A DNA stretch of 64,000 nucleotides from Ignavibacteriota bacterium (lineage in GTDB: Bacteria > Bacteroidota > Ignavibacteria > UBA10030). Position 1 is the stretch's first letter, and every line of letters begins with the position of its first letter. The DNA is taken from assembly GCA_003170475.1 (NCBI GenBank), contig PMZI01000055.1, forward strand, positions 124,001 through 188,000. The letters are read 5' to 3'. This document shows, one piece after another, positions 1 through 64,000 of the stretch. The notes beneath the pieces were generated by a model. That model did not search any database. It had not been told where the DNA came from and saw nothing but the letters and a program-made list of their open reading frames with translations. The translations under genes and the position numbers were made by a program.

Positions 1-1
1 G

Positions 2-787
2 GCTCAATGGTTTGCGAGTTCCAAGGCTGCATTGAAAAGGACTATGGTATTCATGGCTTTCTCCGGAGAGGAAGAAGGACTCCTCGGGTCCGGATATTAC
101 GTCAATCACCCAATCATTCCATTGGAAAAGACTGTTGTTATGCTCAATATGGATATGATCGGCAGGCTAAAGGGTCGGAGATTGATCGTGAACGGCGTGG
201 GGACATCGCAAGGATTCGAGGCTCTTGTGAAGAAACTCAATACGGACTCAATGTTCGTACTTTCAATGACGAAAGATGGATTTGGAGCGAGCGATCAGGC
301 TTCTTTTTATGGAAAAAAGATCCCGGTCCTCTTCTTCTTCACAGATATCCACTCTGACTATCATCGTCCTTCCGATACCTGGGACAAACTCAACTATCCG
401 GGAATGGAACTGGTGGTGCGCTACGCCGGTGCTATTGCGACAGACTTGGATCAGACGGCAGACAAGCCGGCATACATTGCGGTGGAAGCGCCCAAGCAGC
501 AATCGACGGGACGGAACAGTCGAGTCTACATGGGTACCATTCCTGATTTCGGTGAGCAGGTGCAGGGAATGAAGCTTTCAGGAGTTCGCGAGGGAAGCCC
601 CGCCGCGAAAGCCGGATTGCAGGCGGGAGACATCATCGTAAAATTCGGAAGGGTTGAGATCAAAAATCTCTACGACTTCACGTATGCTCTCGGCGAGTAC
701 AAACCTGGTGATCCGGTTGAGGTAATAATCAAGCGTGGGAATGAATCAAAGACGATGCATGTGATTCTGGAGAAGAGGAGCAATTAA
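2..787 (+). CDS. M28 family zinc aminopeptidase with C-terminal PDZ domain (5' truncated)
   Basis: The reading frame is open from base 2, so the N-terminus lies outside the window. What remains is the second half of an M28 (PA/zinc aminopeptidase) catalytic domain. It has the general-base segment SGEEEGLLGS, the metal-binding LNMDMIGR aspartate and the late histidine in HRPSDTWD. A PDZ domain fills roughly the last 90 residues (SGVREGSPAAKAGLQAGDII, then VEVIIKRG). Such proteins are exported di-zinc peptidases that trim N-terminal residues from peptides; the PDZ probably binds a substrate or partner. It ends at a strong hairpin shared with the convergent gene. Family is certain; substrate is unknown. 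Confidence 0.93.
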   Translation, partial: AQWFASSKAALKRTMVFMAFSGEEEGLLGSGYYVNHPIIPLEKTVVMLNMDMIGRLKGRRLIVNGVGTSQGFEALVKKLNTDSMFVLSMTKDGFGASDQASFYGKKIPVLFFFTDIHSDYHRPSDTWDKLNYPGMELVVRYAGAIATDLDQTADKPAYIAVEAPKQQSTGRNSRVYMGTIPDFGEQVQGMKLSGVREGSPAAKAGLQAGDIIVKFGRVEIKNLYDFTYALGEYKPGDPVEVIIKRGNESKTMHVILEKRSN

Positions 788-795
788 GAAATTTA

Positions 796-837
796 CGTGC
801 AGCCTCGGGCATCTTGTCCGAGGCTGCACGCTTTCTT
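796..837. terminator. intrinsic terminator between convergent genes
   Basis: A perfect 13-bp stem (796-808 with 818-830) and 9-nt loop is followed by ctttctta on the plus strand. It lies 8 bases after the M28 peptidase stop and 6 bases from the stop of the convergent small gene, so it probably serves both. Confidence 0.85.
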
Positions 838-1129
838 AGTCGATTTCCGCCAACGTGGTGTACTTTGCTTTTCCCTCTTTGAGAATTCCCTCCAGCCGGT
901 TTACAAGCTCCTCACTCTTCTCGTCCAAGTCATCTTCGAGGGCATCGTACTCCGCCATCGAGGCGCAGGCGAACTGCTCGACGAAAGAATTCTTCTTCGC
1001 TTCATACACCGAGTAGTTCTTCTTTCGCACCTGATTGAAATGAGCTTTCATTTCCGTGACGAGTGCAAGGTATTGCTCGCGTTTTGCTGGGTCGATATCG
1101 TACGAAATCTGCAGTAGAACTTTCGCCAT
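836..1129 (-). CDS. small conserved-looking protein of unknown function (97 aa)
   Basis: I do not recognise this family. The protein is 97 residues, charged, with no signal peptide or membrane segment. The order of elements (beta strand ISYDI, a helix rich in K/E/Q, a strand, and a long C-terminal acidic helix with EYDALEDDLDEKSEEL) resembles small ferredoxin-like dimeric alpha/beta barrel proteins, but that is only an impression. ATG start; it is the last gene of the minus-strand run and follows the small zincin gene by about 30 bases, so the two may be co-transcribed. Confidence 0.7.
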   Translation of the reverse strand: MAKVLLQISYDIDPAKREQYLALVTEMKAHFNQVRKKNYSVYEAKKNSFVEQFACASMAEYDALEDDLDEKSEELVNRLEGILKEGKAKYTTLAEID

Positions 1130-1160
1130 AGGCTGGTTTCTCCGTGGGTTGGTGCTTGTC

Positions 1161-1538
1161 TTATTCGAAATCCTTCAATGCTTCCCTCACTTCTCGTTCA
1201 CTCATTCCAAAATAGTGTCCGAGTTCGTGGAAAAGAACTTCAACGATACGTCGTTCCATCTCTTCTTCGGTCGTGCATACGCTTTCGATGTTTGCCTGAT
1301 AGAGCGTGATCTTGTCCGGTCCCACCGGATACATGCCATAGGACGTTCCCCTGTGTGGAAGTGGAACGCCTTGATACAAACCGAGCAATCCGCGCTTATC
1401 GCTTCGTGTTCGTGCACGAGCATCGGATGAAGGGAAATCCTCAACCACAATCTGCACGTTTTCGACTCTGTGTCGGAATTTCTCCGGCAAACTGTCGAAG
1501 GCGTGTTGTGCGATCTCTTCGAAGCGTTCCCTTGTCAC
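1161..1538 (-). CDS. small zincin-type metallopeptidase family protein (PF06262-like)
   Basis: The C-terminal zinc motif HELGHYFGMSE (residues 104-108 for HExxH, followed by GM) and the short length (125 aa) match the Zincin_1 (formerly DUF1025) family of small cytoplasmic putative metalloproteases. I chose the GTG at 1538. It is preceded by a strong Shine-Dalgarno (AAGGAGG) about 8 nt upstream, and it makes the protein start at VTRERFEEIAQ, as in other family members. A longer frame reaches 1610 but would run deep into the upstream gene. The chosen start leaves 19 nt between the two genes. Substrate unknown. Confidence 0.9.
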   Translation of the reverse strand: MTRERFEEIAQHAFDSLPEKFRHRVENVQIVVEDFPSSDARARTRSDKRGLLGLYQGVPLPHRGTSYGMYPVGPDKITLYQANIESVCTTEEEMERRIVEVLFHELGHYFGMSEREVREALKDFE

Positions 1539-1557
1539 TGCCCCCCTCCTTTCGACC

Positions 1558-2274
1558 TCACGCGTGACCAACGAGATGAAGTTGATACGCTGCGAAAACC
1601 ACTCCTCCAAGGAACAGGCCGAGTGTCACCAACACAACAATCACCGATTTAAAGATGCTGAGTTGATGACCCACCTTCGTGGCAACGACTGCCAGAACAA
1701 TTGTCCACACTGCAATAAGCGCATCAAACCCGATAAGCAGAACGTAGGAAACCGGCTTCATCAGGTATGGATGCGGGTTTCCGGTGAAAAGATACATGCC
1801 GAACGTTAGCAACTCGATTGGAAGGATGAAGACGAGCGAGAAGGCAACAGGAGTCAGCGAGTATCCCAAAACTCCGAGGGATCCGCGAAATCCTGCCATC
1901 CCCCCCAGTGTTTTCGCGAACAGATGATATACACCGGTGACCACAACTGCTGCAACGAGCCCGAGTACAATTCCAATTCCGACTGCTGCTGGAATCAGAT
2001 CGAGAAGCGATTCAAACCTTGTCCCCAACCGAAAGTACCAAAATGCTGTGAATGCGAGACTTACACCCAGGAGCGAGAACAATAAGAGAACGTAGTTCTT
2101 GTGTTCTGCCAAAGCGATCCTGCAAAACGCCTTGGAGGGCGACTCAATGACCTGCCAACTTGTCTCAAAAAGATTCAGATTCGGGACACGGTCTTGCAGA
2201 AAGGCTTTGCATTGAAAACAAGTCGTGGAGAAATCGTCGTTTTCTGCAAGGCAGACGGTGCATTTGATCATCAC
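1558..2274 (-). CDS. zinc-ribbon plus Yip1-type membrane protein
   Basis: The N-terminus holds a small zinc ribbon (C5-x2-C8 and C19-x2-C22). After a linker of about 45 residues come roughly five hydrophobic helices (near residues 62-80, 95-120, 133-155, 175-195, 210-232), the arrangement of bacterial YIP1-domain proteins. The ribbon should be cytoplasmic and the rest in the inner membrane. Function is unknown. The gene sits between tryptophanase and the small zincin, all on the minus strand. Confidence 0.8.
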   Translation of the reverse strand: MMIKCTVCLAENDDFSTTCFQCKAFLQDRVPNLNLFETSWQVIESPSKAFCRIALAEHKNYVLLLFSLLGVSLAFTAFWYFRLGTRFESLLDLIPAAVGIGIVLGLVAAVVVTGVYHLFAKTLGGMAGFRGSLGVLGYSLTPVAFSLVFILPIELLTFGMYLFTGNPHPYLMKPVSYVLLIGFDALIAVWTIVLAVVATKVGHQLSIFKSVIVVLVTLGLFLGGVVFAAYQLHLVGHA

Positions 2275-2367
2275 ATTCCGTTCATATTCAGGCCAAATCT
2301 ATGAAGTTTGAGGCTCGGAAGCAATGATTTTTTCGCAAAAATCCTAAGATTTCGCTCTCGTCGTTCC

Positions 2368-3738
2368 TTAGATTTTCTCGAACTTTGCCGTGAAGTGGCG
2401 AAGGATCGGTGCCTCTTCGACTATCCTCAATCCACGAAGTTCCTTGCGCCGCGAATATACATCAAGCAGAATTTCTATGACATAATCGATGTGACTTTGC
2501 GTATACACCCTTCTGGGAATTGCGAGCCTCACAAGTTCCATGGGAGGCGAAATGAGCTTGCCGGATTTGTCGTATTTCCCAAACATCACGCTACCAATTT
2601 CAACTGATCGAATACCCCCCGCTCGAAAGAGCTCCACAACGATTGACTGCCCAGGATACTGGTCCGGGGGGATATGGGGCACGAACCGCTTGGCATCCAG
2701 ATAGATGGCGTGGCCCCCCGGGGGCTCGACGATTGGCACCCCGCCCGCAATGATCTTCTCACCAAGGTATGCAACGGAACGAAGGCGATAAGTCAAGTAA
2801 TGTTCATCCAGAATTTCTTCAAGACCTTGCGCGATCGCTTCCAGGTCCCTCCCTGCCAATCCTCCATATGTCGTGAAGCCTTCTGTGACAATCAACAGGT
2901 TCCGAGCATTGCGGGCAAGAGTGTCGTCGTTGAGTGCGAGGAATCCTCCCATATTCACTAGTGCGTCCTTCTTTGCGCTCATGGTGCACCCATCTGCATA
3001 CGAAAATATCTCCCGGACAATGTCGATCACGGGTTTGTCGGCGTAGCCGGGCTCCCGCAGCTTGATGAAAAAAGCATTCTCTGCAAAGCGACAGGCATCA
3101 AGGAAGAGGGGTATTCCATATCCCTGCAGCAGTTTCTTTGTTTCTCGAATATTGGCCATGGAAACCGGCTGGCCTCCACCGGAATTATTCGTGATCGTCA
3201 GCATGCACAAAGGAATATTGGAAGCGCCGGTTGCCTCTATGAACGCTTTCAAGGCAGGAATATTCATGTTCCCCTTGAAATCGCCGATGAAATCGGGCCG
3301 CTTCCCCTCATCTGTGGGAAAGTCAACGGCGTCAGCACCGGAGAATTCCACGTTCTCCCTTGTTGTGTCGAAATGAGTGTTGTTCGGAATGAACTTCCCC
3401 TTGCCTCCGACTATGGTGAAGAGGATTTTTTCTGCGGCGCGACCCTGATGCGTCGGAATAACATGTTTGTACCCGGTGATGTTCTTCACTGCTTTTTCGA
3501 ATCGGAAGAAGCTTCGTGATCCTGCATATGCCTCGTCGCCGTCCATAATCCCCGACCACTGTTTTGCGCTCATGGCGGAGGTGCCGCTATCGGTGAGGAG
3601 GTCGATCAGAACATCGTCTGCATGAATCATGAATGGGTTATACCACGCCTTCAGAAGGATATCTTCGCGTTCCATGGGCGTCGTGAATCGAATCGGTTCA
3701 ACAGATTTTATCTTGAATGGCTCGATGATGGTTTTCAT
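2368..3738 (-). CDS. tnaA: tryptophanase (tryptophan indole-lyase)
   Basis: A 456-aa PLP-dependent beta-eliminating lyase. The Schiff-base lysine is K257 in SAKKDA. The family holds both tryptophanase and tyrosine phenol-lyase, and the two are told apart by three active-site positions. Here they are D124 (in HFDTT), I381 (in VEIGS) and H448 (in LRHFTA). All three match tryptophanase; tyrosine phenol-lyase has Thr, Arg and Phe there. The reaction is L-tryptophan to indole, pyruvate and ammonia in the cytosol. The start ATG overlaps the stop of the upstream peroxiredoxin gene (ATGA, 3735-3738). I see no TnaC-like leader peptide, so the tryptophan-induced control of E. coli tna is not evident. 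Confidence 0.92.
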   Translation of the reverse strand: MKTIIEPFKIKSVEPIRFTTPMEREDILLKAWYNPFMIHADDVLIDLLTDSGTSAMSAKQWSGIMDGDEAYAGSRSFFRFEKAVKNITGYKHVIPTHQGRAAEKILFTIVGGKGKFIPNNTHFDTTRENVEFSGADAVDFPTDEGKRPDFIGDFKGNMNIPALKAFIEATGASNIPLCMLTITNNSGGGQPVSMANIRETKKLLQGYGIPLFLDACRFAENAFFIKLREPGYADKPVIDIVREIFSYADGCTMSAKKDALVNMGGFLALNDDTLARNARNLLIVTEGFTTYGGLAGRDLEAIAQGLEEILDEHYLTYRLRSVAYLGEKIIAGGVPIVEPPGGHAIYLDAKRFVPHIPPDQYPGQSIVVELFRAGGIRSVEIGSVMFGKYDKSGKLISPPMELVRLAIPRRVYTQSHIDYVIEILLDVYSRRKELRGLRIVEEAPILRHFTAKFEKI

Positions 3739-4199
3739 GCTCTACCCTTTTGCAGACTTTGAAGTATCTGAAGAGTGCGCTCCCAGTGATTTCCGACTTG
3801 GAGTTCGTGATGAATCGCTCCGCGGATAACACCCTTTATATCGATGACATATGTTACCCGCAACATCCTCAATCCGAAAAGAGCTGAAACCTTGTAGAGT
3901 TTAGCAAGCTCATGGCGCGGATCGGAGATCAAGGAAAAGGCCAATCGATGCTCGCGCGCGAATTGTTGATGACTCTCAAGCGAATCGGGACTTACGCCAA
4001 GAATGAGCGTGTGGAGATTCTTGATGTCCTGGTAATGGTCTCTGAAAGAACAGGCTTCTCGTGTGCAGCTGTAGGTGAAATCCCTTGGATAGAAATACAG
4101 GACGAGGTGGTACTGGTCTCTTATATCTTGGAGCCGAAAGAGATCTCCGGTGTGGAGTTTTGCCTCAAATGACGGGGCAGCAGTACCGGTTCTGAGCAC
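3735..4199 (-). CDS. bcp: BCP/PrxQ-type peroxiredoxin
   Basis: A thiol peroxidase of 154 aa with the thioredoxin fold. The peroxidatic cysteine is C45 in P-x3-T-x2-C (PRDFTYSC) and the resolving cysteine C50 follows five residues later, as in E. coli Bcp. The usual Pro-Gly before the first cysteine is Tyr-Ser here. A much longer frame exists to 4415 but overlaps apt; I prefer the GTG at 4199, which has a purine-rich GAGAGGA just upstream and gives a normal Bcp length. It reduces H2O2 and organic peroxides in the cytosol, probably with electrons from thioredoxin. It overlaps tnaA by 4 bases. Confidence 0.9.
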   Translation of the reverse strand: MLRTGTAAPSFEAKLHTGDLFRLQDIRDQYHLVLYFYPRDFTYSCTREACSFRDHYQDIKNLHTLILGVSPDSLESHQQFAREHRLAFSLISDPRHELAKLYKVSALFGLRMLRVTYVIDIKGVIRGAIHHELQVGNHWERTLQILQSLQKGRA

Positions 4200-4254
4200 G
4201 AGGTTTCCTCTCAGATGTGAAGGACGGTCGGGCGAGCACGGTACTTGGGAGAGG

Positions 4255-4791
4255 TCATTCCGCGTCGTATTCAATAAGGGAAAAGACGTCGTACGATCCG
4301 AGACTCGTCCTTCCCTTGAGGAAGCTGAGTTCGATGAGAAAGGAAAGGCCGACGATTGTTCCGCCCAACGTTTCAACAAGTTTGCACGCGGCTCCGACGG
4401 TTCCACCGGTGGCAAGGAGGTCGTCGTGAATCAAAATCCGTTCGCCGGCCGAAATTGCATCCATGTGGATCTCGATGGCATCAGTCCCATATTCGAGAGA
4501 GTATTCCTGCTGAAGTTTCTCCGCAGGGAGTTTCCCCTTTTTGCGGATCGGAACAAATCCACAATCGAGCTTCAGAGCAAGCGCGGCACCAAGGATGAAA
4601 CCTCTTGATTCGATGCATGCAATCTTGTCAATGCGTTCTTCCCGATATCGCTCATAGAGGACCTGGGTTGCTTCAGCGAGTGCGTTGCGGTCCTTCAGTA
4701 ACGTCGTGATGTCTCGAAACATGATCCCCGGTTTTGGGAAGTCGGGAATCGTTCGGATATAGGAAGCAAGGCGTTCCTGGTTGGGATGCAT
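4255..4791 (-). CDS. apt: adenine phosphoribosyltransferase
   Basis: A type I phosphoribosyltransferase converting adenine and PRPP to AMP (purine salvage). The PRPP-binding motif LIHDDLLATGGTVGA and the N-terminal IPDFPKPGIMFRDIT block are diagnostic. The start is not certain: a TTG at 4818 directly follows the crotonase stop, but the ATG at 4791 gives MHPNQERLASYIR and the usual length (178 aa). Neither has a clear Shine-Dalgarno. It lies in a compact run crotonase-apt-bcp-tnaA, probably one transcript. Confidence 0.94.
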   Translation of the reverse strand: MHPNQERLASYIRTIPDFPKPGIMFRDITTLLKDRNALAEATQVLYERYREERIDKIACIESRGFILGAALALKLDCGFVPIRKKGKLPAEKLQQEYSLEYGTDAIEIHMDAISAGERILIHDDLLATGGTVGAACKLVETLGGTIVGLSFLIELSFLKGRTSLGSYDVFSLIEYDAE

Positions 4792-4818
4792 AGGCTTAGC
4801 GGATTGTGATAAGCGCAA

Positions 4819-5613
4819 CTACCACTTCGTCGGTTCCTTCTTCAGGAAGGACTCAATCCCCTTCTTGTAGTCATCCGTCATTCGCGTGAGCGCATTGAGA
4901 TTCGATGCATAGCTCAAGGCATCATTGACGGACATTCCGTGAATTCGGGAAAAGAGTTCTTTGATGAGGCCGAGCGAAGATGGACTGCAATTCTTCGCAA
5001 TTTCCAGAGCAAGCGACTGGCTGTAGTTCTCAATTTCCGTTTCCGGAACAACGTAGTTCACAAGTCCGATTTGCAACGCTTCGTCGGCGGAGAGTATGTT
5101 TCCACGGAGGGCAAGTTCGCGTGCCCGACCTTCTCCGACGCGGCGAACGAGAAAAAAGAGGACAATCGCCGGAATGAAGCCGAGCTTGACCTCTGTATAT
5201 CCGAAATGCGCTGTTTCTCTTGATGCGACAATAATATCGCACACGGTTGCAAGTCCGCACCCACCGGCGAGGGCATTGCCCTGGACGACAGCGATGACAG
5301 GTTTGCGCTGCGTGTACATGTGCAGAAACAACCGCATCAGCGTATTCGAATCCTCCTGATTCTGGTTGAAGTCGTATTTCGAAATTCGCTGCAGGTACTC
5401 GAGATCTGCTCCGGAGCAGAATGATTCCCCATCCCCTTTCAGCATGATCACCTTAACCTCGCTATCGCGCTGAGCGCTCTGGAACGCCGAGGTGAGTTCG
5501 GAGATCATCAGGTCATCAAGGGCATTGTGTTTCTCAGGTCTGCTGAGCGTGATAGTGCAAATCCTGTGATCGGTTTCGTATTTGATGCGGGTGTAGTCGG
5601 TTGAGAGAGTCAT
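4819..5613 (-). CDS. enoyl-CoA hydratase/isomerase family protein (methylglutaconyl-CoA hydratase-like)
   Basis: A crotonase-fold protein of 264 aa. The oxyanion-hole segment SFCSGADLEYL and the second segment NALAGGCGLATVCD are clear. The later acidic residue in FGYTEVKLGFIPA (Glu164 of rat crotonase) is kept. The first catalytic glutamate (Glu144) is Gly in GGCGLA. The wording FGYTEVKLGFIPAIV resembles bacterial methylglutaconyl-CoA hydratases of leucine breakdown, but no other leucine genes are near, so the substrate is open. The ATG at 5613 was chosen because the longer frame (to 5652) has no support. It starts a unit after the glnA terminator. Confidence 0.88.
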   Translation of the reverse strand: MTLSTDYTRIKYETDHRICTITLSRPEKHNALDDLMISELTSAFQSAQRDSEVKVIMLKGDGESFCSGADLEYLQRISKYDFNQNQEDSNTLMRLFLHMYTQRKPVIAVVQGNALAGGCGLATVCDIIVASRETAHFGYTEVKLGFIPAIVLFFLVRRVGEGRARELALRGNILSADEALQIGLVNYVVPETEIENYSQSLALEIAKNCSPSSLGLIKELFSRIHGMSVNDALSYASNLNALTRMTDDYKKGIESFLKKEPTKW

Positions 5614-5623
5614 GTGCGAAGCC

Positions 5624-5652
5624 AAAGTACCAAGAAGGGCTCTGAAATGCAA
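5624..5652 (-). promoter_or_regulatory. possible promoter for the crotonase-apt-bcp-tnaA unit
   Basis: After the glnA terminator the minus strand has TTGCAT (5652-5647), 17 bp, TACTTT (5629-5624). The predicted start of transcription is only a few bases from the ATG at 5613, so either the mRNA is nearly leaderless or this site is fortuitous. Confidence 0.35.
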
Positions 5653-5660
5653 GAAATGTA

Positions 5661-5697
5661 GGAAAACAAAAAAGGTCCTGACGTTCGTCAGGACCTT
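5661..5697 (-). terminator. intrinsic terminator after glnA
   Basis: Perfect 12-bp inverted repeat (5672-5683 and 5686-5697) followed on the minus strand by TTTTTGTTTTCC. It separates lrp-glnA from the crotonase unit. Confidence 0.93.
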
Positions 5698-5729
5698 CTC
5701 TGTCGTTTGGGTGTAAATGCCGCGAGAGA

Positions 5730-7166
5730 CTATGCGTCGTAGTACAGGAGGAACTCATACGGATGAGGTCGCAGCGCCATAGGTGCGATCTCCTTCTCCT
5801 TCTTGTACTCAACCCACGTGTCGATGACGTCTTCTGTGAAAACGTCTCCACGGAGCATGAATTCGTGATCATTCTCGAGAGCCTCGAGCGAAGCGGCCAA
5901 TGATCCTGGAGTGGATGGCACATCGCTCAATTGTTCGGGAGTCATGTCGTAGATGTCTTTGTCTAGTGGCTTTCCGGGGTCAATTTTGTTGATGATTCCG
6001 TCGAGACCTGCCATCAGCAAGGCTGCAAAACCGATATATGGGTTGCACGTCGGATCGGGGCAGCGGAATTCGATGCGCTTCGCCTTCGGATTCGAAGAAT
6101 ACATCGGAATGCGAACGGAAGCGGAGCGATTGCGTTGTGAGTATGCGAGGTTGACCGGCGCTTCATATCCGGGGACGAGGCGTTTGTAGGAATTGGTCGT
6201 TGGATTCGTTATGGCACAAAGTGCCGGAGCATGTTTCAAGAGTCCGCCGATGTAATACATCGCCATTTCGCTCAAACCAGCATATCCGCTGCCAGAGAAC
6301 AGCGGCTTTCCGCCTTTCCACAAGCTTTGGTGAACGTGCATGCCGGAGCCATTGTCTCCAAAGATCGGCTTTGGCATAAAGGTAACGGTCTTTCCATGCT
6401 TTTTTGCCACGTTCTTTGTCACGTACTTGTACAGGAGATAATTATCGGCCATCTTCACGAGAGTATCCCGGTGCATGTCGATTTCCGTCTGGCCGGCTGT
6501 CGCCACTTCGTGGTGATGAACTTCGACCGGGATTCCCACATCTTGCATGGTCAAGACCATCTCTGAACGCAGATCCTGCAGGCTGTCGATCGGGGGGGCC
6601 GGAAAGTAACCCTCCTTCATTCGTGGTTTGTGTCCGAGATTCGGCTCTCCACTTGCGCCGCTGTTCCATGCTCCCTCATCTGAATCAAGGTAGTAGTATC
6701 CGAATTGATGGGACTGGTCGAATCGCACGTGGTCAAGGATGAAGAACTCCGGCTCGGGACCAAAAAACGCGGTGTCAGCCAACCCTGTTGAGCGCAGGTA
6801 CGCTTCAGCCTTCTTCGCGATATGCCTGGGATCTCTCGAATAGTTCTCGTGAGTTATCGGATCGGCAATATCACAGATCAGGCTCAAGGTGGGGACCTCC
6901 GTGAACGGATCGAGAAACGCCGATCCCGGATCGGGGAACAAGAGCATGTCGCTTTCATGGATCTTTTGAAATCCTCTGATGCTCGATCCATCGAATCCTA
7001 TCCCATCTTCAAAGATGTCGGAATCGAATGCTGATGTCGTGACCGAAAAGTGCTGCCACTGTCCGATCAGGTCGGTGAATTTGAGATCGATGATCTTTAC
7101 GGAGTGGTCTTTGATGGTCTTCATGACCTTCTCCACCCCTGATGCCGGTTTTGGGCTCTTGGCCAT
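5730..7166 (-). CDS. glnA: type I glutamine synthetase
   Basis: Makes glutamine from glutamate, ammonia and ATP; a cytosolic dodecamer. 478 aa, the GSI-beta size. Visible signatures are the beta-grasp N-terminus, [10 protein letters not shown], the metal-binding [11 protein letters not shown], the ATP site [12 protein letters not shown] and the glutamate loop [17 protein letters not shown]. Tyr406 in KDIYDMTPE corresponds to the adenylylated Tyr397 of the enteric enzyme, so covalent control by GlnE is possible, although GlnE is not in this window. It follows the Lrp-type regulator by 29 bases, with AAGGAG just before its ATG, so the two are likely one transcript. Confidence 0.97.
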
Positions 7167-7195
7167 AGTGCTCCTTGCTGGGTGACGATGAGTGG

Positions 7196-7654
7196 TTATT
7201 TGTGAGAATGAAGTTTAATGACAGTCGTTTCTTTTGGACTTGAAAGAACGATGCTGGTAGTTGTCTTTGTAACGCCCGTCCAGGATTGGATCTTCGCGAG
7301 TAACTTTTCGAGACTTGCCGTATTTTCCGTGCGGATCTTCAGCAAGTGCGTCCCCTCTCCCGTGATTGCATGACACTCAAGGATGTCGTCGGTGGTATCG
7401 ATGTGATCCATAAATGACCCATAGTGCTTCGAGGAGTCGATGGTCGCCAAGACGAATGCCGTGATATCCTTGCCAAGCGATTTATGGTTCAATCTGGCAT
7501 AGTATCCGGTGATGATCCCTCCCTCTTCGAGTTTCCGGAGGCGTTCACTGACTGCTGGAAGAGAAAGACCAACGCGATCCGCCAAATCGTTTCTTCGCGT
7601 TCGGCCCTCAATCTGAATGATTTCAAGGATCTTTTGGTCGATGTCATCGAGCAT
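7196..7654 (-). CDS. Lrp/AsnC-family transcriptional regulator
   Basis: 152 aa: an N-terminal helix-turn-helix ([18 protein letters not shown], then [23 protein letters not shown]) followed by the RAM ligand-binding domain ([23 protein letters not shown]). Such proteins bind amino acids and switch nearby amino-acid genes. The ATG at 7654 gives the normal start; the frame upstream to 7759 runs through the promoter. glnA follows directly, so control of glutamine synthesis, and probably of its own gene, is the likely role. The effector is unknown. Confidence 0.93.
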
Positions 7655-7695
7655 GGTTTGAACCAGTAGTTTATTAGGAAATACCTGATTGGGCT

Positions 7696-7759
7696 TTACT
7701 AAGTAAGTCAGAAGCGACCAACTACCTTCAAATATAAGGTATCGAATCGACGATGTCAA
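7696..7759 (-). promoter_or_regulatory. promoter of the lrp-glnA unit with a possible Lrp operator
   Basis: On the minus strand a near-perfect sigma-70 site is present: TTGACA (7759-7754), 17 bp, TATATT (7736-7731). About 18 nt downstream of the predicted start is the dyad TTACT-A-AGTAA (7696-7706), a fitting size for an autoregulatory Lrp-family site. The promoter is well supported by sequence; the operator is an inference. Confidence 0.6.
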
Positions 7760-7770
7760 GCCTTATTCAA

Positions 7771-7980
7771 AATAAAGTCTACAGCAGCTGAGGGAACGGT
7801 GGGAACTGGACGGCGGCTTGAGGCGCCCCAGTTCGTAGTCTTTGGGGCTAAGGGAATTGCCTACCTTAGATCGGTCATGCCAACAGGGCAATGTGCCGGC
7901 CATGGATAGGGTAGGCGCGTTTGAAGTTGATGCGGAAAAGAGTGACGATCTTGACGGGCAGTCGGGAAGTCGTTGGCCTG
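7771..7980. other. gene-free stretch with several inverted repeats, possibly a structured RNA
   Basis: This lies between the rpe stop and the lrp promoter. It has a hairpin at 7804-7833 (AACTGG/CCAGTT outside, GGCG/CGCC inside) and a longer-range pairing of GCCTACC (7859-7865) with GGTAGGC (7910-7916). Two smaller dyads lie inside it (CATG 7876-7879 with 7901-7904; TGCC 7878-7881 with GGCA 7887-7890). No reading frame, tRNA signature or T-tract was found. It could be a small RNA on either strand or an eroded element. Confidence 0.3.
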
Positions 7981-8658
7981 TTACCTCGAAGCTCGCTTTT
8001 TGTTCACGCTCTCTCGCAATTCAGCGATAGCCCGGCGCACATCAGGTTTTCGAAACACAGATGTTCCTGCAACAAGTGTGTCAGCCCCGGCAGCGGTGAC
8101 GAGCGGGGTCGTCGAGGAGTCAATGCCTCCGTCGACTTCCAGGCGGATATCGCGCCCCGATGCTTTGATCATTGATTTGATCTCTCGCATCTTTTTCAGG
8201 GTGCCTGGAAGGAATCGTTGACCTCCGAACCCGGGATTTACCGTCATCACGAGAACAAGATCGATGTCAGAGAGTATCTCCGTGAGAGTTGAGCTCGGAG
8301 TAGCAGGATTGATGGCAACGCCCGGTTTGGCTCCCAGCTCCCGTATGCGAGCGACTGTTCTTTGGAGGTGGAGACAGGCTTCCTGGTGTACCGTGATTCT
8401 ATCAGATCCGGCTTCACGAAATGCTTCTATGTGTTTGTCTGCATCAACGATCATCAGATGGGTGTCGAGTGGGAGCTTCGTCATCTTTCGGATGGCGGAA
8501 ACGACCATCGGCCCGAAGGTGATATTCGGGACGAAGCGACCATCCATGATATCCAAATGGATCCAATCCGCTCCCCCTTCTTCAGCAAGAGAGACTTGTT
8601 CACCGAGAATCGAGAAATCGGCTGCGAGGACAGATGGAGCGATGTACAATTTGGTCAT
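7981..8658 (-). CDS. rpe: ribulose-phosphate 3-epimerase
   Basis: Interconverts ribulose 5-phosphate and xylulose 5-phosphate (pentose phosphate pathway). A TIM barrel of 225 aa with APSVLAADF, the metal/catalytic block HLDIMDGRFVPN, LPLDTHLMI, VNPGFGGQRF and the phosphate-binding LEVDGGI. The start ATG overlaps the stop of the PASTA protein gene by four bases (ATGA), so the two are translated from one mRNA. Confidence 0.97.
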   Translation of the reverse strand: MTKLYIAPSVLAADFSILGEQVSLAEEGGADWIHLDIMDGRFVPNITFGPMVVSAIRKMTKLPLDTHLMIVDADKHIEAFREAGSDRITVHQEACLHLQRTVARIRELGAKPGVAINPATPSSTLTEILSDIDLVLVMTVNPGFGGQRFLPGTLKKMREIKSMIKASGRDIRLEVDGGIDSSTTPLVTAAGADTLVAGTSVFRKPDVRRAIAELRESVNKKRASR

Positions 8659-9428
8659 GGCACGTTCTGAATGTCGTTGGTTTTCTCACCCTTTTGAGCC
8701 ACCACAAGATCGACTGCTTGCCCCGTCGGCACCAATTGTCCCGCTTTGGGGAACTGATCAATGACCGTGTTTGGCAGCAGTTCAGCGTTCACTTGATACG
8801 TAATGTTGCCGACTCGAAGACCGGCGAGAATCACGATCTTTTCCGCCTCCGAAAATGTTCGCTTGGTCAGATCAGGGACAGGAACCTGGTCGCCGCTTTT
8901 CCCCTGACTCACAACTAGATTGATGACGCGTCCGTTAGGCACTTTGTTGTTCTCGGGCGTATCCTGATCGATCACGTTTCCCTGCGGGTATTCCTCGGAG
9001 ACTTCGTAGCGGATGGTCCCGAGCGCAAGGCCTGATTTCTCGAGTGAGAAAGTGGCTGCCCGGAGGGTCAAACCACGGAGGCCCGGCACGACCACGAGGG
9101 GCTCCCCTCCGCTTACGGTCAGGTAGATGCCGCGCCCAAACTTCACTTCAGCGTCCGAGGGAGGGTTCTGGACCACGACTGTTCCTTCAGGATATTGCTT
9201 GTCTGTATGTGTCTCTGCCTTCTTTCCGACGAGGCCTGCGTCAGCGAGGAGTTTGAAGGCTTGATCCAAAGGCTTGCCGACGACATTGGGGACTTTTGTA
9301 GTCTTCCCTTGTTGAACGTACCGCGGCATTACAATGTTATTAAAGATATAGAAAATGACCAGCAGAAGAGCGAGTGCCAGCGCCGGTTTCTTGAGCTGCT
9401 TCATGTGTATTTTTTTCCAGAAAGCCAT
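8655..9428 (-). CDS. membrane-anchored PASTA-domain protein
   Basis: 257 aa: a short basic N-terminus, one membrane segment (about residues 16-34), then three PASTA repeats (KVPNVVGKPLDQAF, VVPGLRGLTLRAA, PVPDLTKRTFSEA) lying outside the membrane. PASTA domains usually bind peptidoglycan fragments and are found on Ser/Thr kinases and PBPs. There is no kinase or transpeptidase domain here, so it is a stand-alone cell-wall sensor or scaffold. The ATG at 9428 has GGAG 7 nt upstream and was preferred to the longer frame. It overlaps rpe, a common arrangement in this group of bacteria. Confidence 0.9.
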   Translation of the reverse strand: MAFWKKIHMKQLKKPALALALLLVIFYIFNNIVMPRYVQQGKTTKVPNVVGKPLDQAFKLLADAGLVGKKAETHTDKQYPEGTVVVQNPPSDAEVKFGRGIYLTVSGGEPLVVVPGLRGLTLRAATFSLEKSGLALGTIRYEVSEEYPQGNVIDQDTPENNKVPNGRVINLVVSQGKSGDQVPVPDLTKRTFSEAEKIVILAGLRVGNITYQVNAELLPNTVIDQFPKAGQLVPTGQAVDLVVAQKGEKTNDIQNVP

Positions 9429-9540
9429 TCTTTTCTCCGGCCAAAAGATAGACAAACTTCGGCAGAGTTTCAATATGGTCCTCTCTCAGGAGGACGACGG
9501 TTGTTGGAGGATTGCGAATTCAGTCTTTGCCGAAAGGCTT

Positions 9541-9562
9541 GGACTCAGTCTCGGCTGAGTCC
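9541..9562. promoter_or_regulatory. perfect dyad between divergent genes
   Basis: GGACTCAG (9541-9548) and CTGAGTCC (9555-9562) form an 8-bp perfect inverted repeat with a 6-base centre. It lies in the 196-bp gap between the divergent PASTA gene and the nucleotidyltransferase gene. No T-tract follows, so an operator or mRNA-leader role is likelier than termination. Confidence 0.35.
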
Positions 9563-9624
9563 ATCGATTGTTCAAAAAATTCATTCCCGCAAATGGAACC
9601 ACCAATGACGAAGGTCGTATCCTC

Positions 9625-10566
9625 ATGGTCCCTTTCGAGATAGCGACATCTCATACTAGGCGATTGCCGGCACTCGAGAACGACATCCTGAAGGTCCTTC
9701 TCTACTTTGATGTCTTTCGTTTTCCGCTGACGGTTTCCGAGATCTATCATTTTCTTCCTTCGAATTCTATCACGCCTTCAGATGTCGCGACAGCTCTTCT
9801 TGCACCCTCACTTCAGGAGAAGGTGGAGAGCAAGAACGGATATTTCTTCCTGACCGCATCCACGGGATCCTATGCCGACGAACGTCAGGAAAAAGAACGA
9901 CGAGCTGCACGCCTCCTGAAAATTGCTCGCGTCATGGGCAAGCTTATTCGCATATTTCCATACGTTCGGGGAGTCTTCCTCTCCGGCGAACTCTCAAAGG
10001 GAATCGTGAGCGAGAAAGGCGACATCGATTTTGTCGTCGTCACTCAGGAAGGAAGACTCTGGATAACGAGGACGCTGCTCATCATGTTCAAAAAGGTGTT
10101 TCTCCTAAACCGAAAACGCTTCTTCTGCCTGAATCATTTTGTATCCGAGCATCATCTCCAAGTGCAAATACGAAACATTTATAGTGCAACGGAAGTCGCG
10201 ACACTCATGCCATTGGAAAATGACATGATGTTCTCTCGTTACATGCTCTCCAACCTTTGGATAACCCAATTCTTTCCAAATTGGAAGATTGACGAGAGAC
10301 TTCTTCGGTCTGATCGCAGGGGGACCAGCGTCGTACGAAACACCTTTGAGGAGATGATGCCTGACCGAATTGCCGACCGCCTTGATCGATGGTTGATGGC
10401 ACAATGGCAACGGCTCTGGCGAACACGCTATGCAAATTTGAGCGATGAAGAACGTAACCGAAAATACCATTGCAGTGAATACCTTTCAACGGCATATGGC
10501 GAAGACTACCAGGATACCATTCTTCGCTCCTTTGATGCCCGCCTGCATGAACATGATATCATCTGA
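9625..10566 (+). CDS. nucleotidyltransferase-fold protein with N-terminal winged-helix-like region
   Basis: 313 aa from the ATG at 9625 (a TTG at 9568 in frame is less likely). Residues 1-75 resemble a winged helix (NDILKVLLYFDVFRFPLTVSEI), and the middle has the minimal nucleotidyltransferase pattern GVFLSGELSKG with D-I-D about a dozen residues later (GDIDFVVVT). The C-terminal third is rich in aromatic and charged residues and unassigned. The fold is recognisable, but the substrate, and whether it acts on a small molecule, is not. It heads the plus-strand cluster to 18.8 kb; the next gene begins 24 bases later. Confidence 0.8.
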   Translation: MVPFEIATSHTRRLPALENDILKVLLYFDVFRFPLTVSEIYHFLPSNSITPSDVATALLAPSLQEKVESKNGYFFLTASTGSYADERQEKERRAARLLKIARVMGKLIRIFPYVRGVFLSGELSKGIVSEKGDIDFVVVTQEGRLWITRTLLIMFKKVFLLNRKRFFCLNHFVSEHHLQVQIRNIYSATEVATLMPLENDMMFSRYMLSNLWITQFFPNWKIDERLLRSDRRGTSVVRNTFEEMMPDRIADRLDRWLMAQWQRLWRTRYANLSDEERNRKYHCSEYLSTAYGEDYQDTILRSFDARLHEHDII

Positions 10567-10590
10567 GTCCGGTATTCATAAAAAACTCCT

Positions 10591-12087
10591 GTGACCGTCC
10601 GTATGGCTCAAGTCCTTTTTACGCATTCATATTTTCTTCGGTTTGACCCCAAGGAATATCGGGCGATGATGCCCTATCCCCCCCTTGGGACTCTGTATGC
10701 TGCCGGCTATCTCCGCGCACAGGGATTCGATGTTGCACTTCACGATGTGATGTTTTCGAAAAGTGAAGAAGAGTTGCAGCATGCAATCGATCATCATAGG
10801 CCAAAACTTGTCGTTATCTACGACGATCAGTTTAATTATCTTACAAAAATGTGTTTGACCCGAATGCGAGAGGCCGCGTTCGCGATGACCGGGATGGCGA
10901 AGAAGAGCGGATGCGTCGTCATCATCTTCAGCTCGGATGCCACGGATCACCTGGACAAATACTTCTCTCACGGAGCCGACTTTGTCATCTGCGGTGAGGC
11001 TGAAGAAACTCTTGCTGAACTTGTTCAAGGTCTTCTTGCGCCCGAAGAATTTGCCGTCGAGACGGTGGCCGGCTTAGCGTATTGTGTCGACGGTGAAGTG
11101 GTTCGAACAGCACCTCGCAGAGTGATTGAGCATCTCGATGCGCTGCCTTTCCCTGCATGGGATGCTGTGGATCTCTCCCCCTACCGAGATGCGTGGAAAC
11201 AAAAGCATGGGCGTTTCTCCCTCAACATGGTGACAACTCGTGGTTGTCCGTTTCACTGCAACTGGTGCGCTAAACCAATCTATGGCCAGGTGTATCATAC
11301 TCGGACCCCTGAAAATGTCGTTGAAGAAATGTTGCGGTTGCGGGAAGTCGCGCATCCCGATCATATTTGGTTTGCAGACGATATCTTTGGGCTCAAGCCA
11401 GGATGGATTGCTCACTTCGATGAAGTGGTAAGGATGCACGATGCAAAGATTCCCTTCAAATGCCTGTCACGAGTCGACCTCCTGCTGAAAGAGGACAACA
11501 TCCGGCACCTCCAGAGCGCCGGCTGTCAGACAGTCTGGGTTGGAGCAGAATCCGCGGCGCAACATGTGCTGGATGCAATGGAGAAAGGAACGACGGTCGA
11601 GCAGATTTATGAAGCGACCAAATTGCTGCAGAGCAACGGCATCAACGTGGGGTTCTTCCTTCAGTATGGGTATCCAGGCGAGACTCGTACGGACATCGAA
11701 TCCACGCTGCAGATGGTAAAAGACTGCATGCCGGACGAGATAGGAATTTCCGTGTCCTACCCCCTTCCGGGCACGCGGTTTTACGAACGAGTGAAGCAAG
11801 ATCTTGAAGGCAAGCACAACTGGGTTGACAGCGGTGATCTTGATATGATGTTTCAAGGAACCTACTCACCCGATTTCTACCGCGCTCTTCACCGAATGAC
11901 GCACAAAAAGTTTCGTGTTTGGCGGGCGAAGAACACCCTTATAGATTTGATTCTACATCCCCGGCATGTCAACCGCCTCTCGATCCGAGGGATGGCGGCA
12001 GCAGCATATCATGCTCTGACGTTGCCGAAACTGGAATCGCTTGTAAACTCACTCGCAACAGAACACACCTCCATGAACCATGGTTGA
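10591..12087 (+). CDS. B12-binding-domain radical SAM enzyme (first of two)
   Basis: 498 aa. The N-terminal ~190 residues have the Rossmann-like cobalamin-binding fold of class B radical SAM proteins (PYPPLGTLYAAGYLRAQGFDV, then GADFVICGEAEETLAELV). There is no clear DxHxxG, so cobalamin may bind base-off without the His ligand. The radical SAM core carries the cluster cysteines C219, C223 and C226 (RGCPFHCNWC), the GE-like VWVGAES and the later FFLQYGYPGET. Such enzymes methylate or rearrange unreactive carbon centres. The GTG at 10591 and an ATG at 10603 are both possible starts. It overlaps the following methyltransferase by 8 bases. Substrate unknown. Confidence 0.9.
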   Translation: MTVRMAQVLFTHSYFLRFDPKEYRAMMPYPPLGTLYAAGYLRAQGFDVALHDVMFSKSEEELQHAIDHHRPKLVVIYDDQFNYLTKMCLTRMREAAFAMTGMAKKSGCVVIIFSSDATDHLDKYFSHGADFVICGEAEETLAELVQGLLAPEEFAVETVAGLAYCVDGEVVRTAPRRVIEHLDALPFPAWDAVDLSPYRDAWKQKHGRFSLNMVTTRGCPFHCNWCAKPIYGQVYHTRTPENVVEEMLRLREVAHPDHIWFADDIFGLKPGWIAHFDEVVRMHDAKIPFKCLSRVDLLLKEDNIRHLQSAGCQTVWVGAESAAQHVLDAMEKGTTVEQIYEATKLLQSNGINVGFFLQYGYPGETRTDIESTLQMVKDCMPDEIGISVSYPLPGTRFYERVKQDLEGKHNWVDSGDLDMMFQGTYSPDFYRALHRMTHKKFRVWRAKNTLIDLILHPRHVNRLSIRGMAAAAYHALTLPKLESLVNSLATEHTSMNHG

Positions 12088-12901
12088 GAATCCAACAGAC
12101 ATTCTCGAGTTGCACCCGGTCGCTCAGGCATTCAACCTGATCTCGGAAGACTTCGACCGCGATCTCGAAAATGACATCACGAAGCGAATCCGTGAGAACA
12201 TCTATGAAATGATCGAGGGACTTGTGTTACCCGGATCTTCCATCGTAGACATAAACTGCGGAACGGGAATTGACGCAATCGCCCTCGCGCGTCGCGGGTT
12301 CAGAGTTACCGGAATCGACATTTCGCCCAAAATGATCGAGCATGCGAAGAGGAAAGCGGAGCAGGATCACCTTCAGAATGTCTCGTTTCTCCACGGCTCG
12401 TTCGAACGACTTTCAGAGGTTTTTGACCAACCCGCAGATCTCGTTCTCTCGAATTTCGCTGGGTTGAATTGCTCTGTCGACCTTTCTGTTGTAGCCAGGG
12501 AGGTCGGCTGCATCATTTCGCCGGGAGGATTCCTCCTTGCCGTCGTGATGCCTCGATTCTCGTTCTGGGAGAGTCTCTCCTACTTCCTTCGAGGTCAATG
12601 GAGAGGGAGCATTCGACGATTCCGCAAACAAACTACGGCCACAGGATTTCGCGGCAAGACTTTCATCGTTCATTATCACTCCCCCACTTCCTTCGAACGG
12701 GCGTTTCAACCATGGTTTGATGTGAGGCAACTCATCGGCGTGAGCATCTTTTCCCCCAGTCCACAATCAATGTCTTTCTATCGTTCTTACCCTCGTCTCG
12801 TGAGATGGCTTGAAAGGCTGGACGACTTGGTAGCGCCTCTCCCTTTGTTCCGTTCGATTGGAGATCATTATATCATGGTCCTTCAACGGAGAGCATCATG
12901 A
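12080..12901 (+). CDS. class I SAM-dependent methyltransferase (first of two)
   Basis: 273 aa. The SAM-binding motif I is degenerate but clear (IVDINCGTGIDAIALA), followed by motif II VTGIDISPKMIEHAKRKA and LVLSNFAGLN. The C-terminal half (SFWESLSYFLRGQWRG...) is a large substrate domain with a hydrophobic stretch. A role in methylating a lipid-like or polyketide-like intermediate of this cluster is inferred only from context. It overlaps both neighbours (8 and 4 bases). Confidence 0.87.
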   Translation: MVENPTDILELHPVAQAFNLISEDFDRDLENDITKRIRENIYEMIEGLVLPGSSIVDINCGTGIDAIALARRGFRVTGIDISPKMIEHAKRKAEQDHLQNVSFLHGSFERLSEVFDQPADLVLSNFAGLNCSVDLSVVAREVGCIISPGGFLLAVVMPRFSFWESLSYFLRGQWRGSIRRFRKQTTATGFRGKTFIVHYHSPTSFERAFQPWFDVRQLIGVSIFSPSPQSMSFYRSYPRLVRWLERLDDLVAPLPLFRSIGDHYIMVLQRRAS

Positions 12902-14055
12902 CAGTGCAGACCATGCGAAATCTTGATCGGTTCGTGGGGGTACCGTGCTGCTGGATTCTTGCGGTGGTCTTGAGACTGCTTCCCCCGAATAAGACAGGGC
13001 ACAGCGCAACAGAAGTGCACAATATCCTCGTCGTCAAGTTCTTTGGTCTCGGAAGCATCATCCTCTCGACGGCTGCTCTCTCGATGTTGAAGAAGCGTTT
13101 TCCCCAGGCGATGATTACGTTTCTTTCATTCGAATCAAATAGGGAATTGCTCGAACGAATCCCTTTGGTCGATAACGTTGTCACCATAGGGACATCCACC
13201 CTTCCAACATTCGCCTCTGACCTGTTTTCCCTGGTTCGAAAGCTTTCTCATGCCAAGTATGAAGTCGCTTTCGATTTTGAATTCTTCTCCAAGTTTTCAA
13301 CGATGATCGTGGGATTGTCTCGTGCCCGCTCTCGAGTCGGCTTTGCGCTTCCTGCGCTGTGGCGATCTCGTCTTCTTACTCATCAGGTAAGTCTCGTGAA
13401 AGGCCTTCACGTCAAGGAAGCCTTCTGCTCCCAGGTTCAGGCGCTGCTTGGTGACGCCTCTGTTGAAGAGATAGTGCCGCCGAACATTTTCCAACAGGAT
13501 TCAGCGTCACTTGACCGGAAGATGCCGTCACGCGAAGGGTCGATCATTACAGTGAATGTGAACGCCGGTGTCACGTTTATTGAGCGACGATGGGCGCCGT
13601 ACCGTTTTGCAGAACTCATAGAAGAACTCTCACGGGAGGGGAATTTCTTTTTCGTGCTCACCGGAACAATGCCGGAACGCGCGTACGTTCAAAAAGTGAT
13701 AGAGACCACCTCGAACCCTGAGCGTTGTTGGAATGCTGCCGGTTTGCTAAGCCTCCCAGAGCTTGGGGCATTGCTGCAACGTTCCACTCTCGTGATCTCC
13801 AACGACAGTGGACCGCTCCACCTTGCCGCTGCTCTCGGAGCGCCGACCATCGGGTTGTTCGGGCCGGAATCCCCCGAGTTTTATGGACCTATCGGTTCCT
13901 CCGCGTTCTCGCTCTATAACAAGATACCGTGCAGCCCATGCATGAATGTATACAGTGCAAAATCGTTTCGCTGCCCCTACAACGCTCAATGCATGAAGTC
14001 CATTCAGGTCGGAGACGTCAAGCTGATGATCGAGGAGGTGCTTGCAGTAGCGTGA
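12898..14055 (+). CDS. glycosyltransferase family 9 (heptosyltransferase-like)
   Basis: 385 aa, GT-B fold. Signatures are the N-terminal VVKFFGLGSIILSTAA and the donor-site block ISNDSGPLHLAAALGAPTIGLFG. The C-terminal Cys cluster (PCSPC ... RCPYNAQC) is common in GT9 proteins. Family members transfer ADP-heptose to lipid A-core sugars. Here the partners are radical SAM enzymes rather than LPS genes, so the acceptor is uncertain. It starts in the stop of the methyltransferase (ATGA) and ends in the start of GT87 (GTGA). Confidence 0.9.
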   Translation: MTVQTMRNLDRFVGVPCCWILAVVLRLLPPNKTGHSATEVHNILVVKFFGLGSIILSTAALSMLKKRFPQAMITFLSFESNRELLERIPLVDNVVTIGTSTLPTFASDLFSLVRKLSHAKYEVAFDFEFFSKFSTMIVGLSRARSRVGFALPALWRSRLLTHQVSLVKGLHVKEAFCSQVQALLGDASVEEIVPPNIFQQDSASLDRKMPSREGSIITVNVNAGVTFIERRWAPYRFAELIEELSREGNFFFVLTGTMPERAYVQKVIETTSNPERCWNAAGLLSLPELGALLQRSTLVISNDSGPLHLAAALGAPTIGLFGPESPEFYGPIGSSAFSLYNKIPCSPCMNVYSAKSFRCPYNAQCMKSIQVGDVKLMIEEVLAVA

Positions 14056-15299
14056 GACAGACGGCGAAATATCTTCTCCTCGCGATTCTTCTGGGTCATC
14101 TCCTCTGGCGTGGACTCATTCCAGCAATGACCACTATCGATTCAGACTTTCCGAACTACTACGTGGCCGGACATCTGGCGCTTGAAGGACGATTTGAACG
14201 GGTGTACGACGACGATTGGTTTCAGGATCAGATCCGGTCGTTTGGAATGCAACAGATGGGAAAGTTCTCACCATATCCTCCTGTTACGGCATTTGTCATG
14301 ATGCCGTTGACTCCGTTCGAGCCAGTAATCGCTCTTCGGGCTTGGACAATCATAAACATAGGAGTGCTCCTCGGCTTGATCGGATTGCTCTCGAAAATGC
14401 TCAACAAAGACTGGCTCTGGAGTGCGTTGCTGATGTTGCTCAGCGGCCACGCGCTGGTGAACAATTTCCGGCTTGGCCAGTTCTATCTGATCCTCACTTT
14501 TCTTACGCTCTGGTCACTCTCTTCATGGCAACGCGATCGCCGTCTAGCATCTGGCGTCCTCATGGGTATTGGAGCTGCAATAAAATACTTCCCTATTGTC
14601 TTCTTGCCCCTCCTCATTGCCCGAAAGGAATGGCGAATTGTAGCATCATTTCTTGGGACGGTTACCGTGTTGATCCTGCTAAGCATTGCAGTGTTGGGGG
14701 TTGAACCCTATCGGCACTTTGTGAACGCGGTATTGGTCCCCCACCTCTCCGGCAACATTCAGAATCGCTTTAGCATGAACTTCCAGTCGTGGAATAGTCT
14801 TTTGGCCAGACTTCTGCTATTCGATTCTGCGCTGAATCCAAATCCCGTTTTCGATTCCCCGATCTTGTATACCGTGAGCCTGATGGCGGTGTACGTTACT
14901 GTTCTGACGCTTCTCGTCGTCGGTGTGAGGAAAGCACAACAATTCTGGGGACATGGAGCACTCAATGTGGAATTCTCTTTGCTTTGTATTGGCGGCATTG
15001 TGTTATTTCCTGCCTCTGCCACATACCACTTTCTACTCCTGAGCATTCCCATCGCTATTCTTCTTGCTCACGGGAACAAAGCGTGGTGCGTGGAACAAAA
15101 GATCCTTGTCGCGCTCTACACCTGCACCGGGTTCATTCCATATAGCCTGTTGAGCGGTCTTGACGGAAAGGGGCTCTTGACCATCTTCGCTTATCCAAGA
15201 CTTTTCCTCACCACCACGATCATGGTCGTCGCCTTGCTGTTTGTTGCTCGATCACAAAATTCTTTGACTGACCATCATCAACGAGTTCAAATCGCATGA
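14052..15299 (+). CDS. GT87 (DUF2029) polytopic mannosyl/arabinosyl-transferase-like protein
   Basis: About 415 aa with roughly ten hydrophobic segments. The first periplasmic loop has DSDFPNYYVAGHLALEG, the pattern of GT-C enzymes of family 87 that use polyprenyl-phosphate sugars. The GTG at 14052 overlaps the GT9 stop and has GAGGAGG upstream (about 13 nt). The longer frame to 13929 would overlap GT9 by 127 bases. It probably adds a sugar on the periplasmic side. It overlaps the next gene by 4 bases. Confidence 0.85.
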   Translation: MRQTAKYLLLAILLGHLLWRGLIPAMTTIDSDFPNYYVAGHLALEGRFERVYDDDWFQDQIRSFGMQQMGKFSPYPPVTAFVMMPLTPFEPVIALRAWTIINIGVLLGLIGLLSKMLNKDWLWSALLMLLSGHALVNNFRLGQFYLILTFLTLWSLSSWQRDRRLASGVLMGIGAAIKYFPIVFLPLLIARKEWRIVASFLGTVTVLILLSIAVLGVEPYRHFVNAVLVPHLSGNIQNRFSMNFQSWNSLLARLLLFDSALNPNPVFDSPILYTVSLMAVYVTVLTLLVVGVRKAQQFWGHGALNVEFSLLCIGGIVLFPASATYHFLLLSIPIAILLAHGNKAWCVEQKILVALYTCTGFIPYSLLSGLDGKGLLTIFAYPRLFLTTTIMVVALLFVARSQNSLTDHHQRVQIA

Positions 15300-16792
15300 T
15301 CATACTCCTCAATCCAAAGAGTGCGCGAGTCAATCGCCGAATTCCGTTATCTGTATTAACCGTCGGCGCAGGGCTCGAGGGGCACCACGAATACGAAATT
15401 GTCGATGAAAACTTTGACTCGCGGGTGGAGCAGACTCTCGAAACCATGATTCGGGAGAAGGGTGCCCGCTACCTCGGGTTGACCGTGATGCCCGGACCGC
15501 AACTCGTCAGCGCCATTCACCTCTCGCAACATCTCAAGCGTCTCTTCCCCGCGCTTACGATCATTTGGGGAGGCTCGTTTCCAAGCATCCACACGGAAAC
15601 GGTCCTTCGATCGCCGTACGTTGATATCGTTGTCCTTGGGGATGGAGAAGTGATCTTGCGGGAAGTCATTGATGCCCTCGAGGGTCAGTCGGATCTCGAC
15701 TCCGTCAAGGGCATTGCGTACAGGCGCAATGGTGAAATCGTTCGAACGGAACGGCGCGAATGGACTCATCCCAATCTCATTCCACCGCTCCCCTATCACA
15801 GAATTGACGTTCAGAAGTACCTTCAGCGAACGTATCTTGGAAAAAGAACATCCGCGTATCACTCGAGCATGGGTTGTCCTTTCAAGTGCGGTTTCTGTAG
15901 CGTTGTGTCCATTTTTCAAGGACGCTGGCTGGCACAAAGTGCAGAGCGAGTTGCCGAAGAGATGAACTATGTCCACAAGCACTTTGGTGTCGACTCGATG
16001 GAGTTCTTTGACGACAATTTCTTCACGTCCGAAAAGCGGGTGTCAGAGTTTTCAGAGAGAATCCGTTCACTCAAAATGAACTGGTGGGGAGAAGGGCGAA
16101 GTGACACGTTGTATCAGTATTCCGATGCGACGTTGAGCGCCATGCGGGATGCAGGATGCAGGATGATCTTCACGGGTGCTGAGACCAGCTCTCAAGAAAA
16201 ACTCGATCTCATGAATAAGGGCGGAACACAATCAGCAGAGATTATTCTTGAATTTGCACGGCGTATCAAGGATTTCGCGATCGTGCCGGAATTCTCCTTC
16301 ATCTTCGGCAGCCCGTCAGACGATATCGATGGCGACATTGAACGCGATATTCAATTCATCAAGAAGATCAAGACGGTAAATCCTCAAAGTGAAATCATCT
16401 TCTACGTCTATGCGCCCGTGTTGCTTCCCGGATCCGTCCTGTTCGAAGAATCTCAAAAACGGGGTTTCGCTTATCCGAAGACCCTTGAGGAATGGAGCCA
16501 GCCGCAATGGCTTCACCTGGATTTACGCAAGAGGCCGATGACTCCGTGGCTGAAACCGCGACACATCGAGAAGATCAGAAATTTTGAAAGAGTGCTCAAT
16601 GCGCGCTTTCCATCGATGACCGATCTCCGGCTGACAGAACCGAAAAAGGAGTTCCTGCGGTGGCTCAGCAGTTGGAGATACGAACGCGACTACTACGTCG
16701 CACCGTATGAGGTCCGTTTCTTTCTTTCGAAAGTTTTTCGATATCGTCAACCCGATTTGGAAGGAGCGCCACAATATTCATCGGAAGGATAA
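15296..16792 (+). CDS. B12-binding-domain radical SAM enzyme (second of two)
   Basis: 498 aa, the same length as the first enzyme of this cluster but clearly different in sequence. The N-terminal cobalamin-binding-like domain includes LGLTVMPGPQLVSAIHLSQ, TIIWGGSFPSIH and VDIVVLGDGE. The radical SAM cysteines are C194, C198 and C201 (MGCPFKCGFC). Later motifs are FFDDNFFT, MIFTGAETSS and FSFIFGSPSD. Likely a carbon methylase or ring-forming enzyme on a large hydrophobic substrate (inference). It overlaps GT87 by 4 bases. Confidence 0.9.
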   Translation: MIILLNPKSARVNRRIPLSVLTVGAGLEGHHEYEIVDENFDSRVEQTLETMIREKGARYLGLTVMPGPQLVSAIHLSQHLKRLFPALTIIWGGSFPSIHTETVLRSPYVDIVVLGDGEVILREVIDALEGQSDLDSVKGIAYRRNGEIVRTERREWTHPNLIPPLPYHRIDVQKYLQRTYLGKRTSAYHSSMGCPFKCGFCSVVSIFQGRWLAQSAERVAEEMNYVHKHFGVDSMEFFDDNFFTSEKRVSEFSERIRSLKMNWWGEGRSDTLYQYSDATLSAMRDAGCRMIFTGAETSSQEKLDLMNKGGTQSAEIILEFARRIKDFAIVPEFSFIFGSPSDDIDGDIERDIQFIKKIKTVNPQSEIIFYVYAPVLLPGSVLFEESQKRGFAYPKTLEEWSQPQWLHLDLRKRPMTPWLKPRHIEKIRNFERVLNARFPSMTDLRLTEPKKEFLRWLSSWRYERDYYVAPYEVRFFLSKVFRYRQPDLEGAPQYSSEG

Positions 16793-16856
16793 AGTGCTGA
16801 TTTCTTTGAGTCGCTACACCGGTTTCACTATTCTCCATACGCTATCATGACCCAAC

Positions 16857-17606
16857 ATGCTCATTGAGCGGATTCTCCATCGATTGCACAATAGGGTGAG
16901 GACTCTTGAGCCCCATCCTGCCTATCAGGCCTGGGCGAGCACCTATGATCAGCGGGAGAACAACGCTCTGTTGTATGCTGAGGAGAGAGCCTTCATACCC
17001 CTTCTCGATTCTGTAAACCTTCGGGACAAGAACGTCATTGATTTTGGATGCGGGACTGGAAGGCATCTTTCGCGCTGCCTGGGAAGAAATGCTCTCTCAA
17101 TCACCGGAATTGACATCTCGCGTGAGATGCTGGCTCGGGCTCTTCATAAAGCGTCCACTTCAGAACGGTTCATGCTTCTCGAAGCATCGATTGATTCTCT
17201 ACCATTTCGTGATGCGTGTTTTGACGTAGGTATTGCGACGTTGGTTCTTAGCCACTGTGCGAGGCTCGAAGCGCCGATCGCAGAGATGTCCCGCGTCCTG
17301 CGGCATGGGGCGACTCTACTCGTGTCTGATTGGCATCCTGAAAATGACCGTCGGGGATGGAGGAGAATCTTTGAGGTGCCTTCTGCCGATGGCCCGGGGG
17401 TTCGATACTCGGTGCAGAGCTATTCTCATTCGCTCTCCGAGTATCGAGATCAGTTCCTGAAATGTGGCTTCCTTGTGGAGGATGTTCATGAACCCATGAT
17501 CGATGAATCGCTGGAGCCGATCTTCAAACGCACAAACATGATGCATGTATATCATCAGTACCACGGCTCACCCGTCGTGGCAGTGTTTGCGTTGCGAAAA
17601 ACATGA
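16857..17606 (+). CDS. class I SAM-dependent methyltransferase (second of two)
   Basis: 249 aa of the Methyltransf_11/UbiE-like type. Motif I is VIDFGCGTGRHLSRCL, motif II ITGIDISREMLARALHKA, and DVGIATLVLSHC and the post-motif MSRVLRHGATLLVSDWHP follow. It begins 64 bases after the radical SAM gene, and its stop overlaps the start of the amidohydrolase (ATGA). Substrate unknown; the cluster context suggests O- or N-methylation late in a pathway. Confidence 0.9.
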   Translation: MLIERILHRLHNRVRTLEPHPAYQAWASTYDQRENNALLYAEERAFIPLLDSVNLRDKNVIDFGCGTGRHLSRCLGRNALSITGIDISREMLARALHKASTSERFMLLEASIDSLPFRDACFDVGIATLVLSHCARLEAPIAEMSRVLRHGATLLVSDWHPENDRRGWRRIFEVPSADGPGVRYSVQSYSHSLSEYRDQFLKCGFLVEDVHEPMIDESLEPIFKRTNMMHVYHQYHGSPVVAVFALRKT

Positions 17607-18802
17607 GGCCTCCATCGATTATACTGTCCGGTGCGCGATGTTTTGTCGGTGGTCGATTTGAGATCTGTTCACTCAAACTCATCGACGGATTCATTCGGGA
17701 AATAGCTCCGTCTTTCCGTGCAACGACGAAAGATCTTGTGCTCAATCTCGAGGGAACGGCCATTCTGCCCGGATTGATCAATGCGCACGATCACCTTGAG
17801 TTTAATCTATTCAAAAAAATAGGAACTCCACCCTATCCCAATTACGTGTCATGGGGAGAGGATATTCATAAGCAGCACAAAGACTACATTGAACAGGTAC
17901 TTCGGGTTCCATTGGGGCTGCGGCTGCTTTGGGGAGCATACAAGAACATATTCTCCGGCGCGACCACTGTCGTCCACCACAACAAATTCTATTTCGATTT
18001 TCTCTTCGGGTATCCCGTCGACGTTCTTCGTAACTACGCCTGGATCCACTCTCTTGCACTTGATGATAAGCTTGAAAAGAAGTTGACATCGCGGAAAGCG
18101 AGGCCGTGTATCATCCATCTCGCTGAGGGCGTGGACGACTTTGCGAGGTCCGAGCTAACAAGACTTGTCGAAATTGGAGGGCTCACCAAGCACACGGTAC
18201 TCGTTCATGGCATTGGACTCTCTCTCGGCGATCTTGCTCAGATCGAGGACGCCGGTGCAAGTCTCGTCTGGTGTCCCAGTTCGAATGATTTCCTCTTCCA
18301 CCAAACAGCTCCTGTAAATCAGGCCATGGGAAGATTTCGGATAGCACTCGGAACGGATTCGACGCTGACAGGGAACTCGAGCTTGTTCGATGAGATCCGA
18401 CGTGGATTGCAGGTGGAGCAGGTTCGGCCACTCGATGCGCTGGCCATGGTAACCTCGTCGCCCGCGGATATTTTCGGAATTAGAAAAGGAGAAATTGCGG
18501 AAGGAAGAGCAGCCGATCTCCTTTTGTACGACTGTGAAGAGGGGGATCCGCTCAAGGGATTCGTCGACCTTGACGTCAGCAAGATAAAGTGTCTTCTCAG
18601 GAATGGTGTGCCTCTTTACGGAGACACCTCAGTAGTGCATTCGCTTCAAGCATCGGGGACCTACACAAGTATGGAAGTGTTGAAGAAGAAGAAAATGGTC
18701 CGGGGCGATCTGGCCGGTCTGATGCAGAGCATCTCGAGACACCTTCCTGCATTCGATTTCAATGCCCTCCCCATTGAAATTGAAGTCAGTCCGAAGGCTT
18801 GA
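17603..18802 (+). CDS. metal-dependent amidohydrolase
   Basis: 399 aa of the amidohydrolase superfamily (COG0402-like: chlorohydrolase, guanine/cytosine deaminase relatives). The metal site is complete: H62 and H64 (NAHDHLEF), H172 (IHLAEG), H202 (VHGIG) and D252 (GTDSTLTG). The C-terminal beta-sandwich resumes at EGRAADLLLYD. It would hydrolyse or deaminate a C-N bond. Being last in the radical SAM cluster it may remove an amine or acyl group from the product or intermediate; that is inference. The C-terminal ~45 residues are unassigned. Confidence 0.9.
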   Translation: MRPPSIILSGARCFVGGRFEICSLKLIDGFIREIAPSFRATTKDLVLNLEGTAILPGLINAHDHLEFNLFKKIGTPPYPNYVSWGEDIHKQHKDYIEQVLRVPLGLRLLWGAYKNIFSGATTVVHHNKFYFDFLFGYPVDVLRNYAWIHSLALDDKLEKKLTSRKARPCIIHLAEGVDDFARSELTRLVEIGGLTKHTVLVHGIGLSLGDLAQIEDAGASLVWCPSSNDFLFHQTAPVNQAMGRFRIALGTDSTLTGNSSLFDEIRRGLQVEQVRPLDALAMVTSSPADIFGIRKGEIAEGRAADLLLYDCEEGDPLKGFVDLDVSKIKCLLRNGVPLYGDTSVVHSLQASGTYTSMEVLKKKKMVRGDLAGLMQSISRHLPAFDFNALPIEIEVSPKA

Positions 18803-18911
18803 GTTTAACGACGCGGCTGAAGGCATTCATCTAAAGCTCATGGACAGTGGAAAGGCCGAACCTCGGATCCTCAGATCATCGGATGAAAGGACGGCCGTCG
18901 GATGCCCTGAA

Positions 18912-18940
18912 TTGCATTTTACTTCAATCTTGTCTATATT
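18912..18940 (+). promoter_or_regulatory. promoter for the cdd-tdk-PNP-bshC genes
   Basis: TTGCAT (18912-18917), 17 bp, TATATT (18935-18940). It lies in the roughly 200-bp gap after the amidohydrolase and about 55 bases before the preferred cdd start. It uses the same two hexamers as the rimP promoter. Confidence 0.55.
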
Positions 18941-19000
18941 TTCGCGGATTTGTCTTACATTGGACAAGGATCTTCTCACTTATTTGGGAATCAGAATCGA

Positions 19001-19420
19001 TTGCGACCTGAATACAAAGATCTCGTCAAAAAGGCTCAGGAAGCGAAGAAACGCGCCTTCGCACCTTATTCGAAATTTCATGTTGGTGCCGCCCTCCTCA
19101 CTTCCAGAGGAAAGATCTACACTGGTTGCAATGTGGAAATCAGCACGTATGCGCTGACGATCTGCGCTGAGCGAACTGCAATTTTCAAAGCGATTTCTGA
19201 AGGCGATCGTCAATTCAAAGCGATTGCAGTGATCTCTGACGATCCCGGATACACTCCTCCATGCGGTTCCTGCCGTCAGGTGCTCATGGATCTCGCCGGA
19301 AACATAGATTTCCTGATGGTCAATGGGAAAGGCCATGTGGAGATCCTGAAGATGCGGGAGCTTCTTCCCCACGCCTTTGGCAAAAAAAATCTTGAACGAA
19401 CCAAGAAGAAACACAGGTAG
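19001..19420 (+). CDS. cdd: cytidine deaminase
   Basis: Deaminates cytidine and deoxycytidine to uridine and deoxyuridine; homotetrameric type. The zinc site is C55, E57 (CAE), C88 and C91 (PCGSC), and APYSKFHVGAAL is the usual N-terminal block. No ATG is available. The TTG at 19001 gives 139 aa starting RPEYKDLVKK, which aligns with the start of the B. subtilis enzyme. An in-frame TTG at 18950 would lie at the predicted transcription start. It precedes tdk by 3 bases. Confidence 0.92.
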   Translation: MRPEYKDLVKKAQEAKKRAFAPYSKFHVGAALLTSRGKIYTGCNVEISTYALTICAERTAIFKAISEGDRQFKAIAVISDDPGYTPPCGSCRQVLMDLAGNIDFLMVNGKGHVEILKMRELLPHAFGKKNLERTKKKHR

Positions 19421-19423
19421 GAC

Positions 19424-19999
19424 ATGGATACTTCGGAATTGCACAACGTGCCGCGAAATACTGGCTGGATTGAAGTCGTTTGCGGGTGCATGTTCAGCGG
19501 TAAGACAGAAGAGCTGATTCGGCGAGCGAGGCGCGCGGAGATTGCCAAACAAAGAGTTGCGATTTTCAAGCCGAGAATCGATAACCGGTACAGCGCTCAG
19601 CATATCGTTTCCCACAGCGAGCAGTCATTGACGTCTACTGTTGTCGACGATGCTTCGGAGATTCTCCTCCTCTGCAAGGATGCCCAGGTCGTAGGCGTCG
19701 ATGAAGGTCAGTTCTTCAAGGCCAATCTTGTGGAAGTCTGCGAGAAATTGGCAAATGACGGAAAAAGGGTAATCGTAGCAGGGCTTGATCAGGACTATCG
19801 GGGAAAGCCTTTTGAACCAATGCCTCAACTCCTGGCAGTCGCGGAATATATTACGAAGACGCTGGCGATCTGCGTAGTATGCGGCAATCCTGCCGACAGG
19901 ACACAACGGAAGACCCTTAATGCGGATCGAGTTCTTGTTGGCGCCAAGGACATTTATGAAGCTCGCTGCCGACATTGTTTTGAGCCACCTTCTGAATAA
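19424..19999 (+). CDS. tdk: thymidine kinase (type II)
   Basis: Phosphorylates thymidine with ATP. 191 aa with the P-loop [10 protein letters not shown] near residues 21-30, the Walker B-like [10 protein letters not shown], and the zinc-binding lasso region with paired cysteines (CVVCG and CRHC). It sits directly after cdd and before a purine nucleoside phosphorylase, forming a small nucleoside-salvage group. Confidence 0.96.
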
Positions 20000-20040
20000 G
20001 CAGACCTGCATCGGGCAAGAGAGAGCTGAGGACCCATGAA

Positions 20041-20898
20041 GTGGAAGGAACGCAGGTATTGATCGACAACCAGGTCCTAGACAAAGCCGTAGGGTATCTT
20101 TCTTCACGCATCACTCGAAGACCGGAAGTCGCACTTGTCCTCGGTTCGGGGCTGGGAGATTTTGCGAGCCAACTCGTAAATCCGATTGAAGTTCCGGCAG
20201 GCGCAATCCCTTCCTATCCAACTTCTACGGTTGAAGGACATGACGGTAGACTTGTTTTTGGCACTCTCAAGTCCGACGAGCGCGAATCCCTTCCTCTTCT
20301 GGTTTTCAAAGGCCGAGTTCATTTCTACGAGAACGGACTCCTGGATTCGATCACTTTTCCGGTTCGCGTAGCCCATTCCCTCGGAGCAAGAGTACTTCTG
20401 GCAACGAATGCAGCCGGCGGAATCAATCCTGCTTTTTCTGAGGGAGATCTGATGTTGATTGAGGACTTTATTAATCTCTCGTTTCTCAATCCCCAGTGGC
20501 AGGTTCAATCAAATCCAGCAAGTCCTTTTCAGGTCATGCGTGGAAGTCATATTGATGAAGGACTTTCCAACTTGGTAACTGAATCCGCGAGTGGGCTTGG
20601 CATCAAGCTTCAGCACGGTAGCTACTGCTTTCTTAGAGGCCCTTCATACGAAACCAAAGCAGAAATTGAGATGCTTCGGAGGATCGGGGCTGATGCTGTT
20701 GGAATGTCCACAGTTCCTGAGATCATTATAGCATCGAAACTAGGAATGCGTGTTACTGCGATATCTTTGATTTCCAACCTCGCAGCTGGTTTAAGTGACG
20801 AGCGATTGTCCCATAAAGAAGTTGCACAAACAGCGTCTCGTGTAAAGCAAGTATTCAGTGCTTTATTGACCGAGATCATCCTACGAATCAAGAACTGA
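20041..20898 (+). CDS. purine-nucleoside phosphorylase (trimeric type)
   Basis: 285 aa, family II PNP acting on inosine and guanosine. Visible blocks are LVLGSGLGDFA (phosphate site), the catalytic His region in VFKGRVHFYEN, LATNAAGGIN, the specificity block LRGPSYETKAEI, VGMSTVPEIIIA and ISLISNLAAGL. The start is the GTG at 20041 with GAGG upstream; a TTG at 20059 is also possible. It phosphorolyses purine nucleosides to free base and ribose 1-phosphate, and fits with cdd and tdk upstream. Confidence 0.93.
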   Translation: MEGTQVLIDNQVLDKAVGYLSSRITRRPEVALVLGSGLGDFASQLVNPIEVPAGAIPSYPTSTVEGHDGRLVFGTLKSDERESLPLLVFKGRVHFYENGLLDSITFPVRVAHSLGARVLLATNAAGGINPAFSEGDLMLIEDFINLSFLNPQWQVQSNPASPFQVMRGSHIDEGLSNLVTESASGLGIKLQHGSYCFLRGPSYETKAEIEMLRRIGADAVGMSTVPEIIIASKLGMRVTAISLISNLAAGLSDERLSHKEVAQTASRVKQVFSALLTEIILRIKN

Positions 20899-20914
20899 CT
20901 ATTAATCTCGAGCT

Positions 20915-22570
20915 ATGGCATCAGACCCTTCAAATAGCATTGATTATCGGGACCTTCGCTCCGTTGGAGGAACCTTCTCTCCACTCTTCGTGGACTATGT
21001 CTCCGATTTTTCAAAAGTCCAGGAGTTCTATGCCTGGAACTTCCGTAATGAAGCGCACTGGAAGTCACTTCTCAAGCGGGTCACGGAGCGATCTCTCGAC
21101 AGATCTTCATTGGTGAAGATCCTCGGAGAGCAAAACCGAAATTTTCACTGTGGGGTCCGGACGCTGGCAAATATCGATGCACTTTTGAATGACAACACCG
21201 TCGCAGTTGTGACAGGCCAACAAGTTGGGTTGTTTACAGGGCCCCTCTATACCATTCTGAAGACCTTGACCACTCTAAAGCTTGTGGAGCAGCTTTCGGA
21301 GAAACACCCTGAATACAATTTTGTGCCCGTATTCTGGTTAGAGGGTGAAGACCATGATTATGAGGAAGTCAACTCGATAAAGGTGGTGACAGCTTCAAAT
21401 GAGGTTGCCGAGATGAAGTACGAGCTCAAACCACCCTCCGACGACCAAAACCTCGGTGCAGTTGGGAAGATTGAGTTCGGAGATACCATAGAAGATGTCT
21501 TCGCAAGTTTGGACCAAGCTCTTGTGCAAACTGAGTTTAAGCCAAAAGTCCTAGAGCTATTTCGAACTGCTTATCAGAAGGGAATGACCTTCAACCGGGC
21601 GTTTGCACATCTGCTCAACGTTCTTTTGGAGAACTCCGGGCTTATCTTCCTGGACCCGAATGACAAGGATGTCAAGAAATTGCTGGCTCCGCTCTTTCAA
21701 CGCGAACTCGCGGAGACGCCTCATTTTTGCAAGCTTGTGATAGATCAAAGTGCCGAACTTGAGAAGCACTACCATGCTCAGGTGAAGCCGAAATCGCTGA
21801 ATCTCTTCTTCTTTCACCGAGGCGGAAGGTATCTCTTGGAGCCGCGACCGGATGGGTATTCGCTTAAAGGGACTCGGCAACACTTGACCAAAGAACTGGT
21901 CACAGAAGCTGCACTGAATACGCCCGAGCTCTTCAGTTCGAATGTGGTTCTCCGACCAATCTGCCAAGACTGGCTGCTTCCCACCCTCGCGTACGTCGGC
22001 GGACCGGCGGAGGTTGCCTATTTTGCCCAGCTCAAGCCGTTGTATGAGGCTGTCAATATCCCTTGTCCAATTGTCTATCCAAGGGCCAGCGCCACGATCA
22101 TGGAGGAGAAAGCAGACAAAGTACTCGAGCGTTTCTCCGTTTCACTACTCGACCTTTTGACCGATGTTGAGAAGGTGAAGGAAAAGGTAGCCGGACAGGT
22201 TGCAGACCTCAATTTGGATGAAGTTTTCGGTGGGACATTTTTGACGGTTCAGGAGTCACTCGAGGGGATCAAACAGGCATTGCGCGATATCGATCCAACC
22301 CTTGTGGGTGCGTTGGAAAACGTATCAACAAAAACGCTCGCGAACATCGAGGGGTTGAAGGAAAAAGCTATTGCGGCACAGAAGAGGCAGCACGAAGTGT
22401 CCTTACGTCAGATCGACAAGGCTGCGAGTATTGTCTTCCCGCAATCGAGTTTTCAGGAACGAGAGCTCAACATTGTCTACTTCCTGAATAAATACGGGAT
22501 GGAATTCCTACGCTGGCTGTACGGGGAGTTGAAAATCGATCTGTTTAAGCATCAGGTGATTCGTCTTTGA
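20915..22570 (+). CDS. bshC: bacillithiol biosynthesis cysteine-adding enzyme BshC
   Basis: 551 aa. The block VVTGQQVGLFTGPLYTILK, with PVFWLEGEDHDYEEVN and the long C-terminal coiled coil (about residues 420-500), is characteristic of BshC. It adds cysteine to glucosaminyl-malate to form bacillithiol, the low-molecular-weight thiol used instead of glutathione. BshA and BshB are not in this window, so they must be elsewhere. The gene ends 31 bases from the convergent ABC ATPase. Confidence 0.95.
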   Translation: MASDPSNSIDYRDLRSVGGTFSPLFVDYVSDFSKVQEFYAWNFRNEAHWKSLLKRVTERSLDRSSLVKILGEQNRNFHCGVRTLANIDALLNDNTVAVVTGQQVGLFTGPLYTILKTLTTLKLVEQLSEKHPEYNFVPVFWLEGEDHDYEEVNSIKVVTASNEVAEMKYELKPPSDDQNLGAVGKIEFGDTIEDVFASLDQALVQTEFKPKVLELFRTAYQKGMTFNRAFAHLLNVLLENSGLIFLDPNDKDVKKLLAPLFQRELAETPHFCKLVIDQSAELEKHYHAQVKPKSLNLFFFHRGGRYLLEPRPDGYSLKGTRQHLTKELVTEAALNTPELFSSNVVLRPICQDWLLPTLAYVGGPAEVAYFAQLKPLYEAVNIPCPIVYPRASATIMEEKADKVLERFSVSLLDLLTDVEKVKEKVAGQVADLNLDEVFGGTFLTVQESLEGIKQALRDIDPTLVGALENVSTKTLANIEGLKEKAIAAQKRQHEVSLRQIDKAASIVFPQSSFQERELNIVYFLNKYGMEFLRWLYGELKIDLFKHQVIRL

Positions 22571-22601
22571 CGCGGCTCACCACGTCTCCGACGTCGTGCC
22601 C

Positions 22602-23705
22602 TCAGATTATTTTCTCACTTTGATAGTCAAAAAAATGCACCTGCGACATGTCGAATAGGAGGTCGAGCGTCTTCCCAGCAGCCGGCTCCTTGGTAGAAGA
22701 AACACGCGCGACGTGCTGATTGCCGGTTTTTGTTGTAGTAAAATGCACGAAAATCTCATTCCCCATCGGTTCAACGACTTCCACAGTCACTTTCACTTTC
22801 GTCCCCGATTTCACTCCTTTGCCGGCCATCTGGACGTTCTCCGGCCGTATCCCAAGAAAGACATTCTGTCCGACATGCTTCCGTAGTCTTGCCTCATCTT
22901 TTTTCCGGATCGGCAGCCGCACGCCTCCGCCCTTCTCGACGAAGAACAGCCCTTTCGTCCTCTCGATTGATCCATCAAAGAAATTCATTGCCGGGCTCCC
23001 GATAAACCCCGCAACGAACTTATTGTTTGGTCGTGCATAGATGTCACGAGGGGCATCTATCTGCTGGACGAATCCGTCTTTCATCAGCACGATCTTGTCT
23101 CCCATCGTCATCGCTTCTGTCTGATCGTGCGTCACGTAGATCATGGTGGCCCCGAGGCGCCGGTGAAGCTTGGAGATCTCCGTGCGCATTTGAACGCGGA
23201 GTTTTGCATCGAGGTTACTCAACGGTTCATCGAAGAGAAACACTTTTGGCTTGCGAACGATGGCTCTTCCGACCGCGACTCGCTGACGCTGCCCACCTGA
23301 GAGAGCTTTCGGCTTTCGATCGAGGTATTCTTCGATGCCGAGGATCGAAGCGGCTTCATGCACTCGTTCGTTGATTTCCTTCTTTGGAAGCTTTCGCAGC
23401 CTCAAGCCGAAGGCCATGTTCTCATAGACCGACATGTGAGGATAGAGTGCATAGTTCTGGAAAACCATCGCGATGTCCCGGTCCTTCGGAGGAACGTCGT
23501 TCACCTTCTTCCCATCAATAGAAACGTCTCCACTTGTAACTTCTTCGAGACCTGCAATCATCCGCAGTGTAGTGGATTTGCCACAGCCGGATGGTCCAAC
23601 CAGAACAACAAATTCCATTTCCTTGACGTCCAGACTCATATCGTGCACTGCCACAACTCCGCCTTCGTAGACTTTCCTCACATTCTCTAACCGGACACTT
23701 GCCAC
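22602..23705 (-). CDS. ugpC: sugar ABC transporter ATP-binding protein (UgpC/MsmX type)
   Basis: 367 aa. The ATPase domain has Walker A GPSGCGKST, signature LSGGQRQRVAVGRA, Walker B VFLFDEPLSNLDAKL and the switch His in YVTHDQTEA. A C-terminal TOBE/OB regulatory domain (from about residue 240) is typical of the CUT1 carbohydrate importers. No permease or binding protein is adjacent; it follows aroA by 18 bases. Such orphan ATPases often energise several sugar importers. A sugar-binding protein starts at the other end of the window, but a link is only a guess. Confidence 0.93.
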   Translation of the reverse strand: MASVRLENVRKVYEGGVVAVHDMSLDVKEMEFVVLVGPSGCGKSTTLRMIAGLEEVTSGDVSIDGKKVNDVPPKDRDIAMVFQNYALYPHMSVYENMAFGLRLRKLPKKEINERVHEAASILGIEEYLDRKPKALSGGQRQRVAVGRAIVRKPKVFLFDEPLSNLDAKLRVQMRTEISKLHRRLGATMIYVTHDQTEAMTMGDKIVLMKDGFVQQIDAPRDIYARPNNKFVAGFIGSPAMNFFDGSIERTKGLFFVEKGGGVRLPIRKKDEARLRKHVGQNVFLGIRPENVQMAGKGVKSGTKVKVTVEVVEPMGNEIFVHFTTTKTGNQHVARVSSTKEPAAGKTLDLLFDMSQVHFFDYQSEKII

Positions 23706-23723
23706 TTTGTGATTCTCCTAATG

Positions 23724-25010
23724 CTAATGCAGCTGAAGGGTTTCAAGGAGATTCCAGAATGCAGGAAATGAAATGTCGACACATTCTGCATTCTGGATGG
23801 TCGTTTCGCCCGATAACGCCAAACCCGCGACCCCAAACGCCATTGCAATTCGGTGGTCTCCAAAACTGTCGCATCTGGCGTGAAGTAAGGACTTTTTGGC
23901 TTGAAATGCAAACCCGTCGGCGTACTCTTCCACATCCAATCCGAGGTTTCGAAGATTCGCGACGATGGAAGCAATCCGGTCAGATTCTTTCGCGCGAAGG
24001 TCAGCTGCACCTTGGATGGTTAGTCCGACTCCGGAGAGAGCTAGCGTAACGGAAATGATGGGAATCTCGTCGATGAGCTCGGCTACTGCGTTGCCATCGA
24101 GCCACACATTGCCTTGGAGCTCTGTGGATAAGACTAGAAGATCGCCGATGGGTTCGCCTGCGACGATTTTCTCATCCAGGATCGAGATTGACGCGCCAAG
24201 CGAGCGATAGAAATCGAGTATCCGAGTGCGCGTGGGGTTCAGACCCACGTTACGGATGCGAATTTCCGAATGTGGTACAATCAAAGCCGCGGAGACAAGG
24301 AAAGCAGCGGAAGATATATCTCCCGGAACTTGGAATTCTCCCGGCTGAATCTCCCTTCCTCCTTCTACCTCCACGCTGTGGCCCAGAGCTGAACGAGTCG
24401 TTGTCAAGCCAAGCATTCTCTCTGTGTGATCGCGCGTGACAGTTTTCTCCACGACGCGTGTGGTTCCATCAGCAAAAAGTCCGGCAAGGAGAATAGCGGA
24501 CTTAACCTGCGCACTCGATATCGGCATCTGATATTCAATGGGGCGCAATGGATATGTGCCGAGAATACGGAGAGGAGCGGTTCCCTTCGGAGTCCCCTCA
24601 ATCCTCGCGCCCATCTCAGAAAGCGGGTCGATAATACGCTTCATCGGCCTGCCACAAAGAGATTCATCCCCGGAAATCGTGCTTGCAAACGGTTGTCCTG
24701 CAAGAATTCCCGACAAGAGTCGTATGGTCGTTCCCGAATTTCCGGCATCGAGGATGGTTTGCGGAGCCTGAAGACCCTTCAGCCCGCGACCATGAACGCT
24801 GAGGAACTCACCTTTCCACTCGAATTGGATCCCAAGAGTGCTCAAGCATGTTTTCGTGCTCGTTGGATCGGCTGCGTCGAGAAGCCCAGCGATTCTCGAT
24901 TCACCGTTCGCCAGGGCTGCAATCATCAATGCCCGATGAGAGATAGATTTGTCCCCGGGGACGGTTACAGTGCCCCGAAGACCTTTGGATTTGGTTACCT
25001 GTCTGTCCAT
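23724..25010 (-). CDS. aroA: 3-phosphoshikimate 1-carboxyvinyltransferase (EPSP synthase)
   Basis: Shikimate pathway step making EPSP from shikimate 3-phosphate and PEP. 428 aa. Signatures are VPGDKSISHRALM at the N-terminus, LDAGNSGTTIRLLSG, the SSAQVKSAILLAGL block and the C-terminal DHRIAMAFGVAGL. It lies about 90 bases after pnp and may be read from the same transcript. It supports the aromatic amino acid theme shared with trpE/trpG further upstream. Confidence 0.97.
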   Translation of the reverse strand: MDRQVTKSKGLRGTVTVPGDKSISHRALMIAALANGESRIAGLLDAADPTSTKTCLSTLGIQFEWKGEFLSVHGRGLKGLQAPQTILDAGNSGTTIRLLSGILAGQPFASTISGDESLCGRPMKRIIDPLSEMGARIEGTPKGTAPLRILGTYPLRPIEYQMPISSAQVKSAILLAGLFADGTTRVVEKTVTRDHTERMLGLTTTRSALGHSVEVEGGREIQPGEFQVPGDISSAAFLVSAALIVPHSEIRIRNVGLNPTRTRILDFYRSLGASISILDEKIVAGEPIGDLLVLSTELQGNVWLDGNAVAELIDEIPIISVTLALSGVGLTIQGAADLRAKESDRIASIVANLRNLGLDVEEYADGFAFQAKKSLLHARCDSFGDHRIAMAFGVAGLALSGETTIQNAECVDISFPAFWNLLETLQLH

Positions 25011-25099
25011 TTCGTCACCAAAAAAGAAATCCCCACTCCTGCGTAGCCTTGACGGCGTCGATGGTGTGAGGATTTGTGATCCGCGGAACCTTGAAATGT

Positions 25100-27271
25100 T
25101 TAGTGCCGCTTGTGGTCGGAATGACCCCTGTCGCGCGGCCCACTGCTTCGTCGTTCGCGGGCCTTGCTCATCTCCTCCTGGGCATTTTCGCCACCAGGGA
25201 GCAGAGCTTTTCGACTGAGATTCAGCCGTCCTTCGGAATCGATCAGCATAAGTTTCACCTCAAGCGAATCTCCGACCTTGAACAGATCCTCAACCTTCTC
25301 AACACGATTCGTGTCGAGCTGGGAGATATGCACGAGTCCTTCCTTGCCGGGAAGGATTTCAACGAACGCACCGAATTCCATGATCTTCTTTACGGTCGCG
25401 GTATATGTTTTGCCCACTTCCGGTAATTCGGTCATCTTGCGGATGGCATCCATCGCCTTGTCTGCTGATTCCTTCAAGACTGCAGCGACGGTGACTGTGC
25501 CATCATCTTCGATGTTGATTTCCGCACCGCTGTCTTTTACCAGCTGGCGGATATTCTTACCACCGGGTCCGATGATCATTCCGATCATATCGATCGGTAC
25601 TTTGATAGTCTGGAGCCGTGGAGCATACTGCGAGAGCTCGGGGCGAGGTGCGGAAATTGTCTTGCTCATCACGCCCAGGATATGGAATCGGCCGGCTTTT
25701 GCCTGCTGCAACGCCTTGTCCATGATCTCCAACGTGATCCCTTGGATCTTAATGTCCATCTGGAAAGCAGTAATCCCTTCCGTTGTTCCGGCTACCTTGA
25801 AATCCATATCTCCAAGATGATCTTCGTTTCCAAGAATGTCGCTGAGGATGGCAACTTTGTCGCCTTCCTTCACCAATCCCATTGCGATTCCAGCGAGAGG
25901 ACGTTTGAGTGGGACGCCGGCATCGAACAGCGCGAGCGTTCCGGCACAAACCGTGGCCATGGAAGATGAACCATTCGACTCGAGGATATCAGACAGAACG
26001 CGGATGGTATATGGGAAGTCGCTTTCCGCAGGGATGAGGTTCTTCAACGACCGTTCGGCCAGGTTTCCGTGTCCAATCTCACGTCTTCCGGGACCGCTCA
26101 CTCGACCAACTTCGCCGACACTGAAGGGAGGGAAGTTGTAGTGCAGCATGAAGCGCTTGGTTGTTTCTGCCATGAGGCCTTCGATGATTTGCTCATCGCG
26201 CTTTGTCCCGAGAGTGGCAGTGGTGAGACTTTGCGTTTCGCCCCGTGTGAAGAGTGCCGAGCCATGTGTGCGCGGAAGCAAACCGATTTCGCATGTAATT
26301 GGGCGTATGTCCGTGAGGCCACGACCATCGAGGCGCTTCCCCTCATTGAGGATGGTGGAACGCATCGCTTGGCTTTCCAGCTCATGAAGGAGGTTCCCAA
26401 TCAGTTCTGATTGCTCCGGATACTTCTCCGCGAGTGCCTGATTGACTTCCTCATACACTTTTGTTGTAGCCTCTGCACGTTGTTCTTTTGCCAGAACCGT
26501 CCGGCTGAGTTCTTTAAGTTTAGCTTCTCCGAGTTTCTTCACGGAGTCCGCTAATCCCTCAGGGACCTGAGACGGAGCAACGGGACGCTTTGGCTTCCCG
26601 GTCTGCTTCGCCAGGTCGATCTGCGCCTTGCACAAGAGCTTTATTGACTCGTGTCCAATCCTGAGAGCTTCGAGCATGTCCGTTTCGGAAATCTCCTTGG
26701 ACTCACCCTCGACCATGACGATAGAGCTCTCGGTTCCGGCGACTGTGACATCCATGTCGCTGTGTTCCAATTCATCGTATGTGGGATTGATCAAGAATTG
26801 ACCATTCACACGTCCGACGCGAACAGAGGCAATCGGGCCATCGAACGGAGCGTCAGAAATCATCAACGCCGCTGATGCGGCGCAGGCTCCAAGGATATCT
26901 CCATCGTGCTGCGAATCGGAGGAATAGACCGTTACGAGAATCTGTGTTTCGTTGAAGTACCCTTCCGGGAACATCGGACGGATTGGCCTGTCGATTAGCC
27001 TGGAAGAGAGTATTTCCTTCTCTGTTGGACGGCCTTCTCGCCTGAAAAACCCGCCAGGAATTTGTCCTGCGGCTGAGGTTTTCTCACGATATTCCACCTG
27101 AAGAGGGAAATAATCCTGACCCTCTTTTATTTCTTTGGCGCTGACGACTGTTGCCAACACCATCGTATCGGCATAGCGTACCATGACGGCACCGTCTGCT
27201 TGTTTGGCGAAGCGACCCGTTTCAAACGAGAGCACTTTTCCGCCTACTTCAACTTCTTTTGTTACGACCAT
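25100..27271 (-). CDS. pnp: polynucleotide phosphorylase
   Basis: 3'-to-5' phosphorolytic RNase of mRNA decay, trimeric. 723 aa with two RNase PH domains (catalytic half around GIAMGLVKEGDKVAILSDILG), then KH (IGPGGKNIRQLVKDSGAEI) and S1 (AFVEILPGKEGLVHISQL) domains and a short basic tail. It follows rpsO directly, as in most bacteria, where S15 and PNPase share a processed transcript. Confidence 0.98.
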   Translation of the reverse strand: MVVTKEVEVGGKVLSFETGRFAKQADGAVMVRYADTMVLATVVSAKEIKEGQDYFPLQVEYREKTSAAGQIPGGFFRREGRPTEKEILSSRLIDRPIRPMFPEGYFNETQILVTVYSSDSQHDGDILGACAASAALMISDAPFDGPIASVRVGRVNGQFLINPTYDELEHSDMDVTVAGTESSIVMVEGESKEISETDMLEALRIGHESIKLLCKAQIDLAKQTGKPKRPVAPSQVPEGLADSVKKLGEAKLKELSRTVLAKEQRAEATTKVYEEVNQALAEKYPEQSELIGNLLHELESQAMRSTILNEGKRLDGRGLTDIRPITCEIGLLPRTHGSALFTRGETQSLTTATLGTKRDEQIIEGLMAETTKRFMLHYNFPPFSVGEVGRVSGPGRREIGHGNLAERSLKNLIPAESDFPYTIRVLSDILESNGSSSMATVCAGTLALFDAGVPLKRPLAGIAMGLVKEGDKVAILSDILGNEDHLGDMDFKVAGTTEGITAFQMDIKIQGITLEIMDKALQQAKAGRFHILGVMSKTISAPRPELSQYAPRLQTIKVPIDMIGMIIGPGGKNIRQLVKDSGAEINIEDDGTVTVAAVLKESADKAMDAIRKMTELPEVGKTYTATVKKIMEFGAFVEILPGKEGLVHISQLDTNRVEKVEDLFKVGDSLEVKLMLIDSEGRLNLSRKALLPGGENAQEEMSKARERRSSGPRDRGHSDHKRH

Positions 27272-27338
27272 AACGTGTTTCTTTCTTTCAATGAGAGCTG
27301 AACTGTCAGCTCATGGTGAGAGCACCAAATCACGCAAC

Positions 27339-27608
27339 CTATTTGCGGATTTCGAGCTCTTGAATGATCTTGCGATATCGATTAATGTCCTTCTTCATCA
27401 GATAGTCCAGCAAGCGGCGTCGTTTGCCGACGAGCTTCAGAAGACCTAAGCGGCCATGATGGTCCTTCTTGTGAGTATCTAGATGCGGTGAGAGAGAGTT
27501 CAAATGTGCAGTTAGGATGGCGATCTGGACTTCCGGAGTGCCGGTGTCTGTCTCAGTCTTCCCGAACTTCTTGATGATCTCGGCCTTTTGTTCTTTCGTA
27601 ATAGGCAT
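27339..27608 (-). CDS. rpsO: 30S ribosomal protein S15
   Basis: 89 aa, the normal length. Primary 16S rRNA-binding protein of the platform. The conserved HLKxHxxDH-like block is [23 protein letters not shown] and the RRRLLDYL helix follows. A good Shine-Dalgarno (GAAGGAG) precedes the ATG. It lies between ribF and pnp. Confidence 0.98.
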
Positions 27609-27639
27609 TGCGACTCCTTCAAAATGTACTGATGGTTTG

Positions 27640-27669
27640 TCAATGAGATTGTCAATGAGATTGTCAATG
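27640..27669. repeat. 12-bp tandem repeat spanning the ribF stop codon
   Basis: The 12-mer tcaatgagattg occurs twice in full (27640-27651 and 27652-27663) and half again (27664-27669). Read on the minus strand each unit contains TTGACA. The last partial unit includes the ribF stop, and no good -10 hexamer lies at the right distance. Confidence 0.8.
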
Positions 27670-28626
27670 TAAAAAGTTTGATCGGGGAAGCCGCGTCTGA
27701 AGCTCCTGCTCGAGTCTGCGACTCTCCTCTTTGTCTTTGTTCATTTGCTCAATGAGTTGGGCAGCATTTTCAAATTTGCGCTCTTCCCGAAGATGCTTCA
27801 GAAATTGTAGTGAGATCGCCTTTCCATACAAGTCGCCGTCAAAGTCAAGCAGGTGCGCCTCGATCGTTCGTTGTCCGTGTGTGAAAAAAGTCGGTCGCAC
27901 TCCGATGCTTACCATGCACGAATACATGCTCCCGTCGATCTCCACCTGTGCAAAGTAGATCCCATCTTGAGGGATCATCTTTCTGTTTGATGACAATTGG
28001 AGATTTGCTGTGGGGTAGCCCAATTGTCGTCCCCGACCATCGCCACGTACAACAGTGCCAACGACAGGATAGGGTCGACCGAGTAATCGGTGAGCGCGAT
28101 CGACGCGCGCTTGAAGAAGATGCTGACGTATCTGGCTGCTACTCACGATTTCCTCGTCAACATACACGGGTTTCAGCGCATCGACAGAGAACTCAAATTC
28201 GCGGCCAAGTTTCAACAATTCCTCAATGCTCCCTTCACGATCCCTTCCGAAGTGATGGTCGTAGCCCTCAACCACTTCACTGACGCCGGTTCCCTGGATG
28301 ACATACCGTAGATAGAAGTCCCGGGAAGACTGCCGAGAGAAATCGTATGTAAACTCCGTGCAAAAGAACACATCCACACCCAACTGTTCGCACATCTGCT
28401 GCCGTTCTTCCATGGTGGTCAGCAGGTGAAGCGGTTTTCCTGTCAAAACTTCCTTCGGATGAGGATCGAATGTGATAACAATGCTTCTTCCCTTGCGTCC
28501 GCGAGCGCGTTGAACGACGTCCCGGATCAATTCCTGGTGTGCAAGGTGGACACCATCAAAGGTTCCGACCGTCACCACCGAATTTTTGACGTAGCTTACG
28601 TCGTTAAGCAGGTAGTGGATGTCCAT
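27664..28626 (-). CDS. ribF: bifunctional riboflavin kinase / FMN adenylyltransferase
   Basis: Converts riboflavin to FMN and FMN to FAD. 320 aa. The N-terminal nucleotidyltransferase domain has [14 protein letters not shown] and the (H/S)SSxIR-like [10 protein letters not shown]; the C-terminal kinase domain has [15 protein letters not shown]. The start overlaps the end of truB by 23 bases. The C-terminal tail ([17 protein letters not shown]) is charged. Confidence 0.96.
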
Positions 28627-29350
28627 GTGCTTCGCTCTGAGAGAATGTTCTCTCTTTCTTCATCGATTCCAGTTGGGTCAACGTTAAGGCGTCTTCGACC
28701 CTGTATTCTCCGATGCGCGTTCGCCTCAGTTCAGTCAATGTCGCTCCGCAACCAAGAATCTCTCCAATGTCATTTGCCAATGCCCGGATGTAGGTCCCCT
28801 TGGAACAGCGAACGCGGAACGTAACATTCGGAGGGATAAACGAGAGAATCGAAAATTCCTGAATGTCTATCTCCTTTTCCTTGCGCTCGAGGGTCTTCCC
28901 TTTTCTGGCATACTTGTACAGGGGTTGACCGTGATGCTTCACCGCCGAGAACATGGGGGGCATCTGGAGTTGTCTTCCCAGGAAGCCGTTTGCGGCAGAA
29001 TCCAGTCGTTCCCTCGTCACCGTTGAGAAGTCCGCATGCTCTATGATTGCCGTTTCCAAGTCAAAGCTGGCTGTTCGAATCCCCAACTGAAATGTGCCTG
29101 TGTATTCCTTTTCCAAGTCGGTGAATTCATGCATCCGTTTTGTCTGCCGGCCTGTGCAAATGATCAGCAGTCCTGACGCTCTGGGGTCAAGCGTGCCAGC
29201 GTGTCCGGCCTTGGCTATGCCGAGCAAATCTCGAACCATCTGGACGGCATCAAAAGATGTCCACTGGAGCGGCTTGTCGAAGAGGAGCATTGTTCCTTCA
29301 TCAACAGGTACGCTTGTGGCCGTCGGACGATCTCCCTCTGATTGACTCAT
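28604..29350 (-). CDS. truB: tRNA pseudouridine(55) synthase
   Basis: Makes pseudouridine 55 in the T-loop of tRNAs. 248 aa; the catalytic Asp is in GHAGTLDPRASGLL, preceded by KPLQWTSFDAV, and the RCSKGTYIRALANDIG block is present. The PUA domain of longer TruB proteins is absent or minimal. The start overlaps the rbfA stop (ATGA). Confidence 0.96.
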   Translation of the reverse strand: MSQSEGDRPTATSVPVDEGTMLLFDKPLQWTSFDAVQMVRDLLGIAKAGHAGTLDPRASGLLIICTGRQTKRMHEFTDLEKEYTGTFQLGIRTASFDLETAIIEHADFSTVTRERLDSAANGFLGRQLQMPPMFSAVKHHGQPLYKYARKGKTLERKEKEIDIQEFSILSFIPPNVTFRVRCSKGTYIRALANDIGEILGCGATLTELRRTRIGEYRVEDALTLTQLESMKKERTFSQSEAHGHPLPA

Positions 29351-29706
29351 TTGTCCTCGCCGGGAGAATCCTTGTGAATCTTGTTTAGCAAATCTTCTAT
29401 GCGCATTGCGTGGTCAAGCGACTCATCCAGATAGAACGAAAGTGACGGAGTGAACTTCAGATTCAGGTTCCGGCCGAGATCCGAGCGCATGCCCGGCTTT
29501 TCCCCTTCGATTCGGGCAAACGTCTGCTGCTTTTTGTCGGCGTTTCCAAAAATGCTGATGTATGCTTTCGCAATCTTCAGATCCGGGCTCATGCGAACTT
29601 CAGTCACCGTGATCAACCCGACCTCTTCCATTCGAAATCGTCGTTGGATTGATTCGCTGAGTATTTCCTTGACCAAGGAGGCCACTCGTTCCGTCCGAAC
29701 TGACAT
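29347..29706 (-). CDS. rbfA: 30S ribosome-binding factor A
   Basis: 119 aa, a KH-like small-subunit maturation factor. Seen are TERVASLVKEILSESIQRR at the N-terminus, MSPDLKIAKAYISIFG in the middle and LKFTPSLSFYLDESLDHAMRI near the end. It follows infB within a few bases in the usual order infB-rbfA-truB. Confidence 0.96.
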   Translation of the reverse strand: MSVRTERVASLVKEILSESIQRRFRMEEVGLITVTEVRMSPDLKIAKAYISIFGNADKKQQTFARIEGEKPGMRSDLGRNLNLKFTPSLSFYLDESLDHAMRIEDLLNKIHKDSPGEDK

Positions 29707-29720
29707 GGAACATCCCTTCT

Positions 29721-32366
29721 TTAAGCAAGCTTTCGCTTCGTTTCAACAATGGTGTATGCCTCAATGGTATCGCCCGTCTTGATATCATTGTAACCTTCGA
29801 GAGCTATGCCGCATTCAAATCCCTGCTCAACTTCACGAACATCCTCCTTAAATCGCTTCAAGGAGGAGATCGTGCCGTCAAACACAATGAGGCCATCCCG
29901 GACAAGGCGAACCTTATTGTTCCGGACGATCTTTCCATCCTGCACGTGACATCCTGCAATAGTACCGACACGAGAGACTTTGAACACATCCCTCACCTCC
30001 ACCGTGGCAAGGATCTGTTCGGACAATGAAGGAGCAAGCATGCCTTCCAACGCGCTCTTCACCTCGTTGATCGCGTCGTAGATGATGTTATAAAGGCGAA
30101 TATCGACTTCCTCTTTTTCGGCAAGTCTGCGGGCGTTCAAATTCGGACGAACATGGAATCCGATGATGACCGCACGAGATGCCGCAGCAAGAAGCACATC
30201 TCCTTCGGAGATTCCCCCGACGCCCTTGTGGATAACGACCACCTTCACTTCACTCGTGGAGAGTTTCATCAAGGAGTCGGAGAGTGCTTCGACCGATCCG
30301 TCGACATCGCCCTTGACGATGATCGGAAGATCCTTTACTTGACCTTCCTTGATTTGCTTGGAAATATCATCCAGAGTGATCATGCGTCGCTGGCGGAAGT
30401 CCTGTTCGCGCTTCAGCTGCTGCCGCTTGATGCTGATATCGCGGGCTTCGCGTTCATTCTCCAGAACCACCAAATCGTCTCCGGCTTGCGGAATACCGTC
30501 AAATCCGATGAGCTGCACCGGCTGAGACGGATGAGCCACTTCGACACGCCGGCCCCGTTCATCGAACATAGCACGCGCACGGCCGCTCCAGACACCGCAG
30601 ATGAAGGAGTCACCGATCCGCAGGGATCCCTTCTGCACCAGGACCGTGGCAACAATTCCTTTTCCTTTATCCAACTCAGATTCTACCACAACACCGCGCG
30701 CCATCCTGTCGGGATTTGCCTTCAGATCGAGAACTTCCGCCTCGAGGAGAATGCGCTCGAGGAGTTGATCGACATTTTTCCCTGTCTTGGCAGAAAGTTC
30801 GACCGCCTGATATTTCCCACCCCACTCTTCAATGAGCACACCCTTTTCTGACAACTGTTGGCGGATGCGTTCAGGATTCGAGTCGGGTTTGTCTATTTTG
30901 TTGATAGCGATAACAATGGGCACAGCCGCGGCTTGTGCGTGGCTGATGGCCTCAACGGTCTGTGGCATGACGGCGTCGTCAGCTGCAACGACAAGCACCA
31001 CGATATCGGTAATTTGAGCGCCGCGTGCACGCATCGCAGTGAATGCTTCGTGACCCGGTGTGTCGAGGAACGTAATTTGTTTGCCGTCGCCGAGGGATAC
31101 TTCGTACGCTCCAATATGCTGAGTGATGCCACCGGCCTCTCCCGCAACAACGTTCGCGTTTCGGATGTAATCGAGCAAGGAAGTCTTGCCGTGGTCGACG
31201 TGTCCCATGATCGTAACCACCGGCGCACGAGGCTTCAGATCTTCCTCATCATCTTCGGTATCAGCGAGGGCATCCGAAGTGAACTCCGATTCAAAGCTGA
31301 CGGTAAAGCCAAATTCATCGGCGACAAGCTGGATGTTGTCTTTTTCCAGCCGTTGATTGATGGAGACCATAATACCGAGACCCATACACTTCTGAATGAC
31401 CTCTGCGACGGAAACCCGCATCAGGTCAGCCAGTTCTCCGACAGTCACGAACTCTGTGACCTTCATATGCATCTTGTCGCGTTCGCGTTCTTCCTGTGCG
31501 CGCAGCTCTTCCTCTTCGCGTTCCTTCTTGCGCTTTTTCCTCATCGCAGCGCGCGTGCTGATGGAATCATCGACCATATCAGCGAGAGTCTCGCGAATTG
31601 CCTTGGCAACCTCTACTTCATCCACCTCGGCATGTCGCGTTTTCTTGCGCCGCTTTGTCTTGGTATCAGTTTCCTCTTCAGCAGAGCCCGATCGCCCGGG
31701 AGCCTTCTTCGCCTCTTCTTTGACCTTCTTCTTCTTCTTCTTTTTCTTCTTTTTATCCTCATCGGTTTCGTCAGCAACGACAGCGACCGGAGGAGGAGCG
31801 ATTTCCATCTTTCCTTTGATGGTCAATCCCATTCGAGGCCGAGCCAGTGCCTTTTCAAGCGGTGTCAGCGGCCTTCTGGCGCGTGGAGGCTCTTCTTTCG
31901 ACTCGACCGGGGCGACAGAAACAGGAGCGATCTCCAGAGGAGGTGCAACCTCCAGTTGGGACGTGATGGTGCCATCTTCGGATACGGGTAATTCTACAAC
32001 GGTCTCGGCGGGAGCGTGCTCTTCCTCCCCTTCGACTTCTGCCGCGGCGGGGGCCAATACTTCTTCCGTCACTTCGGCAACTGCGATTGTCTCCTCGGCA
32101 ATCGGCTTCTTTTCTATTTTTTCAGGTGTCTCCTTTTTCCGCGAGGTGCGGAACTCCTGAAGTTTACGCTGATGCCGCTCAGCGACATCCTTTTCCTTCT
32201 TAAAATGTCCCATGACAGCAGACAACATGTCGTCCGTTACCGAGGACATATGGCTCTTCACTTCGAAGCCCTTCTTGTGCAAGAACTCGATGAGCGTCTC
32301 GCTTGAAAGGTTCAACTCGGTTGCGAGCTTGTATATTTTGATTTTCTTAGCTGCTGTTTCAGCCAT
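29721..32366 (-). CDS. infB: translation initiation factor IF-2
   Basis: 881 aa GTPase that delivers initiator tRNA. Residues 1-50 form the N-terminal winged domain. A long charged linker follows, with a run of ten lysines at 205-214, and a second IF2-N domain lies near 300-350. The GTPase domain starts at 388 (GHVDHGKT, then DTPGHEAF and NKIDKP). Domains II-IV reach the C-terminus ([34 protein letters not shown]). It follows nusA by about 40 bases; no ylxR or L7Ae gene lies between. Confidence 0.98.
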
Positions 32367-32408
32367 GAAGGTTTCAATCCACTGTTAAGACTCGTTCACA
32401 GAATAAGC

Positions 32409-33878
32409 TTACAACGGTTGCTTTCCATCATTTTCAGGATCTTCAGTTGCTGCAGGTTCTTGTGATTTCTCAGGCTCTGCCGGTTCTTGTGATTTCTCAG
32501 GCTCTGCCGGGAGTTCATCCTTCTCCGGAGCAGCCTCTGCAATTTCCGCAGCAGGCTCATTTGTTTCCGCAGCGGGTTCTCGAACGGCGACATTCCCGGG
32601 CGAAGCGCTTTGTCCACCATCCTCAGCATCCTCGATCTCTGCATCCTCGAGACCTTTTTTCAACAAGCCGACGATCTCTTCGATTTTTTCTTTCTCGATA
32701 CCGAGAGTGTTCACGAGTTCTTCGATGGGCGCATCGATCACATCGTGGACCGTCTCATATCCTTCGTCAAAGAATTTGTGGAACATGACGTCGCTGAGTT
32801 CCTCACGGAATTCGGAGAGATCCATATCATATTCTTCTTCCTCGCCGCCCTCCTTGATCAATTGGATGTCGAATCCGGAGAGTTTTGACGCCAGACGGAC
32901 ATTCTGACCATTCTTGCCAATCGCAAGTGACACTTGATCGGCTGCAACCGTCACATTGGCCTTCTTGTTCTCCTTGTCCAGTTGGAGATCTTTCAACTTG
33001 GCCGGGGAAAGCGCCCGCGTGATAAATACCTGCGGATCGTCGCTCCAATTGATGACGTCAATGTTTTCATTGTTCAGTTCTCGTACGATCGCGTGGATAC
33101 GAACTCCCTTCATCCCTACGCAGGCTCCTACAGCGTCAATGCGGTCGTCGTGGGAAAGAACGGCCACCTTTGCGCGGTCGCCCGGTTCACGTGCGATCGC
33201 TTTGATTTCGATAATGCCATCGTAGATTTCCGGAATCTCGATCTCAAAGAGGCGCATGAGGAACTGAGAATCCGTTCGGGAAATAATGACAACCGGATTC
33301 CCGGCGCCCTTTCGAACCTCTTTCACCACGGCTCGAATGGTGTCCCCTTTCTTGTAGCGCTCCTTATAGATCTGTTCGCCGCGTGGGAGTATCAGCTCGT
33401 TCTTGTTATGGATGACGAGAATCTCCCCCTTTCCCTTGCGAATCTGATAGATCTCACCAACAACGATTTCGCCCAGGGATGTCGTGTACTCGTTGTAAAT
33501 CGCCTCTCGTTCAATTTCCTTGATCCGCTGGTTGAGGTTTTGTTTTGCACTGACGACAAGCCGGCGACCAAAACTATCCAGGGGGATAATTTCCACAAAC
33601 TCCTCACCCACTTCCACTTCCTCGCCGGATCGCTTACGCGCTTCCTTCGGGTCAATTTGCGCTACAGGATCAACGACCTCTTCAACAACTTCCCGTTCGA
33701 GGTAAATTTCAATATCCCCTTTGTCCATATTCACAACGACATCGTATTTGGCCGTTGGGCCGTACTTTTTTCGGACCATCATGCCGAAGATGTCTTCGAC
33801 AATGCCAACGAGGATATCCTTGTCGATTCCTTTTTCTCGAACCATCTGGGAAAATGATTCGACGATTTCATGATTCAT
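32409..33878 (-). CDS. nusA: transcription termination/antitermination protein NusA
   Basis: 489 aa. The N-terminal RNA polymerase-binding domain comes first, then an S1 domain (VGEIYQIRKGKGEILVI), two KH domains (GACVGMKGVRIHAIVREL and SLAIGKNGQNVRLA) and a helix-hairpin-like region (VIDAPIEELVNTLGI). An acidic Pro/Glu-rich tail of about 60 residues follows, holding an exact 27-bp tandem duplication (32455-32508). NusA controls pausing and intrinsic termination. It may act on the terminator-like hairpin found just ahead of this operon's first gene. Confidence 0.97.
   Translation of the reverse strand: MNHEIVESFSQMVREKGIDKDILVGIVEDIFGMMVRKKYGPTAKYDVVVNMDKGDIEIYLEREVVEEVVDPVAQIDPKEARKRSGEEVEVGEEFVEIIPLDSFGRRLVVSAKQNLNQRIKEIEREAIYNEYTTSLGEIVVGEIYQIRKGKGEILVIHNKNELILPRGEQIYKERYKKGDTIRAVVKEVRKGAGNPVVIISRTDSQFLMRLFEIEIPEIYDGIIEIKAIAREPGDRAKVAVLSHDDRIDAVGACVGMKGVRIHAIVRELNNENIDVINWSDDPQVFITRALSPAKLKDLQLDKENKKANVTVAADQVSLAIGKNGQNVRLASKLSGFDIQLIKEGGEEEEYDMDLSEFREELSDVMFHKFFDEGYETVHDVIDAPIEELVNTLGIEKEKIEEIVGLLKKGLEDAEIEDAEDGGQSASPGNVAVREPAAETNEPAAEIAEAAPEKDELPAEPEKSQEPAEPEKSQEPAATEDPENDGKQPL
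32455..32508 (-). repeat. exact 27-bp tandem duplication in the nusA tail
   Basis: Two identical 27-bp copies (32455-32481 and 32482-32508) encode the same nine residues, rich in Glu, Pro, Ser and Gln, within the acidic C-terminal tail. The identity at base level suggests a recent in-frame slip. Confidence 0.9.
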
Positions 33879-33911
33879 GTAAGCCTCCGAACAATAAACT
33901 CAATACGCTGC

Positions 33912-34367
33912 CTACCAGGGCAACTCTTCTTTTGATTCAATAATCTCTGAGAATTCTACAGTCACTGGTTCTCCCTTGTCAGGTGAGAACGTCAGCAAAT
34001 CTTCGGCAATGGAAGAAAGCGTACCAATGATGGCCGACTTCGTTCCTGCCCTTTCATAGGTCACCTTGAATCGACGACCGATGTTCTTATGATATTGTCT
34101 CAGCAATTTGAGCGGTTTGTCGATCCCCGGCGAAGAAACCTCAAGGCGATAGGACGATTCAATAATATTCCGGGTGTCTATTGCGGCGGCCAACTCTCGG
34201 CTGATTTCAGCACACTCCTCGATCGTCACTCCGATGTCTGTGTCGACAAAAACCTGAACAAGTTTATCTCCCCGCTCGTTTCGCACAGCGACATCAATGA
34301 GAAAAGCGTGATGGTGGTCGACGATGGGGGTGAGCAGGGACCTGATTTTTTCCTTGATTTCTTGCAT
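33912..34367 (-). CDS. rimP: ribosome maturation factor RimP
   Basis: 151 aa from the ATG at 34367 (MQEIKEKIRSLL), which has GGAAGGA directly upstream. The in-frame extension to 34457 would pass through a promoter and a terminator-like hairpin, so it is rejected. Conserved blocks are VQVFVDTDIGVTIEECAEISREL, YRLEVSSPGIDKPL and RRFKVTYE. It acts in late 30S assembly and is first gene of the rimP-nusA-infB operon, as in many bacteria. Confidence 0.95.
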   Translation of the reverse strand: MQEIKEKIRSLLTPIVDHHHAFLIDVAVRNERGDKLVQVFVDTDIGVTIEECAEISRELAAAIDTRNIIESSYRLEVSSPGIDKPLKLLRQYHKNIGRRFKVTYERAGTKSAIIGTLSSIAEDLLTFSPDKGEPVTVEFSEIIESKEELPW

Positions 34368-34377
34368 TCCTTCCGAT

Positions 34378-34410
34378 TCCAAAAAAAATAGCCCGAAAAG
34401 GCGGGCTATT
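34378..34410 (-). terminator. terminator-like hairpin in the rimP leader
   Basis: A 9-bp perfect stem (34387-34395 with 34402-34410), loop of six, followed on the minus strand by eight T residues. It lies downstream of the promoter at 34429-34457 and ends about 10 bases before the rimP ATG. It may therefore act as an attenuator of the operon, and it also stops readthrough from the upstream LOG gene. Confidence 0.85.
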
Positions 34411-34428
34411 TCTACAACGAGGCATTTC

Positions 34429-34457
34429 AATATACATGAATCCCCAGGAAGATGCAA
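34429..34457 (-). promoter_or_regulatory. promoter of the rimP-nusA-infB operon
   Basis: TTGCAT (34457-34452), 17 bp, TATATT (34434-34429) on the minus strand, just after the LOG gene stop. The predicted start near 34422 gives a leader of about 55 nt that consists mostly of the terminator-like hairpin. Confidence 0.6.
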
Positions 34458-34468
34458 GGGGTTTCGCT

Positions 34469-35185
34469 TTAGAAATTGGTGATCATCTTATTCACTTGAT
34501 AGAATTCTTCAATGATTTCTGCGACTTTTGCAGGGTCATCGAGCAGCATGAAAAGGTTCAGATCCTTCGCCGAGATGGCTCCGCTTGGAAGCATGACTTC
34601 CTTCATCCACTTCAATAGACCACCCCAGTAATCGCTTCCCATCAGAATCACTGGAAATGGAGTTGTCTTTTTCGTCTGGATCAGAGTGATTGCCTCGAAG
34701 AACTCATCCAAAGTGCCGAATCCACCCGGAAGAACCACAAAACCATGAGCGTACTTCACAAACATGACTTTGCGAACGAAGAAGTGCCTGAAGGTGATCA
34801 GCCTTTTCTTGTCGATAAATGGATTTGGATCCTGTTCAAATGGCAGTTCGATGTTGACACCGACCGACGCCCCTCCGTGCTCCTTTGCTCCCTTGTTGGC
34901 TGCCTCCATAATGCCGGGTCCCCCACCTGTCAGAATGTTGAAGCCGCGCTTCACAAGTTCGGAGGCAACTCTCTCGCCGAGTTCATAGTACGGATCTCCG
35001 GGCTTGGTTCGCGCCGAACCGAATACCGAAACCAGGTTCTCCTGCTTCGAGAGAACCGTGAAACCATCAACAAATTCAGACATGACACGAAATATCCTCC
35101 AGACATCATCCTGCGCGCTCAGTAACGCGCGAAGCTGGGAGTCCTGTCTGAGTTCATGTGAGGAGGTTTCGACTGATTCATCCAT
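34469..35185 (-). CDS. LOG family protein (TIGR00730, nucleoside-5'-monophosphate phosphoribohydrolase-like)
   Basis: 238 aa Rossmann-fold protein. The signature PGGFGTLDEFFE and the upstream GGGPGIMEAANKGA identify the lysine-decarboxylase-like/LOG family, whose known members cleave cytokinin or purine nucleotide monophosphates to base and ribose 5-phosphate. The bacterial role is unsettled. AAAGGTG precedes the ATG. It lies between trpG and rimP. Confidence 0.92.
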   Translation of the reverse strand: MDESVETSSHELRQDSQLRALLSAQDDVWRIFRVMSEFVDGFTVLSKQENLVSVFGSARTKPGDPYYELGERVASELVKRGFNILTGGGPGIMEAANKGAKEHGGASVGVNIELPFEQDPNPFIDKKRLITFRHFFVRKVMFVKYAHGFVVLPGGFGTLDEFFEAITLIQTKKTTPFPVILMGSDYWGGLLKWMKEVMLPSGAISAKDLNLFMLLDDPAKVAEIIEEFYQVNKMITNF

Positions 35186-35218
35186 GTGTCACCTTTCAGT
35201 TCGTGTGATCATTCATGC

Positions 35219-35788
35219 CTACATCCACAAGTTCAAGAAGTTCTTCAGGATTTGTTTTCCATGCTCGGTCGCGATGGATTCAGGATGAAACTGCACGCCG
35301 AGTGTCGGGAATTCTCTGTGGCGCAGCCCCATGATGATGCCAGTCGATGTCCACGCTGTCACCTCCAGACAAGCTGGGAGTGTCGTTTTGTCGACGATCA
35401 ATGAATGGTACCTCGTCGCAGTGAACGGCATCGGGATGTTCTCGAAGAGCCCAATGGCTTGGTGGTACATTTGAGACGTTTTTCCGTGCACTATTTCGGG
35501 AGCTTTGACAATCCTTCCTCCCAACGCCTGACCAATAGCCTGGTGCCCGAGACAGACACCGAGGATGGGATATTCCTTGTGAAGTTCGCGAACCACTTCA
35601 AGGATGACTCCTGCGTCGGCAGGAGTACAGGGCCCCGGCGAGATCACAATCCTTTCCGGGTTCATCCGGCGAATGTCCGAGATTGACACTTGATCGTTAC
35701 GCACGATCTTGAGAAGACAACCCATTTCGCCCAGATATTGCACAAGGTTGTACGTAAATGAATCGTAGTTGTCTATGACAAGTACCAT
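35219..35788 (-). CDS. trpG: anthranilate synthase component II (glutamine amidotransferase)
   Basis: 189 aa class I amidotransferase that supplies ammonia to TrpE. The catalytic Cys is in GVCLGHQAIG, and the His/Glu pair is in VQFHPES. VISPGPCTPADAG is the oxyanion-hole block. Because it directly follows trpE (5 bases apart) anthranilate synthesis is the main role, though such subunits can also serve p-aminobenzoate synthesis. No other trp genes are in the window. Confidence 0.94.
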   Translation of the reverse strand: MVLVIDNYDSFTYNLVQYLGEMGCLLKIVRNDQVSISDIRRMNPERIVISPGPCTPADAGVILEVVRELHKEYPILGVCLGHQAIGQALGGRIVKAPEIVHGKTSQMYHQAIGLFENIPMPFTATRYHSLIVDKTTLPACLEVTAWTSTGIIMGLRHREFPTLGVQFHPESIATEHGKQILKNFLNLWM

Positions 35789-35793
35789 GCCCG

Positions 35794-37317
35794 TCAGGAA
35801 GGTTTGATTTGTCGATCTGTGATCTTCGCCGAAGAGAGCATGTCGAGAGCGCGGAAGTTGGCGCGCAATTTCTCGAGCGTTTCTTCAAACTCTCTCTCGG
35901 GTATCGAATCGTAGACGATTCCAGCTCCAGCCTGGAATCGCACAGTGTTTCCTTTCTGCACGATCGTCCGTATGGCAATGCACGAATCCAGGTTGCCTGT
36001 GAAGTCGATGTATGCAACTGCGCCGCCGTAGATGCCTCGTTTCACAGGTTCAAGTTCCGCGATGATCTCCATCGCGCGGATTTTTGGAGCGCCTGTGAGA
36101 GTCCCGGCCGGGAAACATGCAAAGAGAGCGTCGATAGGGGTCAATCCCTTCCTCAACCTCCCTTGAACACTGGAAACGAGATGCATCACATGGGAGTATT
36201 TCTCAACGGCCATGTACTGATCGACGGAGACAGAGCCGAAATCACTAATCCTGCCAATATCGTTTCTTCCCAGATCAACAAGCATGAGATGTTCCGCGCG
36301 CTCTTTCGCATCGTTGAGCAATTCTTTCTCCAGGCGAAGATCCTCCTCTCTCGTTTCTCCTCGGCGACGCGTCCCAGCGATGGGACGGGTTTCCACGATC
36401 CCTTCCTCCACTCGAATCAGCATCTCCGGAGACGCTCCGATGACATCGAACTCTCCGCATCGGAGCAAATACATGTAGGGAGAGGGATTGATCATCCTCA
36501 ACGAGCGATAGAGATCAAGAGGTTTTACAGACGCCTGTTGCTCCAGCCGTTGCGACAGGACAACCTGAAAGATGTCTCCGTCGCTAATGTATTCGCGGCA
36601 TCGCTCCACCGCAGCAATGAATGATTGTTGCGACATGAGATTCTGCCGGTTGCCCTCGATCATCGCAGGCTGCAGGTCCGTGCGTATAGGTTTTTGAAGA
36701 ATGATGAGAAGGCGGTTAATTTCCCGGGCTGCGTTGTCGTATTCACGCTGCAACGTCTGGTCAGATCTGTCCGCGTCGGGAAGATATGCGTTCGAGACGA
36801 TGAAGACTCTGTGCTTGACATTGTCAAACACCAGGACAACATCATAGAACAACAGAAATGCATCGGGAAGGTCAAATGAATCTACGGGCATTGGAGGGAC
36901 ATCTTCGACCAACCGAACGCAATCATACCCAAAGTAACCAATCGCTCCACCGGACAACCGTGGAAGTCCTGGACTCCTTACCGTTTTGATGTGTCGAAAG
37001 ATTTTCTTCAGCGCTTCCAACGGTTGATCATCTGGCGAAACGAGACCGGGCAACACCCGAACGTCGTCGTGAAACGCTTTGAGCGAAAACTGCTTGTCGC
37101 GAATGGAGAAACTCATGAAAGGATTGAAACCGATAAACGAAAACCGGCCGATCCTCTCTCCCCCTTCCACGCTCTCCAGCAAGAATGAATATGGGCTTTC
37201 ATTTTCGATCTTAAGATAGACGGATACCGGAGTCTCCGTATCAGCGGGCAAGGTCTCGTAAAGAGGAATGACGTTCCCCCCGCGCGAAAGCTTCTTGAAT
37301 TCCTCAAAAGATGTCAT
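35794..37317 (-). CDS. trpE: anthranilate synthase component I
   Basis: 507 aa chorismate-utilising enzyme. The N-terminal domain includes the feedback site region (KIENESPYSFLLESVEGGE). The catalytic domain has DIFQVVLSQRLE, PIAGTRRRGETREED, LVDLGRNDIGR and the GTLTGAPKIRAMEI block. The LLES element near residue 40 is the usual tryptophan-binding site, so allosteric inhibition is likely. I see no Trp-rich leader peptide or attenuator in the 98 bases upstream. Confidence 0.96.
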   Translation of the reverse strand: MTSFEEFKKLSRGGNVIPLYETLPADTETPVSVYLKIENESPYSFLLESVEGGERIGRFSFIGFNPFMSFSIRDKQFSLKAFHDDVRVLPGLVSPDDQPLEALKKIFRHIKTVRSPGLPRLSGGAIGYFGYDCVRLVEDVPPMPVDSFDLPDAFLLFYDVVLVFDNVKHRVFIVSNAYLPDADRSDQTLQREYDNAAREINRLLIILQKPIRTDLQPAMIEGNRQNLMSQQSFIAAVERCREYISDGDIFQVVLSQRLEQQASVKPLDLYRSLRMINPSPYMYLLRCGEFDVIGASPEMLIRVEEGIVETRPIAGTRRRGETREEDLRLEKELLNDAKERAEHLMLVDLGRNDIGRISDFGSVSVDQYMAVEKYSHVMHLVSSVQGRLRKGLTPIDALFACFPAGTLTGAPKIRAMEIIAELEPVKRGIYGGAVAYIDFTGNLDSCIAIRTIVQKGNTVRFQAGAGIVYDSIPEREFEETLEKLRANFRALDMLSSAKITDRQIKPS

Positions 37318-37415
37318 AGATGTTCTTCACTCACCGGCTGGAAATCTGACGCAACGGTCTGGTTCATTGAGAACTCATCAGATGGGAGTTGAATCGCCCA
37401 TGTGACAATCCATGG

Positions 37416-38450
37416 CTAGAAGGTTTCGGCCACGATTTCAGCAGCCCTCTTCACCTGTTCCAACGACACATTCAAGTGTGTTACCGCGCGAAGAGAAGTA
37501 TAGTTTGCGTCTGAAAGGATCACATTCTTCGATTGCAGGATTGCAAGGACTTCATCAGTGGACTTGCCTGTACGTGTTATGTCGAAAACAACCATGTTGG
37601 TCTGGACGGTCCTCATGTCGATCATCAGCCGGGGATTTCCGGCAATGCGTTCAGCGAAAGCTTTCGCCTTGAGGTGATCCTCGCTGAGTCTCTCGACATG
37701 GTGTTCCAGCGCGTAGAGCGCGCCCGCAGCGATAATGCCAGCCTGCCTCATCCCACCGCCGAAAATCTTACGGAATTTTCTAGCCCTCTCGATGGTATCA
37801 TCCGGTCCGACCAATGCCGAGCCGACGGGGGCCCCGAGCCCTTTGGAAAAACAAACCGAGACCGTGTCGAAATGCTGCGCATAGGTCTTCGGTGAGATAC
37901 CGCTGGCAACGGAAGCATTCCACAGGCGAGCGCCGTCGAGGTGCAACTTCAGACCGAGGGCCTTTGAGAAATTGCGAATCCGCTCTATTTCGTCGAGAGG
38001 ATAAATCGCTCCCCCCGCCCTGTTATGAGTGTTCTCAAGGCAGATGAGAGAAGTCCGCATCATGTAATAGGTACCGGGGCGAACAGCAGGCGCCAGTTGT
38101 TCTGCTCGCAGGACGCCTCTCTCTCCGATGAGGGGGTGCAGTTGCACGCTTGACAAGATCGACGGACCGGATGTCTCGTAGTTAAAGATATGTGAGTCCT
38201 TTTCCACAATCACCTCGTCCCCCGGCTGAGTGTGGACCTTGATCGCCAGCTGGTTCGACATTACTCCCGACGGTACAAAGAGTGCAGCAGGTTTTCCGAG
38301 AAGCTCAGCAACCTTTTTCTGCAGAAGGTTCACCGTAGGATCTTCACCATAGACATCATCGCCCACGGGAGCCTGCGCCATTGCTTCCCGCATTGCTTGC
38401 GTTGGCTGCGTTATGGTGTCACTTCGCATATCGATCATTTCATTTATCAT
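37416..38450 (-). CDS. ltaE: low-specificity L-threonine aldolase
   Basis: 344 aa fold-type I PLP enzyme that splits L-threonine (or allo-threonine) to glycine and acetaldehyde. It has [18 protein letters not shown] at the N-terminus, the [10 protein letters not shown] phosphate region, [11 protein letters not shown] and the PLP lysine in [12 protein letters not shown]. The ATG at 38450 follows GGTGAG; the gene comes 6 bases after lnt and so is probably read with it. Confidence 0.95.
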
Positions 38451-38456
38451 GAGAAC

Positions 38457-40094
38457 TCACCGTTTTTCATTATGAACAAATGCACCCAGGAGAATGATGG
38501 CAGTGCCAGCGACGCAAAGAAGCGCAAAAATGTCACCGTGTCGTGTGTAGTACGTAAGGTCGTCGCGTGACTCGACTGTTCCACGAATCGTTGCGGCGTG
38601 ATAGAGCCTTGTTTCGTCATGAATCCTTCCCGTGGGATCGACGAGACAGGAGATGCCTCCATTCGCTGAACGCACGATCCATCGTCTGTTTTCCACCGCA
38701 CGAAGCGAGGCATAGCTTGCATGCTGGTACGCTCCCGAAGTGTTCCCCCACCAACTGTCGTTCGTGATGATGACAAGGAATTGAGCTCCTTTCTTCACGA
38801 ATTGCCGAACATAATTAGGATAGACTGACTCGTAGCAGATCACCGAAGAGAATCGCGCCGAATGCCCGTTCAAAAGTGGTACTGAAAATACCACCGTATC
38901 CTTTCCGATACCCCACATGCCGATTCCAACGTTCCATTTCAACGGCTCGATGAGAAATCGAAATGTTTCGGCGTACGGTATCCGTTCCGCGAACGGAACG
39001 AGAATGATCTTTCTGTAGACAAGATTGAACCGCTGACCGGGAACAAACGTCGTGGTCGAATTGAATTCCTCATAATACAGTCCGGAGATGGGACTCCTCT
39101 GTGCAGTGACCGGCGCACTCAGACTGTCATAGAAGACAAGAGTCGGGAGGCCAGTGAGAATTGAGACATGTAACGAATCAAGAACCGACCGAAACGCGGC
39201 AAGGTAATTCGCGCTCTGAGGCTGGAGAATGAAAAACGGAATGGCTGTCTCAGGCCAGATAACGAGATCGGTTTTTTCATGCGCAAGTTTCTCGGTGTGC
39301 GCCAAAAGCACCGGCAACTGGGCTGACCGATAGCTCCACTTGTCGAAAGGATCCACATTCGGTTGAACCACTCCGACATTGATCGTGTCAGTTCCCGGGT
39401 CGTTGGCCACTTGTCGCATCCGCATTTCACCGTAAAACCAGGGACCAAAATAGAGAACGAGAAGAATGGTCGCGCTGAGAAGAGTAGAACGTGAACGGAG
39501 ACTCCACCCATGCGTTGCGAGTTTGGTGATGAGCACAAAACCGATCACATTAAACGTGAGGATAAGAAAAGAAAGTCCATACACAGATGTGAACTCTGCG
39601 ATCTGTATGCGCTGGAGATCATACGCCTGGCTGTTCCCGAGCGTGATCCAGGGAAAAGAGAACTCGCTCAAGGAGTGCGAGAACTCGTAGCTTATCCAAG
39701 CTACAACAAAGAACGCCAAACCAGGAATCAGACCAAGTCTTCTTCGTACCCATGTGAACAGCAAAACGATAGGCCAGTAGAACAGCGGGTGTATCAGAAC
39801 AACAGCGGCTCCCGCAATCATCAACCAGATGTCTTTCCCGCTCACAAACCCGCCAATCCAATACAAGGTGGCGAGGTGAAAAATCAGGAATGTGAGATAA
39901 GATAGTCGGAGAATCTTCCATGTCCCCTGTACGGTCTCGAGTAAAAGGAGAAACGGAATGAGTGCCACATATGCAAGGGAATAGAACGGCGAAGGCGGAA
40001 ATGCCGCTGCCAACATCAAGCCGGAAGCACAAGCGAGCGTAAGCCGATGCCTTGTGCTCTCGACAGGGATTGCCTCAGTCTCTGAAGTCTTCAT
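38457..40094 (-). CDS. lnt: apolipoprotein N-acyltransferase
   Basis: 545 aa inner-membrane enzyme that adds the third acyl chain to lipoproteins. About six or seven N-terminal membrane helices are followed by a periplasmic nitrilase domain. The catalytic triad is visible: Glu in IWPETAIPFF, Lys in KIILVPFAERIPY and Cys in VICYESVYP. A last hydrophobic segment closes the C-terminus. The ATG at 40094 overlaps the PAP2 stop (ATGA). Together with the LolCDE genes this indicates a standard outer-membrane lipoprotein route. Confidence 0.96.
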   Translation of the reverse strand: MKTSETEAIPVESTRHRLTLACASGLMLAAAFPPSPFYSLAYVALIPFLLLLETVQGTWKILRLSYLTFLIFHLATLYWIGGFVSGKDIWLMIAGAAVVLIHPLFYWPIVLLFTWVRRRLGLIPGLAFFVVAWISYEFSHSLSEFSFPWITLGNSQAYDLQRIQIAEFTSVYGLSFLILTFNVIGFVLITKLATHGWSLRSRSTLLSATILLVLYFGPWFYGEMRMRQVANDPGTDTINVGVVQPNVDPFDKWSYRSAQLPVLLAHTEKLAHEKTDLVIWPETAIPFFILQPQSANYLAAFRSVLDSLHVSILTGLPTLVFYDSLSAPVTAQRSPISGLYYEEFNSTTTFVPGQRFNLVYRKIILVPFAERIPYAETFRFLIEPLKWNVGIGMWGIGKDTVVFSVPLLNGHSARFSSVICYESVYPNYVRQFVKKGAQFLVIITNDSWWGNTSGAYQHASYASLRAVENRRWIVRSANGGISCLVDPTGRIHDETRLYHAATIRGTVESRDDLTYYTRHGDIFALLCVAGTAIILLGAFVHNEKR

Positions 40095-40675
40095 GGGAAC
40101 TCGGCCTTGACGCCCTTCCTCCGTCGCCACCATTCTTCGGATTGCCGAAAAGCGAAAATCACAACGAAGCCAACGGCGAGTCCTATGATTGCTCCGGCCA
40201 GGACATCAGAAGGATAGTGAACGCCAACGTAGATCCGGGAGAAGGCAATGATGCTTGCATAACAGAAGAATGCCCAGGTCCAGCGGGGCAAGAAGTACGA
40301 AAGGACCATTGCCGCCGCGAAGTTGTTGACAGCGTGCGAGGACGGGAACGAATAACCGCTCCCACATCCTACGAGCAGGTGCACATTGGCGAGTTCATGG
40401 CAAGGTCGCGGGCGGTCAATGAGAAATTTCAGGAACGAACTGCTAAGTTGATCGCTGAGCGCGATGGTCGGGATGAGGAGCAACGCAGCAATCCTTCCCG
40501 GGCGACCACCCTTCGTGAGCAAGAGCAACCAAAGAATAGCGAGAATCACAATGCCGAGAGGCTTCCGATTGCTGTCGGTAAGGAACGGAAGCGTCACATC
40601 AAACAGCCAGTTTCGGACTCCTTGATTGAGAAAAAGGAACAAATCCCGATCAAAACTCACGAGCGCATCCAACAC
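40091..40675 (-). CDS. PAP2-family membrane phosphatase (undecaprenyl-diphosphatase-like)
   Basis: 194 aa with about five membrane helices. The three acid-phosphatase motifs are present: K-x6-RP (KFLIDRPRP), PSSH and SRIYVGVHYPSD. BcrC-like family members recycle undecaprenyl pyrophosphate at the outer face of the inner membrane, but phosphatidyl-phosphate substrates are also possible. It lies between dedA and lnt with little spacing. Confidence 0.9.
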   Translation of the reverse strand: MLDALVSFDRDLFLFLNQGVRNWLFDVTLPFLTDSNRKPLGIVILAILWLLLLTKGGRPGRIAALLLIPTIALSDQLSSSFLKFLIDRPRPCHELANVHLLVGCGSGYSFPSSHAVNNFAAAMVLSYFLPRWTWAFFCYASIIAFSRIYVGVHYPSDVLAGAIIGLAVGFVVIFAFRQSEEWWRRRKGVKAEFP

Positions 40676-40702
40676 GGCGGTGTCCCCTTCCCCGATCCTT
40701 GC

Positions 40703-41329
40703 TTAGCTGGCTTTCTGGTGGTTGTTTTCCGAATTTGATTTCCTGTACACAAATCGTGCAACGAACAAGAGAATGATAATGAGGACAATGCCGCTGACTG
40801 CCTTGCTATATGTCTCCATATAGAAGAAAATGACTTTCCAATTCTGGCCCAATTTCTGCCCTGCGAGCAGGAGGAGAAAATTCCAAACCAGCGCGCTCAA
40901 GAAGCAGAGAGCCGTTGTGCTCGGCAGTTTCAATTCGGACATCCCGGCGAAGAATGATACCACGGCGCGTGTGCCGGAGAGGAACCGGTTCGCCACGATA
41001 ATCACGTAGCCGTATTTGCGAAACCAACCCTCAACCTTGTGAACGCTATCCGTCGGGATGAATTTGAGCTTGCCTGTCTCAAGAATTCTCAACCCGAACC
41101 AATCTCCGACCTTGTACATCAGCATAAATCCCAGAGTGCTCCCAATTGTCGTGAAGAGTAAGGTCCACCAGAAATCAATTGCGCCGAGGCCTATGAGTGA
41201 ACCTGCGAATACCACGATGACATCACTTGGGAACGGAGGAAAAATATTCTCCAGGAAGGCGATCCCGGCCACAGAAATGTACAGCCAGGACGGGTTCAGC
41301 GCCGACAAACGTCGTATGAGTTCTTCCAC
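40703..41329 (-). CDS. DedA family membrane protein
   Basis: 208 aa. The typical features are ENIFPPFPSDVIVVFAGSLIG near the N-terminus, GSTLGFMLMYKVGDWFG and the re-entrant-helix block VANRFLSGTRAVVSFFAGMS. DedA proteins are now regarded as lipid scramblases/flippases, some for undecaprenyl phosphate. That fits the neighbouring PAP2 phosphatase, which would make the lipid carrier to be flipped (inference). Confidence 0.93.
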   Translation of the reverse strand: MEELIRRLSALNPSWLYISVAGIAFLENIFPPFPSDVIVVFAGSLIGLGAIDFWWTLLFTTIGSTLGFMLMYKVGDWFGLRILETGKLKFIPTDSVHKVEGWFRKYGYVIIVANRFLSGTRAVVSFFAGMSELKLPSTTALCFLSALVWNFLLLLAGQKLGQNWKVIFFYMETYSKAVSGIVLIIILLFVARFVYRKSNSENNHQKAS

Positions 41330-41335
41330 AAGCCT

Positions 41336-41845
41336 TTACGAGAGTTTTGAGGATGTGAGGGACACGATCGCGAGTGCGGCACACCCTTCACCTCTGCCGA
41401 TGAATCCCAACCCCTCATTTGTGGTGGCTTTGACTGAGACCTGCTTCGTTTGAATGTGTAGGCTCGCTGCGATGTTCCGTTTGATCGCTGGTGAGTATCT
41501 GAGAATCTTGGGACTTTCGAGCAGAAGCATTGTATCGATATTGATGATGAGGTAGTTCTCTTTCGAGATCATCCTGCCAACGCGCTCCAAGAGCACAAGA
41601 CTGGAGATCCCCTTGTACTTAGAACTCGTATTCGGAAAATGTTTGCCGATATCTCCCAGGGCGGCGGCACCGAGGAGAGCGTCGCAGATTGCGTGCAAAA
41701 GCACGTCTGCATCTGAATGGCCAATGAGTCCAACCGTGTGAGGGATGTTCACTCCCCCGAGCACGAGTTGTCGACCGGCCCCGAACGCGTGGATGTCATA
41801 GCCGATGCCGACGCGGTGCGTTGGGAGGAGGTCAGCGGATTTCAA
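41336..41845 (-). CDS. ispF: 2-C-methyl-D-erythritol 2,4-cyclodiphosphate synthase
   Basis: Fifth step of the MEP isoprenoid pathway. The metal site (GYDIHAFG and the later [19 protein letters not shown]) and the C-terminal [16 protein letters not shown] are diagnostic. No ATG lies in the right place; the TTG at 41845 ([16 protein letters not shown]) has AGG about 9 nt upstream and overlaps acyP by 14 bases, giving 169 aa. A TTG at 41881 is the alternative. Confidence 0.95.
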
Positions 41846-42104
41846 AGGCTGTGTACCTGTTCTCGTACGGCTGCCATTCAATGTGCAGATCCTTTAGCTT
41901 TGCCGAGCGGGGTCCGATCTTGACTTCATCCAGGAAGATCTCCAGCACTGATCGGTTGCCCTCTACTTCAATCTCAACATCACCGTTGAAGAGATTTCGA
42001 ACCCATCCCACAAGTTCCAACTTTGTGGCATGATGATAAACAAAATATCGGAATCCAACTCCCTGTACGAATCCCTGCGCCACGATATGTAAGCGGACAT
42101 CCAT
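41832..42104 (-). CDS. acyP: acylphosphatase
   Basis: 90 aa from the ATG at 42104. The catalytic Arg19 (in QGVGFRYFV) and Asn37 (in [12 protein letters not shown]) are both present. It hydrolyses acyl phosphates such as acetyl phosphate and 1,3-bisphosphoglycerate. The upstream in-frame extension to 42170 has no support. Confidence 0.95.
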
Positions 42105-42342
42105 CGGTACCCGGTCAAAGTACGAGTTCTCGGGCACAAAAACAAAAACGAACCTTCGCCGGAGGCACATTTGTCAATCTTCGGAAGCATATGTTTCCGC
42201 TCTTTTTCCGGGATATTTGCAGTGAGGAGAATGGCCGACCGCGGAGTATGTGGCTGCTCGCCAAGATTCGTGGGAACACGGCTGTGACGGGAATGAAACA
42301 TCTCACTCCGTAAGACATTTGAAACTCGGGATTGAAATAGAA
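42105..42342. other. gene-free stretch between acyP and the tRNA terminator
   Basis: About 240 bases upstream of acyP. No convincing reading frame, tRNA or strong promoter was found. It presumably holds the acyP-ispF-dedA promoter, which I could not place. Confidence 0.4.
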
Positions 42343-42410
42343 AAGGGACGAAGAGTGTCTCCGTCCCTTAAAGAGTTATTTGCATAAGAAATCGAGCACG
42401 AAGTGTGCTC
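42343..42410 (-). terminator. two hairpins ending the tRNA-Lys/tRNA-Leu transcript
   Basis: On the minus strand after tRNA-Leu come a 6-bp hairpin (42405-42410 with 42394-42399, followed by gatttctt) and then a stronger 8-bp stem (42362-42369 with 42343-42350) followed by ttctattt. The second is the more likely intrinsic terminator. Confidence 0.75.
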
Positions 42411-42419
42411 TGCGAGGAG

Positions 42420-42504
42420 TGCCCGGAGCGAGACTTGAACTCGCATGCCCTTTCAGGCGCCGCCCCCTCAAGACGGTGTGTCTGCCAATTCCACCATCCG
42501 GGCA
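42420..42504 (-). tRNA. tRNA-Leu (GAG anticodon)
   Basis: 85 nt with a 7-bp acceptor stem (TGCCCGG with CCGGGCA), a class II long variable arm, T-loop GTTCAAGTC and the anticodon loop TTGAGGG, giving anticodon GAG (reads CUC/CUU). CCA is not encoded. Confidence 0.95.
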
Positions 42505-42531
42505 TTGTTGTCAAACGACTCACAAAGAGCG

Positions 42532-42603
42532 TGAGCGTGGATGGTCTCGAACCATCGACCCTCTGCTTAAAAGGCAGATGCTCTACCCCTGAGCTACACG
42601 CCC
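42532..42603 (-). tRNA. tRNA-Lys (TTT anticodon)
   Basis: 72 nt. Acceptor GGGCGTG pairs with CACGCTC (one G-T), the D-arm is GCTC...GAGC, the anticodon loop CTTTTAA gives TTT, and the T-loop is GTTCGAGAC. CCA is not encoded. 27 bases separate it from tRNA-Leu downstream. Confidence 0.95.
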
Positions 42604-42607
42604 AAAC

Positions 42608-42651
42608 CAAAAACCTGTCTCAGAGAAGACGCGAACTGCTCTGCAGGTTTT
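42608..42651 (-). terminator. hairpin between the DUF3098-like gene and tRNA-Lys
   Basis: An 8-bp outer stem (42610-42617 with 42644-42651) and a 5-bp inner stem (42621-42625 with 42639-42643) are followed by TTGGTTTGGG on the minus strand, a weak T-tract. It ends within a few bases of the tRNA-Lys 5' end, so it could be a terminator or a processing structure. Confidence 0.5.
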
Positions 42652-42735
42652 ACATTAGACACAATTTATGAAGAACCGACAAAAGAAACAAGAATCATGA
42701 AGCGAACATAGAAAGACCGCGCCGAATGCAAGTGG

Positions 42736-43020
42736 TTACGCTTTCGCTCGGTCGGGGGTCTCTTCTATCACTGCCGGTGATTCCTTCTTTTGGCGATAAA
42801 GAATTCCAAATGGAATGATCACGCAATATCCGAGAACCAAGAGAATCGGGGCAACCACGAGCGGCATGGTGCCATCCCAGGGATGTTGACTCAGCGCAAC
42901 GTAGCCCAGGACGATCGTGAGCAAACCAATTCCGAGAATTTGATAGTTCTTCTTTGTGAACGGTAGCGTGGCTGGCGTTGTTTTCCGTTTTACCGCCACT
43001 TTCGCTGTCACACGTGCCAT
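42736..43020 (-). CDS. two-helix membrane protein, DUF3098-like
   Basis: 94 aa: a basic N-terminus, the block FTKKNYQILGIGLLTIVLGY leading into the first membrane helix, then a second helix (VVAPILLVLGYCVIIPFGILY). The pattern and length fit DUF3098, a family found mainly in the Bacteroidota group. Function unknown. It is preceded by AAAGGAG and by a leader with its own promoter and a terminator-like hairpin. Confidence 0.8.
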   Translation of the reverse strand: MARVTAKVAVKRKTTPATLPFTKKNYQILGIGLLTIVLGYVALSQHPWDGTMPLVVAPILLVLGYCVIIPFGILYRQKKESPAVIEETPDRAKA

Positions 43021-43044
43021 GTGAATCTCCTTTGTGCCGCCTGC

Positions 43045-43126
43045 AATAAAAAGCCCAGCGTTGGGGGGTACGCCGGGCTCGACCGTTTTTTGACGACAGT
43101 CAGGGGAGTAACCGTCGCCTGGGTCG
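43045..43126 (-). promoter_or_regulatory. structured leader with terminator ahead of the DUF3098-like gene
   Basis: Reading the minus strand, an 8-bp hairpin (43095-43116) is followed by a 9-bp terminator stem (43071-43079 with 43052-43060) and TTTTTATT, all within 106 nt of the predicted transcription start. The first bases of the leader (CCCAGGCG, 43123-43116) can pair with the 3' arm of the terminator (CGCTGGG) with one bulge, which would be an antiterminator. It could alternatively just terminate the lolCDE transcript. I do not recognise it as a known riboswitch class. Confidence 0.5.
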
Positions 43127-43132
43127 AAAACA

Positions 43133-43160
43133 AATTTACATCATTTCCTGTGAATGTCAA
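43133..43160 (-). promoter_or_regulatory. promoter between lolD and the DUF3098-like gene
   Basis: TTGACA (43160-43155), 16 bp, TAAATT (43138-43133) on the minus strand, right after the lolD stop. The predicted start is near 43126. Confidence 0.55.
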
Positions 43161-43173
43161 GACCTCTGCCCTC

Positions 43174-43884
43174 CTACGCCAAGGGACGCATGCCTGTAAC
43201 CAATCTTCCATCAACCAGTTGGAGAACACGATGCGCCCGCTTCGTAAGGTCGAGATTGTGGGTTGCAATGACAAATGAGAGGCCCATTTTTTGGGCCAAA
43301 TCGGACAGCAATTGATGGAGTTTTTGACTGTTGTCCTCGTCCAAATTTCCGGATGGCTCGTCCGCGAGCACGAGAGTCGGGTTGTTCATGAGGGCACGGG
43401 CGACTGCAACGCGCTGTTGCTCTCCACCGGACAATTCATTTGGCTTGTGCTCCACACGTTCCGACAAACCAACCTCTTCAAGCAGAGCTACTGCCCTTCC
43501 CCGCGCTTCCTCAAGTTTCTCGCCACGAATTAACGCCGGCATTGCAACGTTTTCAAGAGCCGTAAACTCCGGCAGCAAATGGTGAAATTGGAAAATGAAA
43601 CCCAGGGTCTTATTTCGAAATGCAGCAAGCTCGTCGTCAGTGAGCACTCCAAGATCGTGGTCGTCGACAATCACTTTCCCAGACGAAGGGCGGTCCAATC
43701 CACCGAGAAGATGGAGAAGCGTGCTCTTCCCTGATCCGGAAGGACCGATGATCACAGCGATCTCGCCTTCCCGCACTTCAATATCAAGGCCCTTCAAAAC
43801 ATGAAGGCGCTGATCCTTCCCCATGGGGTATTCCTTGTGAAGTGCTTCCGCTCGAATGAGGATTCGCTTGTCGACTATTCCCAC
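43174..43884 (-). CDS. lolD: lipoprotein-releasing ABC transporter ATPase LolD
   Basis: 236 aa. Walker A GPSGSGKST, signature ELSGGEQQRVAVARAL, Walker B LVLADEPSGNLD and the switch His in VIATHNLD. It powers release of outer-membrane lipoproteins from the inner membrane. The GTG at 43884 has GGAGG 8 nt upstream and overlaps the permease gene by 10 bases; the longer frame to 43950 lies inside that gene. Last of three lol genes. Confidence 0.94.
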   Translation of the reverse strand: MGIVDKRILIRAEALHKEYPMGKDQRLHVLKGLDIEVREGEIAVIIGPSGSGKSTLLHLLGGLDRPSSGKVIVDDHDLGVLTDDELAAFRNKTLGFIFQFHHLLPEFTALENVAMPALIRGEKLEEARGRAVALLEEVGLSERVEHKPNELSGGEQQRVAVARALMNNPTLVLADEPSGNLDEDNSQKLHQLLSDLAQKMGLSFVIATHNLDLTKRAHRVLQLVDGRLVTGMRPLA

Positions 43885-45101
43885 CGTATTGCCTCCACAG
43901 GGATGAAATGTGACGCACGTTTCGCGGGATACAGGGCGGCCAGCGAGCAAAGTGCAAGTGCTGTGGCTGCGACGACGATCAGATCGAGCAAATGAACCTC
44001 GACCGGGATTGCAGGGATGATGTACACCGTCGGATCCAATGGGAAAAGGTGGTACTGGCTCTGCAGCCAGACAAGAATGAGCCCCAGGGTCAGTCCGAGC
44101 ACACTGCCGAGAACCCCCACGAGGACTCCTTCGAACATGAAGATCTTCACGATGCTATTGTTCGTCGCTCCCATGGATTTCAATATCCCGATATCACGCG
44201 TTTTCTCAATCACGGACATAGTCAAGGAACCAAGCAGGTTGAAGGACGCCACACCAATGATCAAGCTGAGGATGAGATACGCCATCCAACGCTCCAATCG
44301 CATCACGGAATACAAGTCCCTGTGCAAATCGTACCAAGTCATGACCCTGTACTGAGTTCCAAACTTCTTTTCGATTCGTGTCTTGATCTCATCCGATTGA
44401 TTGATGGATTTCAATCTCATCTCCACTCCACTGACGCGGCTCCCCATATTGAAGAGCGATTGCGCAGCATCAAGCCCCACGAAAGCGTAGAATGAGTCGT
44501 AATCCTTGTTATTCGACTCATAGATACCGGACACGTGAAATCGTCGGATGAGAGGCTGTCCGAGTTGCAGTAGCGCCATTTCCGAACCTGCGAGGCTCAC
44601 GATGGAGACCGTGTCCCCAATGACGACTCCGAGGCGATCAGCAAGCGCCATCCCGAGCACAATCTCGTTTTTCTTCTGGCCGCCAGCTCCGAGACTTCCA
44701 AGGACTATTCTCTCCCGGAGTCCTGAGACTTCATCAACCTTGTCGAGTTCAATGCCTTTGACGTTAATTACACGGTTCAGGTTCCTCGAGACAACTACAG
44801 CCTTGCCAACAGCATAACGTGATATGCCTTGAAGTTCACGTTGCTCCTGCGCGAAACGCAAGAGCGGATCATACGTGCCTGCGTCGGATTGTCGGGGAAG
44901 TTCAACCCTCACATGCGGGTCAAAATTTACCAAGATGGAAGTCACCAATCCGCTGAAACCATTGAACACCGAGAGGACGATGACCAGTGCCGCGACCCCA
45001 ATCGTCACTCCGACAACTGAAATGAAGGAGATCAAAGAAACAAGGCCGACTTGCCTCTTTGATAGAAGGTACCGGAGCGCTATGGAGCGTTCGTAGCTCA
45101 T
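43875..45101 (-). CDS. LolC/LolE-family lipoprotein-releasing permease (second)
   Basis: 408 aa. One N-terminal membrane helix (SLISFISVVGVTIGVAALVIVLS), a large periplasmic MacB-like domain, and three C-terminal helices of the FtsX domain. The ATG at 45101 overlaps the preceding permease stop (ATGA). With its paralogue and LolD it forms the complex that extracts lipoproteins for LolA. Confidence 0.93.
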   Translation of the reverse strand: MSYERSIALRYLLSKRQVGLVSLISFISVVGVTIGVAALVIVLSVFNGFSGLVTSILVNFDPHVRVELPRQSDAGTYDPLLRFAQEQRELQGISRYAVGKAVVVSRNLNRVINVKGIELDKVDEVSGLRERIVLGSLGAGGQKKNEIVLGMALADRLGVVIGDTVSIVSLAGSEMALLQLGQPLIRRFHVSGIYESNNKDYDSFYAFVGLDAAQSLFNMGSRVSGVEMRLKSINQSDEIKTRIEKKFGTQYRVMTWYDLHRDLYSVMRLERWMAYLILSLIIGVASFNLLGSLTMSVIEKTRDIGILKSMGATNNSIVKIFMFEGVLVGVLGSVLGLTLGLILVWLQSQYHLFPLDPTVYIIPAIPVEVHLLDLIVVAATALALCSLAALYPAKRASHFIPVEAIRWE

Positions 45102-46321
45102 GAACCAAATTTGATCATGCGAATCGGGTCCCGTTTTGCCGCAATTCGTGACGGGATTATTGAAGAAAGAAAGCACATTAGTAGCGCTAACAGACTGACA
45201 AGAAGAAAATTAACACCGTTCAAGTCAATTGGTACATGGGTCATGAAATAGATCCCTGATGGCAGAGAGATGATCCTATACTTGAGTTCCAACCAGCAAA
45301 GAACGAATGCAATAATGTTTCCAAGCACGACTCCGACGACCCCAATGAACATGCCCTGGGCCAGGAAAATGCTCATCAGCTTTCGGCGATTCGTTCCCAG
45401 CGCACGGAGGATGCCAATTTCCTTTCCCTTCTCCATGACCATCATCAGAAGGGTCCCAATGATGTTGACCGTAGCCACAATGATAATGAGCCCAATAATG
45501 ATGGGAATGGGCTTTTTCTGCAACTCGATCCAGGTGAAGAGATTTCGGTTCATCTGATAGGTGGTGCGGCCGTAGTACGGGTAGCCGAGGCGTTCCGGCA
45601 GTCGAAGGGCCGTATTGTCCAGGCTATCCAAATCGTGCACGAGGATGTCAAACCCGGAAACCATTGGGCCTACGGCAAAGAGGCGCTGGGCATTCGTCAG
45701 GTTGACATATGCGTAGGTTTCGTCATACTCCGCCATACCTGTTTCATACAGGCCCCGAATCTCGAACTGCATGACCCTGGTCTGCGAAAGCGTGACGGAA
45801 GATCCCCCGAGTGACATCAACATCACTCTATCACCGACGTTCACCTCGAGTTTCTGTGCCAACCGCCTGCCGAGGATAATTCCTTCTGTGCCGCGATCTC
45901 GCTGCTCCAGATTGTAGGTTCCTTCCACGACACGGGTTTTTGCCGCAGAGATATCGTTTCTCGGGTCGACACCTTTGATAAGAACTCCATCGGTGGACGC
46001 GGAAGACCGGATCATTCCCTCTCGCGAGATGTAGGGAGCGATACTCTTGACTTCGGGAAATTCAGACAGGACGATTTCCATCGCTTGATGAGCGTTCGGA
46101 AGGAGTTGGTTCTGGAAGCCAACCAGCTGAAGATGTGCCGTGAAACTAATGACATTTTCTTTGATCGTGCGCTCAAAACCGCCGAGCACCGAAAGCGTGA
46201 TGATGAGCGCTGCAACTCCAAGAGTCACACCGACCACCGCGATGATCGTAATAAACGAAATGAATCCGCTATGGCGGCGTGAGCGCAAGTAGCGAAGCGC
46301 TATGAATAGCGATACTGGCAT
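45098..46321 (-). CDS. LolC/LolE-family lipoprotein-releasing permease (first)
   Basis: 407 aa, similar in layout to the following permease: N-terminal helix (ISFITIIAVVGVTLGVAALIITLS), periplasmic domain, then FtsX domain with three helices. The two paralogues are adjacent and overlap, so a LolC plus LolE heterodimer is likely, though which is which cannot be decided from sequence reading alone. It lies 33 bases after prfB. Confidence 0.93.
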   Translation of the reverse strand: MPVSLFIALRYLRSRRHSGFISFITIIAVVGVTLGVAALIITLSVLGGFERTIKENVISFTAHLQLVGFQNQLLPNAHQAMEIVLSEFPEVKSIAPYISREGMIRSSASTDGVLIKGVDPRNDISAAKTRVVEGTYNLEQRDRGTEGIILGRRLAQKLEVNVGDRVMLMSLGGSSVTLSQTRVMQFEIRGLYETGMAEYDETYAYVNLTNAQRLFAVGPMVSGFDILVHDLDSLDNTALRLPERLGYPYYGRTTYQMNRNLFTWIELQKKPIPIIIGLIIIVATVNIIGTLLMMVMEKGKEIGILRALGTNRRKLMSIFLAQGMFIGVVGVVLGNIIAFVLCWLELKYRIISLPSGIYFMTHVPIDLNGVNFLLVSLLALLMCFLSSIIPSRIAAKRDPIRMIKFGS

Positions 46322-46354
46322 TGTCTGCGGGACCTTCCTCTGAAGGACTCCTCC

Positions 46355-47459
46355 CTATTTCTTGGCTCCATACTCGAGGAGATAGCTCCGAATAAAATCA
46401 TCGATTTCGCCGTCCATAACGCCATGAACGTCACTCGTCTCGACATTGGTCCGGTGATCTTTCACCAAAGTATATGGTTGAAACACATACGAGCGGATTT
46501 GACTCCCCCACTCGATCTTTTTCTTCGAACTTTCTATCACACTCAGTCGGGCTTCTTCTTCCTCGCGCCTCACCTGATACAAGCGCGATTTCAGCATCTT
46601 CATCGCACGCTCACGGTTTTGAAACTGGGAGCGCTCCTGCTGGCATGCTACAACAATTCCAGAGGGAACGTGCGTGATGCGAACTGCCGTCTCCACTTTG
46701 TTGACGTTCTGTCCGCCCTTGCCCCCGGACCGAAACGTATCAATTTTCAGATCTGCGACGTTGATTTCAATATCGACATCGTCTTCAATTTCGGGATAGA
46801 CAAAAACAGAGGCGAACGACGTGTGACGGCGGGCGTTCGCATCGAACGGCGAAATCCGCACAAGGCGATGCACACCAATCTCCGCTTTCAGATAGCCGTA
46901 GGCGAATTGACCAAGGACCTCCACCGTTGCGCTCTTGATACCCGCCCCTTCTCCTTCAAGCATATCAGCGAGGCTAACTTTGAAACCATTGCGCTCACAC
47001 CAACGGGTGTACATCCGAAAGAGCATTTCCGCCCAGTCCTGCGACTCTGTGCCGCCTGCCCCCGAGTGAATGACGAGCATGGCATTCTTTGCATCGTCTA
47101 CTCCCCCGAGCATATTCTTGAGCTCGAGACCTTCGAGTTCTTGATCGAGTTTCTTCAGGTCATTTGTAATCTCCGCTTCGATGTTGCTCTCATTGGATTC
47201 TTCGGCAATCTCGATGAGTGTTCCTGTATCTTCAGCGAGGGAATGGATCTTGTTCCAAGAATCTACCCAATCCTTCCGGGTATTGATTTCCTGGAGGACT
47301 TTTTGTGCCGAGACATTATCGTTCCAGAAGTTGGCTTCGTGCGTCTTCGCCTGGAGTTCTTCTAACTCGACCAGTTTCTTATCGAGATCAAAGATACCCC
47401 CTCAGCGAAACGAGTCGCTTCTTTTGCTCAGCCAGCTTTTCTTTCGAGTCTTCAAACAT
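46355..47459 (-). CDS. prfB: peptide chain release factor 2, with programmed +1 frameshift
   Basis: The gene is in two frames. The first frame starts with ATG at 47459 and encodes 23 residues ending RLVSLRGYL followed by an in-frame TGA (47390-47388). Just before it is the conserved RF2 shift site: an internal Shine-Dalgarno-like AGGGGG, then TAT, then CTT TGA. A +1 slip at CTT continues as [13 protein letters not shown] and runs to 46355, giving about 367 aa, the normal RF2 length. The GGQ motif ([10 protein letters not shown]) and the stop-reading SPF motif ([10 protein letters not shown]) are present. RF2 thus controls its own synthesis through UGA recognition. Confidence 0.96.
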
Positions 47460-47461
47460 GT

Positions 47462-47791
47462 CTACAGTGTGATATTGTCGTTGATGTCAATTTCCATTCT
47501 CAGGAGTGCCGCACTCAGGGTTTTTCCCTGCGCATCATTCTTCAGAGATTTCGTTCCACCGCCGCCCAATGCCTCATGCAGAAGGAAATTCAAGGCGCCA
47601 AGATTGGGCAGTTCAAAGCGTTCTACTGCACCGAAAACGACTCCCTCAAAATGTTTCTGAACTCGTGCAGCGGTAATTTCCCTTTGAATGATAGGGTAAT
47701 ACTCCGGCTTCAAGGCTATGAGGCCGATGTTTGCAGTATCGCCCTTATCGCCAGAGCGCGCGTGGCACAATTTTCTCAGCTGGATGTTCAT
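47462..47791 (-). CDS. AtuA-like ferredoxin-fold C-terminal domain protein
   Basis: 109 aa. It begins with RKLCHARSGDKGDTANIGLIAL, the conserved start of the small domain that follows the AtuA core in acyclic terpene utilisation proteins. Here it is a separate gene directly after the core gene (3 bases apart), so the two halves are likely subunits of one protein. Its stop is 2 bases before the prfB ATG. Confidence 0.85.
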   Translation of the reverse strand: MNIQLRKLCHARSGDKGDTANIGLIALKPEYYPIIQREITAARVQKHFEGVVFGAVERFELPNLGALNFLLHEALGGGGTKSLKNDAQGKTLSAALLRMEIDINDNITL

Positions 47792-47794
47792 GAA

Positions 47795-49156
47795 TCACCG
47801 TTGGTTGATGCTCACCCTGGGCGAAAGTGCTGCCTTTGGAATCAAAGCTGGCCAATAGCTGATCACCTCTTTCGGCTTCGGTCGCCCGCCGGCGAATCCT
47901 GTTGCGGCCGGAGGCCCGGTGAGAATCAGAGGAGCCAGTTCTTTCCCAAAGCGTTCCACTGCATCGAAGTCTGTTCCTCGAACACCGACACGAAGAACAA
48001 CTTCATTTGTCTCATGGCTGCTGTCAGCCAATGGTCCGTGACAGGAATTGTATCCAAGGAACTCGGTTCGGATTTCCTCAAAGTGAAGCCCAAGGTCACT
48101 CAAGCGAGCGCGTAGTATCTCATCCGCACGTTTGGCCTTCTCCAGCGCATCAGGCCATGAGTATGTCAATGTTCCGAATGCTGTATAACCATCAAAATAT
48201 GCCATGGAGACTTTGTACGTGTCTGTTGCCGGAGTTCCTTTGACACCCGAGACCTTGACGCGATCTTTCCCCGATTGTTCCAGCTTGATACTTGTGAAGT
48301 CTGCCACACAATCCGGCGTGATATATTTCCTTGGATCGCCAATTTCGTAGACCAGTTGCTCGGTGATGGTCTGGACAGACACCATCCCACCCGTGCCGGC
48401 ATGCTTCGTTATGATGAACTCCCCTGTCGGATAGGCTTCTGCAATGGGAAAACCGATGTGAGCCAGATCGGGCACCGATCGCCAGTCCGCTGAGAAATTT
48501 CCTCCTGAGGCCTGGCCGCCGCATTCCAGAATGTGGCCTGCCACAGTTCCGGCAGCCAGTCTGTTCCAATCCTGTTCACTCCATCCAAATTCGTACATCA
48601 TCGGAGCGAGCGTAAGGCCGGTATCAGTAGTGCGGCCCGTGACCACGATGTGCGCTCCCAGTCGAAGCGCAGCTGCAATCGGAGAAGCTCCAAAGTAGAC
48701 GTTTGCACTCTCTAGCTTGTTGCGGATACCTGCAAGGGGCTCTGCCGTTTCCATATTCTTCAATTCAAAGCCCTGTTGGCGGAATTGATCCACCCGATCC
48801 AGGATATCATCTCCGCTGACAACCCCCACTTTCAGATCGCTTATTCCGAGCTTTTGCGCAACAGCCAGAATTGCTTCACTGCAGCTTTCGGGATTGACGC
48901 CGCCGCCGTTCGTGATCACTTTGATGTTGCGTTCAACGCACTCCGGGAGAATTTCTTCGAGCAGCGGGATCAAATCCTTGGCGTAGCCTAACCGGGGATC
49001 CTTCCGTTTCTGCTTCTGAAGAATCGACATTGTCACTTCAGCAAGGTAGTCCAAGACGAGATAGTCGACCGGCCCCTGCTTCACCTGCTGAAGAGGTGCA
49101 GTAAGGAGATCACCCCAAAAACCTTGACCGGAAGCTATTCGAATAAGTGGCTTCAC
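47795..49156 (-). CDS. AtuA/DUF1446 family protein (core domain)
   Basis: 453 aa. The glycine-rich IRIASGQGFWGD N-terminus, VITNGGGVNPESC, VTGRTTDTGLTLAPMMYEF and ATGFAGGRPKP mark the acyclic terpene utilisation (AtuA, DUF1446) family. Some members are linked to terpenoid and acyl-CoA breakdown; the reaction is not established. No terpene or acyl-CoA genes lie nearby. The C-terminal ferredoxin-like domain is encoded by the next gene. Confidence 0.9.
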   Translation of the reverse strand: MKPLIRIASGQGFWGDLLTAPLQQVKQGPVDYLVLDYLAEVTMSILQKQKRKDPRLGYAKDLIPLLEEILPECVERNIKVITNGGGVNPESCSEAILAVAQKLGISDLKVGVVSGDDILDRVDQFRQQGFELKNMETAEPLAGIRNKLESANVYFGASPIAAALRLGAHIVVTGRTTDTGLTLAPMMYEFGWSEQDWNRLAAGTVAGHILECGGQASGGNFSADWRSVPDLAHIGFPIAEAYPTGEFIITKHAGTGGMVSVQTITEQLVYEIGDPRKYITPDCVADFTSIKLEQSGKDRVKVSGVKGTPATDTYKVSMAYFDGYTAFGTLTYSWPDALEKAKRADEILRARLSDLGLHFEEIRTEFLGYNSCHGPLADSSHETNEVVLRVGVRGTDFDAVERFGKELAPLILTGPPAATGFAGGRPKPKEVISYWPALIPKAALSPRVSINQR

Positions 49157-49198
49157 TTGTTTTTCGCGAGTGTGTAAAGAGCCGATACTTCCGGAAAC

Positions 49199-50980
49199 TC
49201 AAACCACCCGGATGTGAAGTTCATCGAGCTGTTTCTTGTCCACTTCCGACGGCGAATCGTCCATCAAGGAGACGGCGCTGGCCGTTTTCGGAAATGCAAT
49301 GACATCGCGTATCGACTTCTGGCCGGTCATCAACATAATAAGCCTGTCGAATCCGTACGCAATTCCACCGTGGGGCGGCGCTCCGTACTTGAATGCATCA
49401 AGCATAAATCCGAACTTCAGCCGTGCTTCTTCGGTATCGATTCCCATCAGACTGAACATCTTGCTCTGGAGTTCAGAATCATGGATCCTGATGCTTCCGC
49501 CTGCCAGCTCGGTTCCATTCAACACAAGATCATATGCCCGCGCTCGAGCTTTTCCAGGATCAGTTTCCAATAAGGGGATGTCCTCCGGCCTCGGCGATGT
49601 AAACGGATGATGCACTGCCACATATCGCTTCTCTTCCGCGTCAAATTCCAGCAGCGGAAAATCCATGACCCAAAGGAAGTTCCACTTCCCTTCGGGAATG
49701 AGGTTCAATCGATTTGCCATTTCGAGCCGCAATGAACCGAGGATCGAATACGCTTTCTGCCACGGTCCGGAGATGAAAAGACCGAGATCTCCTGTCTTCG
49801 CTCCGATAGCAGTCGCCATTGCATTGACTTCTTCGGAGGAGACGAATTTGTCGACCGACGACTCGACTTTCTCAGGATTGCATTTGAGATAGACCAAGCC
49901 CCCTGCTCCGATAGACTTTGCAAAGTCGGTCAGTCCGTCTAATTGGTTTCGGGTGTAGTTTGCAAGCCCGGGAACGGCGAAGCCCGCCACAACTCCTCCC
50001 TTTTTGATCGTCTCGCCGAATACCCTGAAACCGCTGTTAGCGAGTGCACTGGAACAGTCGGCGATTTCCAGGCCGAATCGCGTATCGGGTTTGTCGCTGC
50101 CGTACCGCTCCATGGCATCCTTGTAGGTGAGGCGGGCAAACGTAGAAGGAAGTTCAACATTGAGAACTTCCTTCCAGAGTTGACCAATAAGGCCTTCCAC
50201 CGTCTTCAGAACATCGTTCTCATCCGCAAAAGATATCTCAACGTCTATCTGCGTAAACTCAGGCTGGCGATCTGCGCGAAGGTCCTCATCGCGGAAGCAC
50301 TTCACGATCTGGAAATACCGGTCGAACCCTGCCACCATGAGAATCTGTTTGTACGTCTGCGGTGATTGCGGCAGAGCGTAGAATTCCCCGCGGTGAATTC
50401 TGCTCGGAACAAGATAGTCACGAGCTCCCTCCGGAGTACTCTTCATGAGAATGGGAGTCTCGATCTCGATGAATCCAAGGCTATCGTAGTACTTGCGAAC
50501 AAGCTGATATACTCGATGGCGGATCAAGAGGCTCTTCTGCATCGAAGGACGTCGCAAGTCAAGGTAGCGGTATTTCAAACGAACGTCTTCGTTGACACCA
50601 ATATCATCCTCAATGGGAAATGGAGGCGTTTCGGCTTTGTTGAGAATCGTCAGTTCCGTTCCATCCACGTCAATCTCGCCGGTGGTCAATTCTGGATTTG
50701 CCGTACCTTCTGGGCGATCTTCAACGGTGCCCGTTACTGAGATAACATATTCGGAGCGAAGGCTCTGAGCGGTCTCATAGGCCAACTGGTTGTGCTGCGG
50801 AGCAAAAACAACCTGTGTTTTGCCATACCGGTCCCGGAGATCGATGAAGACGACGCCTCCGAGGTCACGGCGCACATCTACCCACCCAGTCAAGGTGACT
50901 AGGGTTCCAAGATGGGTCTTACGAAGTTCTCCGCATGTATGCGTTCTTTTTTTGAAAGTGCTCACTGTTCTATCCTTCAT
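49199..50980 (-). CDS. aspS: aspartyl-tRNA synthetase
   Basis: Class II synthetase, 593 aa from the ATG at 50980 (MKDRTVSTFKKR). The OB-fold anticodon-binding domain comes first, then DVRLKYRYLDLRRP, the motif 2 CFRDEDLRADRQPEF, the bacterial GAD insertion and motif 3 GIAYGFDRLIML. The start codon lies only about 15 bases after the T-tract of the terminator behind trxA. Whether it is discriminating or also charges tRNA-Asn cannot be told here. Confidence 0.97.
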   Translation of the reverse strand: MKDRTVSTFKKRTHTCGELRKTHLGTLVTLTGWVDVRRDLGGVVFIDLRDRYGKTQVVFAPQHNQLAYETAQSLRSEYVISVTGTVEDRPEGTANPELTTGEIDVDGTELTILNKAETPPFPIEDDIGVNEDVRLKYRYLDLRRPSMQKSLLIRHRVYQLVRKYYDSLGFIEIETPILMKSTPEGARDYLVPSRIHRGEFYALPQSPQTYKQILMVAGFDRYFQIVKCFRDEDLRADRQPEFTQIDVEISFADENDVLKTVEGLIGQLWKEVLNVELPSTFARLTYKDAMERYGSDKPDTRFGLEIADCSSALANSGFRVFGETIKKGGVVAGFAVPGLANYTRNQLDGLTDFAKSIGAGGLVYLKCNPEKVESSVDKFVSSEEVNAMATAIGAKTGDLGLFISGPWQKAYSILGSLRLEMANRLNLIPEGKWNFLWVMDFPLLEFDAEEKRYVAVHHPFTSPRPEDIPLLETDPGKARARAYDLVLNGTELAGGSIRIHDSELQSKMFSLMGIDTEEARLKFGFMLDAFKYGAPPHGGIAYGFDRLIMLMTGQKSIRDVIAFPKTASAVSLMDDSPSEVDKKQLDELHIRVV

Positions 50981-50994
50981 CCCGTTCCAGCCAT

Positions 50995-51043
50995 GAAAAA
51001 ACAAAAATGCGAGAAGTCGCGATTTCGCACCCTCCTCGCATTT
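50995..51043 (-). terminator. terminator between trxA and aspS
   Basis: A 9-bp stem (51035-51043 with 51005-51013) encloses a smaller hairpin and is followed on the minus strand by TTGTTTTTTC. It begins 14 bases after the trxA stop and ends about 15 bases before the aspS ATG, leaving no room for an aspS promoter between them. Confidence 0.88.
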
Positions 51044-51056
51044 CGAGTAATGTTCG

Positions 51057-51380
51057 TCAGTTGAGATGCTTCGAAATCTTGTCTGCTAGGGCATGTTTGG
51101 GAACCGCTCCGACAATCTGATCAACCACTTTGCCGTTCTTAAAGATCAGAAGCGTTGGAATACTTCTGATGCCGAATTGCATCGACGTCTGTTGATTCGA
51201 ATCAACATCGACCTTGCCTACCTTGAGCTTTCCAGCGAACTCGGTGGCAAGTTGCTCCACGACCGGCGCAATCATTTTGCAGGGTCCACACCACTCCGCC
51301 CAAAAATCGACGAGCACGGGGGTAGTGGATTCAAGGACTTCACTTTTGAAATTTGCATCTGTGACTTCAATTGGCTTCAT
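51057..51380 (-). CDS. trxA: thioredoxin
   Basis: 107 aa, the standard small cytosolic disulfide reductase. The active site WCGPC is in [14 protein letters not shown], and the cis-proline block is [11 protein letters not shown]. It may reduce the Bcp-type peroxiredoxin at 3.7 kb. It lies 19 bases after dnaE. Confidence 0.98.
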
Positions 51381-51398
51381 GAGATTCCTTCCTTTTGA

Positions 51399-54300
51399 TT
51401 ATCCCTGCAACCGGACGGACGATGGTCCGAGGAGTTGCTTCACCATGCCGAAGAACTGAGCCGTCGGCTCAACACTGACATTTCTTGCTAAATATATGGA
51501 ATTCTTCGTTAATCCGCCACCTTTGACGTTGAGATAGCAGGGACATTTCCCGCGATGTTTCTCCATAATCACCCGAAGGCGCTGAACGGTATCTTCACTC
51601 ACCACATCCAGATCCACAGAAAGAGCTATGCTCTTCGTAAATCGTTCACGGACGTTCTCCATCAGAATAACATCGTTGACGAGGATTTTCAGGAGGTCAC
51701 CCGTCGTCTCCCCTTTTCCTATTACCATCACCATCGAATCGGGGACAAGGATTTTTGTGTGTTTCTGATACGCATCCGAGAACACGATGCAGTCTGCCTT
51801 CCCCGTGAAGTCTTCGAGCGTGACAAACGCCATGGTGTTGCCCTTTTTGTCGATCTTGCGTTTGACGCCTGCAACGATTCCGCATGCACGCACCATCGGA
51901 CTCGTTCTGGATCCATTCGCATGGCCGAGCTGAACATTCGCGAATGCCTCAATCTCTTCACGATATTTATCCAGCGGATGCCCTGACAGATAGAAGCCCA
52001 GAACAGCTTTTTCTCTCGCGAGGACCTCCGTCTCTTTCCACGGTTCGCCGGGAAGCAGAGAAGGTCGCATGTCGACCTTCGCAATACTCGAATCGAAGAG
52101 GCTGGATTGACCCTTTCCCGAGTGTTCCTGAGTGTTCTGTCCGTACGAAGCCGCTCGTTCAACGGACTCAAAGAGCTGAGCACGATTGTCATGGAGTGAA
52201 TCGAATGCGCCCGCCTGAATGAGACTCTCGATTGTCTTCTTGTTCACAAGATGAAGATCGGCGCGAGCGCAGAAGTCAAAGATGTCCGTGAAGCGCCCCT
52301 TCTCCGTCCGCACGCGGACAATCGACTCCACCGCACTGATTCCAACATTTTTAATGGCGCTCAGGCCGAACCGAATTCCGTTCGATTTCACAACGAACGT
52401 AACTTCGCCTTCGTTCACATCGGGTGGCATCACCGAAATTCCCAGTTTCCGACAGTCGTCCGTCAGTACAACGATCTTGTCGGTGTCCGCCATTTCGCTT
52501 GACATCGTCGCAGCCATGTACTCGGCGGGATAGTGTGCCTTGAGATAGGCCGTCTGGTAGGCGAGAACGGAATATGCGACGCTGTGCGACTTGTTGAATC
52601 CATAGGATGCGAACTTCTCTATCAAATCGAAAATATCGCCGGCGATCTTGCGCTCGATACCATTCCTGATGGCGCCCTCAACAAACTCCTTCTTCTGTTT
52701 CGCCATCAACTCTTTGTCTTTCTTCCCCATCGCACGACGCAGCAAGTCAGCTTGGGCGAGACTGAGTCCGCCAATCTCGCTCGCGATCTTCATCACCTGT
52801 TCCTGGTACACGATAACGCCGTACGTCTCCTTCAAAACTTTTTCGAGTTTCGGGTGGATGTACTCGATCTTCTTCTTCCCATGTTTCCTGTCGATGAAGT
52901 CGGGTATGTTCTCCATCGGGCCCGGCCGATACAGAGCATTCATGGCGACAAGATCATGAATCGAAGTCGGCTTGAGCTTTCGGAGGTAGTCCGTCATTCC
53001 GGAACTTTCAAACTGAAACACGGCAACGGTATGTCCGTTACAGAACAAGTCGAGGGTTTTCTGATCATCAACGGGAAGATGATCAAGATCCACGTCAACG
53101 CCGTGGTTCTCCTTGATCTGTCGCAGAGCATTATCGATGACCGTAAGCGTCCGAAGGCCAAGGAAGTCCATCTTGAGGAGTCCTGCTTCCTCAAGGTCTT
53201 TCATGTTGTACTGCGTCATCAGCTCCGTTTGAGGAGTCTTGTACATCGGGACGTAATCACTGATCTCACCAGGTGCGATGACGATGCCGGCAGCATGTGT
53301 TGAGACGTTTCGGTTCATGCCTTCAAGCACCAACCCGGTGTCGATCATCAAGCGGATCTTTTCATCCCCCGTCTCCCTGATCGCCTTGAGCTCCGGTACT
53401 GTCTCCAATGCTTCCGCGAGAGGGGTCACCTTTCCCATGACGACGGGAATCTGCTTCGTCAACGGCTCGATCGTGCTGAGAGGAATGCCCAAAACTCTTC
53501 CGACGTCTTTGAGCACGGCGCGGGTGGAGAGTGTTCCAAACGTAATGATCTGAGAAACAGAATTCTCTCCGTACTTCTGCTTGACATAGTTAATCACCTG
53601 ATCGCGCTTGTCATCTGCAAAATCGACGTCGATATCGGGCATGCTGACACGGTCTGGATTGAGAAAACGTTCAAACAGGAGATCGTAGTGAATAGGATCG
53701 ACGTCCGTTATACCCAAAGCATACGAAACGATACTTCCTGCTGCGCTTCCACGACCAGGACCTACCCGAATTCCCATCGAACGCGCTGCATTGATGAAGT
53801 CCTGGACAATGAGGAAGTATCCCTCATATCCCATTTTTTTAATAACCTGCAATTCATGTTCAAGTCGTGAAAGAATTTCCGGCGTAACGTTGGGATACCG
53901 TCGCGCGATTCCCAGCCTTGAAAGTTTGTCGAGATACTCTGGCAGTGATGTAACTCCTGCGTCCGCGGGGATGGGAAATTGCGGCATGTGGTTCTTTTTC
54001 AAATCCAGTGTCAGATTGCACTTCTCGGCGATCTCAAGGGTCGAGGCGATCGCTTCCGGGAAGTCCTTGAAGGCCCTGATCATCTCAGGAGCGGACTTGA
54101 AAAAGAGCTGATCGGTTCGGTATTTCAGCACCTTATAGTCCGGACTGAATGTGCTCGTTGCATCCGGGATGTATTTCATGATATTGTGCGGCATGGAGTG
54201 CTTCGCGCTGATGTAGTGGCAATCGTTGGTCGCCACGAGTTTCACACCCAACTCTTTTGCAAGCCGCGGAGCATTTGAGAGAATTGGTTCTTCAACATCC

Positions 54301-54863
54301 AGGCCGTGATTCTGAATTTCGATATAAAAATCTTCACCGAACAATTCCTTGTACTTTCCGGCGAGCTTCCTGGCTTCGTCGTACTTCCCGTCGATCAGGT
54401 GAGCGCCGACGATGCCTCCGGGGCAGGCAGAGGTAACGATCAGACCTTCTTTGTATCGCTCCAGCAGTTCGAAGTCGATGCGCGGTCTATAGTAATACCC
54501 TTCCGTGTGTCCCAGCGTAACGAGTTTGATCAGGTTTCGGTAGCCTATCTCATTCTTCGCAAGCAGGAGAAGATGATGGTAGTTACCACCTTTTTGAATG
54601 TTGCTTGATCGATCCGCCGCCGAGTACTTGTCAAACCTGGTACCGGTTCGGACGATGTATGCCTCGCATCCGACTATCGGCTTGATTCCAGCCTTCTTCG
54701 CCTTCTTGTAGAACTCCATCGAGCCGTACATCACTCCATGGTCTGTGAGCGCCACGGACGGCATCTTGTTCTGGACGGCAGCGTTCACGAGCGCCTCAAC
54801 GGTAGAAGCACCGTCGAGGAGACTGTAGTGGGAGTGATTGTGAAGGTGAATGAACTCAGACAT
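51399..54863 (-). CDS. dnaE: DNA polymerase III alpha subunit
   Basis: Replicative polymerase of 1154 aa. The N-terminal PHP domain keeps its metal ligands (FIHLHNHSHYSLLDG, ALTDHG), so it may be an active or structural PHP. The polymerase domain has GPGRGSAAGSIVSYALG and the catalytic PDIDVDFADD. The tandem HhH and C-terminal OB fold (KIDKKGNTMAFVTLEDFTGK) follow. The ATG at 54863 (MSEFIHLHNH) is preferred to a start five codons upstream. Confidence 0.98.
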   Translation of the reverse strand: MSEFIHLHNHSHYSLLDGASTVEALVNAAVQNKMPSVALTDHGVMYGSMEFYKKAKKAGIKPIVGCEAYIVRTGTRFDKYSAADRSSNIQKGGNYHHLLLLAKNEIGYRNLIKLVTLGHTEGYYYRPRIDFELLERYKEGLIVTSACPGGIVGAHLIDGKYDEARKLAGKYKELFGEDFYIEIQNHGLDVEEPILSNAPRLAKELGVKLVATNDCHYISAKHSMPHNIMKYIPDATSTFSPDYKVLKYRTDQLFFKSAPEMIRAFKDFPEAIASTLEIAEKCNLTLDLKKNHMPQFPIPADAGVTSLPEYLDKLSRLGIARRYPNVTPEILSRLEHELQVIKKMGYEGYFLIVQDFINAARSMGIRVGPGRGSAAGSIVSYALGITDVDPIHYDLLFERFLNPDRVSMPDIDVDFADDKRDQVINYVKQKYGENSVSQIITFGTLSTRAVLKDVGRVLGIPLSTIEPLTKQIPVVMGKVTPLAEALETVPELKAIRETGDEKIRLMIDTGLVLEGMNRNVSTHAAGIVIAPGEISDYVPMYKTPQTELMTQYNMKDLEEAGLLKMDFLGLRTLTVIDNALRQIKENHGVDVDLDHLPVDDQKTLDLFCNGHTVAVFQFESSGMTDYLRKLKPTSIHDLVAMNALYRPGPMENIPDFIDRKHGKKKIEYIHPKLEKVLKETYGVIVYQEQVMKIASEIGGLSLAQADLLRRAMGKKDKELMAKQKKEFVEGAIRNGIERKIAGDIFDLIEKFASYGFNKSHSVAYSVLAYQTAYLKAHYPAEYMAATMSSEMADTDKIVVLTDDCRKLGISVMPPDVNEGEVTFVVKSNGIRFGLSAIKNVGISAVESIVRVRTEKGRFTDIFDFCARADLHLVNKKTIESLIQAGAFDSLHDNRAQLFESVERAASYGQNTQEHSGKGQSSLFDSSIAKVDMRPSLLPGEPWKETEVLAREKAVLGFYLSGHPLDKYREEIEAFANVQLGHANGSRTSPMVRACGIVAGVKRKIDKKGNTMAFVTLEDFTGKADCIVFSDAYQKHTKILVPDSMVMVIGKGETTGDLLKILVNDVILMENVRERFTKSIALSVDLDVVSEDTVQRLRVIMEKHRGKCPCYLNVKGGGLTKNSIYLARNVSVEPTAQFFGMVKQLLGPSSVRLQG

Positions 54864-54956
54864 GGAAAACCGGAACAAAAAGAAAGGTTAAGAGAGACAA
54901 CTATCGACTACAAAACAGTACGCAATAGGAAGGTGGAAATCAACTGTCGGGCTTCC

Positions 54957-56390
54957 CTACATCCCCATGGCCAACATCTTCGGCTCAGTCATCTCTTCAA
55001 TGGCGTAGCGAATTCCTTCGCGTCCGAATCCTGAGTCCTTGACTCCGCCGTACGGCATGTTGTCGACTCTGAACGTCGGATTGTCGTTAACGATGACCGC
55101 TCCGACCTGGAGATTGTCGTATGCGTAAAGAATATTTTTGTACTCGTTCGAAAAGATCCCCGCCTGCAATCCGAAGGGAGAGTCATTGATTCCGGCAACC
55201 GCTTCTTCAATCGAAGAGAATTCATGAAGGGTGACTACAGGACCAAAAATCTCCGTACAAAACACTCTGGAAGTTCTTGAGACGTTGATCAGCACTGTCG
55301 GCTCAATGACGGCTCCAACATGACCACCGCCCGCAAGAATTGTCGCATTGTGCAAGCGAGCTTCTTCGATGCTTTCCAGTATTCGTGTTGCCGCTTCAGA
55401 AGTAATGACGGGTCCAACGATCGTCGCAGGATCGTGAGGATCTCCGGTTTTCAATTTCTTTGCGCCTTCGACAAACCGTGCAACATATTCGTCAAAGACA
55501 TCGGCGTGCACGTAAATTCGCTGAACTTTTATGCAGACCTGACCCGAATAGACGAAAGAGCCCAGAATGTTTTTTCGCACTGCCTCTTCGATGTTCGCCG
55601 ATCGATCGACGATCACTCCCGCATTTCCGCCAAGTTCAAGCAGGACCTTCTTCTTTCCCGCCTTAGCTTTCAGTGACCATCCAACGCCGGGGCTGCCCGT
55701 GAAACTCAGCATCGCGATTCGGGCATCCTGAACCAATGATTCTGCGAGACGACTCGAACACGGCAAGACACTGAAAGCCTCAAGGGGATATCCGGAAGCT
55801 TCAATGATCTCTGCCAGTTTCAAACTGATGATAGGAGCAGATGAGGATGGCTTGAGAATGAAGGCGTTGCCGCTCGCGATAGCCGGAGCGACCTTATGAG
55901 CGACCAGATTCAGAGGGAAGTTGAATGGAGCAATGGCCAGCACAATCCCTATTGGAAAACGCCTCACAATACCGTATTTATTTTGCCCCGCCGTGTTGAG
56001 ATCCAACGGAACCACTTCCCCGCCAATCCTGCGAGCCTCTTCGGCGGCGAGTTGGTAGGTGAGAACAGATCGGGTCACCTCAGTCCGAGCGGCAGAAATC
56101 GGTTTTCCGATTTCGGATGTCAGGAGTTCGGCAAACTCTTCCTTTCTTTCCGCAATCCTTGCTGCGATGAAGGCGAGAATCTCATACCGTTCATGACTCT
56201 GCAGTCGTCGCGTCTTTTCGAATCCGGTTGTCGCTCGTTCCACTGCAACTGTGATGTCTGATTCCGCAGCCTGTGCAACGGACCCTATGAGTGAATTGTC
56301 GAACGGATTTCGAATCTCGAGCACGCCAGACGGAGATAAGCTTCCGCGCCATTCGCCGCCAAGAAAGAAGGGCATTCCGAGATTCGTCAT
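54957..56390 (-). CDS. aldehyde dehydrogenase family protein
   Basis: 477 aa NAD(P)-dependent dehydrogenase. The catalytic Cys is in FVYSGQVCIKVQRIYV and the general-base Glu in LLELGGNAGVIV; IAPFNFPLNLVAHKVAPAIASGN and FTGSPGVGW are cofactor-site blocks. The SGQVCIKVQRIYV wording resembles the GapN/lactaldehyde/phosphonoacetaldehyde dehydrogenase branch. Substrate not determined. It follows proS by 6 bases and shows no pathway neighbours. Confidence 0.92.
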   Translation of the reverse strand: MTNLGMPFFLGGEWRGSLSPSGVLEIRNPFDNSLIGSVAQAAESDITVAVERATTGFEKTRRLQSHERYEILAFIAARIAERKEEFAELLTSEIGKPISAARTEVTRSVLTYQLAAEEARRIGGEVVPLDLNTAGQNKYGIVRRFPIGIVLAIAPFNFPLNLVAHKVAPAIASGNAFILKPSSSAPIISLKLAEIIEASGYPLEAFSVLPCSSRLAESLVQDARIAMLSFTGSPGVGWSLKAKAGKKKVLLELGGNAGVIVDRSANIEEAVRKNILGSFVYSGQVCIKVQRIYVHADVFDEYVARFVEGAKKLKTGDPHDPATIVGPVITSEAATRILESIEEARLHNATILAGGGHVGAVIEPTVLINVSRTSRVFCTEIFGPVVTLHEFSSIEEAVAGINDSPFGLQAGIFSNEYKNILYAYDNLQVGAVIVNDNPTFRVDNMPYGGVKDSGFGREGIRYAIEEMTEPKMLAMGM

Positions 56391-56396
56391 GATGGA

Positions 56397-58091
56397 TCAA
56401 TCCGTCAGCAGTTTCTTCACGGTTGAAATCAGATCGTCAATGGGAACCATCGTTCTGACCCCTGTTCTCCTCACTTTGATCTCCACTTGATTGTTCTTTA
56501 GTCCTTTCTCGCCAACGATTACATGAACCGGCATCCCGAGTAAATCAGCATCTTTGAACTTAAATCCGGGCGAGACATTCCCCCGGTCGTCGAACAGAAC
56601 TTCCAGGCCGGCCTCGGTGAGCAACTGGTAGAGTTTGTCAGATGTCTGCACGATCTCCTTGTTGTTCATGTTGATGGCTGTCAGATGAACGAGGTATGGT
56701 GCAAGGGCTTTATTCCAGACGATGCCATCCTTGTCGTTATTCTGCTCGATAGCACAAGCAATGATGCGCTCGATTCCGATTCCGTAGCTTCCCATCACGA
56801 CGGGTTTCGCCTGCCCGTTTTCATCGAGGTATGTGACGTTCAATGCGTCGGAGTATTTCGTTCCCAGTTTGAAGATGTGTCCGAGCTCGATTGCGTTCGT
56901 AATCTTGAGCGGCGATCCGCACGATGAGCAAGCTTCGGCTGATTCCACAGTTCGGAGATCAAAATATCCGTCAACCTTCACATCGCGTTGCATGTCGATG
57001 TTGCTGATATGGTAATCGTTGCGATTGGCACCGCTAATGAGGTTGTTCGCTCCCTCCAGACGTTTATCTGCAATGATTCGGAATCCCTTCAGACCGATTG
57101 GCCCGATGGAGCCAGCATCTGCCCCCGTCATTCTGCTCAACTCTTCCGCGGGCATTGCACGGAACTCGCCACCCGCGAGAGCCGTGCCTAACTTCGCTTC
57201 ATTCAGCTGATCGTTGCCGCACATAAGAATGAGAATCGGTTTGCTGTTGTGCTCATAGACGAGGGACTTCGCTAGCCACTTGCGGTCCATCTTGAGAAAT
57301 TCAGCAAGCTCATCGATGGTATGCACGTTCGGAGTGTGAATCTCAGCCAGTGACTTGACATCAGGGACACGAGCGACGTTGCCTACAGTCGATTTCGCCA
57401 CTTCGAGATTAGCTGCATATCCGCACTTTTCGCAGAGAACGACAGTGTCCTCTCCGGACGCCGACTCAACCATGAACTCTTGCGATCCCGTCCCTCCCAT
57501 CGCGCCGCTGTATGCTCCCACGATGAAGAATTTCAGTCCACAACGGGCAAAGATTTTTCGATACGCCTCAGCATGTTTGTCATAACCCTTGTCGAGGTTT
57601 TCAAAGGAAGTATCAAGAGTGTAGGAATCCTTCATGATAAACTGACGTCCGCGCAAGACACCCGATCTTGGCCTTGGCTCGTTTCGGAACTTGGTCTGGA
57701 TTTGATACCAGATTTGCGGCAAGTCTTTGTATGACTGGATGTGCATTCCCGCAATCTGGGCGATCACTTCCTCGTGCGTTGGGGCGAGAACGAGATCGCG
57801 CTCCCTGATGCTGAGAATGAAGTTCGGGATGTTCCTTCGACCCGATTGCACCCACAAGGACTCAGGATTCAACGCCGGCAGCAGGAATTCCTGTCCGCCG
57901 ATGGCGTTCATCTCTTCGCGCACTATCTGGATCGCCTTCAACATCGATCTGAACCCGAGAGGCAGAAAGGAATAGACCCCCGCAGTCAGCTGTCGCATGA
58001 GGCCTGCCCGGATCATAAGCTGATGGCTTGGTATGGTGGCTTCGGCGGGCGTTTCCTTCTGTGTCGGAATGAAAGCGTTTGATAAGCGCAT
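56397..58091 (-). CDS. proS: prolyl-tRNA synthetase (bacterial type with editing insertion)
   Basis: 564 aa class II synthetase. The N-terminal LMIRAGLMRQLTAGVYSFLPLG, motif 2 region RNEPRPRSGVLRGRQFIMKDSYT, the INS editing domain (about residues 230-390, with CGYAANLEVAK) and motif 3 GSYGIGIERIIAC are all visible. The anticodon-binding domain closes the protein. The editing domain clears Ala-tRNA-Pro. Confidence 0.97.
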   Translation of the reverse strand: MRLSNAFIPTQKETPAEATIPSHQLMIRAGLMRQLTAGVYSFLPLGFRSMLKAIQIVREEMNAIGGQEFLLPALNPESLWVQSGRRNIPNFILSIRERDLVLAPTHEEVIAQIAGMHIQSYKDLPQIWYQIQTKFRNEPRPRSGVLRGRQFIMKDSYTLDTSFENLDKGYDKHAEAYRKIFARCGLKFFIVGAYSGAMGGTGSQEFMVESASGEDTVVLCEKCGYAANLEVAKSTVGNVARVPDVKSLAEIHTPNVHTIDELAEFLKMDRKWLAKSLVYEHNSKPILILMCGNDQLNEAKLGTALAGGEFRAMPAEELSRMTGADAGSIGPIGLKGFRIIADKRLEGANNLISGANRNDYHISNIDMQRDVKVDGYFDLRTVESAEACSSCGSPLKITNAIELGHIFKLGTKYSDALNVTYLDENGQAKPVVMGSYGIGIERIIACAIEQNNDKDGIVWNKALAPYLVHLTAINMNNKEIVQTSDKLYQLLTEAGLEVLFDDRGNVSPGFKFKDADLLGMPVHVIVGEKGLKNNQVEIKVRRTGVRTMVPIDDLISTVKKLLTD

Positions 58092-58106
58092 TGGAAAGTC
58101 GGGTTT

Positions 58107-58141
58107 GGTGAATTGGTGATTGGTGAATTGGTGATTGGTGA
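58107..58141. repeat. 15-bp tandem repeat upstream of proS
   Basis: The 15-mer ggtgaattggtgatt occurs twice (58107-58121 and 58122-58136), followed by a 5-base remnant. It lies just 5' of the proS start on its upstream side. Confidence 0.85.
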
Positions 58142-58236
58142 CGCGGAATTTGGCAAGAAATTCGACACCGAAGAAGGACGGTGAGCGTTCACCTGCGTGA
58201 AGGCCGCATCAAATCAAAAATCGGAAATGCTTTCGG

Positions 58237-58311
58237 TGCCCCCGAGACGATTCGAACGTCCGACCTCCGGTTTAGGAAACCGCTGCTCTATCCATGCTGA
58301 GCTACGGGGGC
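58237..58311 (-). tRNA. tRNA-Arg (CCT anticodon)
   Basis: 75 nt. Acceptor GCCCCCG/CGGGGGC, D-arm GCTC...GAGC, anticodon loop TTCCTAA giving CCT, T-arm GGACG-TTCGAAT-CGTCT. The anticodon stem has a G-G mismatch at 27-43, where G-C is usual. CCA is not encoded. The 5' half of this gene is repeated in the array that lies upstream of it. Confidence 0.93.
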
Positions 58312-59013
58312 GAATAAGATCTGGGTTGCTCTCCCTTGTTCGTTTAGTCCCGTCCTCGGCGGGATTCTCAAAGTGGCAGTGACCGTGTCATCACTTCGCT
58401 CGACAAGTGCCGCCACTTTGGATGAAACCGCTGCTCCCCGCCCGAACGACCGATACAAGCTCATGATCCGTTCGGTCGGGCGGGTATCCATGCTGAGCTA
58501 CGGGGGCGAATAAGATCTGGGTTGCTCTCCCTTGTTCGTTTAGTCCCGTCCTCGGCGGGATTCTCAATGTGGCAGTGACCGTGTCATCACTTCGCTCGAC
58601 AAGCGCCGCCACTTTGGATGAAACCGCTGCTCCCCGCCCGAACGACCGATACAAGCTCATGATCCGTTCGGTCGGGCGGGTATCCATGCTGAGCTACGGG
58701 GGCGAATAAGATCTGGGTTGCTCTCCCTTGTTCGTTTAGTCCCGCCTTCGGCGGGATTCTCAAAGTGGCAGTGACCGTGTCATCACTTCGTACGACGAGT
58801 GCCGCCACTTTGGAAGAAACCGCTGCTCCCCGCCCGAACGACCGATGCAAGCTCCTCTTCCGTTCGGTCGGGCGGGTATCCATGCTGAGCTACGGGGGCG
58901 AATTTGGTTCTCAAATGTAAATCCGACAGGATCCGCTGTTCCCCGCCCGAACGACCGATGCAAGTTCCTCTTCCGTTCGGTCGGGCGGATATCGATACTG
59001 AGCTACGGAAGCG
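58312..59013 (-). repeat. tandem array of tRNA-Arg 5'-half copies with palindromes
   Basis: Three nearly identical 196-bp units and one degenerate one follow the tRNA-Arg gene on its 5' side. The tRNA 5' end sequence recurs at 58485-58507, 58681-58703, 58877-58899 and, degenerated, 58990-59012. In each copy tRNA bases 1-23 and 24-36 (the last about at anticodon base 34) are split by a 48-bp palindromic element (58437-58484, 58633-58680, 58829-58876, 58942-58989) with arms CCCGCCCGA and TCGGGCGGG. The remainder of each unit holds a second dyad (CAAAGTGGC, 58369-58377, with 58412-58420) and a short GC hairpin. The copies lack any tRNA 3' half. Confidence 0.9.
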
Positions 59014-59138
59014 TGTTTTCTACAAGTTACTGAAAAATGCATGGCCTCGCAAGAGTGATGTTTCGCCGAAAGGCTACGCACAGAATCATGATTCCCTGTG
59101 CTGCTTCCGTTTCTCGGCTCAAACCCAAATTGACCCTG

Positions 59139-59468
59139 TCAAATCAGCATCGGTCGCAGAACTTGGTCCATCAAGATCCAGGTGGCGAGTTCGATGACGA
59201 ATGGGATGAAGAAAACATCGGGAAAGAGTTCGGCCTCGGTAAATCGGGTCATCAAGAAGATCGCGACGCCGATGGCGAGTGGTTCTCGGAAGAAGATGGG
59301 AAGAGGAATTGGAATGTAGCCTATCAGAGCGCCCGCTCCCGCAAGAATAACAGCGTTGATCAACGTGAGATGAATTGACCGCAAACGGCATGCGACGAGA
59401 TAGAGTAAGGTTCGAAGAGTCAGGGGGATGAAAGCAAGAACAACGATTTCGGTGAGATGGAGATTCAT
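59139..59468 (-). CDS. small polytopic membrane protein of unknown function
   Basis: 109 aa with three or four hydrophobic helices (about residues 7-25, 38-56, 62-77, 83-103) and few charged residues. I do not recognise the family. It lies 3 bases after the TPR gene and is probably co-transcribed with it and the deacetylase gene. Confidence 0.65.
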   Translation of the reverse strand: MNLHLTEIVVLAFIPLTLRTLLYLVACRLRSIHLTLINAVILAGAGALIGYIPIPLPIFFREPLAIGVAIFLMTRFTEAELFPDVFFIPFVIELATWILMDQVLRPMLI

Positions 59469-59471
59469 ATG

Positions 59472-60749
59472 CTACTCCCCTCTCAGACCACGGGAGCGAA
59501 GATACGCTGCAGCCTTCCCGTCTCCCAAGCGTGCCGCACGCACGTACAGCTTCAGCGCTTCTGGCTCTTTTCCTTTTTGCAAGAAGATCTCTCCGAGATT
59601 GCGGAGGGGAAGTGTAAAGAGAGAATCGAGAGTGATCGCCTCTTCAAAGCTCCGTTGGGCCTGCACCGTGTCGCCGGACGCCCGATAGCCTTCACCGAGC
59701 GCGTTGTGCGCATCAGCGCTTTCGGGCTGCAGCTGCACAGCTTCGCTCAAAAGCTCTATCGCCTGCTCATAGTTCCGTATCAACAGATACGCTCGTCCGG
59801 CGCGTGCGTACGCTTTCGGGTCATCCGGGGCTTGGTCGATCGCGCGGCTACAGAGATCGGCGGCAGTCCCATTGTCGCCTTTCTCTTGATACAATTCGGC
59901 GAGTCCGAAGTAGATATCCACATCTGTCGTATCGACCCTCCATGCACGCAAGTAGATGGTCATCGCTTCAGAACTCCGACCGAGGCTTCGGTACAACCGA
60001 GCCAGGTTCTTGAACGCCCAGGTATTTCTCGGCGCAAGATCGATCGTTCTCTCATACGAAATTTCCGCCGCTCTCGTGTTCCCGAGAGCTTCATAGACTC
60101 TTCCTTTGTTAAACCAGGGCGTCTCCCAGTTGTGCGCAAGGGAATTTGCGGCGCTGAAGTAGTCGAGGGCGCGATAAAGCAAACCGCGTGAGATGCAGAG
60201 TTCGCCCAGACCATTGTTTGCTTCGGCCTGGTGCTCGCTATAAGACGCAAACGAACCCTGAAAAACCGACTGCCATCGGAGGGACTTCGAAAGCGTGAGG
60301 GCGTAGCGGAAACAGTACTCGGCGGTATCCAAACTCCCCTCTTCCGAATAGACATGTCCAAGCGTATTGTAGGTTTCCACATATTCACTGTCCAGGCTGA
60401 TCGCTTTTCGACAATAGAAACGAGCTCTCTCGAAGTTATCAAGATCGAGATGAACAGCGGCAAGTCGTTCGAGCACAGCGACGTCTGTCGAGTCCTTTTC
60501 GAGGCTCCGTTCGAGAGCCAACATCGCTTCTTCCCAGTCGCCGTGCCTGTGGTAAGACATTCCAAGCCAGTAGAACGTTTCAGCTCGTAGATCCTGGTGC
60601 GCCACAGCTTTCATGTAGTATTGAATTGCGTTGGCGTAGTCACCATCCTCGTAGAACTTGCCGGCTAGTTTGGAGTAGGACAGGCTTGCGGGCACAGTAC
60701 AGGAAATCTCCGCAAACATCACCAACCCTATGACGAGGATGAATTTCAT
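59472..60749 (-). CDS. exported TPR-repeat protein
   Basis: 425 aa. A signal peptide (MKFILVIGLVMFAEISC) is followed by about ten tetratricopeptide repeats filling the rest, for example YANAIQYYMKAV and NYEQAIELLSEAVQLQPESADAHNALGEGY. The Cys at 17 might be a lipidation site, but the residues before it (EIS) are a poor lipobox. TPR arrays mediate protein-protein contacts in the periplasm or at the outer membrane. It lies 4 bases after the deacetylase gene. Confidence 0.85.
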   Translation of the reverse strand: MKFILVIGLVMFAEISCTVPASLSYSKLAGKFYEDGDYANAIQYYMKAVAHQDLRAETFYWLGMSYHRHGDWEEAMLALERSLEKDSTDVAVLERLAAVHLDLDNFERARFYCRKAISLDSEYVETYNTLGHVYSEEGSLDTAEYCFRYALTLSKSLRWQSVFQGSFASYSEHQAEANNGLGELCISRGLLYRALDYFSAANSLAHNWETPWFNKGRVYEALGNTRAAEISYERTIDLAPRNTWAFKNLARLYRSLGRSSEAMTIYLRAWRVDTTDVDIYFGLAELYQEKGDNGTAADLCSRAIDQAPDDPKAYARAGRAYLLIRNYEQAIELLSEAVQLQPESADAHNALGEGYRASGDTVQAQRSFEEAITLDSLFTLPLRNLGEIFLQKGKEPEALKLYVRAARLGDGKAAAYLRSRGLRGE

Positions 60750-60753
60750 TCCT

Positions 60754-61653
60754 CTAGTCCTTCACCACTGGTCGTTTCATTGCCTGCAGACCAACATGTT
60801 CCACCAACTCATGATACGTTGTAAGATGCACTTGTTTTGACTGAATGAGTCTCATGAATTCGCCTGAGGTAAGAGCACGCAACTCTCCTTCCCTGTGTTT
60901 GCTCATATTTGCGGGGCCAAACACATTGAGATCAAGCAGTGCGTCCATCTCTGAACTCTGGAGACCTACATGGAAGACCATTAATTTGATCTTTCCGGGC
61001 GTAAGCTTCCGGGTTTTCTCAAGAAGCGTATCAAGCTTGCTTGCCGGGGGCGCACTGTAGACACCATCGACATCTTCTTCTCCAAAATACCGCGAGATGG
61101 CAACGCCATATTCTTTCGCAAGCCTCTCCAGCAGCGATCGCAATTCGGGTCTGTCGACCGCAGTCCCCATATGATAGTCAATGTAGTCTATGCGAAGGCC
61201 GGAGTGGGTTGCACGTTCCAACTGTGCACGGAGTTCCTTCTCAACATCTTCCATCGTCGGCCTGTGCGCAAAGAATGTCGCGCGCGAAGGAAAGAAATAT
61301 CCCAAACTGTCGACCAGCGAAGGCACCGCGCTCCTGCCACTCACAGGACCCCAACGATAGTTCTTCCATTCTGCATTCAGCGTCAAATGGACACCAACCG
61401 ATACATTCTTATACTGCTTGAGCAGATCAACGGCCTCCTGATACCACGGACAGGTAAACATAATTGACATAGAAACTGGAAAACCCTTATCAAGCACCTG
61501 TTTGGCTGCAACATTCACTGTGTGACACATACCGATGTCATCACATCGAATCAGGACTGTCGTCGCCAGACTGTCGCTGGCAATTGGAGCTGAGAAGGAA
61601 ATACTCACTAAGCTTGAAAGAACAAGCCCGTTCAGAAATAGAGATTTTCGCAT
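60754..61653 (-). CDS. exported ChbG/YdjC-type carbohydrate deacetylase
   Basis: 299 aa from the ATG at 61653, which has AAAGGTG six bases upstream. A signal peptide covers roughly residues 1-25. The metal site is recognisable: LIRCDDIGMCHTVN (paired Asp), VGVHLTLNAEW (His) and IDYIDYHMGT (His). Family members remove acetyl groups from chitooligosaccharides, or act on related glycolipids (HpnK). The signal peptide suggests a periplasmic substrate. Confidence 0.9.
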   Translation of the reverse strand: MRKSLFLNGLVLSSLVSISFSAPIASDSLATTVLIRCDDIGMCHTVNVAAKQVLDKGFPVSMSIMFTCPWYQEAVDLLKQYKNVSVGVHLTLNAEWKNYRWGPVSGRSAVPSLVDSLGYFFPSRATFFAHRPTMEDVEKELRAQLERATHSGLRIDYIDYHMGTAVDRPELRSLLERLAKEYGVAISRYFGEEDVDGVYSAPPASKLDTLLEKTRKLTPGKIKLMVFHVGLQSSEMDALLDLNVFGPANMSKHREGELRALTSGEFMRLIQSKQVHLTTYHELVEHVGLQAMKRPVVKD

Positions 61654-61844
61654 TCGCTGCACCTTTTGGATTCTGAAGCGTTATGCTGTGTCATGGTGGC
61701 CTTGTTGTCGGCCGCCAAAGGATTCCACTCTTGAGTTGTCAGCACGACCCAGCGTGTGCAACATCGCATGTTCATCGCGTTCGGTGCGGATGACACAATG
61801 CCCACGCTCAGGAGAGTGACCTCCTATGCATTTTATGCAACTCG

Positions 61845-63143
61845 GTGACGAAAAACAACCCCGCCCAGACCTTAGAATTCCTTGATTTTACTGGTCTCTT
61901 TGAGTACTATCTTCAAAGAAAACTGAACACTCCTTACTTTTATCCCAACGTGAATACAAGAGCCCTCAACCTCATTCCGCACGATCAGCTTCAGGCGCTT
62001 CGCGAACTCTTCCCTCACACTCAAAAGGGGGTGGTGTATCTCAATCACGCTGCGGTCAGTCCGCTCTCCACTCGAGTGGTACGAGCACAAACGCAACATC
62101 TTCAGGATCGCTCTTCCGGAAAGATTGAGACTTTTTTCGACGATGTTGTGCAGATCGATTTGACCAAACGCTGTATCCAACGCATGATCAATGCAGAGTC
62201 CTTTAAGCGTATTGCGCTTGTTGGAAATACTTCTGATGCCCTCAATATCGTCGCTTCAGGCATTGATTGGAAACCAGGCGATCGCGTTCTTCTCAATGAT
62301 CAGGAATTTCCGGCAAACATCTATCCATACTATCATCTCAAGAACCAGGGCGTTGAAATCGACGTCATGAAATGCCCGGACGGTCGAGTGACCCCCGAGC
62401 TGATCTACTCATCATTGCAGCCCCGGACAAGGCTCCTTGCCCTCAGTGCCGTTCAATTTCTTTCCGGATATAGGGCTGACTTGATGCTGCTCGGCGATGT
62501 CTGTCGCTCGAAGGGAATCATATTTGCGGTTGATGGCATACAGGCAGTCGGTGGGATCGAGCTGGACGTTCAGGCGATGAAAATCGACGCTATGGCCGCC
62601 GGAGCTCCAAAGTGGCAGATGGGGCCTCAGGGAATCGGGTTTCTGTATCTCACGGAAGAACTTCAGTCAAGGGTGCATCAAAAATATCTTGGCTGGCTTT
62701 CTGTCGAGAATCCATTTGATTTCACGAATTGGGATCAGCCGCTGGATCCTGCTGCAAGACGCTATGAAGGGGGCACCGTCAACATTCATGGGATGTGGGG
62801 CTTGCATGCTGCTCTATCAACTCTGCTTGAGGTCGGCCCCTCGGTGATCGAATCGCATATCATGAGCTTGACTCAAACTTTGATGGACGAGTTCCTCGAT
62901 GCTACAGACGTGAAACTATTTTCCCCGGTCGAGCTCAGCGAACGAGCAGGAATTGTGACCATCGAGCTTCCAACGAGTGTCGACCCCACACTTGCCTTTC
63001 AGGAATTGACGCGACGTGAAGTCTTTATTTCATTGCGAAACGGCAAGTTCCGCTACTCCCCGCATTTCTATAATACGCGGGAAGAAATACTCTCGGCAGC
63101 AACCAACACAAAGGATGTATTTCGGCTGTTGTCAAAAAAGTAG
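61845..63143 (+). CDS. class V aminotransferase family protein (cysteine desulfurase/kynureninase-like fold)
   Basis: 432 aa PLP enzyme. VYLNHAAVSPLS is the N-terminal block, IALVGNTSDALNIVASGI the phosphate region, IFAVDGIQAVGG the PLP aspartate, and the Schiff-base lysine is in MAAGAPKWQMGPQGIGFLY. The reaction is uncertain; related proteins are isopenicillin-N epimerase-like. The start is unclear: the GTG at 61845 is used here, and a GTG at 61950 (35 codons later) would give a more usual N-terminus. A short frame from ATG 61827 overlaps the start and could be a leader peptide. Confidence 0.88.
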   Translation: MTKNNPAQTLEFLDFTGLFEYYLQRKLNTPYFYPNVNTRALNLIPHDQLQALRELFPHTQKGVVYLNHAAVSPLSTRVVRAQTQHLQDRSSGKIETFFDDVVQIDLTKRCIQRMINAESFKRIALVGNTSDALNIVASGIDWKPGDRVLLNDQEFPANIYPYYHLKNQGVEIDVMKCPDGRVTPELIYSSLQPRTRLLALSAVQFLSGYRADLMLLGDVCRSKGIIFAVDGIQAVGGIELDVQAMKIDAMAAGAPKWQMGPQGIGFLYLTEELQSRVHQKYLGWLSVENPFDFTNWDQPLDPAARRYEGGTVNIHGMWGLHAALSTLLEVGPSVIESHIMSLTQTLMDEFLDATDVKLFSPVELSERAGIVTIELPTSVDPTLAFQELTRREVFISLRNGKFRYSPHFYNTREEILSAATNTKDVFRLLSKK

Positions 63144-63254
63144 CAGCTCTCACTCCGTTCTCTCCGCGTTGAAGGAACCGAGAGCCCGTTCACGCCAGCG
63201 CAACGATCGCGAGAAGAGAGCAATCCCTCGAATCAGTATCTGCCAAAACGAACC

Positions 63255-64000
63255 GTGTCTCACTTCCTCACATCCCAACTCGCCGTGCGGAACTCGCTTT
63301 TCTGGGTTCTTCTGTTGTTTCTATCGCCGTTCGTGCCGGCAAATGCCCAGCGAGTGATCACCTTGCGCCTCACGGATTGGGCTGATATAGATGAGATGCC
63401 TCTTGATAGGAAAGTCATTTCAGAGTTCCACGCACGCTATCCAAATATCGAAATCCTCTATGAGCCGAATCCAGGCGTCCAGTATGAAGAAAAGATACTG
63501 ACAGCGCTTGCGGCCAATGAACCTCCTGATGTGTTCCTGCTCGATTCCAAGCTCATCCCCACGTTCACCAACAAAAAGGTTCTTCTGGATCTCTCGGCCT
63601 TCGTCCAGGAGCTTCGTGTCGACACCACGCAATGGTTTTCTAATGTAACGAACATCGCCCGCAAAGGATCGGCCCTCTACGCATTTCCAAAGGGGTTCAC
63701 ACCCCTCATGATGTACTACAACAAGCGGCTTTTCCGAGAGGCGGGTCTTCCATTCCCGAGCGATGCATGGACATGGGATGATTACCGGTCCATCGCCATG
63801 AAGCTTACACAAGACACAAACGGTGACGGTTCGATCGATCAGTACGGCACTGCATTCACGAACTACTTCTACTTCTGGATTGTCTGGGTATGGAGTTCAG
63901 GAGGAGATGTCATCGATCCAACAGGATCTCGTGCAACAGGTTATCTCAACTCACAAGCGACGGAGGCCTCGCTTCAGTTTCTTATCGACTTACAGCGCAC
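63255..64000 (+). CDS. sugar ABC transporter substrate-binding protein (3' truncated)
   Basis: Open from a GTG at 63255 to the window edge, 248 residues visible. A signal peptide (residues about 8-32, ending SPFVPANA) is followed by VITLRLTDWADIDEM, ISEFHARYPNIEILYEPNPG, LTALAANEPPDVFLLDS and FTPLMMYYNKRLFREAGLP, typical of the CUT1 (family 1) solute-binding proteins. EF-hand-like DTNGDGSIDQYG near residue 190 may bind calcium, as seen in several of these proteins. Permease genes are expected just beyond the edge. Confidence 0.92.
   Translation, partial: MSHFLTSQLAVRNSLFWVLLLFLSPFVPANAQRVITLRLTDWADIDEMPLDRKVISEFHARYPNIEILYEPNPGVQYEEKILTALAANEPPDVFLLDSKLIPTFTNKKVLLDLSAFVQELRVDTTQWFSNVTNIARKGSALYAFPKGFTPLMMYYNKRLFREAGLPFPSDAWTWDDYRSIAMKLTQDTNGDGSIDQYGTAFTNYFYFWIVWVWSSGGDVIDPTGSRATGYLNSQATEASLQFLIDLQR

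Follow-up and report, generated by a model that had tools for sequence, protein, structure and literature searches.

In the HpnI-HpnK-HpnJ hopanoid head-group route, a glycosyltransferase and a hydrolase are combined with a B12 radical SAM enzyme, a logic that we take to be parallel to that of the locus described here. Wzx/Wzy surface polysaccharide loci contain a MOP flippase, a Wzy_C protein, and GT2 and GT4 glycosyltransferases; their 5′ genes are constant, their distal transferases vary, and they are present or absent at one chromosomal site. The aminoglycoside nucleotidyltransferase ANT(4′) and the MNT antitoxins are nucleotidyltransferases (NTases), a fold that goes with a G and a DxD motif. 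Among B12-dependent radical SAM enzymes, AprD4 is a diol dehydratase of apramycin biosynthesis, while OxsB acts on a nucleotide in the ring contraction that yields oxetanocin. OxsB, HpnJ and BchE are listed among the non-methylases (PMC13142503). We describe an eight-gene unit from an uncultured Ignavibacteria-type bacterium that probably works like a surface-glycan locus with radical tailoring and is assigned to no named system.

The unit occupies positions 9625-18802 of the window, which is the whole 64,000-nucleotide stretch of DNA that was analysed. The window is part of contig C16 of a 4.08 Mb genome (G000) whose relatives are Ignavibacteria-type MAGs. All eight open reading frames are intact and lie on the plus strand:

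9625-10566, plus strand: A, protein with a winged helix and a nucleotidyltransferase fold, no Pfam family (predicted model, conserved residues)
10591-12087, plus strand: B, B12-binding radical SAM enzyme, core of the system (Pfam and NCBIfam scores, model, alignment)
12080-12901, plus strand: C, class I methyltransferase, third core gene (Pfam Methyltransf_11/25, neighbourhood)
12898-14055, plus strand: D, GT9 glycosyltransferase (Pfam, NCBIfam)
14052-15299, plus strand: E, membrane glycosyltransferase of the GT87 polyprenyl-phosphate-sugar type, GTG start, 4 bp overlap with D (Pfam)
15296-16792, plus strand: F, second B12-binding radical SAM enzyme, of a family distinct from B (Pfam, NCBIfam, tree)
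16857-17606, plus strand: G, second methyltransferase, found with H in every class-sample occurrence (Pfam, co-occurrence)
17603-18802, plus strand: H, COG0402-like amidohydrolase with complete metal and catalytic residues (Pfam, NCBIfam, motifs)
9479-18468, strand not applicable: block absent from the nearest sibling, G003, in which the 3′ third of H remains (alignment to L102)

The junctions from A to H measure +24, −8, −4, −4, −4, +64 and −4 bp, so that the overlaps of 4-8 bases at five of the seven junctions reported in a preliminary description of this DNA were confirmed. An alternative, longer frame for E starting at 13929 is unlikely. No terminator-like site was found between the genes of the unit, the sole plus-strand site (13627) being inside D, and the total number of such sites found was below the chance mean. 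Because nearly all of the 10 other large window genes that we scanned have housekeeping functions (glutamine synthetase, IF-2, DnaE, prolyl-tRNA synthetase, EPSP synthase and others), we regard the unit as an accessory block in a housekeeping region. A RiPP cluster was rejected, since gaps of only 24 and 64 bp within the unit and about 150 bp on each side would leave little room for a precursor gene; B and F scored 87-110 bits against ApyD (cut-off 750). We also rejected a defence system, for which PADLOC gave only weak domain matches to B and G. Upstream of A, between a divergent PASTA gene and the unit, a 9-bp inverted repeat without mismatches encloses a loop of 6 bases (TGGACTCAG TCTCGG CTGAGTCCA, window 9540-9563). 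Since no comparable perfect repeat was found in seven relatives, this hairpin was rejected as a conserved control element.

Comparison with the nearest sibling, G003 (rpe 88% and cdd 90% identical), revealed an apparent natural loss of the unit. Window positions 7921-9478 and 18469-20699 align to positions 1140-2698 and 2773-5001 of the sibling locus L102, in which only about 75 bases separate the two aligned stretches. A remnant corresponding to codons 283-383 of H (65% identical) persists there, indicating that at least H was once present and then lost. The simplest reading is that A to G were apparently lost together with most of H in one deletion of ~9.0 kb. The junction between rpe-PASTA and cdd-tdk (window 9479-18949) is a recurrent presence/absence site of large blocks across the order. 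The interval spans 9-14 kb in six genomes (G001, G005, G010, G014, G016 and G036), contains almost nothing in G002, G008, G013 and more, and holds about 5 kb of other content in G017.

The distribution of the unit genes was determined in a class sample of 149 genomes picked regardless of whether they carried these genes. A and B were each found in 40 genomes, 39 of which were common to both, and the two mismatched genomes are only 71% and 78% complete; the B count used an E value below 1e-60 and takes in family f20 and a few others whose match, at 36-42%, corresponds to the paralogue B2 rather than to B itself. F was found in 20 genomes, every one of which has A and B, whereas G and H occurred in the same 5 of the 149 genomes, belonging to three families and all containing F, A and B. 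Hypergeometric values for co-occurrence, uncorrected for kinship, were 1e-33, 4e-14 and 3e-5. In family f20 (L112-L115; G104, G074), A and a B2-type radical SAM enzyme are on different contigs, and thus the link between A and B is not universal.

We also scanned 80 loci of close relatives from Ignavibacteriota/Bacteroidota, Chloroflexota, Thermomicrobiota, Balneolota and Acidobacteriota. A was immediately 5′ of B in 61 of the 75 loci long enough to show it, at a median distance of about 13 bp, and C followed within 5 kb in 35 of 51. The order A-B-(B2)-C-D-E recurred in L025, L021, L022, L026, L029 and L087 (L029 begins within the cluster); F comes next in three of these, L022, L025 and L026. 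A-B, usually with C, is a widespread conserved core in several phyla, and D-E are swapped for other transferases. The preliminary description had proposed that the eight genes form one unit with one product, and that their co-occurrence in order elsewhere should be checked. The genes' co-occurrence and conserved adjacency, together with the deletion of the block in the sibling, support a single unit with one product; however, the eight genes are not one fixed set, as the A-B-(C) core is constant, D-E are exchanged and F-G-H are separable. One locus from another family (L118, genome G046) holds all eight genes together and the core recurs across phyla, but order and strand differ, L118 reading A-B-C-E-D-F followed by H-G on the other strand. 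Strict co-occurrence and natural block loss define the member genes, so that a small number of purified proteins would be enough for a test of the function.

F, G and H are a separable second module that is co-inherited. They are neighbors in all five genomes, in an order and orientation that vary: the genes share a strand in G000 and G010, diverge in G151 and G160, and converge in G046. That the three genes are kept together despite this shuffling suggests selection to stay together. H exceeded the Pfam gathering score for Amidohydro_1 (78.3 bits) and contains the motifs HxH (62-64), HLAE (172-175), VLVHG (199-203) and GTDS (250-253); its best score against the named COG0402 deaminases among the NCBIfam equivalogs was 62.8 of 294 bits, with the catalytic motifs present. 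The complete metal site of the amidohydrolase and the complete Cys triads of both radical SAM enzymes (CxxxCxxC at 219-226 in B and 194-201 in F) had been noted in the preliminary description, and both hold. H (8 loci), PNP-type enzymes (11) and TadA-like enzymes (4) never occurred together in the scanned loci. These enzymes may play equivalent roles, acting on a nucleotide moiety or on by-products of the radical chemistry, although lineage could also explain their exclusivity. Plain recycling of 5′-deoxyadenosine or SAH is a possible role of these enzymes, but for the PNP family, AMP nucleosidase and uridine phosphorylase scores exceeded the MTA/SAH nucleosidase score. In one Chloroflexota clade (L048, L086, L093, L096 and L100), H is directly or almost directly upstream of B with no relative of A beside it, and the B proteins of these loci form a supported clade.

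B and F each contain B12-binding and Radical_SAM domains in Pfam, which places them in the B12-dependent radical SAM superfamily, and they belong to none of the NCBIfam radical SAM equivalogs that we scored. The best family scores of B were those for BchE (TIGR02026; 148.9 for B and 133.8 for F, cut-off 481 bits) and HpnJ (TIGR03471; 120.3 and 120.4, cut-off 577.6), both far below the cut-off, and scores were also too low for AprD4 (NF033070; 74.0 and 41.4, cut-off 500) and the ladderane-type enzymes (TIGR04072; 113.8 and 59, cut-off 360). When the predicted model of B was compared with solved structures, AprD4 was nearest (PDB 6fd2; Z 26.1, rmsd 3.6 over 426 residues, 21% identity), followed by OxsB (PDB 5ul3/5ul4; Z 24.9, 443 residues, 18% identity), with the methylases MgmA (Z 23.2) and TsrM (Z 22.5) behind both. 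As OxsB is within 1.2 Z, the closeness of B to AprD4 may partly reflect the scarcity of B12 radical SAM structures. B differs from AprD4 in reaching only 74 bits of 500 and in belonging to a unit without aminoglycoside scaffold genes, and OxsB, with a chain of about 730 residues, includes additional domains and lies in another gene context. Since the nearest families and structures are non-methylases, methylation is not our default reading of B; C-alkylation, deoxygenation or ring rearrangement of a sugar would all be compatible with the model. Across 79 sequences, 120 of the 498 positions of B are kept at ≥95%, in agreement with one conserved reaction. B, B2 (a paralogue of B) and F form distinct families with good support. 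Each is common to Ignavibacteria-type genomes and Chloroflexota, which suggests that the system crossed phyla rather than having two origins.

The preliminary description had envisaged a methylated lipid, and these results do not bear it out: B fits no characterised methylase or lipid enzyme, and BchE, HpnJ, AprD4 and OxsB are all non-methylases. B12 radical SAM enzymes do act on lipids elsewhere, and the scores of B against TIGR04072 (114 bits) and HpnJ (120 bits) could be taken to mean that the unit modifies a ladderane-, tetraether- or hopanoid-like membrane lipid core to which the glycosyltransferases just add a head group. We consider this quite unlikely, as both scores fall far short of the curated cut-offs (360 and 577.6), the unit yielded no acyl, isoprenoid or glycerol-ether enzyme, and the genome is without squalene-hopene cyclase. 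The cyclase family (PF13243) was absent from G000, which is 96% complete, and was detected in control genomes; a hopanoid pathway was therefore rejected. The unit also differs from the HpnI-HpnK-HpnJ route in that H is COG0402-like rather than an HpnK-type deacetylase.

A gave zero matches to Pfam and NCBIfam profiles. Its predicted model (mean pLDDT 92) combines a winged helix (residues 11-80) with a nucleotidyltransferase fold, and G121, D133, D135 and an unusual C168-x-N170 are invariant. The fold together with the G-(x)n-DxD motif assigns A to the nucleotidyltransferase fold, within which a third NTase carboxylate was not found in A. The NTase half (92-299) showed a modest match to ANT(4′) (Z 8.8, rmsd 3.1, 110 residues), Foldseek returned no PDB match at E < 0.001, and the match to the MNT antitoxin profile was weak (E 0.087). 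Thus A shares the fold, the invariant G and the DxD motif with ANT(4′) and the MNT antitoxins but differs in its N-terminal winged helix, its lack of a Pfam match and its invariant C168-x-N170. Unlike an MNT antitoxin, A never adjoins a HEPN toxin gene here; it either stands alone or accompanies the genes of a biosynthetic set. A second copy of A (39% identical) is present in the same genome on contig C2 (L101 2408-3364) with no other unit gene beside it. The possibility that A is an unrelated regulator was rejected because A adjoins B in 61 of 75 loci, this lone paralogue being noted.

The resemblance of A to an aminoglycoside nucleotidyltransferase, and of B to two antibiotic-pathway enzymes, AprD4 and OxsB, raised the possibility that the unit makes a secreted aminoglycoside- or nucleoside-like natural product, with A, B, F and H acting on a free sugar or nucleotide that the transferases decorate. 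The patchy presence of the unit and the recurrence of PNP-type, TadA-like or COG0402-type enzymes near the core fit this possibility. Nevertheless, vertical retention in about one quarter of the class, and in several phyla, would be a wide distribution for an antibiotic, and neighboring O-antigen ligase, flippase and GT87 genes better suit an envelope polymer or lipid-linked glycan, such that we consider a natural product unlikely.

C and G are Methyltransf_11/25 proteins in Pfam, and D and E exceeded the gathering scores for GT9 (98 bits) and GT87 (116.5 bits), respectively. Hydrophobic segments numbered 8 in E, 2 in D and 1 in C. The preliminary description had placed assembly in the cytosol and a finishing step in the periplasm; since only E appears to be strongly membrane-embedded, it is E that would provide the periplasmic step. 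The GT9 assignment of D, in a host with LpxC and seven GT9 matches, could indicate that the unit is an LPS inner-core locus, with D as a heptosyltransferase. However, D scored below every heptosyltransferase equivalog cut-off (97.2 of 170.2, 92 of 134.6 and 66.6 of 185.3 bits for LPS heptosyltransferases I, II and III), the sibling without the unit keeps LpxC and six GT9 matches, and the A-B-C core is present in Chloroflexota genomes, of completeness not given, in which neither LpxC nor GT9 was found. An inner-core function is thus very unlikely, whereas addition to outer LPS or O-antigen in the host would come under a surface-glycan explanation. The hopanoid and LPS-core loci had been named in the preliminary description as matches that would count against a new pathway; the absent cyclase and the missed HpnJ and heptosyltransferase cut-offs speak against both. 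Its statement that no named pathway has this gene set agrees with every search that we made, in protein families and in the open-access literature, where we found no described gene set matching the unit.

Gene neighborhoods in other genomes lend good support to the earlier suggestion of a glycosylated product. In Chloroflexota, the A-B-C core is commonly accompanied by a Wzy_C-family protein, GT2, a MOP flippase, GT4s, a PNP-type phosphorylase and further methyltransferases, and in Bacteroidota-type relatives by GT9, GT87, GT4, GT2, an arylsulfotransferase or an ABC exporter. Among 43 loci of at least 15 kb, 30 contained at least one of nine recognised glycan gene clusters and 13 contained none, although the cluster lists are incomplete. 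In L069 (a single MAG contig), a GT4 and A form one in-frame fusion, and in L107 C is extended by a GT29-like region (31 bits, cut-off 23); a like extension of C in L037 reached only 20.5 bits against the same cut-off. Together, the glycan-gene neighbors, the GT4-A fusion and the GT29-like extension point to a glycan. Genes for a flippase, a polymerase or the synthesis of sugar nucleotides are absent from the window's own unit, which thus does not pair a flippase with a polymerase or ligase, as the Chloroflexota versions do. The unit and its relatives share with Wzx/Wzy loci the constant 5′ genes, the variable distal transferases and the presence or absence at one chromosomal site. Its NTase-B12 radical SAM-methyltransferase core differs from Wzx/Wzy loci and matches no described locus that we found.

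From these comparisons, the unit is probably a biosynthesis and tailoring operon for a cell-surface glycan or glycolipid. Given a constant core with changing transferases, A-B-C most likely provides or modifies a particular sugar unit that is used in different glycans. We infer the substrate, product, chemistry and order of steps as follows. B, together with A, would alter the carbon skeleton of a sugar residue by means of a 5′-deoxyadenosyl radical and cobalamin, through deoxygenation, ring rearrangement or C-alkylation, with A transferring a nucleotide onto a sugar intermediate or as pathway control, and C would methylate the product of B. D would then extend the sugar unit on the cytosolic side, and E would extend it from a polyprenyl-phosphate sugar at the outer face of the membrane. 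A lineage-specific residue would result from a further radical edit, a methylation step and the hydrolytic removal of an amino or acyl group by F, G and H. A more specific version, which we consider doubtful, is that A and B are a new two-enzyme radical sugar-editing system, widespread in Ignavibacteria and Chloroflexota, that places a novel sugar in surface glycans; a sugar or a lipid-linked sugar would receive a nucleotide handle from A and have its carbon skeleton rearranged by B, after which the nucleotide part would be acted on by PNP-type phosphorylases, TadA-like deaminases or H.

Three B12 radical SAM families (B, B2 and F), each common to several phyla, appear to be tied to surface-glycan assembly. 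If B edits a sugar, many Ignavibacteria and Anaerolineae, which are large uncultured groups, would carry undescribed envelope sugar chemistry marked by the A-B pair. A MoaA/PqqE-like radical SAM-SPASM protein was also found in L037 (16649-18609), L025, L029, L030, L061, L063 and L107, usually beside an extra methyltransferase.

Follow-up and report, generated by a model that had tools for sequence, protein, structure and literature searches.

A tandem array of hairpin-interrupted tRNA-Arg(CCT) 5' halves in an Ignavibacteriota genome resembles a nuclease-less form of proposed tRNA-targeting GIY-YIG elements

In the window, the 64,000-nt stretch of an Ignavibacteriota bacterium contig (PMZI01000055.1) analysed here, a tRNA-Arg(CCT) gene called by ARAGORN on the minus strand (Rfam tRNA score 59.1 bits) is preceded by a 196-bp tandem array that TRF detected with a score of 1146. 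Along the minus strand, the order is an upstream gene, a promoter-like stretch (TTTTTCAGTAACTTG), a remnant 4, units 3, 2 and 1, the intact tRNA (58311-58235) and proS. The array comprises three units of exactly 196 bp (58312-58899) and an older 113-bp remnant, each unit running from tRNA nt 1-23 through a 48-bp hairpin and tRNA nt 24-36 to a 112-bp spacer (Table 1). In the Rfam scan the tRNA alone passed, the CRISPR-DR58 and plastid matches being at chance level. A short tandem repeat (TTGGTGAATTGGTGA) is located between proS and the tRNA at 58105-58141.

Table 1. Coordinates of the tRNA-Arg(CCT) gene, the array and the promoter-like motif in the window
Feature	Coordinates	Strand	Remark
Intact tRNA-Arg(CCT)	58235..58311	-	Sequence same as in sister species G003
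Unit 1, 196 bp	58312..58507	-	Abuts the intact tRNA directly
Unit 1, tRNA nt 1-23	58485..58507	-	Identical to intact gene
Unit 1, 48-bp hairpin	58437..58484	-	Between A21 and G22 (standard numbering), D-loop
Unit 1, tRNA nt 24-36	58424..58436	-	Last base C34 of the anticodon
Unit 1, 112-bp non-coding spacer	58312..58423	-	One long and one short hairpin
Unit 2, 196 bp	58508..58703	-	Hairpin 58633-58680
Unit 3, 196 bp	58704..58899	-	Hairpin 58829-58876; 10 differences from unit 1
Remnant 4, oldest, degenerate 5'-half copy	58900..59012	-	Hairpin 58942-58989; without the 112-bp spacer
Promoter-like TAACTTG	59023..59029	-	Upstream of the whole array; aligned to the sister-species region just upstream of the tRNA; putative promoter

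The first-pass annotation had described four copies of the first 36 tRNA bases in 196-bp steps, which is accurate for units 1-3, whose two tRNA parts are both identical to the intact gene and stop after C34, but not for the fourth copy, which lies 113 bp away, has no spacer and is degenerate (4/23 mismatches in the first tRNA part). Its further observations that all copies are interrupted at one D-loop point, A21^G22 in each, and that the tRNA 3' half is missing from every copy were borne out. The interrupting sequence (CCCGCCCGACCGAACGG-...-CGGTCGTTCGGGCGGG), annotated as a 48-bp palindrome, is indeed a GC-rich hairpin of that length but an imperfect one, with two conserved internal mismatches, and matches to its arms number 10 in the window versus 1.8 expected by chance. 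The spacer carries a long hairpin (AAAGTGGC...GCCACTTT) and a short one (TCCCGCC..GGCGGGA, also given as GAGAATCCCGCC..GGGA). A search of the whole own-genome assembly found the spacer core motif confined to the window array, so that the spacer is not a repeat dispersed through the genome. Between units 1 and 2 there are 2 differences in 196 positions, and between units 1 and 3 there are 10, while remnant 4 has a hairpin most like the one in unit 3 (2 differences, versus 6); divergence thus rises outward with distance from the intact tRNA. The proposal of palindrome insertion followed by tandem amplification describes this structure and is partly right overall.

In the sister species G003, whose proS is 91% identical, tRNA and proS keep the same order with no array between the upstream flank and the tRNA. 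This flank (TTTTTCCGTAACTT) aligns to the stretch just upstream of the entire window array. As the G003 flank and tRNA align on either side of it, the array was gained between the upstream region of the native tRNA and the intact gene. The same alignment fits the prediction that the copies are co-transcribed with the tRNA, since the sister's upstream stretch, a putative promoter, matches beyond the whole array. The tRNA-proS order without an array also occurs in other genera, and a single independent unit (L180) stands at this tRNA in G015, from another genus of the same family, with the copy cut at the same base and followed by the same spacer type. Alignment of the broken copy at the own-genome tRNA-Thr with the sister revealed a 158-bp insertion, with homology restarting at R57, and the sister has copies at Val and Ala that are missing from the own genome, the native flank resuming after the Ala copy; both genomes have thus gained copies in a lineage-specific way. 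Precisely bounded empty and filled alleles, a hallmark of homing elements, are found in G003 versus the window and in the lineage-specific copies at other tRNAs.

A census of the own genome, taken over tRNA genes regardless of hairpins, uncovered an adjacent broken copy at 13 of the 44 genes called by ARAGORN: Arg cct, Arg tcg, Arg acg, Thr cgt, Met twice, His, Ser cga, Ser tga, Asn, Gln ttg, Gln ctg and Ala cgc. By inspection, all 13 copies carry at least one GC hairpin. This is the sole count free of hairpin or nuclease selection, most loci outside the census having been fetched by match to the hairpin or the nuclease. At L109 (1400-1515, own contig C26), a tandem repeat made of the first tRNA-Gln(ctg) bases and a CCCCGCC..GGGG hairpin stands directly upstream of the intact gene.

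The hairpin family has conserved arms (CCCGCCCGAACGACCG / CGTTCGGTCGGGCGGG), which include the two internal mismatches, and a variable loop of 13-19 nt in most matches. The genome search suggested by the first-pass annotation found it elsewhere in the own genome, and it is present in 13 of the 150 genomes searched, own genome counted; in a pattern search of the named collection, it came mainly from Ignavibacteria and other Bacteroidota, with one Omnitrophota record. The annotation had allowed that the palindrome might occur nowhere else and the array be strain-private noise, which is ruled out by the recurrence of both hairpin and array architecture in other genomes. Within broken tRNA copies the hairpin occupies either the D-loop (GGATA^GAGC), in 5' parts upstream of Arg tRNAs, or the T-loop (GGTTC^RA), in 3' parts downstream of other tRNAs. 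A GTTC-plus-hairpin pattern gave 21 matches in 12 of 98 genomes and none in the reversed control, and in 20 of the 21 the hairpin sits in the T-loop of a broken tRNA copy with an intact tRNA nearby. When all hairpin families found in the relatives are considered, T-arm inserts fall exactly at C56^R57 in 11/12 cases, this one position being occupied by different families. Some families are double hairpins with three-base loops, seen in Ser, Leu and Pro copies of relatives, while the window hairpin is single. In the broken Gln and Gly copies L104, L149 and L168 the anticodon arm is missing; in L104 it is replaced, not interrupted, by a hairpin (TCCCGTCAGCTTGCTGACGGGA).

The same hairpin occurs in the own contigs C29, C58 and C83 inside what appear, from the flanking core sites, to be attC-like integron sites. 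These putative attC-like sites of apparent integron cassettes lie at L005 1510-1556, L006 1510-1556, L007 79-125 and L016 1507-1553 (own C58, C29 and C83), and L006 additionally bears a composite hairpin (TCCCGAAGGGATCCTCC...GGGA) similar to the ones seen in copies of Ser tRNAs. Because it is found at sites without a tRNA, the hairpin family can move or spread on its own. As a general rule for hairpin placement, insertion into loops of DNA hairpins was not supported, flank complementarity being not above that of random sites (1/24 at p<0.05).

A small GIY-YIG-family ORF (Pfam PF01541; the closest structures solved are 1YWL and 1ZG2) comes directly after several of the hairpin-interrupted 5' halves, and a profile search detected GIY-YIG genes in 29 of 33 genomes. 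Among 91 distinct GIY-YIG domains from the fetched loci, 70 are situated within 400 bp of an intact tRNA, against a chance rate of ~1.2%, and all 70 are on the strand of that tRNA, with 36 lying downstream and 34 upstream. On the side of the ORF facing away from that tRNA, 58/70 have a fragment of it with 11 or more exact bases, compared with 1/70 in a reversed-tRNA control. The linkage extends across the phylum, where 22 of 24 further loci have a tRNA within 400 bp, and each of these is on the strand of its tRNA. The nuclease tree requires 25 changes of tRNA isotype versus 59 in shuffles (0/200 shuffles as low); a target site specific to the nuclease clade, another trait of homing elements, is therefore seen in the nuclease-bearing relatives, in which clades track isotype.

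Hairpin and nuclease also appear together in single elements. In three genomes a Ser(gga) element consists of a nearly full tRNA copy with a T-loop double hairpin (conserved as TGCGCC-nnn-GGCGCA TCCGCC-nnn-GGCGGA), a GIY-YIG ORF and the intact tRNA, and as the two are kept together in all three, they travel as one module. Closer to the window, L031 features a hairpin of the window family at the same D-loop site, a 5' half reaching nt 33, a GIY-YIG gene and an intact tRNA-Arg. No GIY-YIG gene is present inside the window units, whereas anatomically matching units elsewhere do contain one, and the own genome encodes two Arg-linked GIY-YIG ORFs (C7). At the related loci the end points of broken copies range from nt 11 to nt 82, so that no single cut site is established; 3'-half copies lying downstream of tRNAs in mirror image, and nearly full-length ones, occur as well.

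Comparable tandem arrays were found with and without the nuclease. In G260, a genome assembled as one contig of 3,665,746 bp, L282 consists of three identical 323-bp units followed by an intact tRNA-Ser, each unit joining nt 1-16 of tRNA-Ser, hairpins, nt 22-35, where the copy is cut in the anticodon loop, and a GIY-YIG ORF. L281 has three units with a GIY-YIG ORF, the ORF farthest from the tRNA being broken by a stop, then an intact tRNA-Arg(acg), and its D-loop hairpin is of the CCCGCCCGA type at GAATA^GCGC; L283 is the mirror-image arrangement, downstream of a tRNA-Leu. Nuclease-less arrays include L025 (Ser, 86 bp, 3.2 copies) and L219 (G004:C185), in which two tandem 3'-part tRNA-Met units with T-loop hairpins lie downstream of the intact tRNA-Met and mirror the window array. 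L135 (Pro) shows a 133-bp tandem repeat. A longer series, at L280 629-3524 (G190:C34), has eight tandem 364-bp units each with a GIY-YIG ORF, and no tRNA was found nearby. In anatomy the window array corresponds to L281 and L282, except that a non-coding spacer stands where they have the ORF. The concern that the array is an assembly artefact is weakened by the identical architecture in the single-contig G260, which rules this out as a general explanation; the exact copy number in the window is as assembled and may still be affected.

Since the same layout, often with a GIY-YIG gene, stands beside many tRNAs across the phylum, the array looks like an enzyme-less tRNA-homing element, and it is probably a nuclease-less, tandemly grown form of a tRNA-targeting GIY-YIG element of the homing type. 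The full unit would consist of a broken tRNA, interrupted by a hairpin at the D-loop site A21^G22 or the T-loop site C56^R57, and a GIY-YIG gene on the tRNA's strand, beside an intact tRNA, with unit and tRNA probably both driven by the tRNA promoter. The nuclease is expected to cut the cognate tRNA gene, and repair would copy the element in, leaving the native tRNA broken on one side and an intact tRNA on the other. Recutting of the intact tRNA, repaired out of register from the adjacent unit, would add one unit beside the intact gene; as each added unit would enter next to that gene, the newest units should be nearest the tRNA. In the window, the 112-bp hairpin spacer would take the place of the nuclease gene, and the GIY-YIG genes at the two other own Arg tRNAs may have acted in trans to make the array grow. 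The hairpin probably belongs to the element. Both of its favoured sites adjoin the tRNA elbow contacts (G19-C56 and neighbours), from which it may be that the hairpin blocks folding, processing or recutting of the broken copy.

The wider reading is put forward more tentatively, namely that tiny phylum-wide elements of Bacteroidota-type bacteria may place isotype-specific GIY-YIG genes in tRNA loci and leave hairpin-interrupted copies behind while an intact tRNA remains, that their arrays grow, and that nuclease-free derivatives are mobilised in trans. Several points count against a homing-type origin: the lack of a nuclease in the window units, the many own hairpin-bearing copies without an adjacent GIY-YIG gene (Thr, Met, His and Ser(cga)), the varied end points of broken copies, the presence of the hairpin family at sites without a tRNA, and the need for the intact tRNA to escape repeated cutting. 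For the three near-identical units, ordinary unequal recombination without any nuclease could suffice.

A competing explanation, unlikely though deserving of weight, is that mobile hairpin repeats (REP-like or double-hairpin-like) enter redundant, tandem-duplicated tRNA copies, with the GIY-YIG genes as passengers and growth by unequal recombination. It is favoured by the occurrence of the same family at non-tRNA and attC-like sites, by the copies with no GIY-YIG gene nearby, and by the sharing of C56^R57 among different hairpin families. The strict positions within the tRNA, the joint conservation of hairpin and nuclease in the Ser(gga) elements, and the isotype-specific clades with 70/70 same-strand linkage speak against it, and a general insertion into DNA hairpin loops, for which hairpin flanks would have to be complementary, is unsupported.

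Repeats of part of a tRNA next to an intact one form the classic att footprint, and 3'-part copies downstream retain the native flank; nevertheless, shrunken relics of tRNA-targeting integrative elements with tyrosine-integrase att repeats are very improbable. Such repeats go with an integrase gene and are usually of the tRNA 3' end, whereas the units here are tandem, 196-bp 5'-half copies interrupted by hairpins and without an integrase ORF, upstream 5' halves are at least as common at the related loci, and identical small units bear GIY-YIG ORFs instead. It is hardly probable, too, that the array is retained for function, as a structured leader, decoy or processing-control RNA co-transcribed with tRNA-Arg(CCT). 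Its place between the promoter-like stretch and the tRNA and the fold of the unit, more stable than shuffles (z -2.7), are compatible with such a role, but the array is missing in the sister species and in most relatives with the same tRNA-proS arrangement, and the fold stability is explained by the hairpins alone. Reverse transcription and integration of a tRNA 5' half, raised by the first-pass annotation from the cut at the anticodon, can be dismissed as extremely improbable, because this cut is common (the three window units, L180 and L282) but not general among broken copies with so many end positions, 3'-half and near-full forms, and no link to a reverse transcriptase, in place of the GIY-YIG link, was seen at the related loci.

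If the homing-type reading is right, tRNA genes, which are among the most conserved targets of any genome, are entered by chromosomal nuclease elements without killing the cell, with clades separated by isotype and with hairpins left at exact positions of the displaced copy. This would tie the evolution of tRNA genes to homing endonucleases and mobile hairpins, allow repeated homing and tandem amplification to be studied in a simple bacterial system, and account for the unusual tRNA fragments and the contig breaks next to tRNA genes in these genomes.

A search of the open-access literature returned no description of such chromosomal elements and no biochemistry of their nucleases, and the class appears to be undescribed on bacterial chromosomes. 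The nearest parallel is offered by SegB of phages T4 and T6 and other free-standing GIY-YIG homing endonucleases, in which a nuclease is likewise tied to tRNA genes; T6 SegB causes a tRNA segment to be amplified in tandem, acting both in cis and in trans (PMC13096335). SegB differs in belonging to a phage instead of a chromosome and in that the amplified T6 segment has a full-length tRNA, the text consulted makes no mention of hairpin-interrupted half tRNAs (PMC13096335), and the window units have no nuclease. The double-hairpin elements of fungal and sponge mitochondria are also short GC-rich single or double hairpins spreading into RNA genes (PMC2800124), whereas those described here are bacterial, sit at fixed tRNA positions in broken copies and often accompany a nuclease gene. 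What the att repeats of integrative elements have in common with the array is a partial copy standing next to a tRNA that is intact and restored. Like the hairpin, REP elements with RAYT transposases are short palindromes dispersed in bacterial genomes, but no GTAG tag was seen, and RAYT/REP mobilisation was ruled out, as the own RAYT locus L174 is flanked by a different palindrome of the GCCCCGACCTTAAGGTCGGGGC type. This locus (1412-1995, own contig C42) encodes a RAYT-like Y1 transposase with GCCCCGMCCTTAAGG-type palindromes on both sides.
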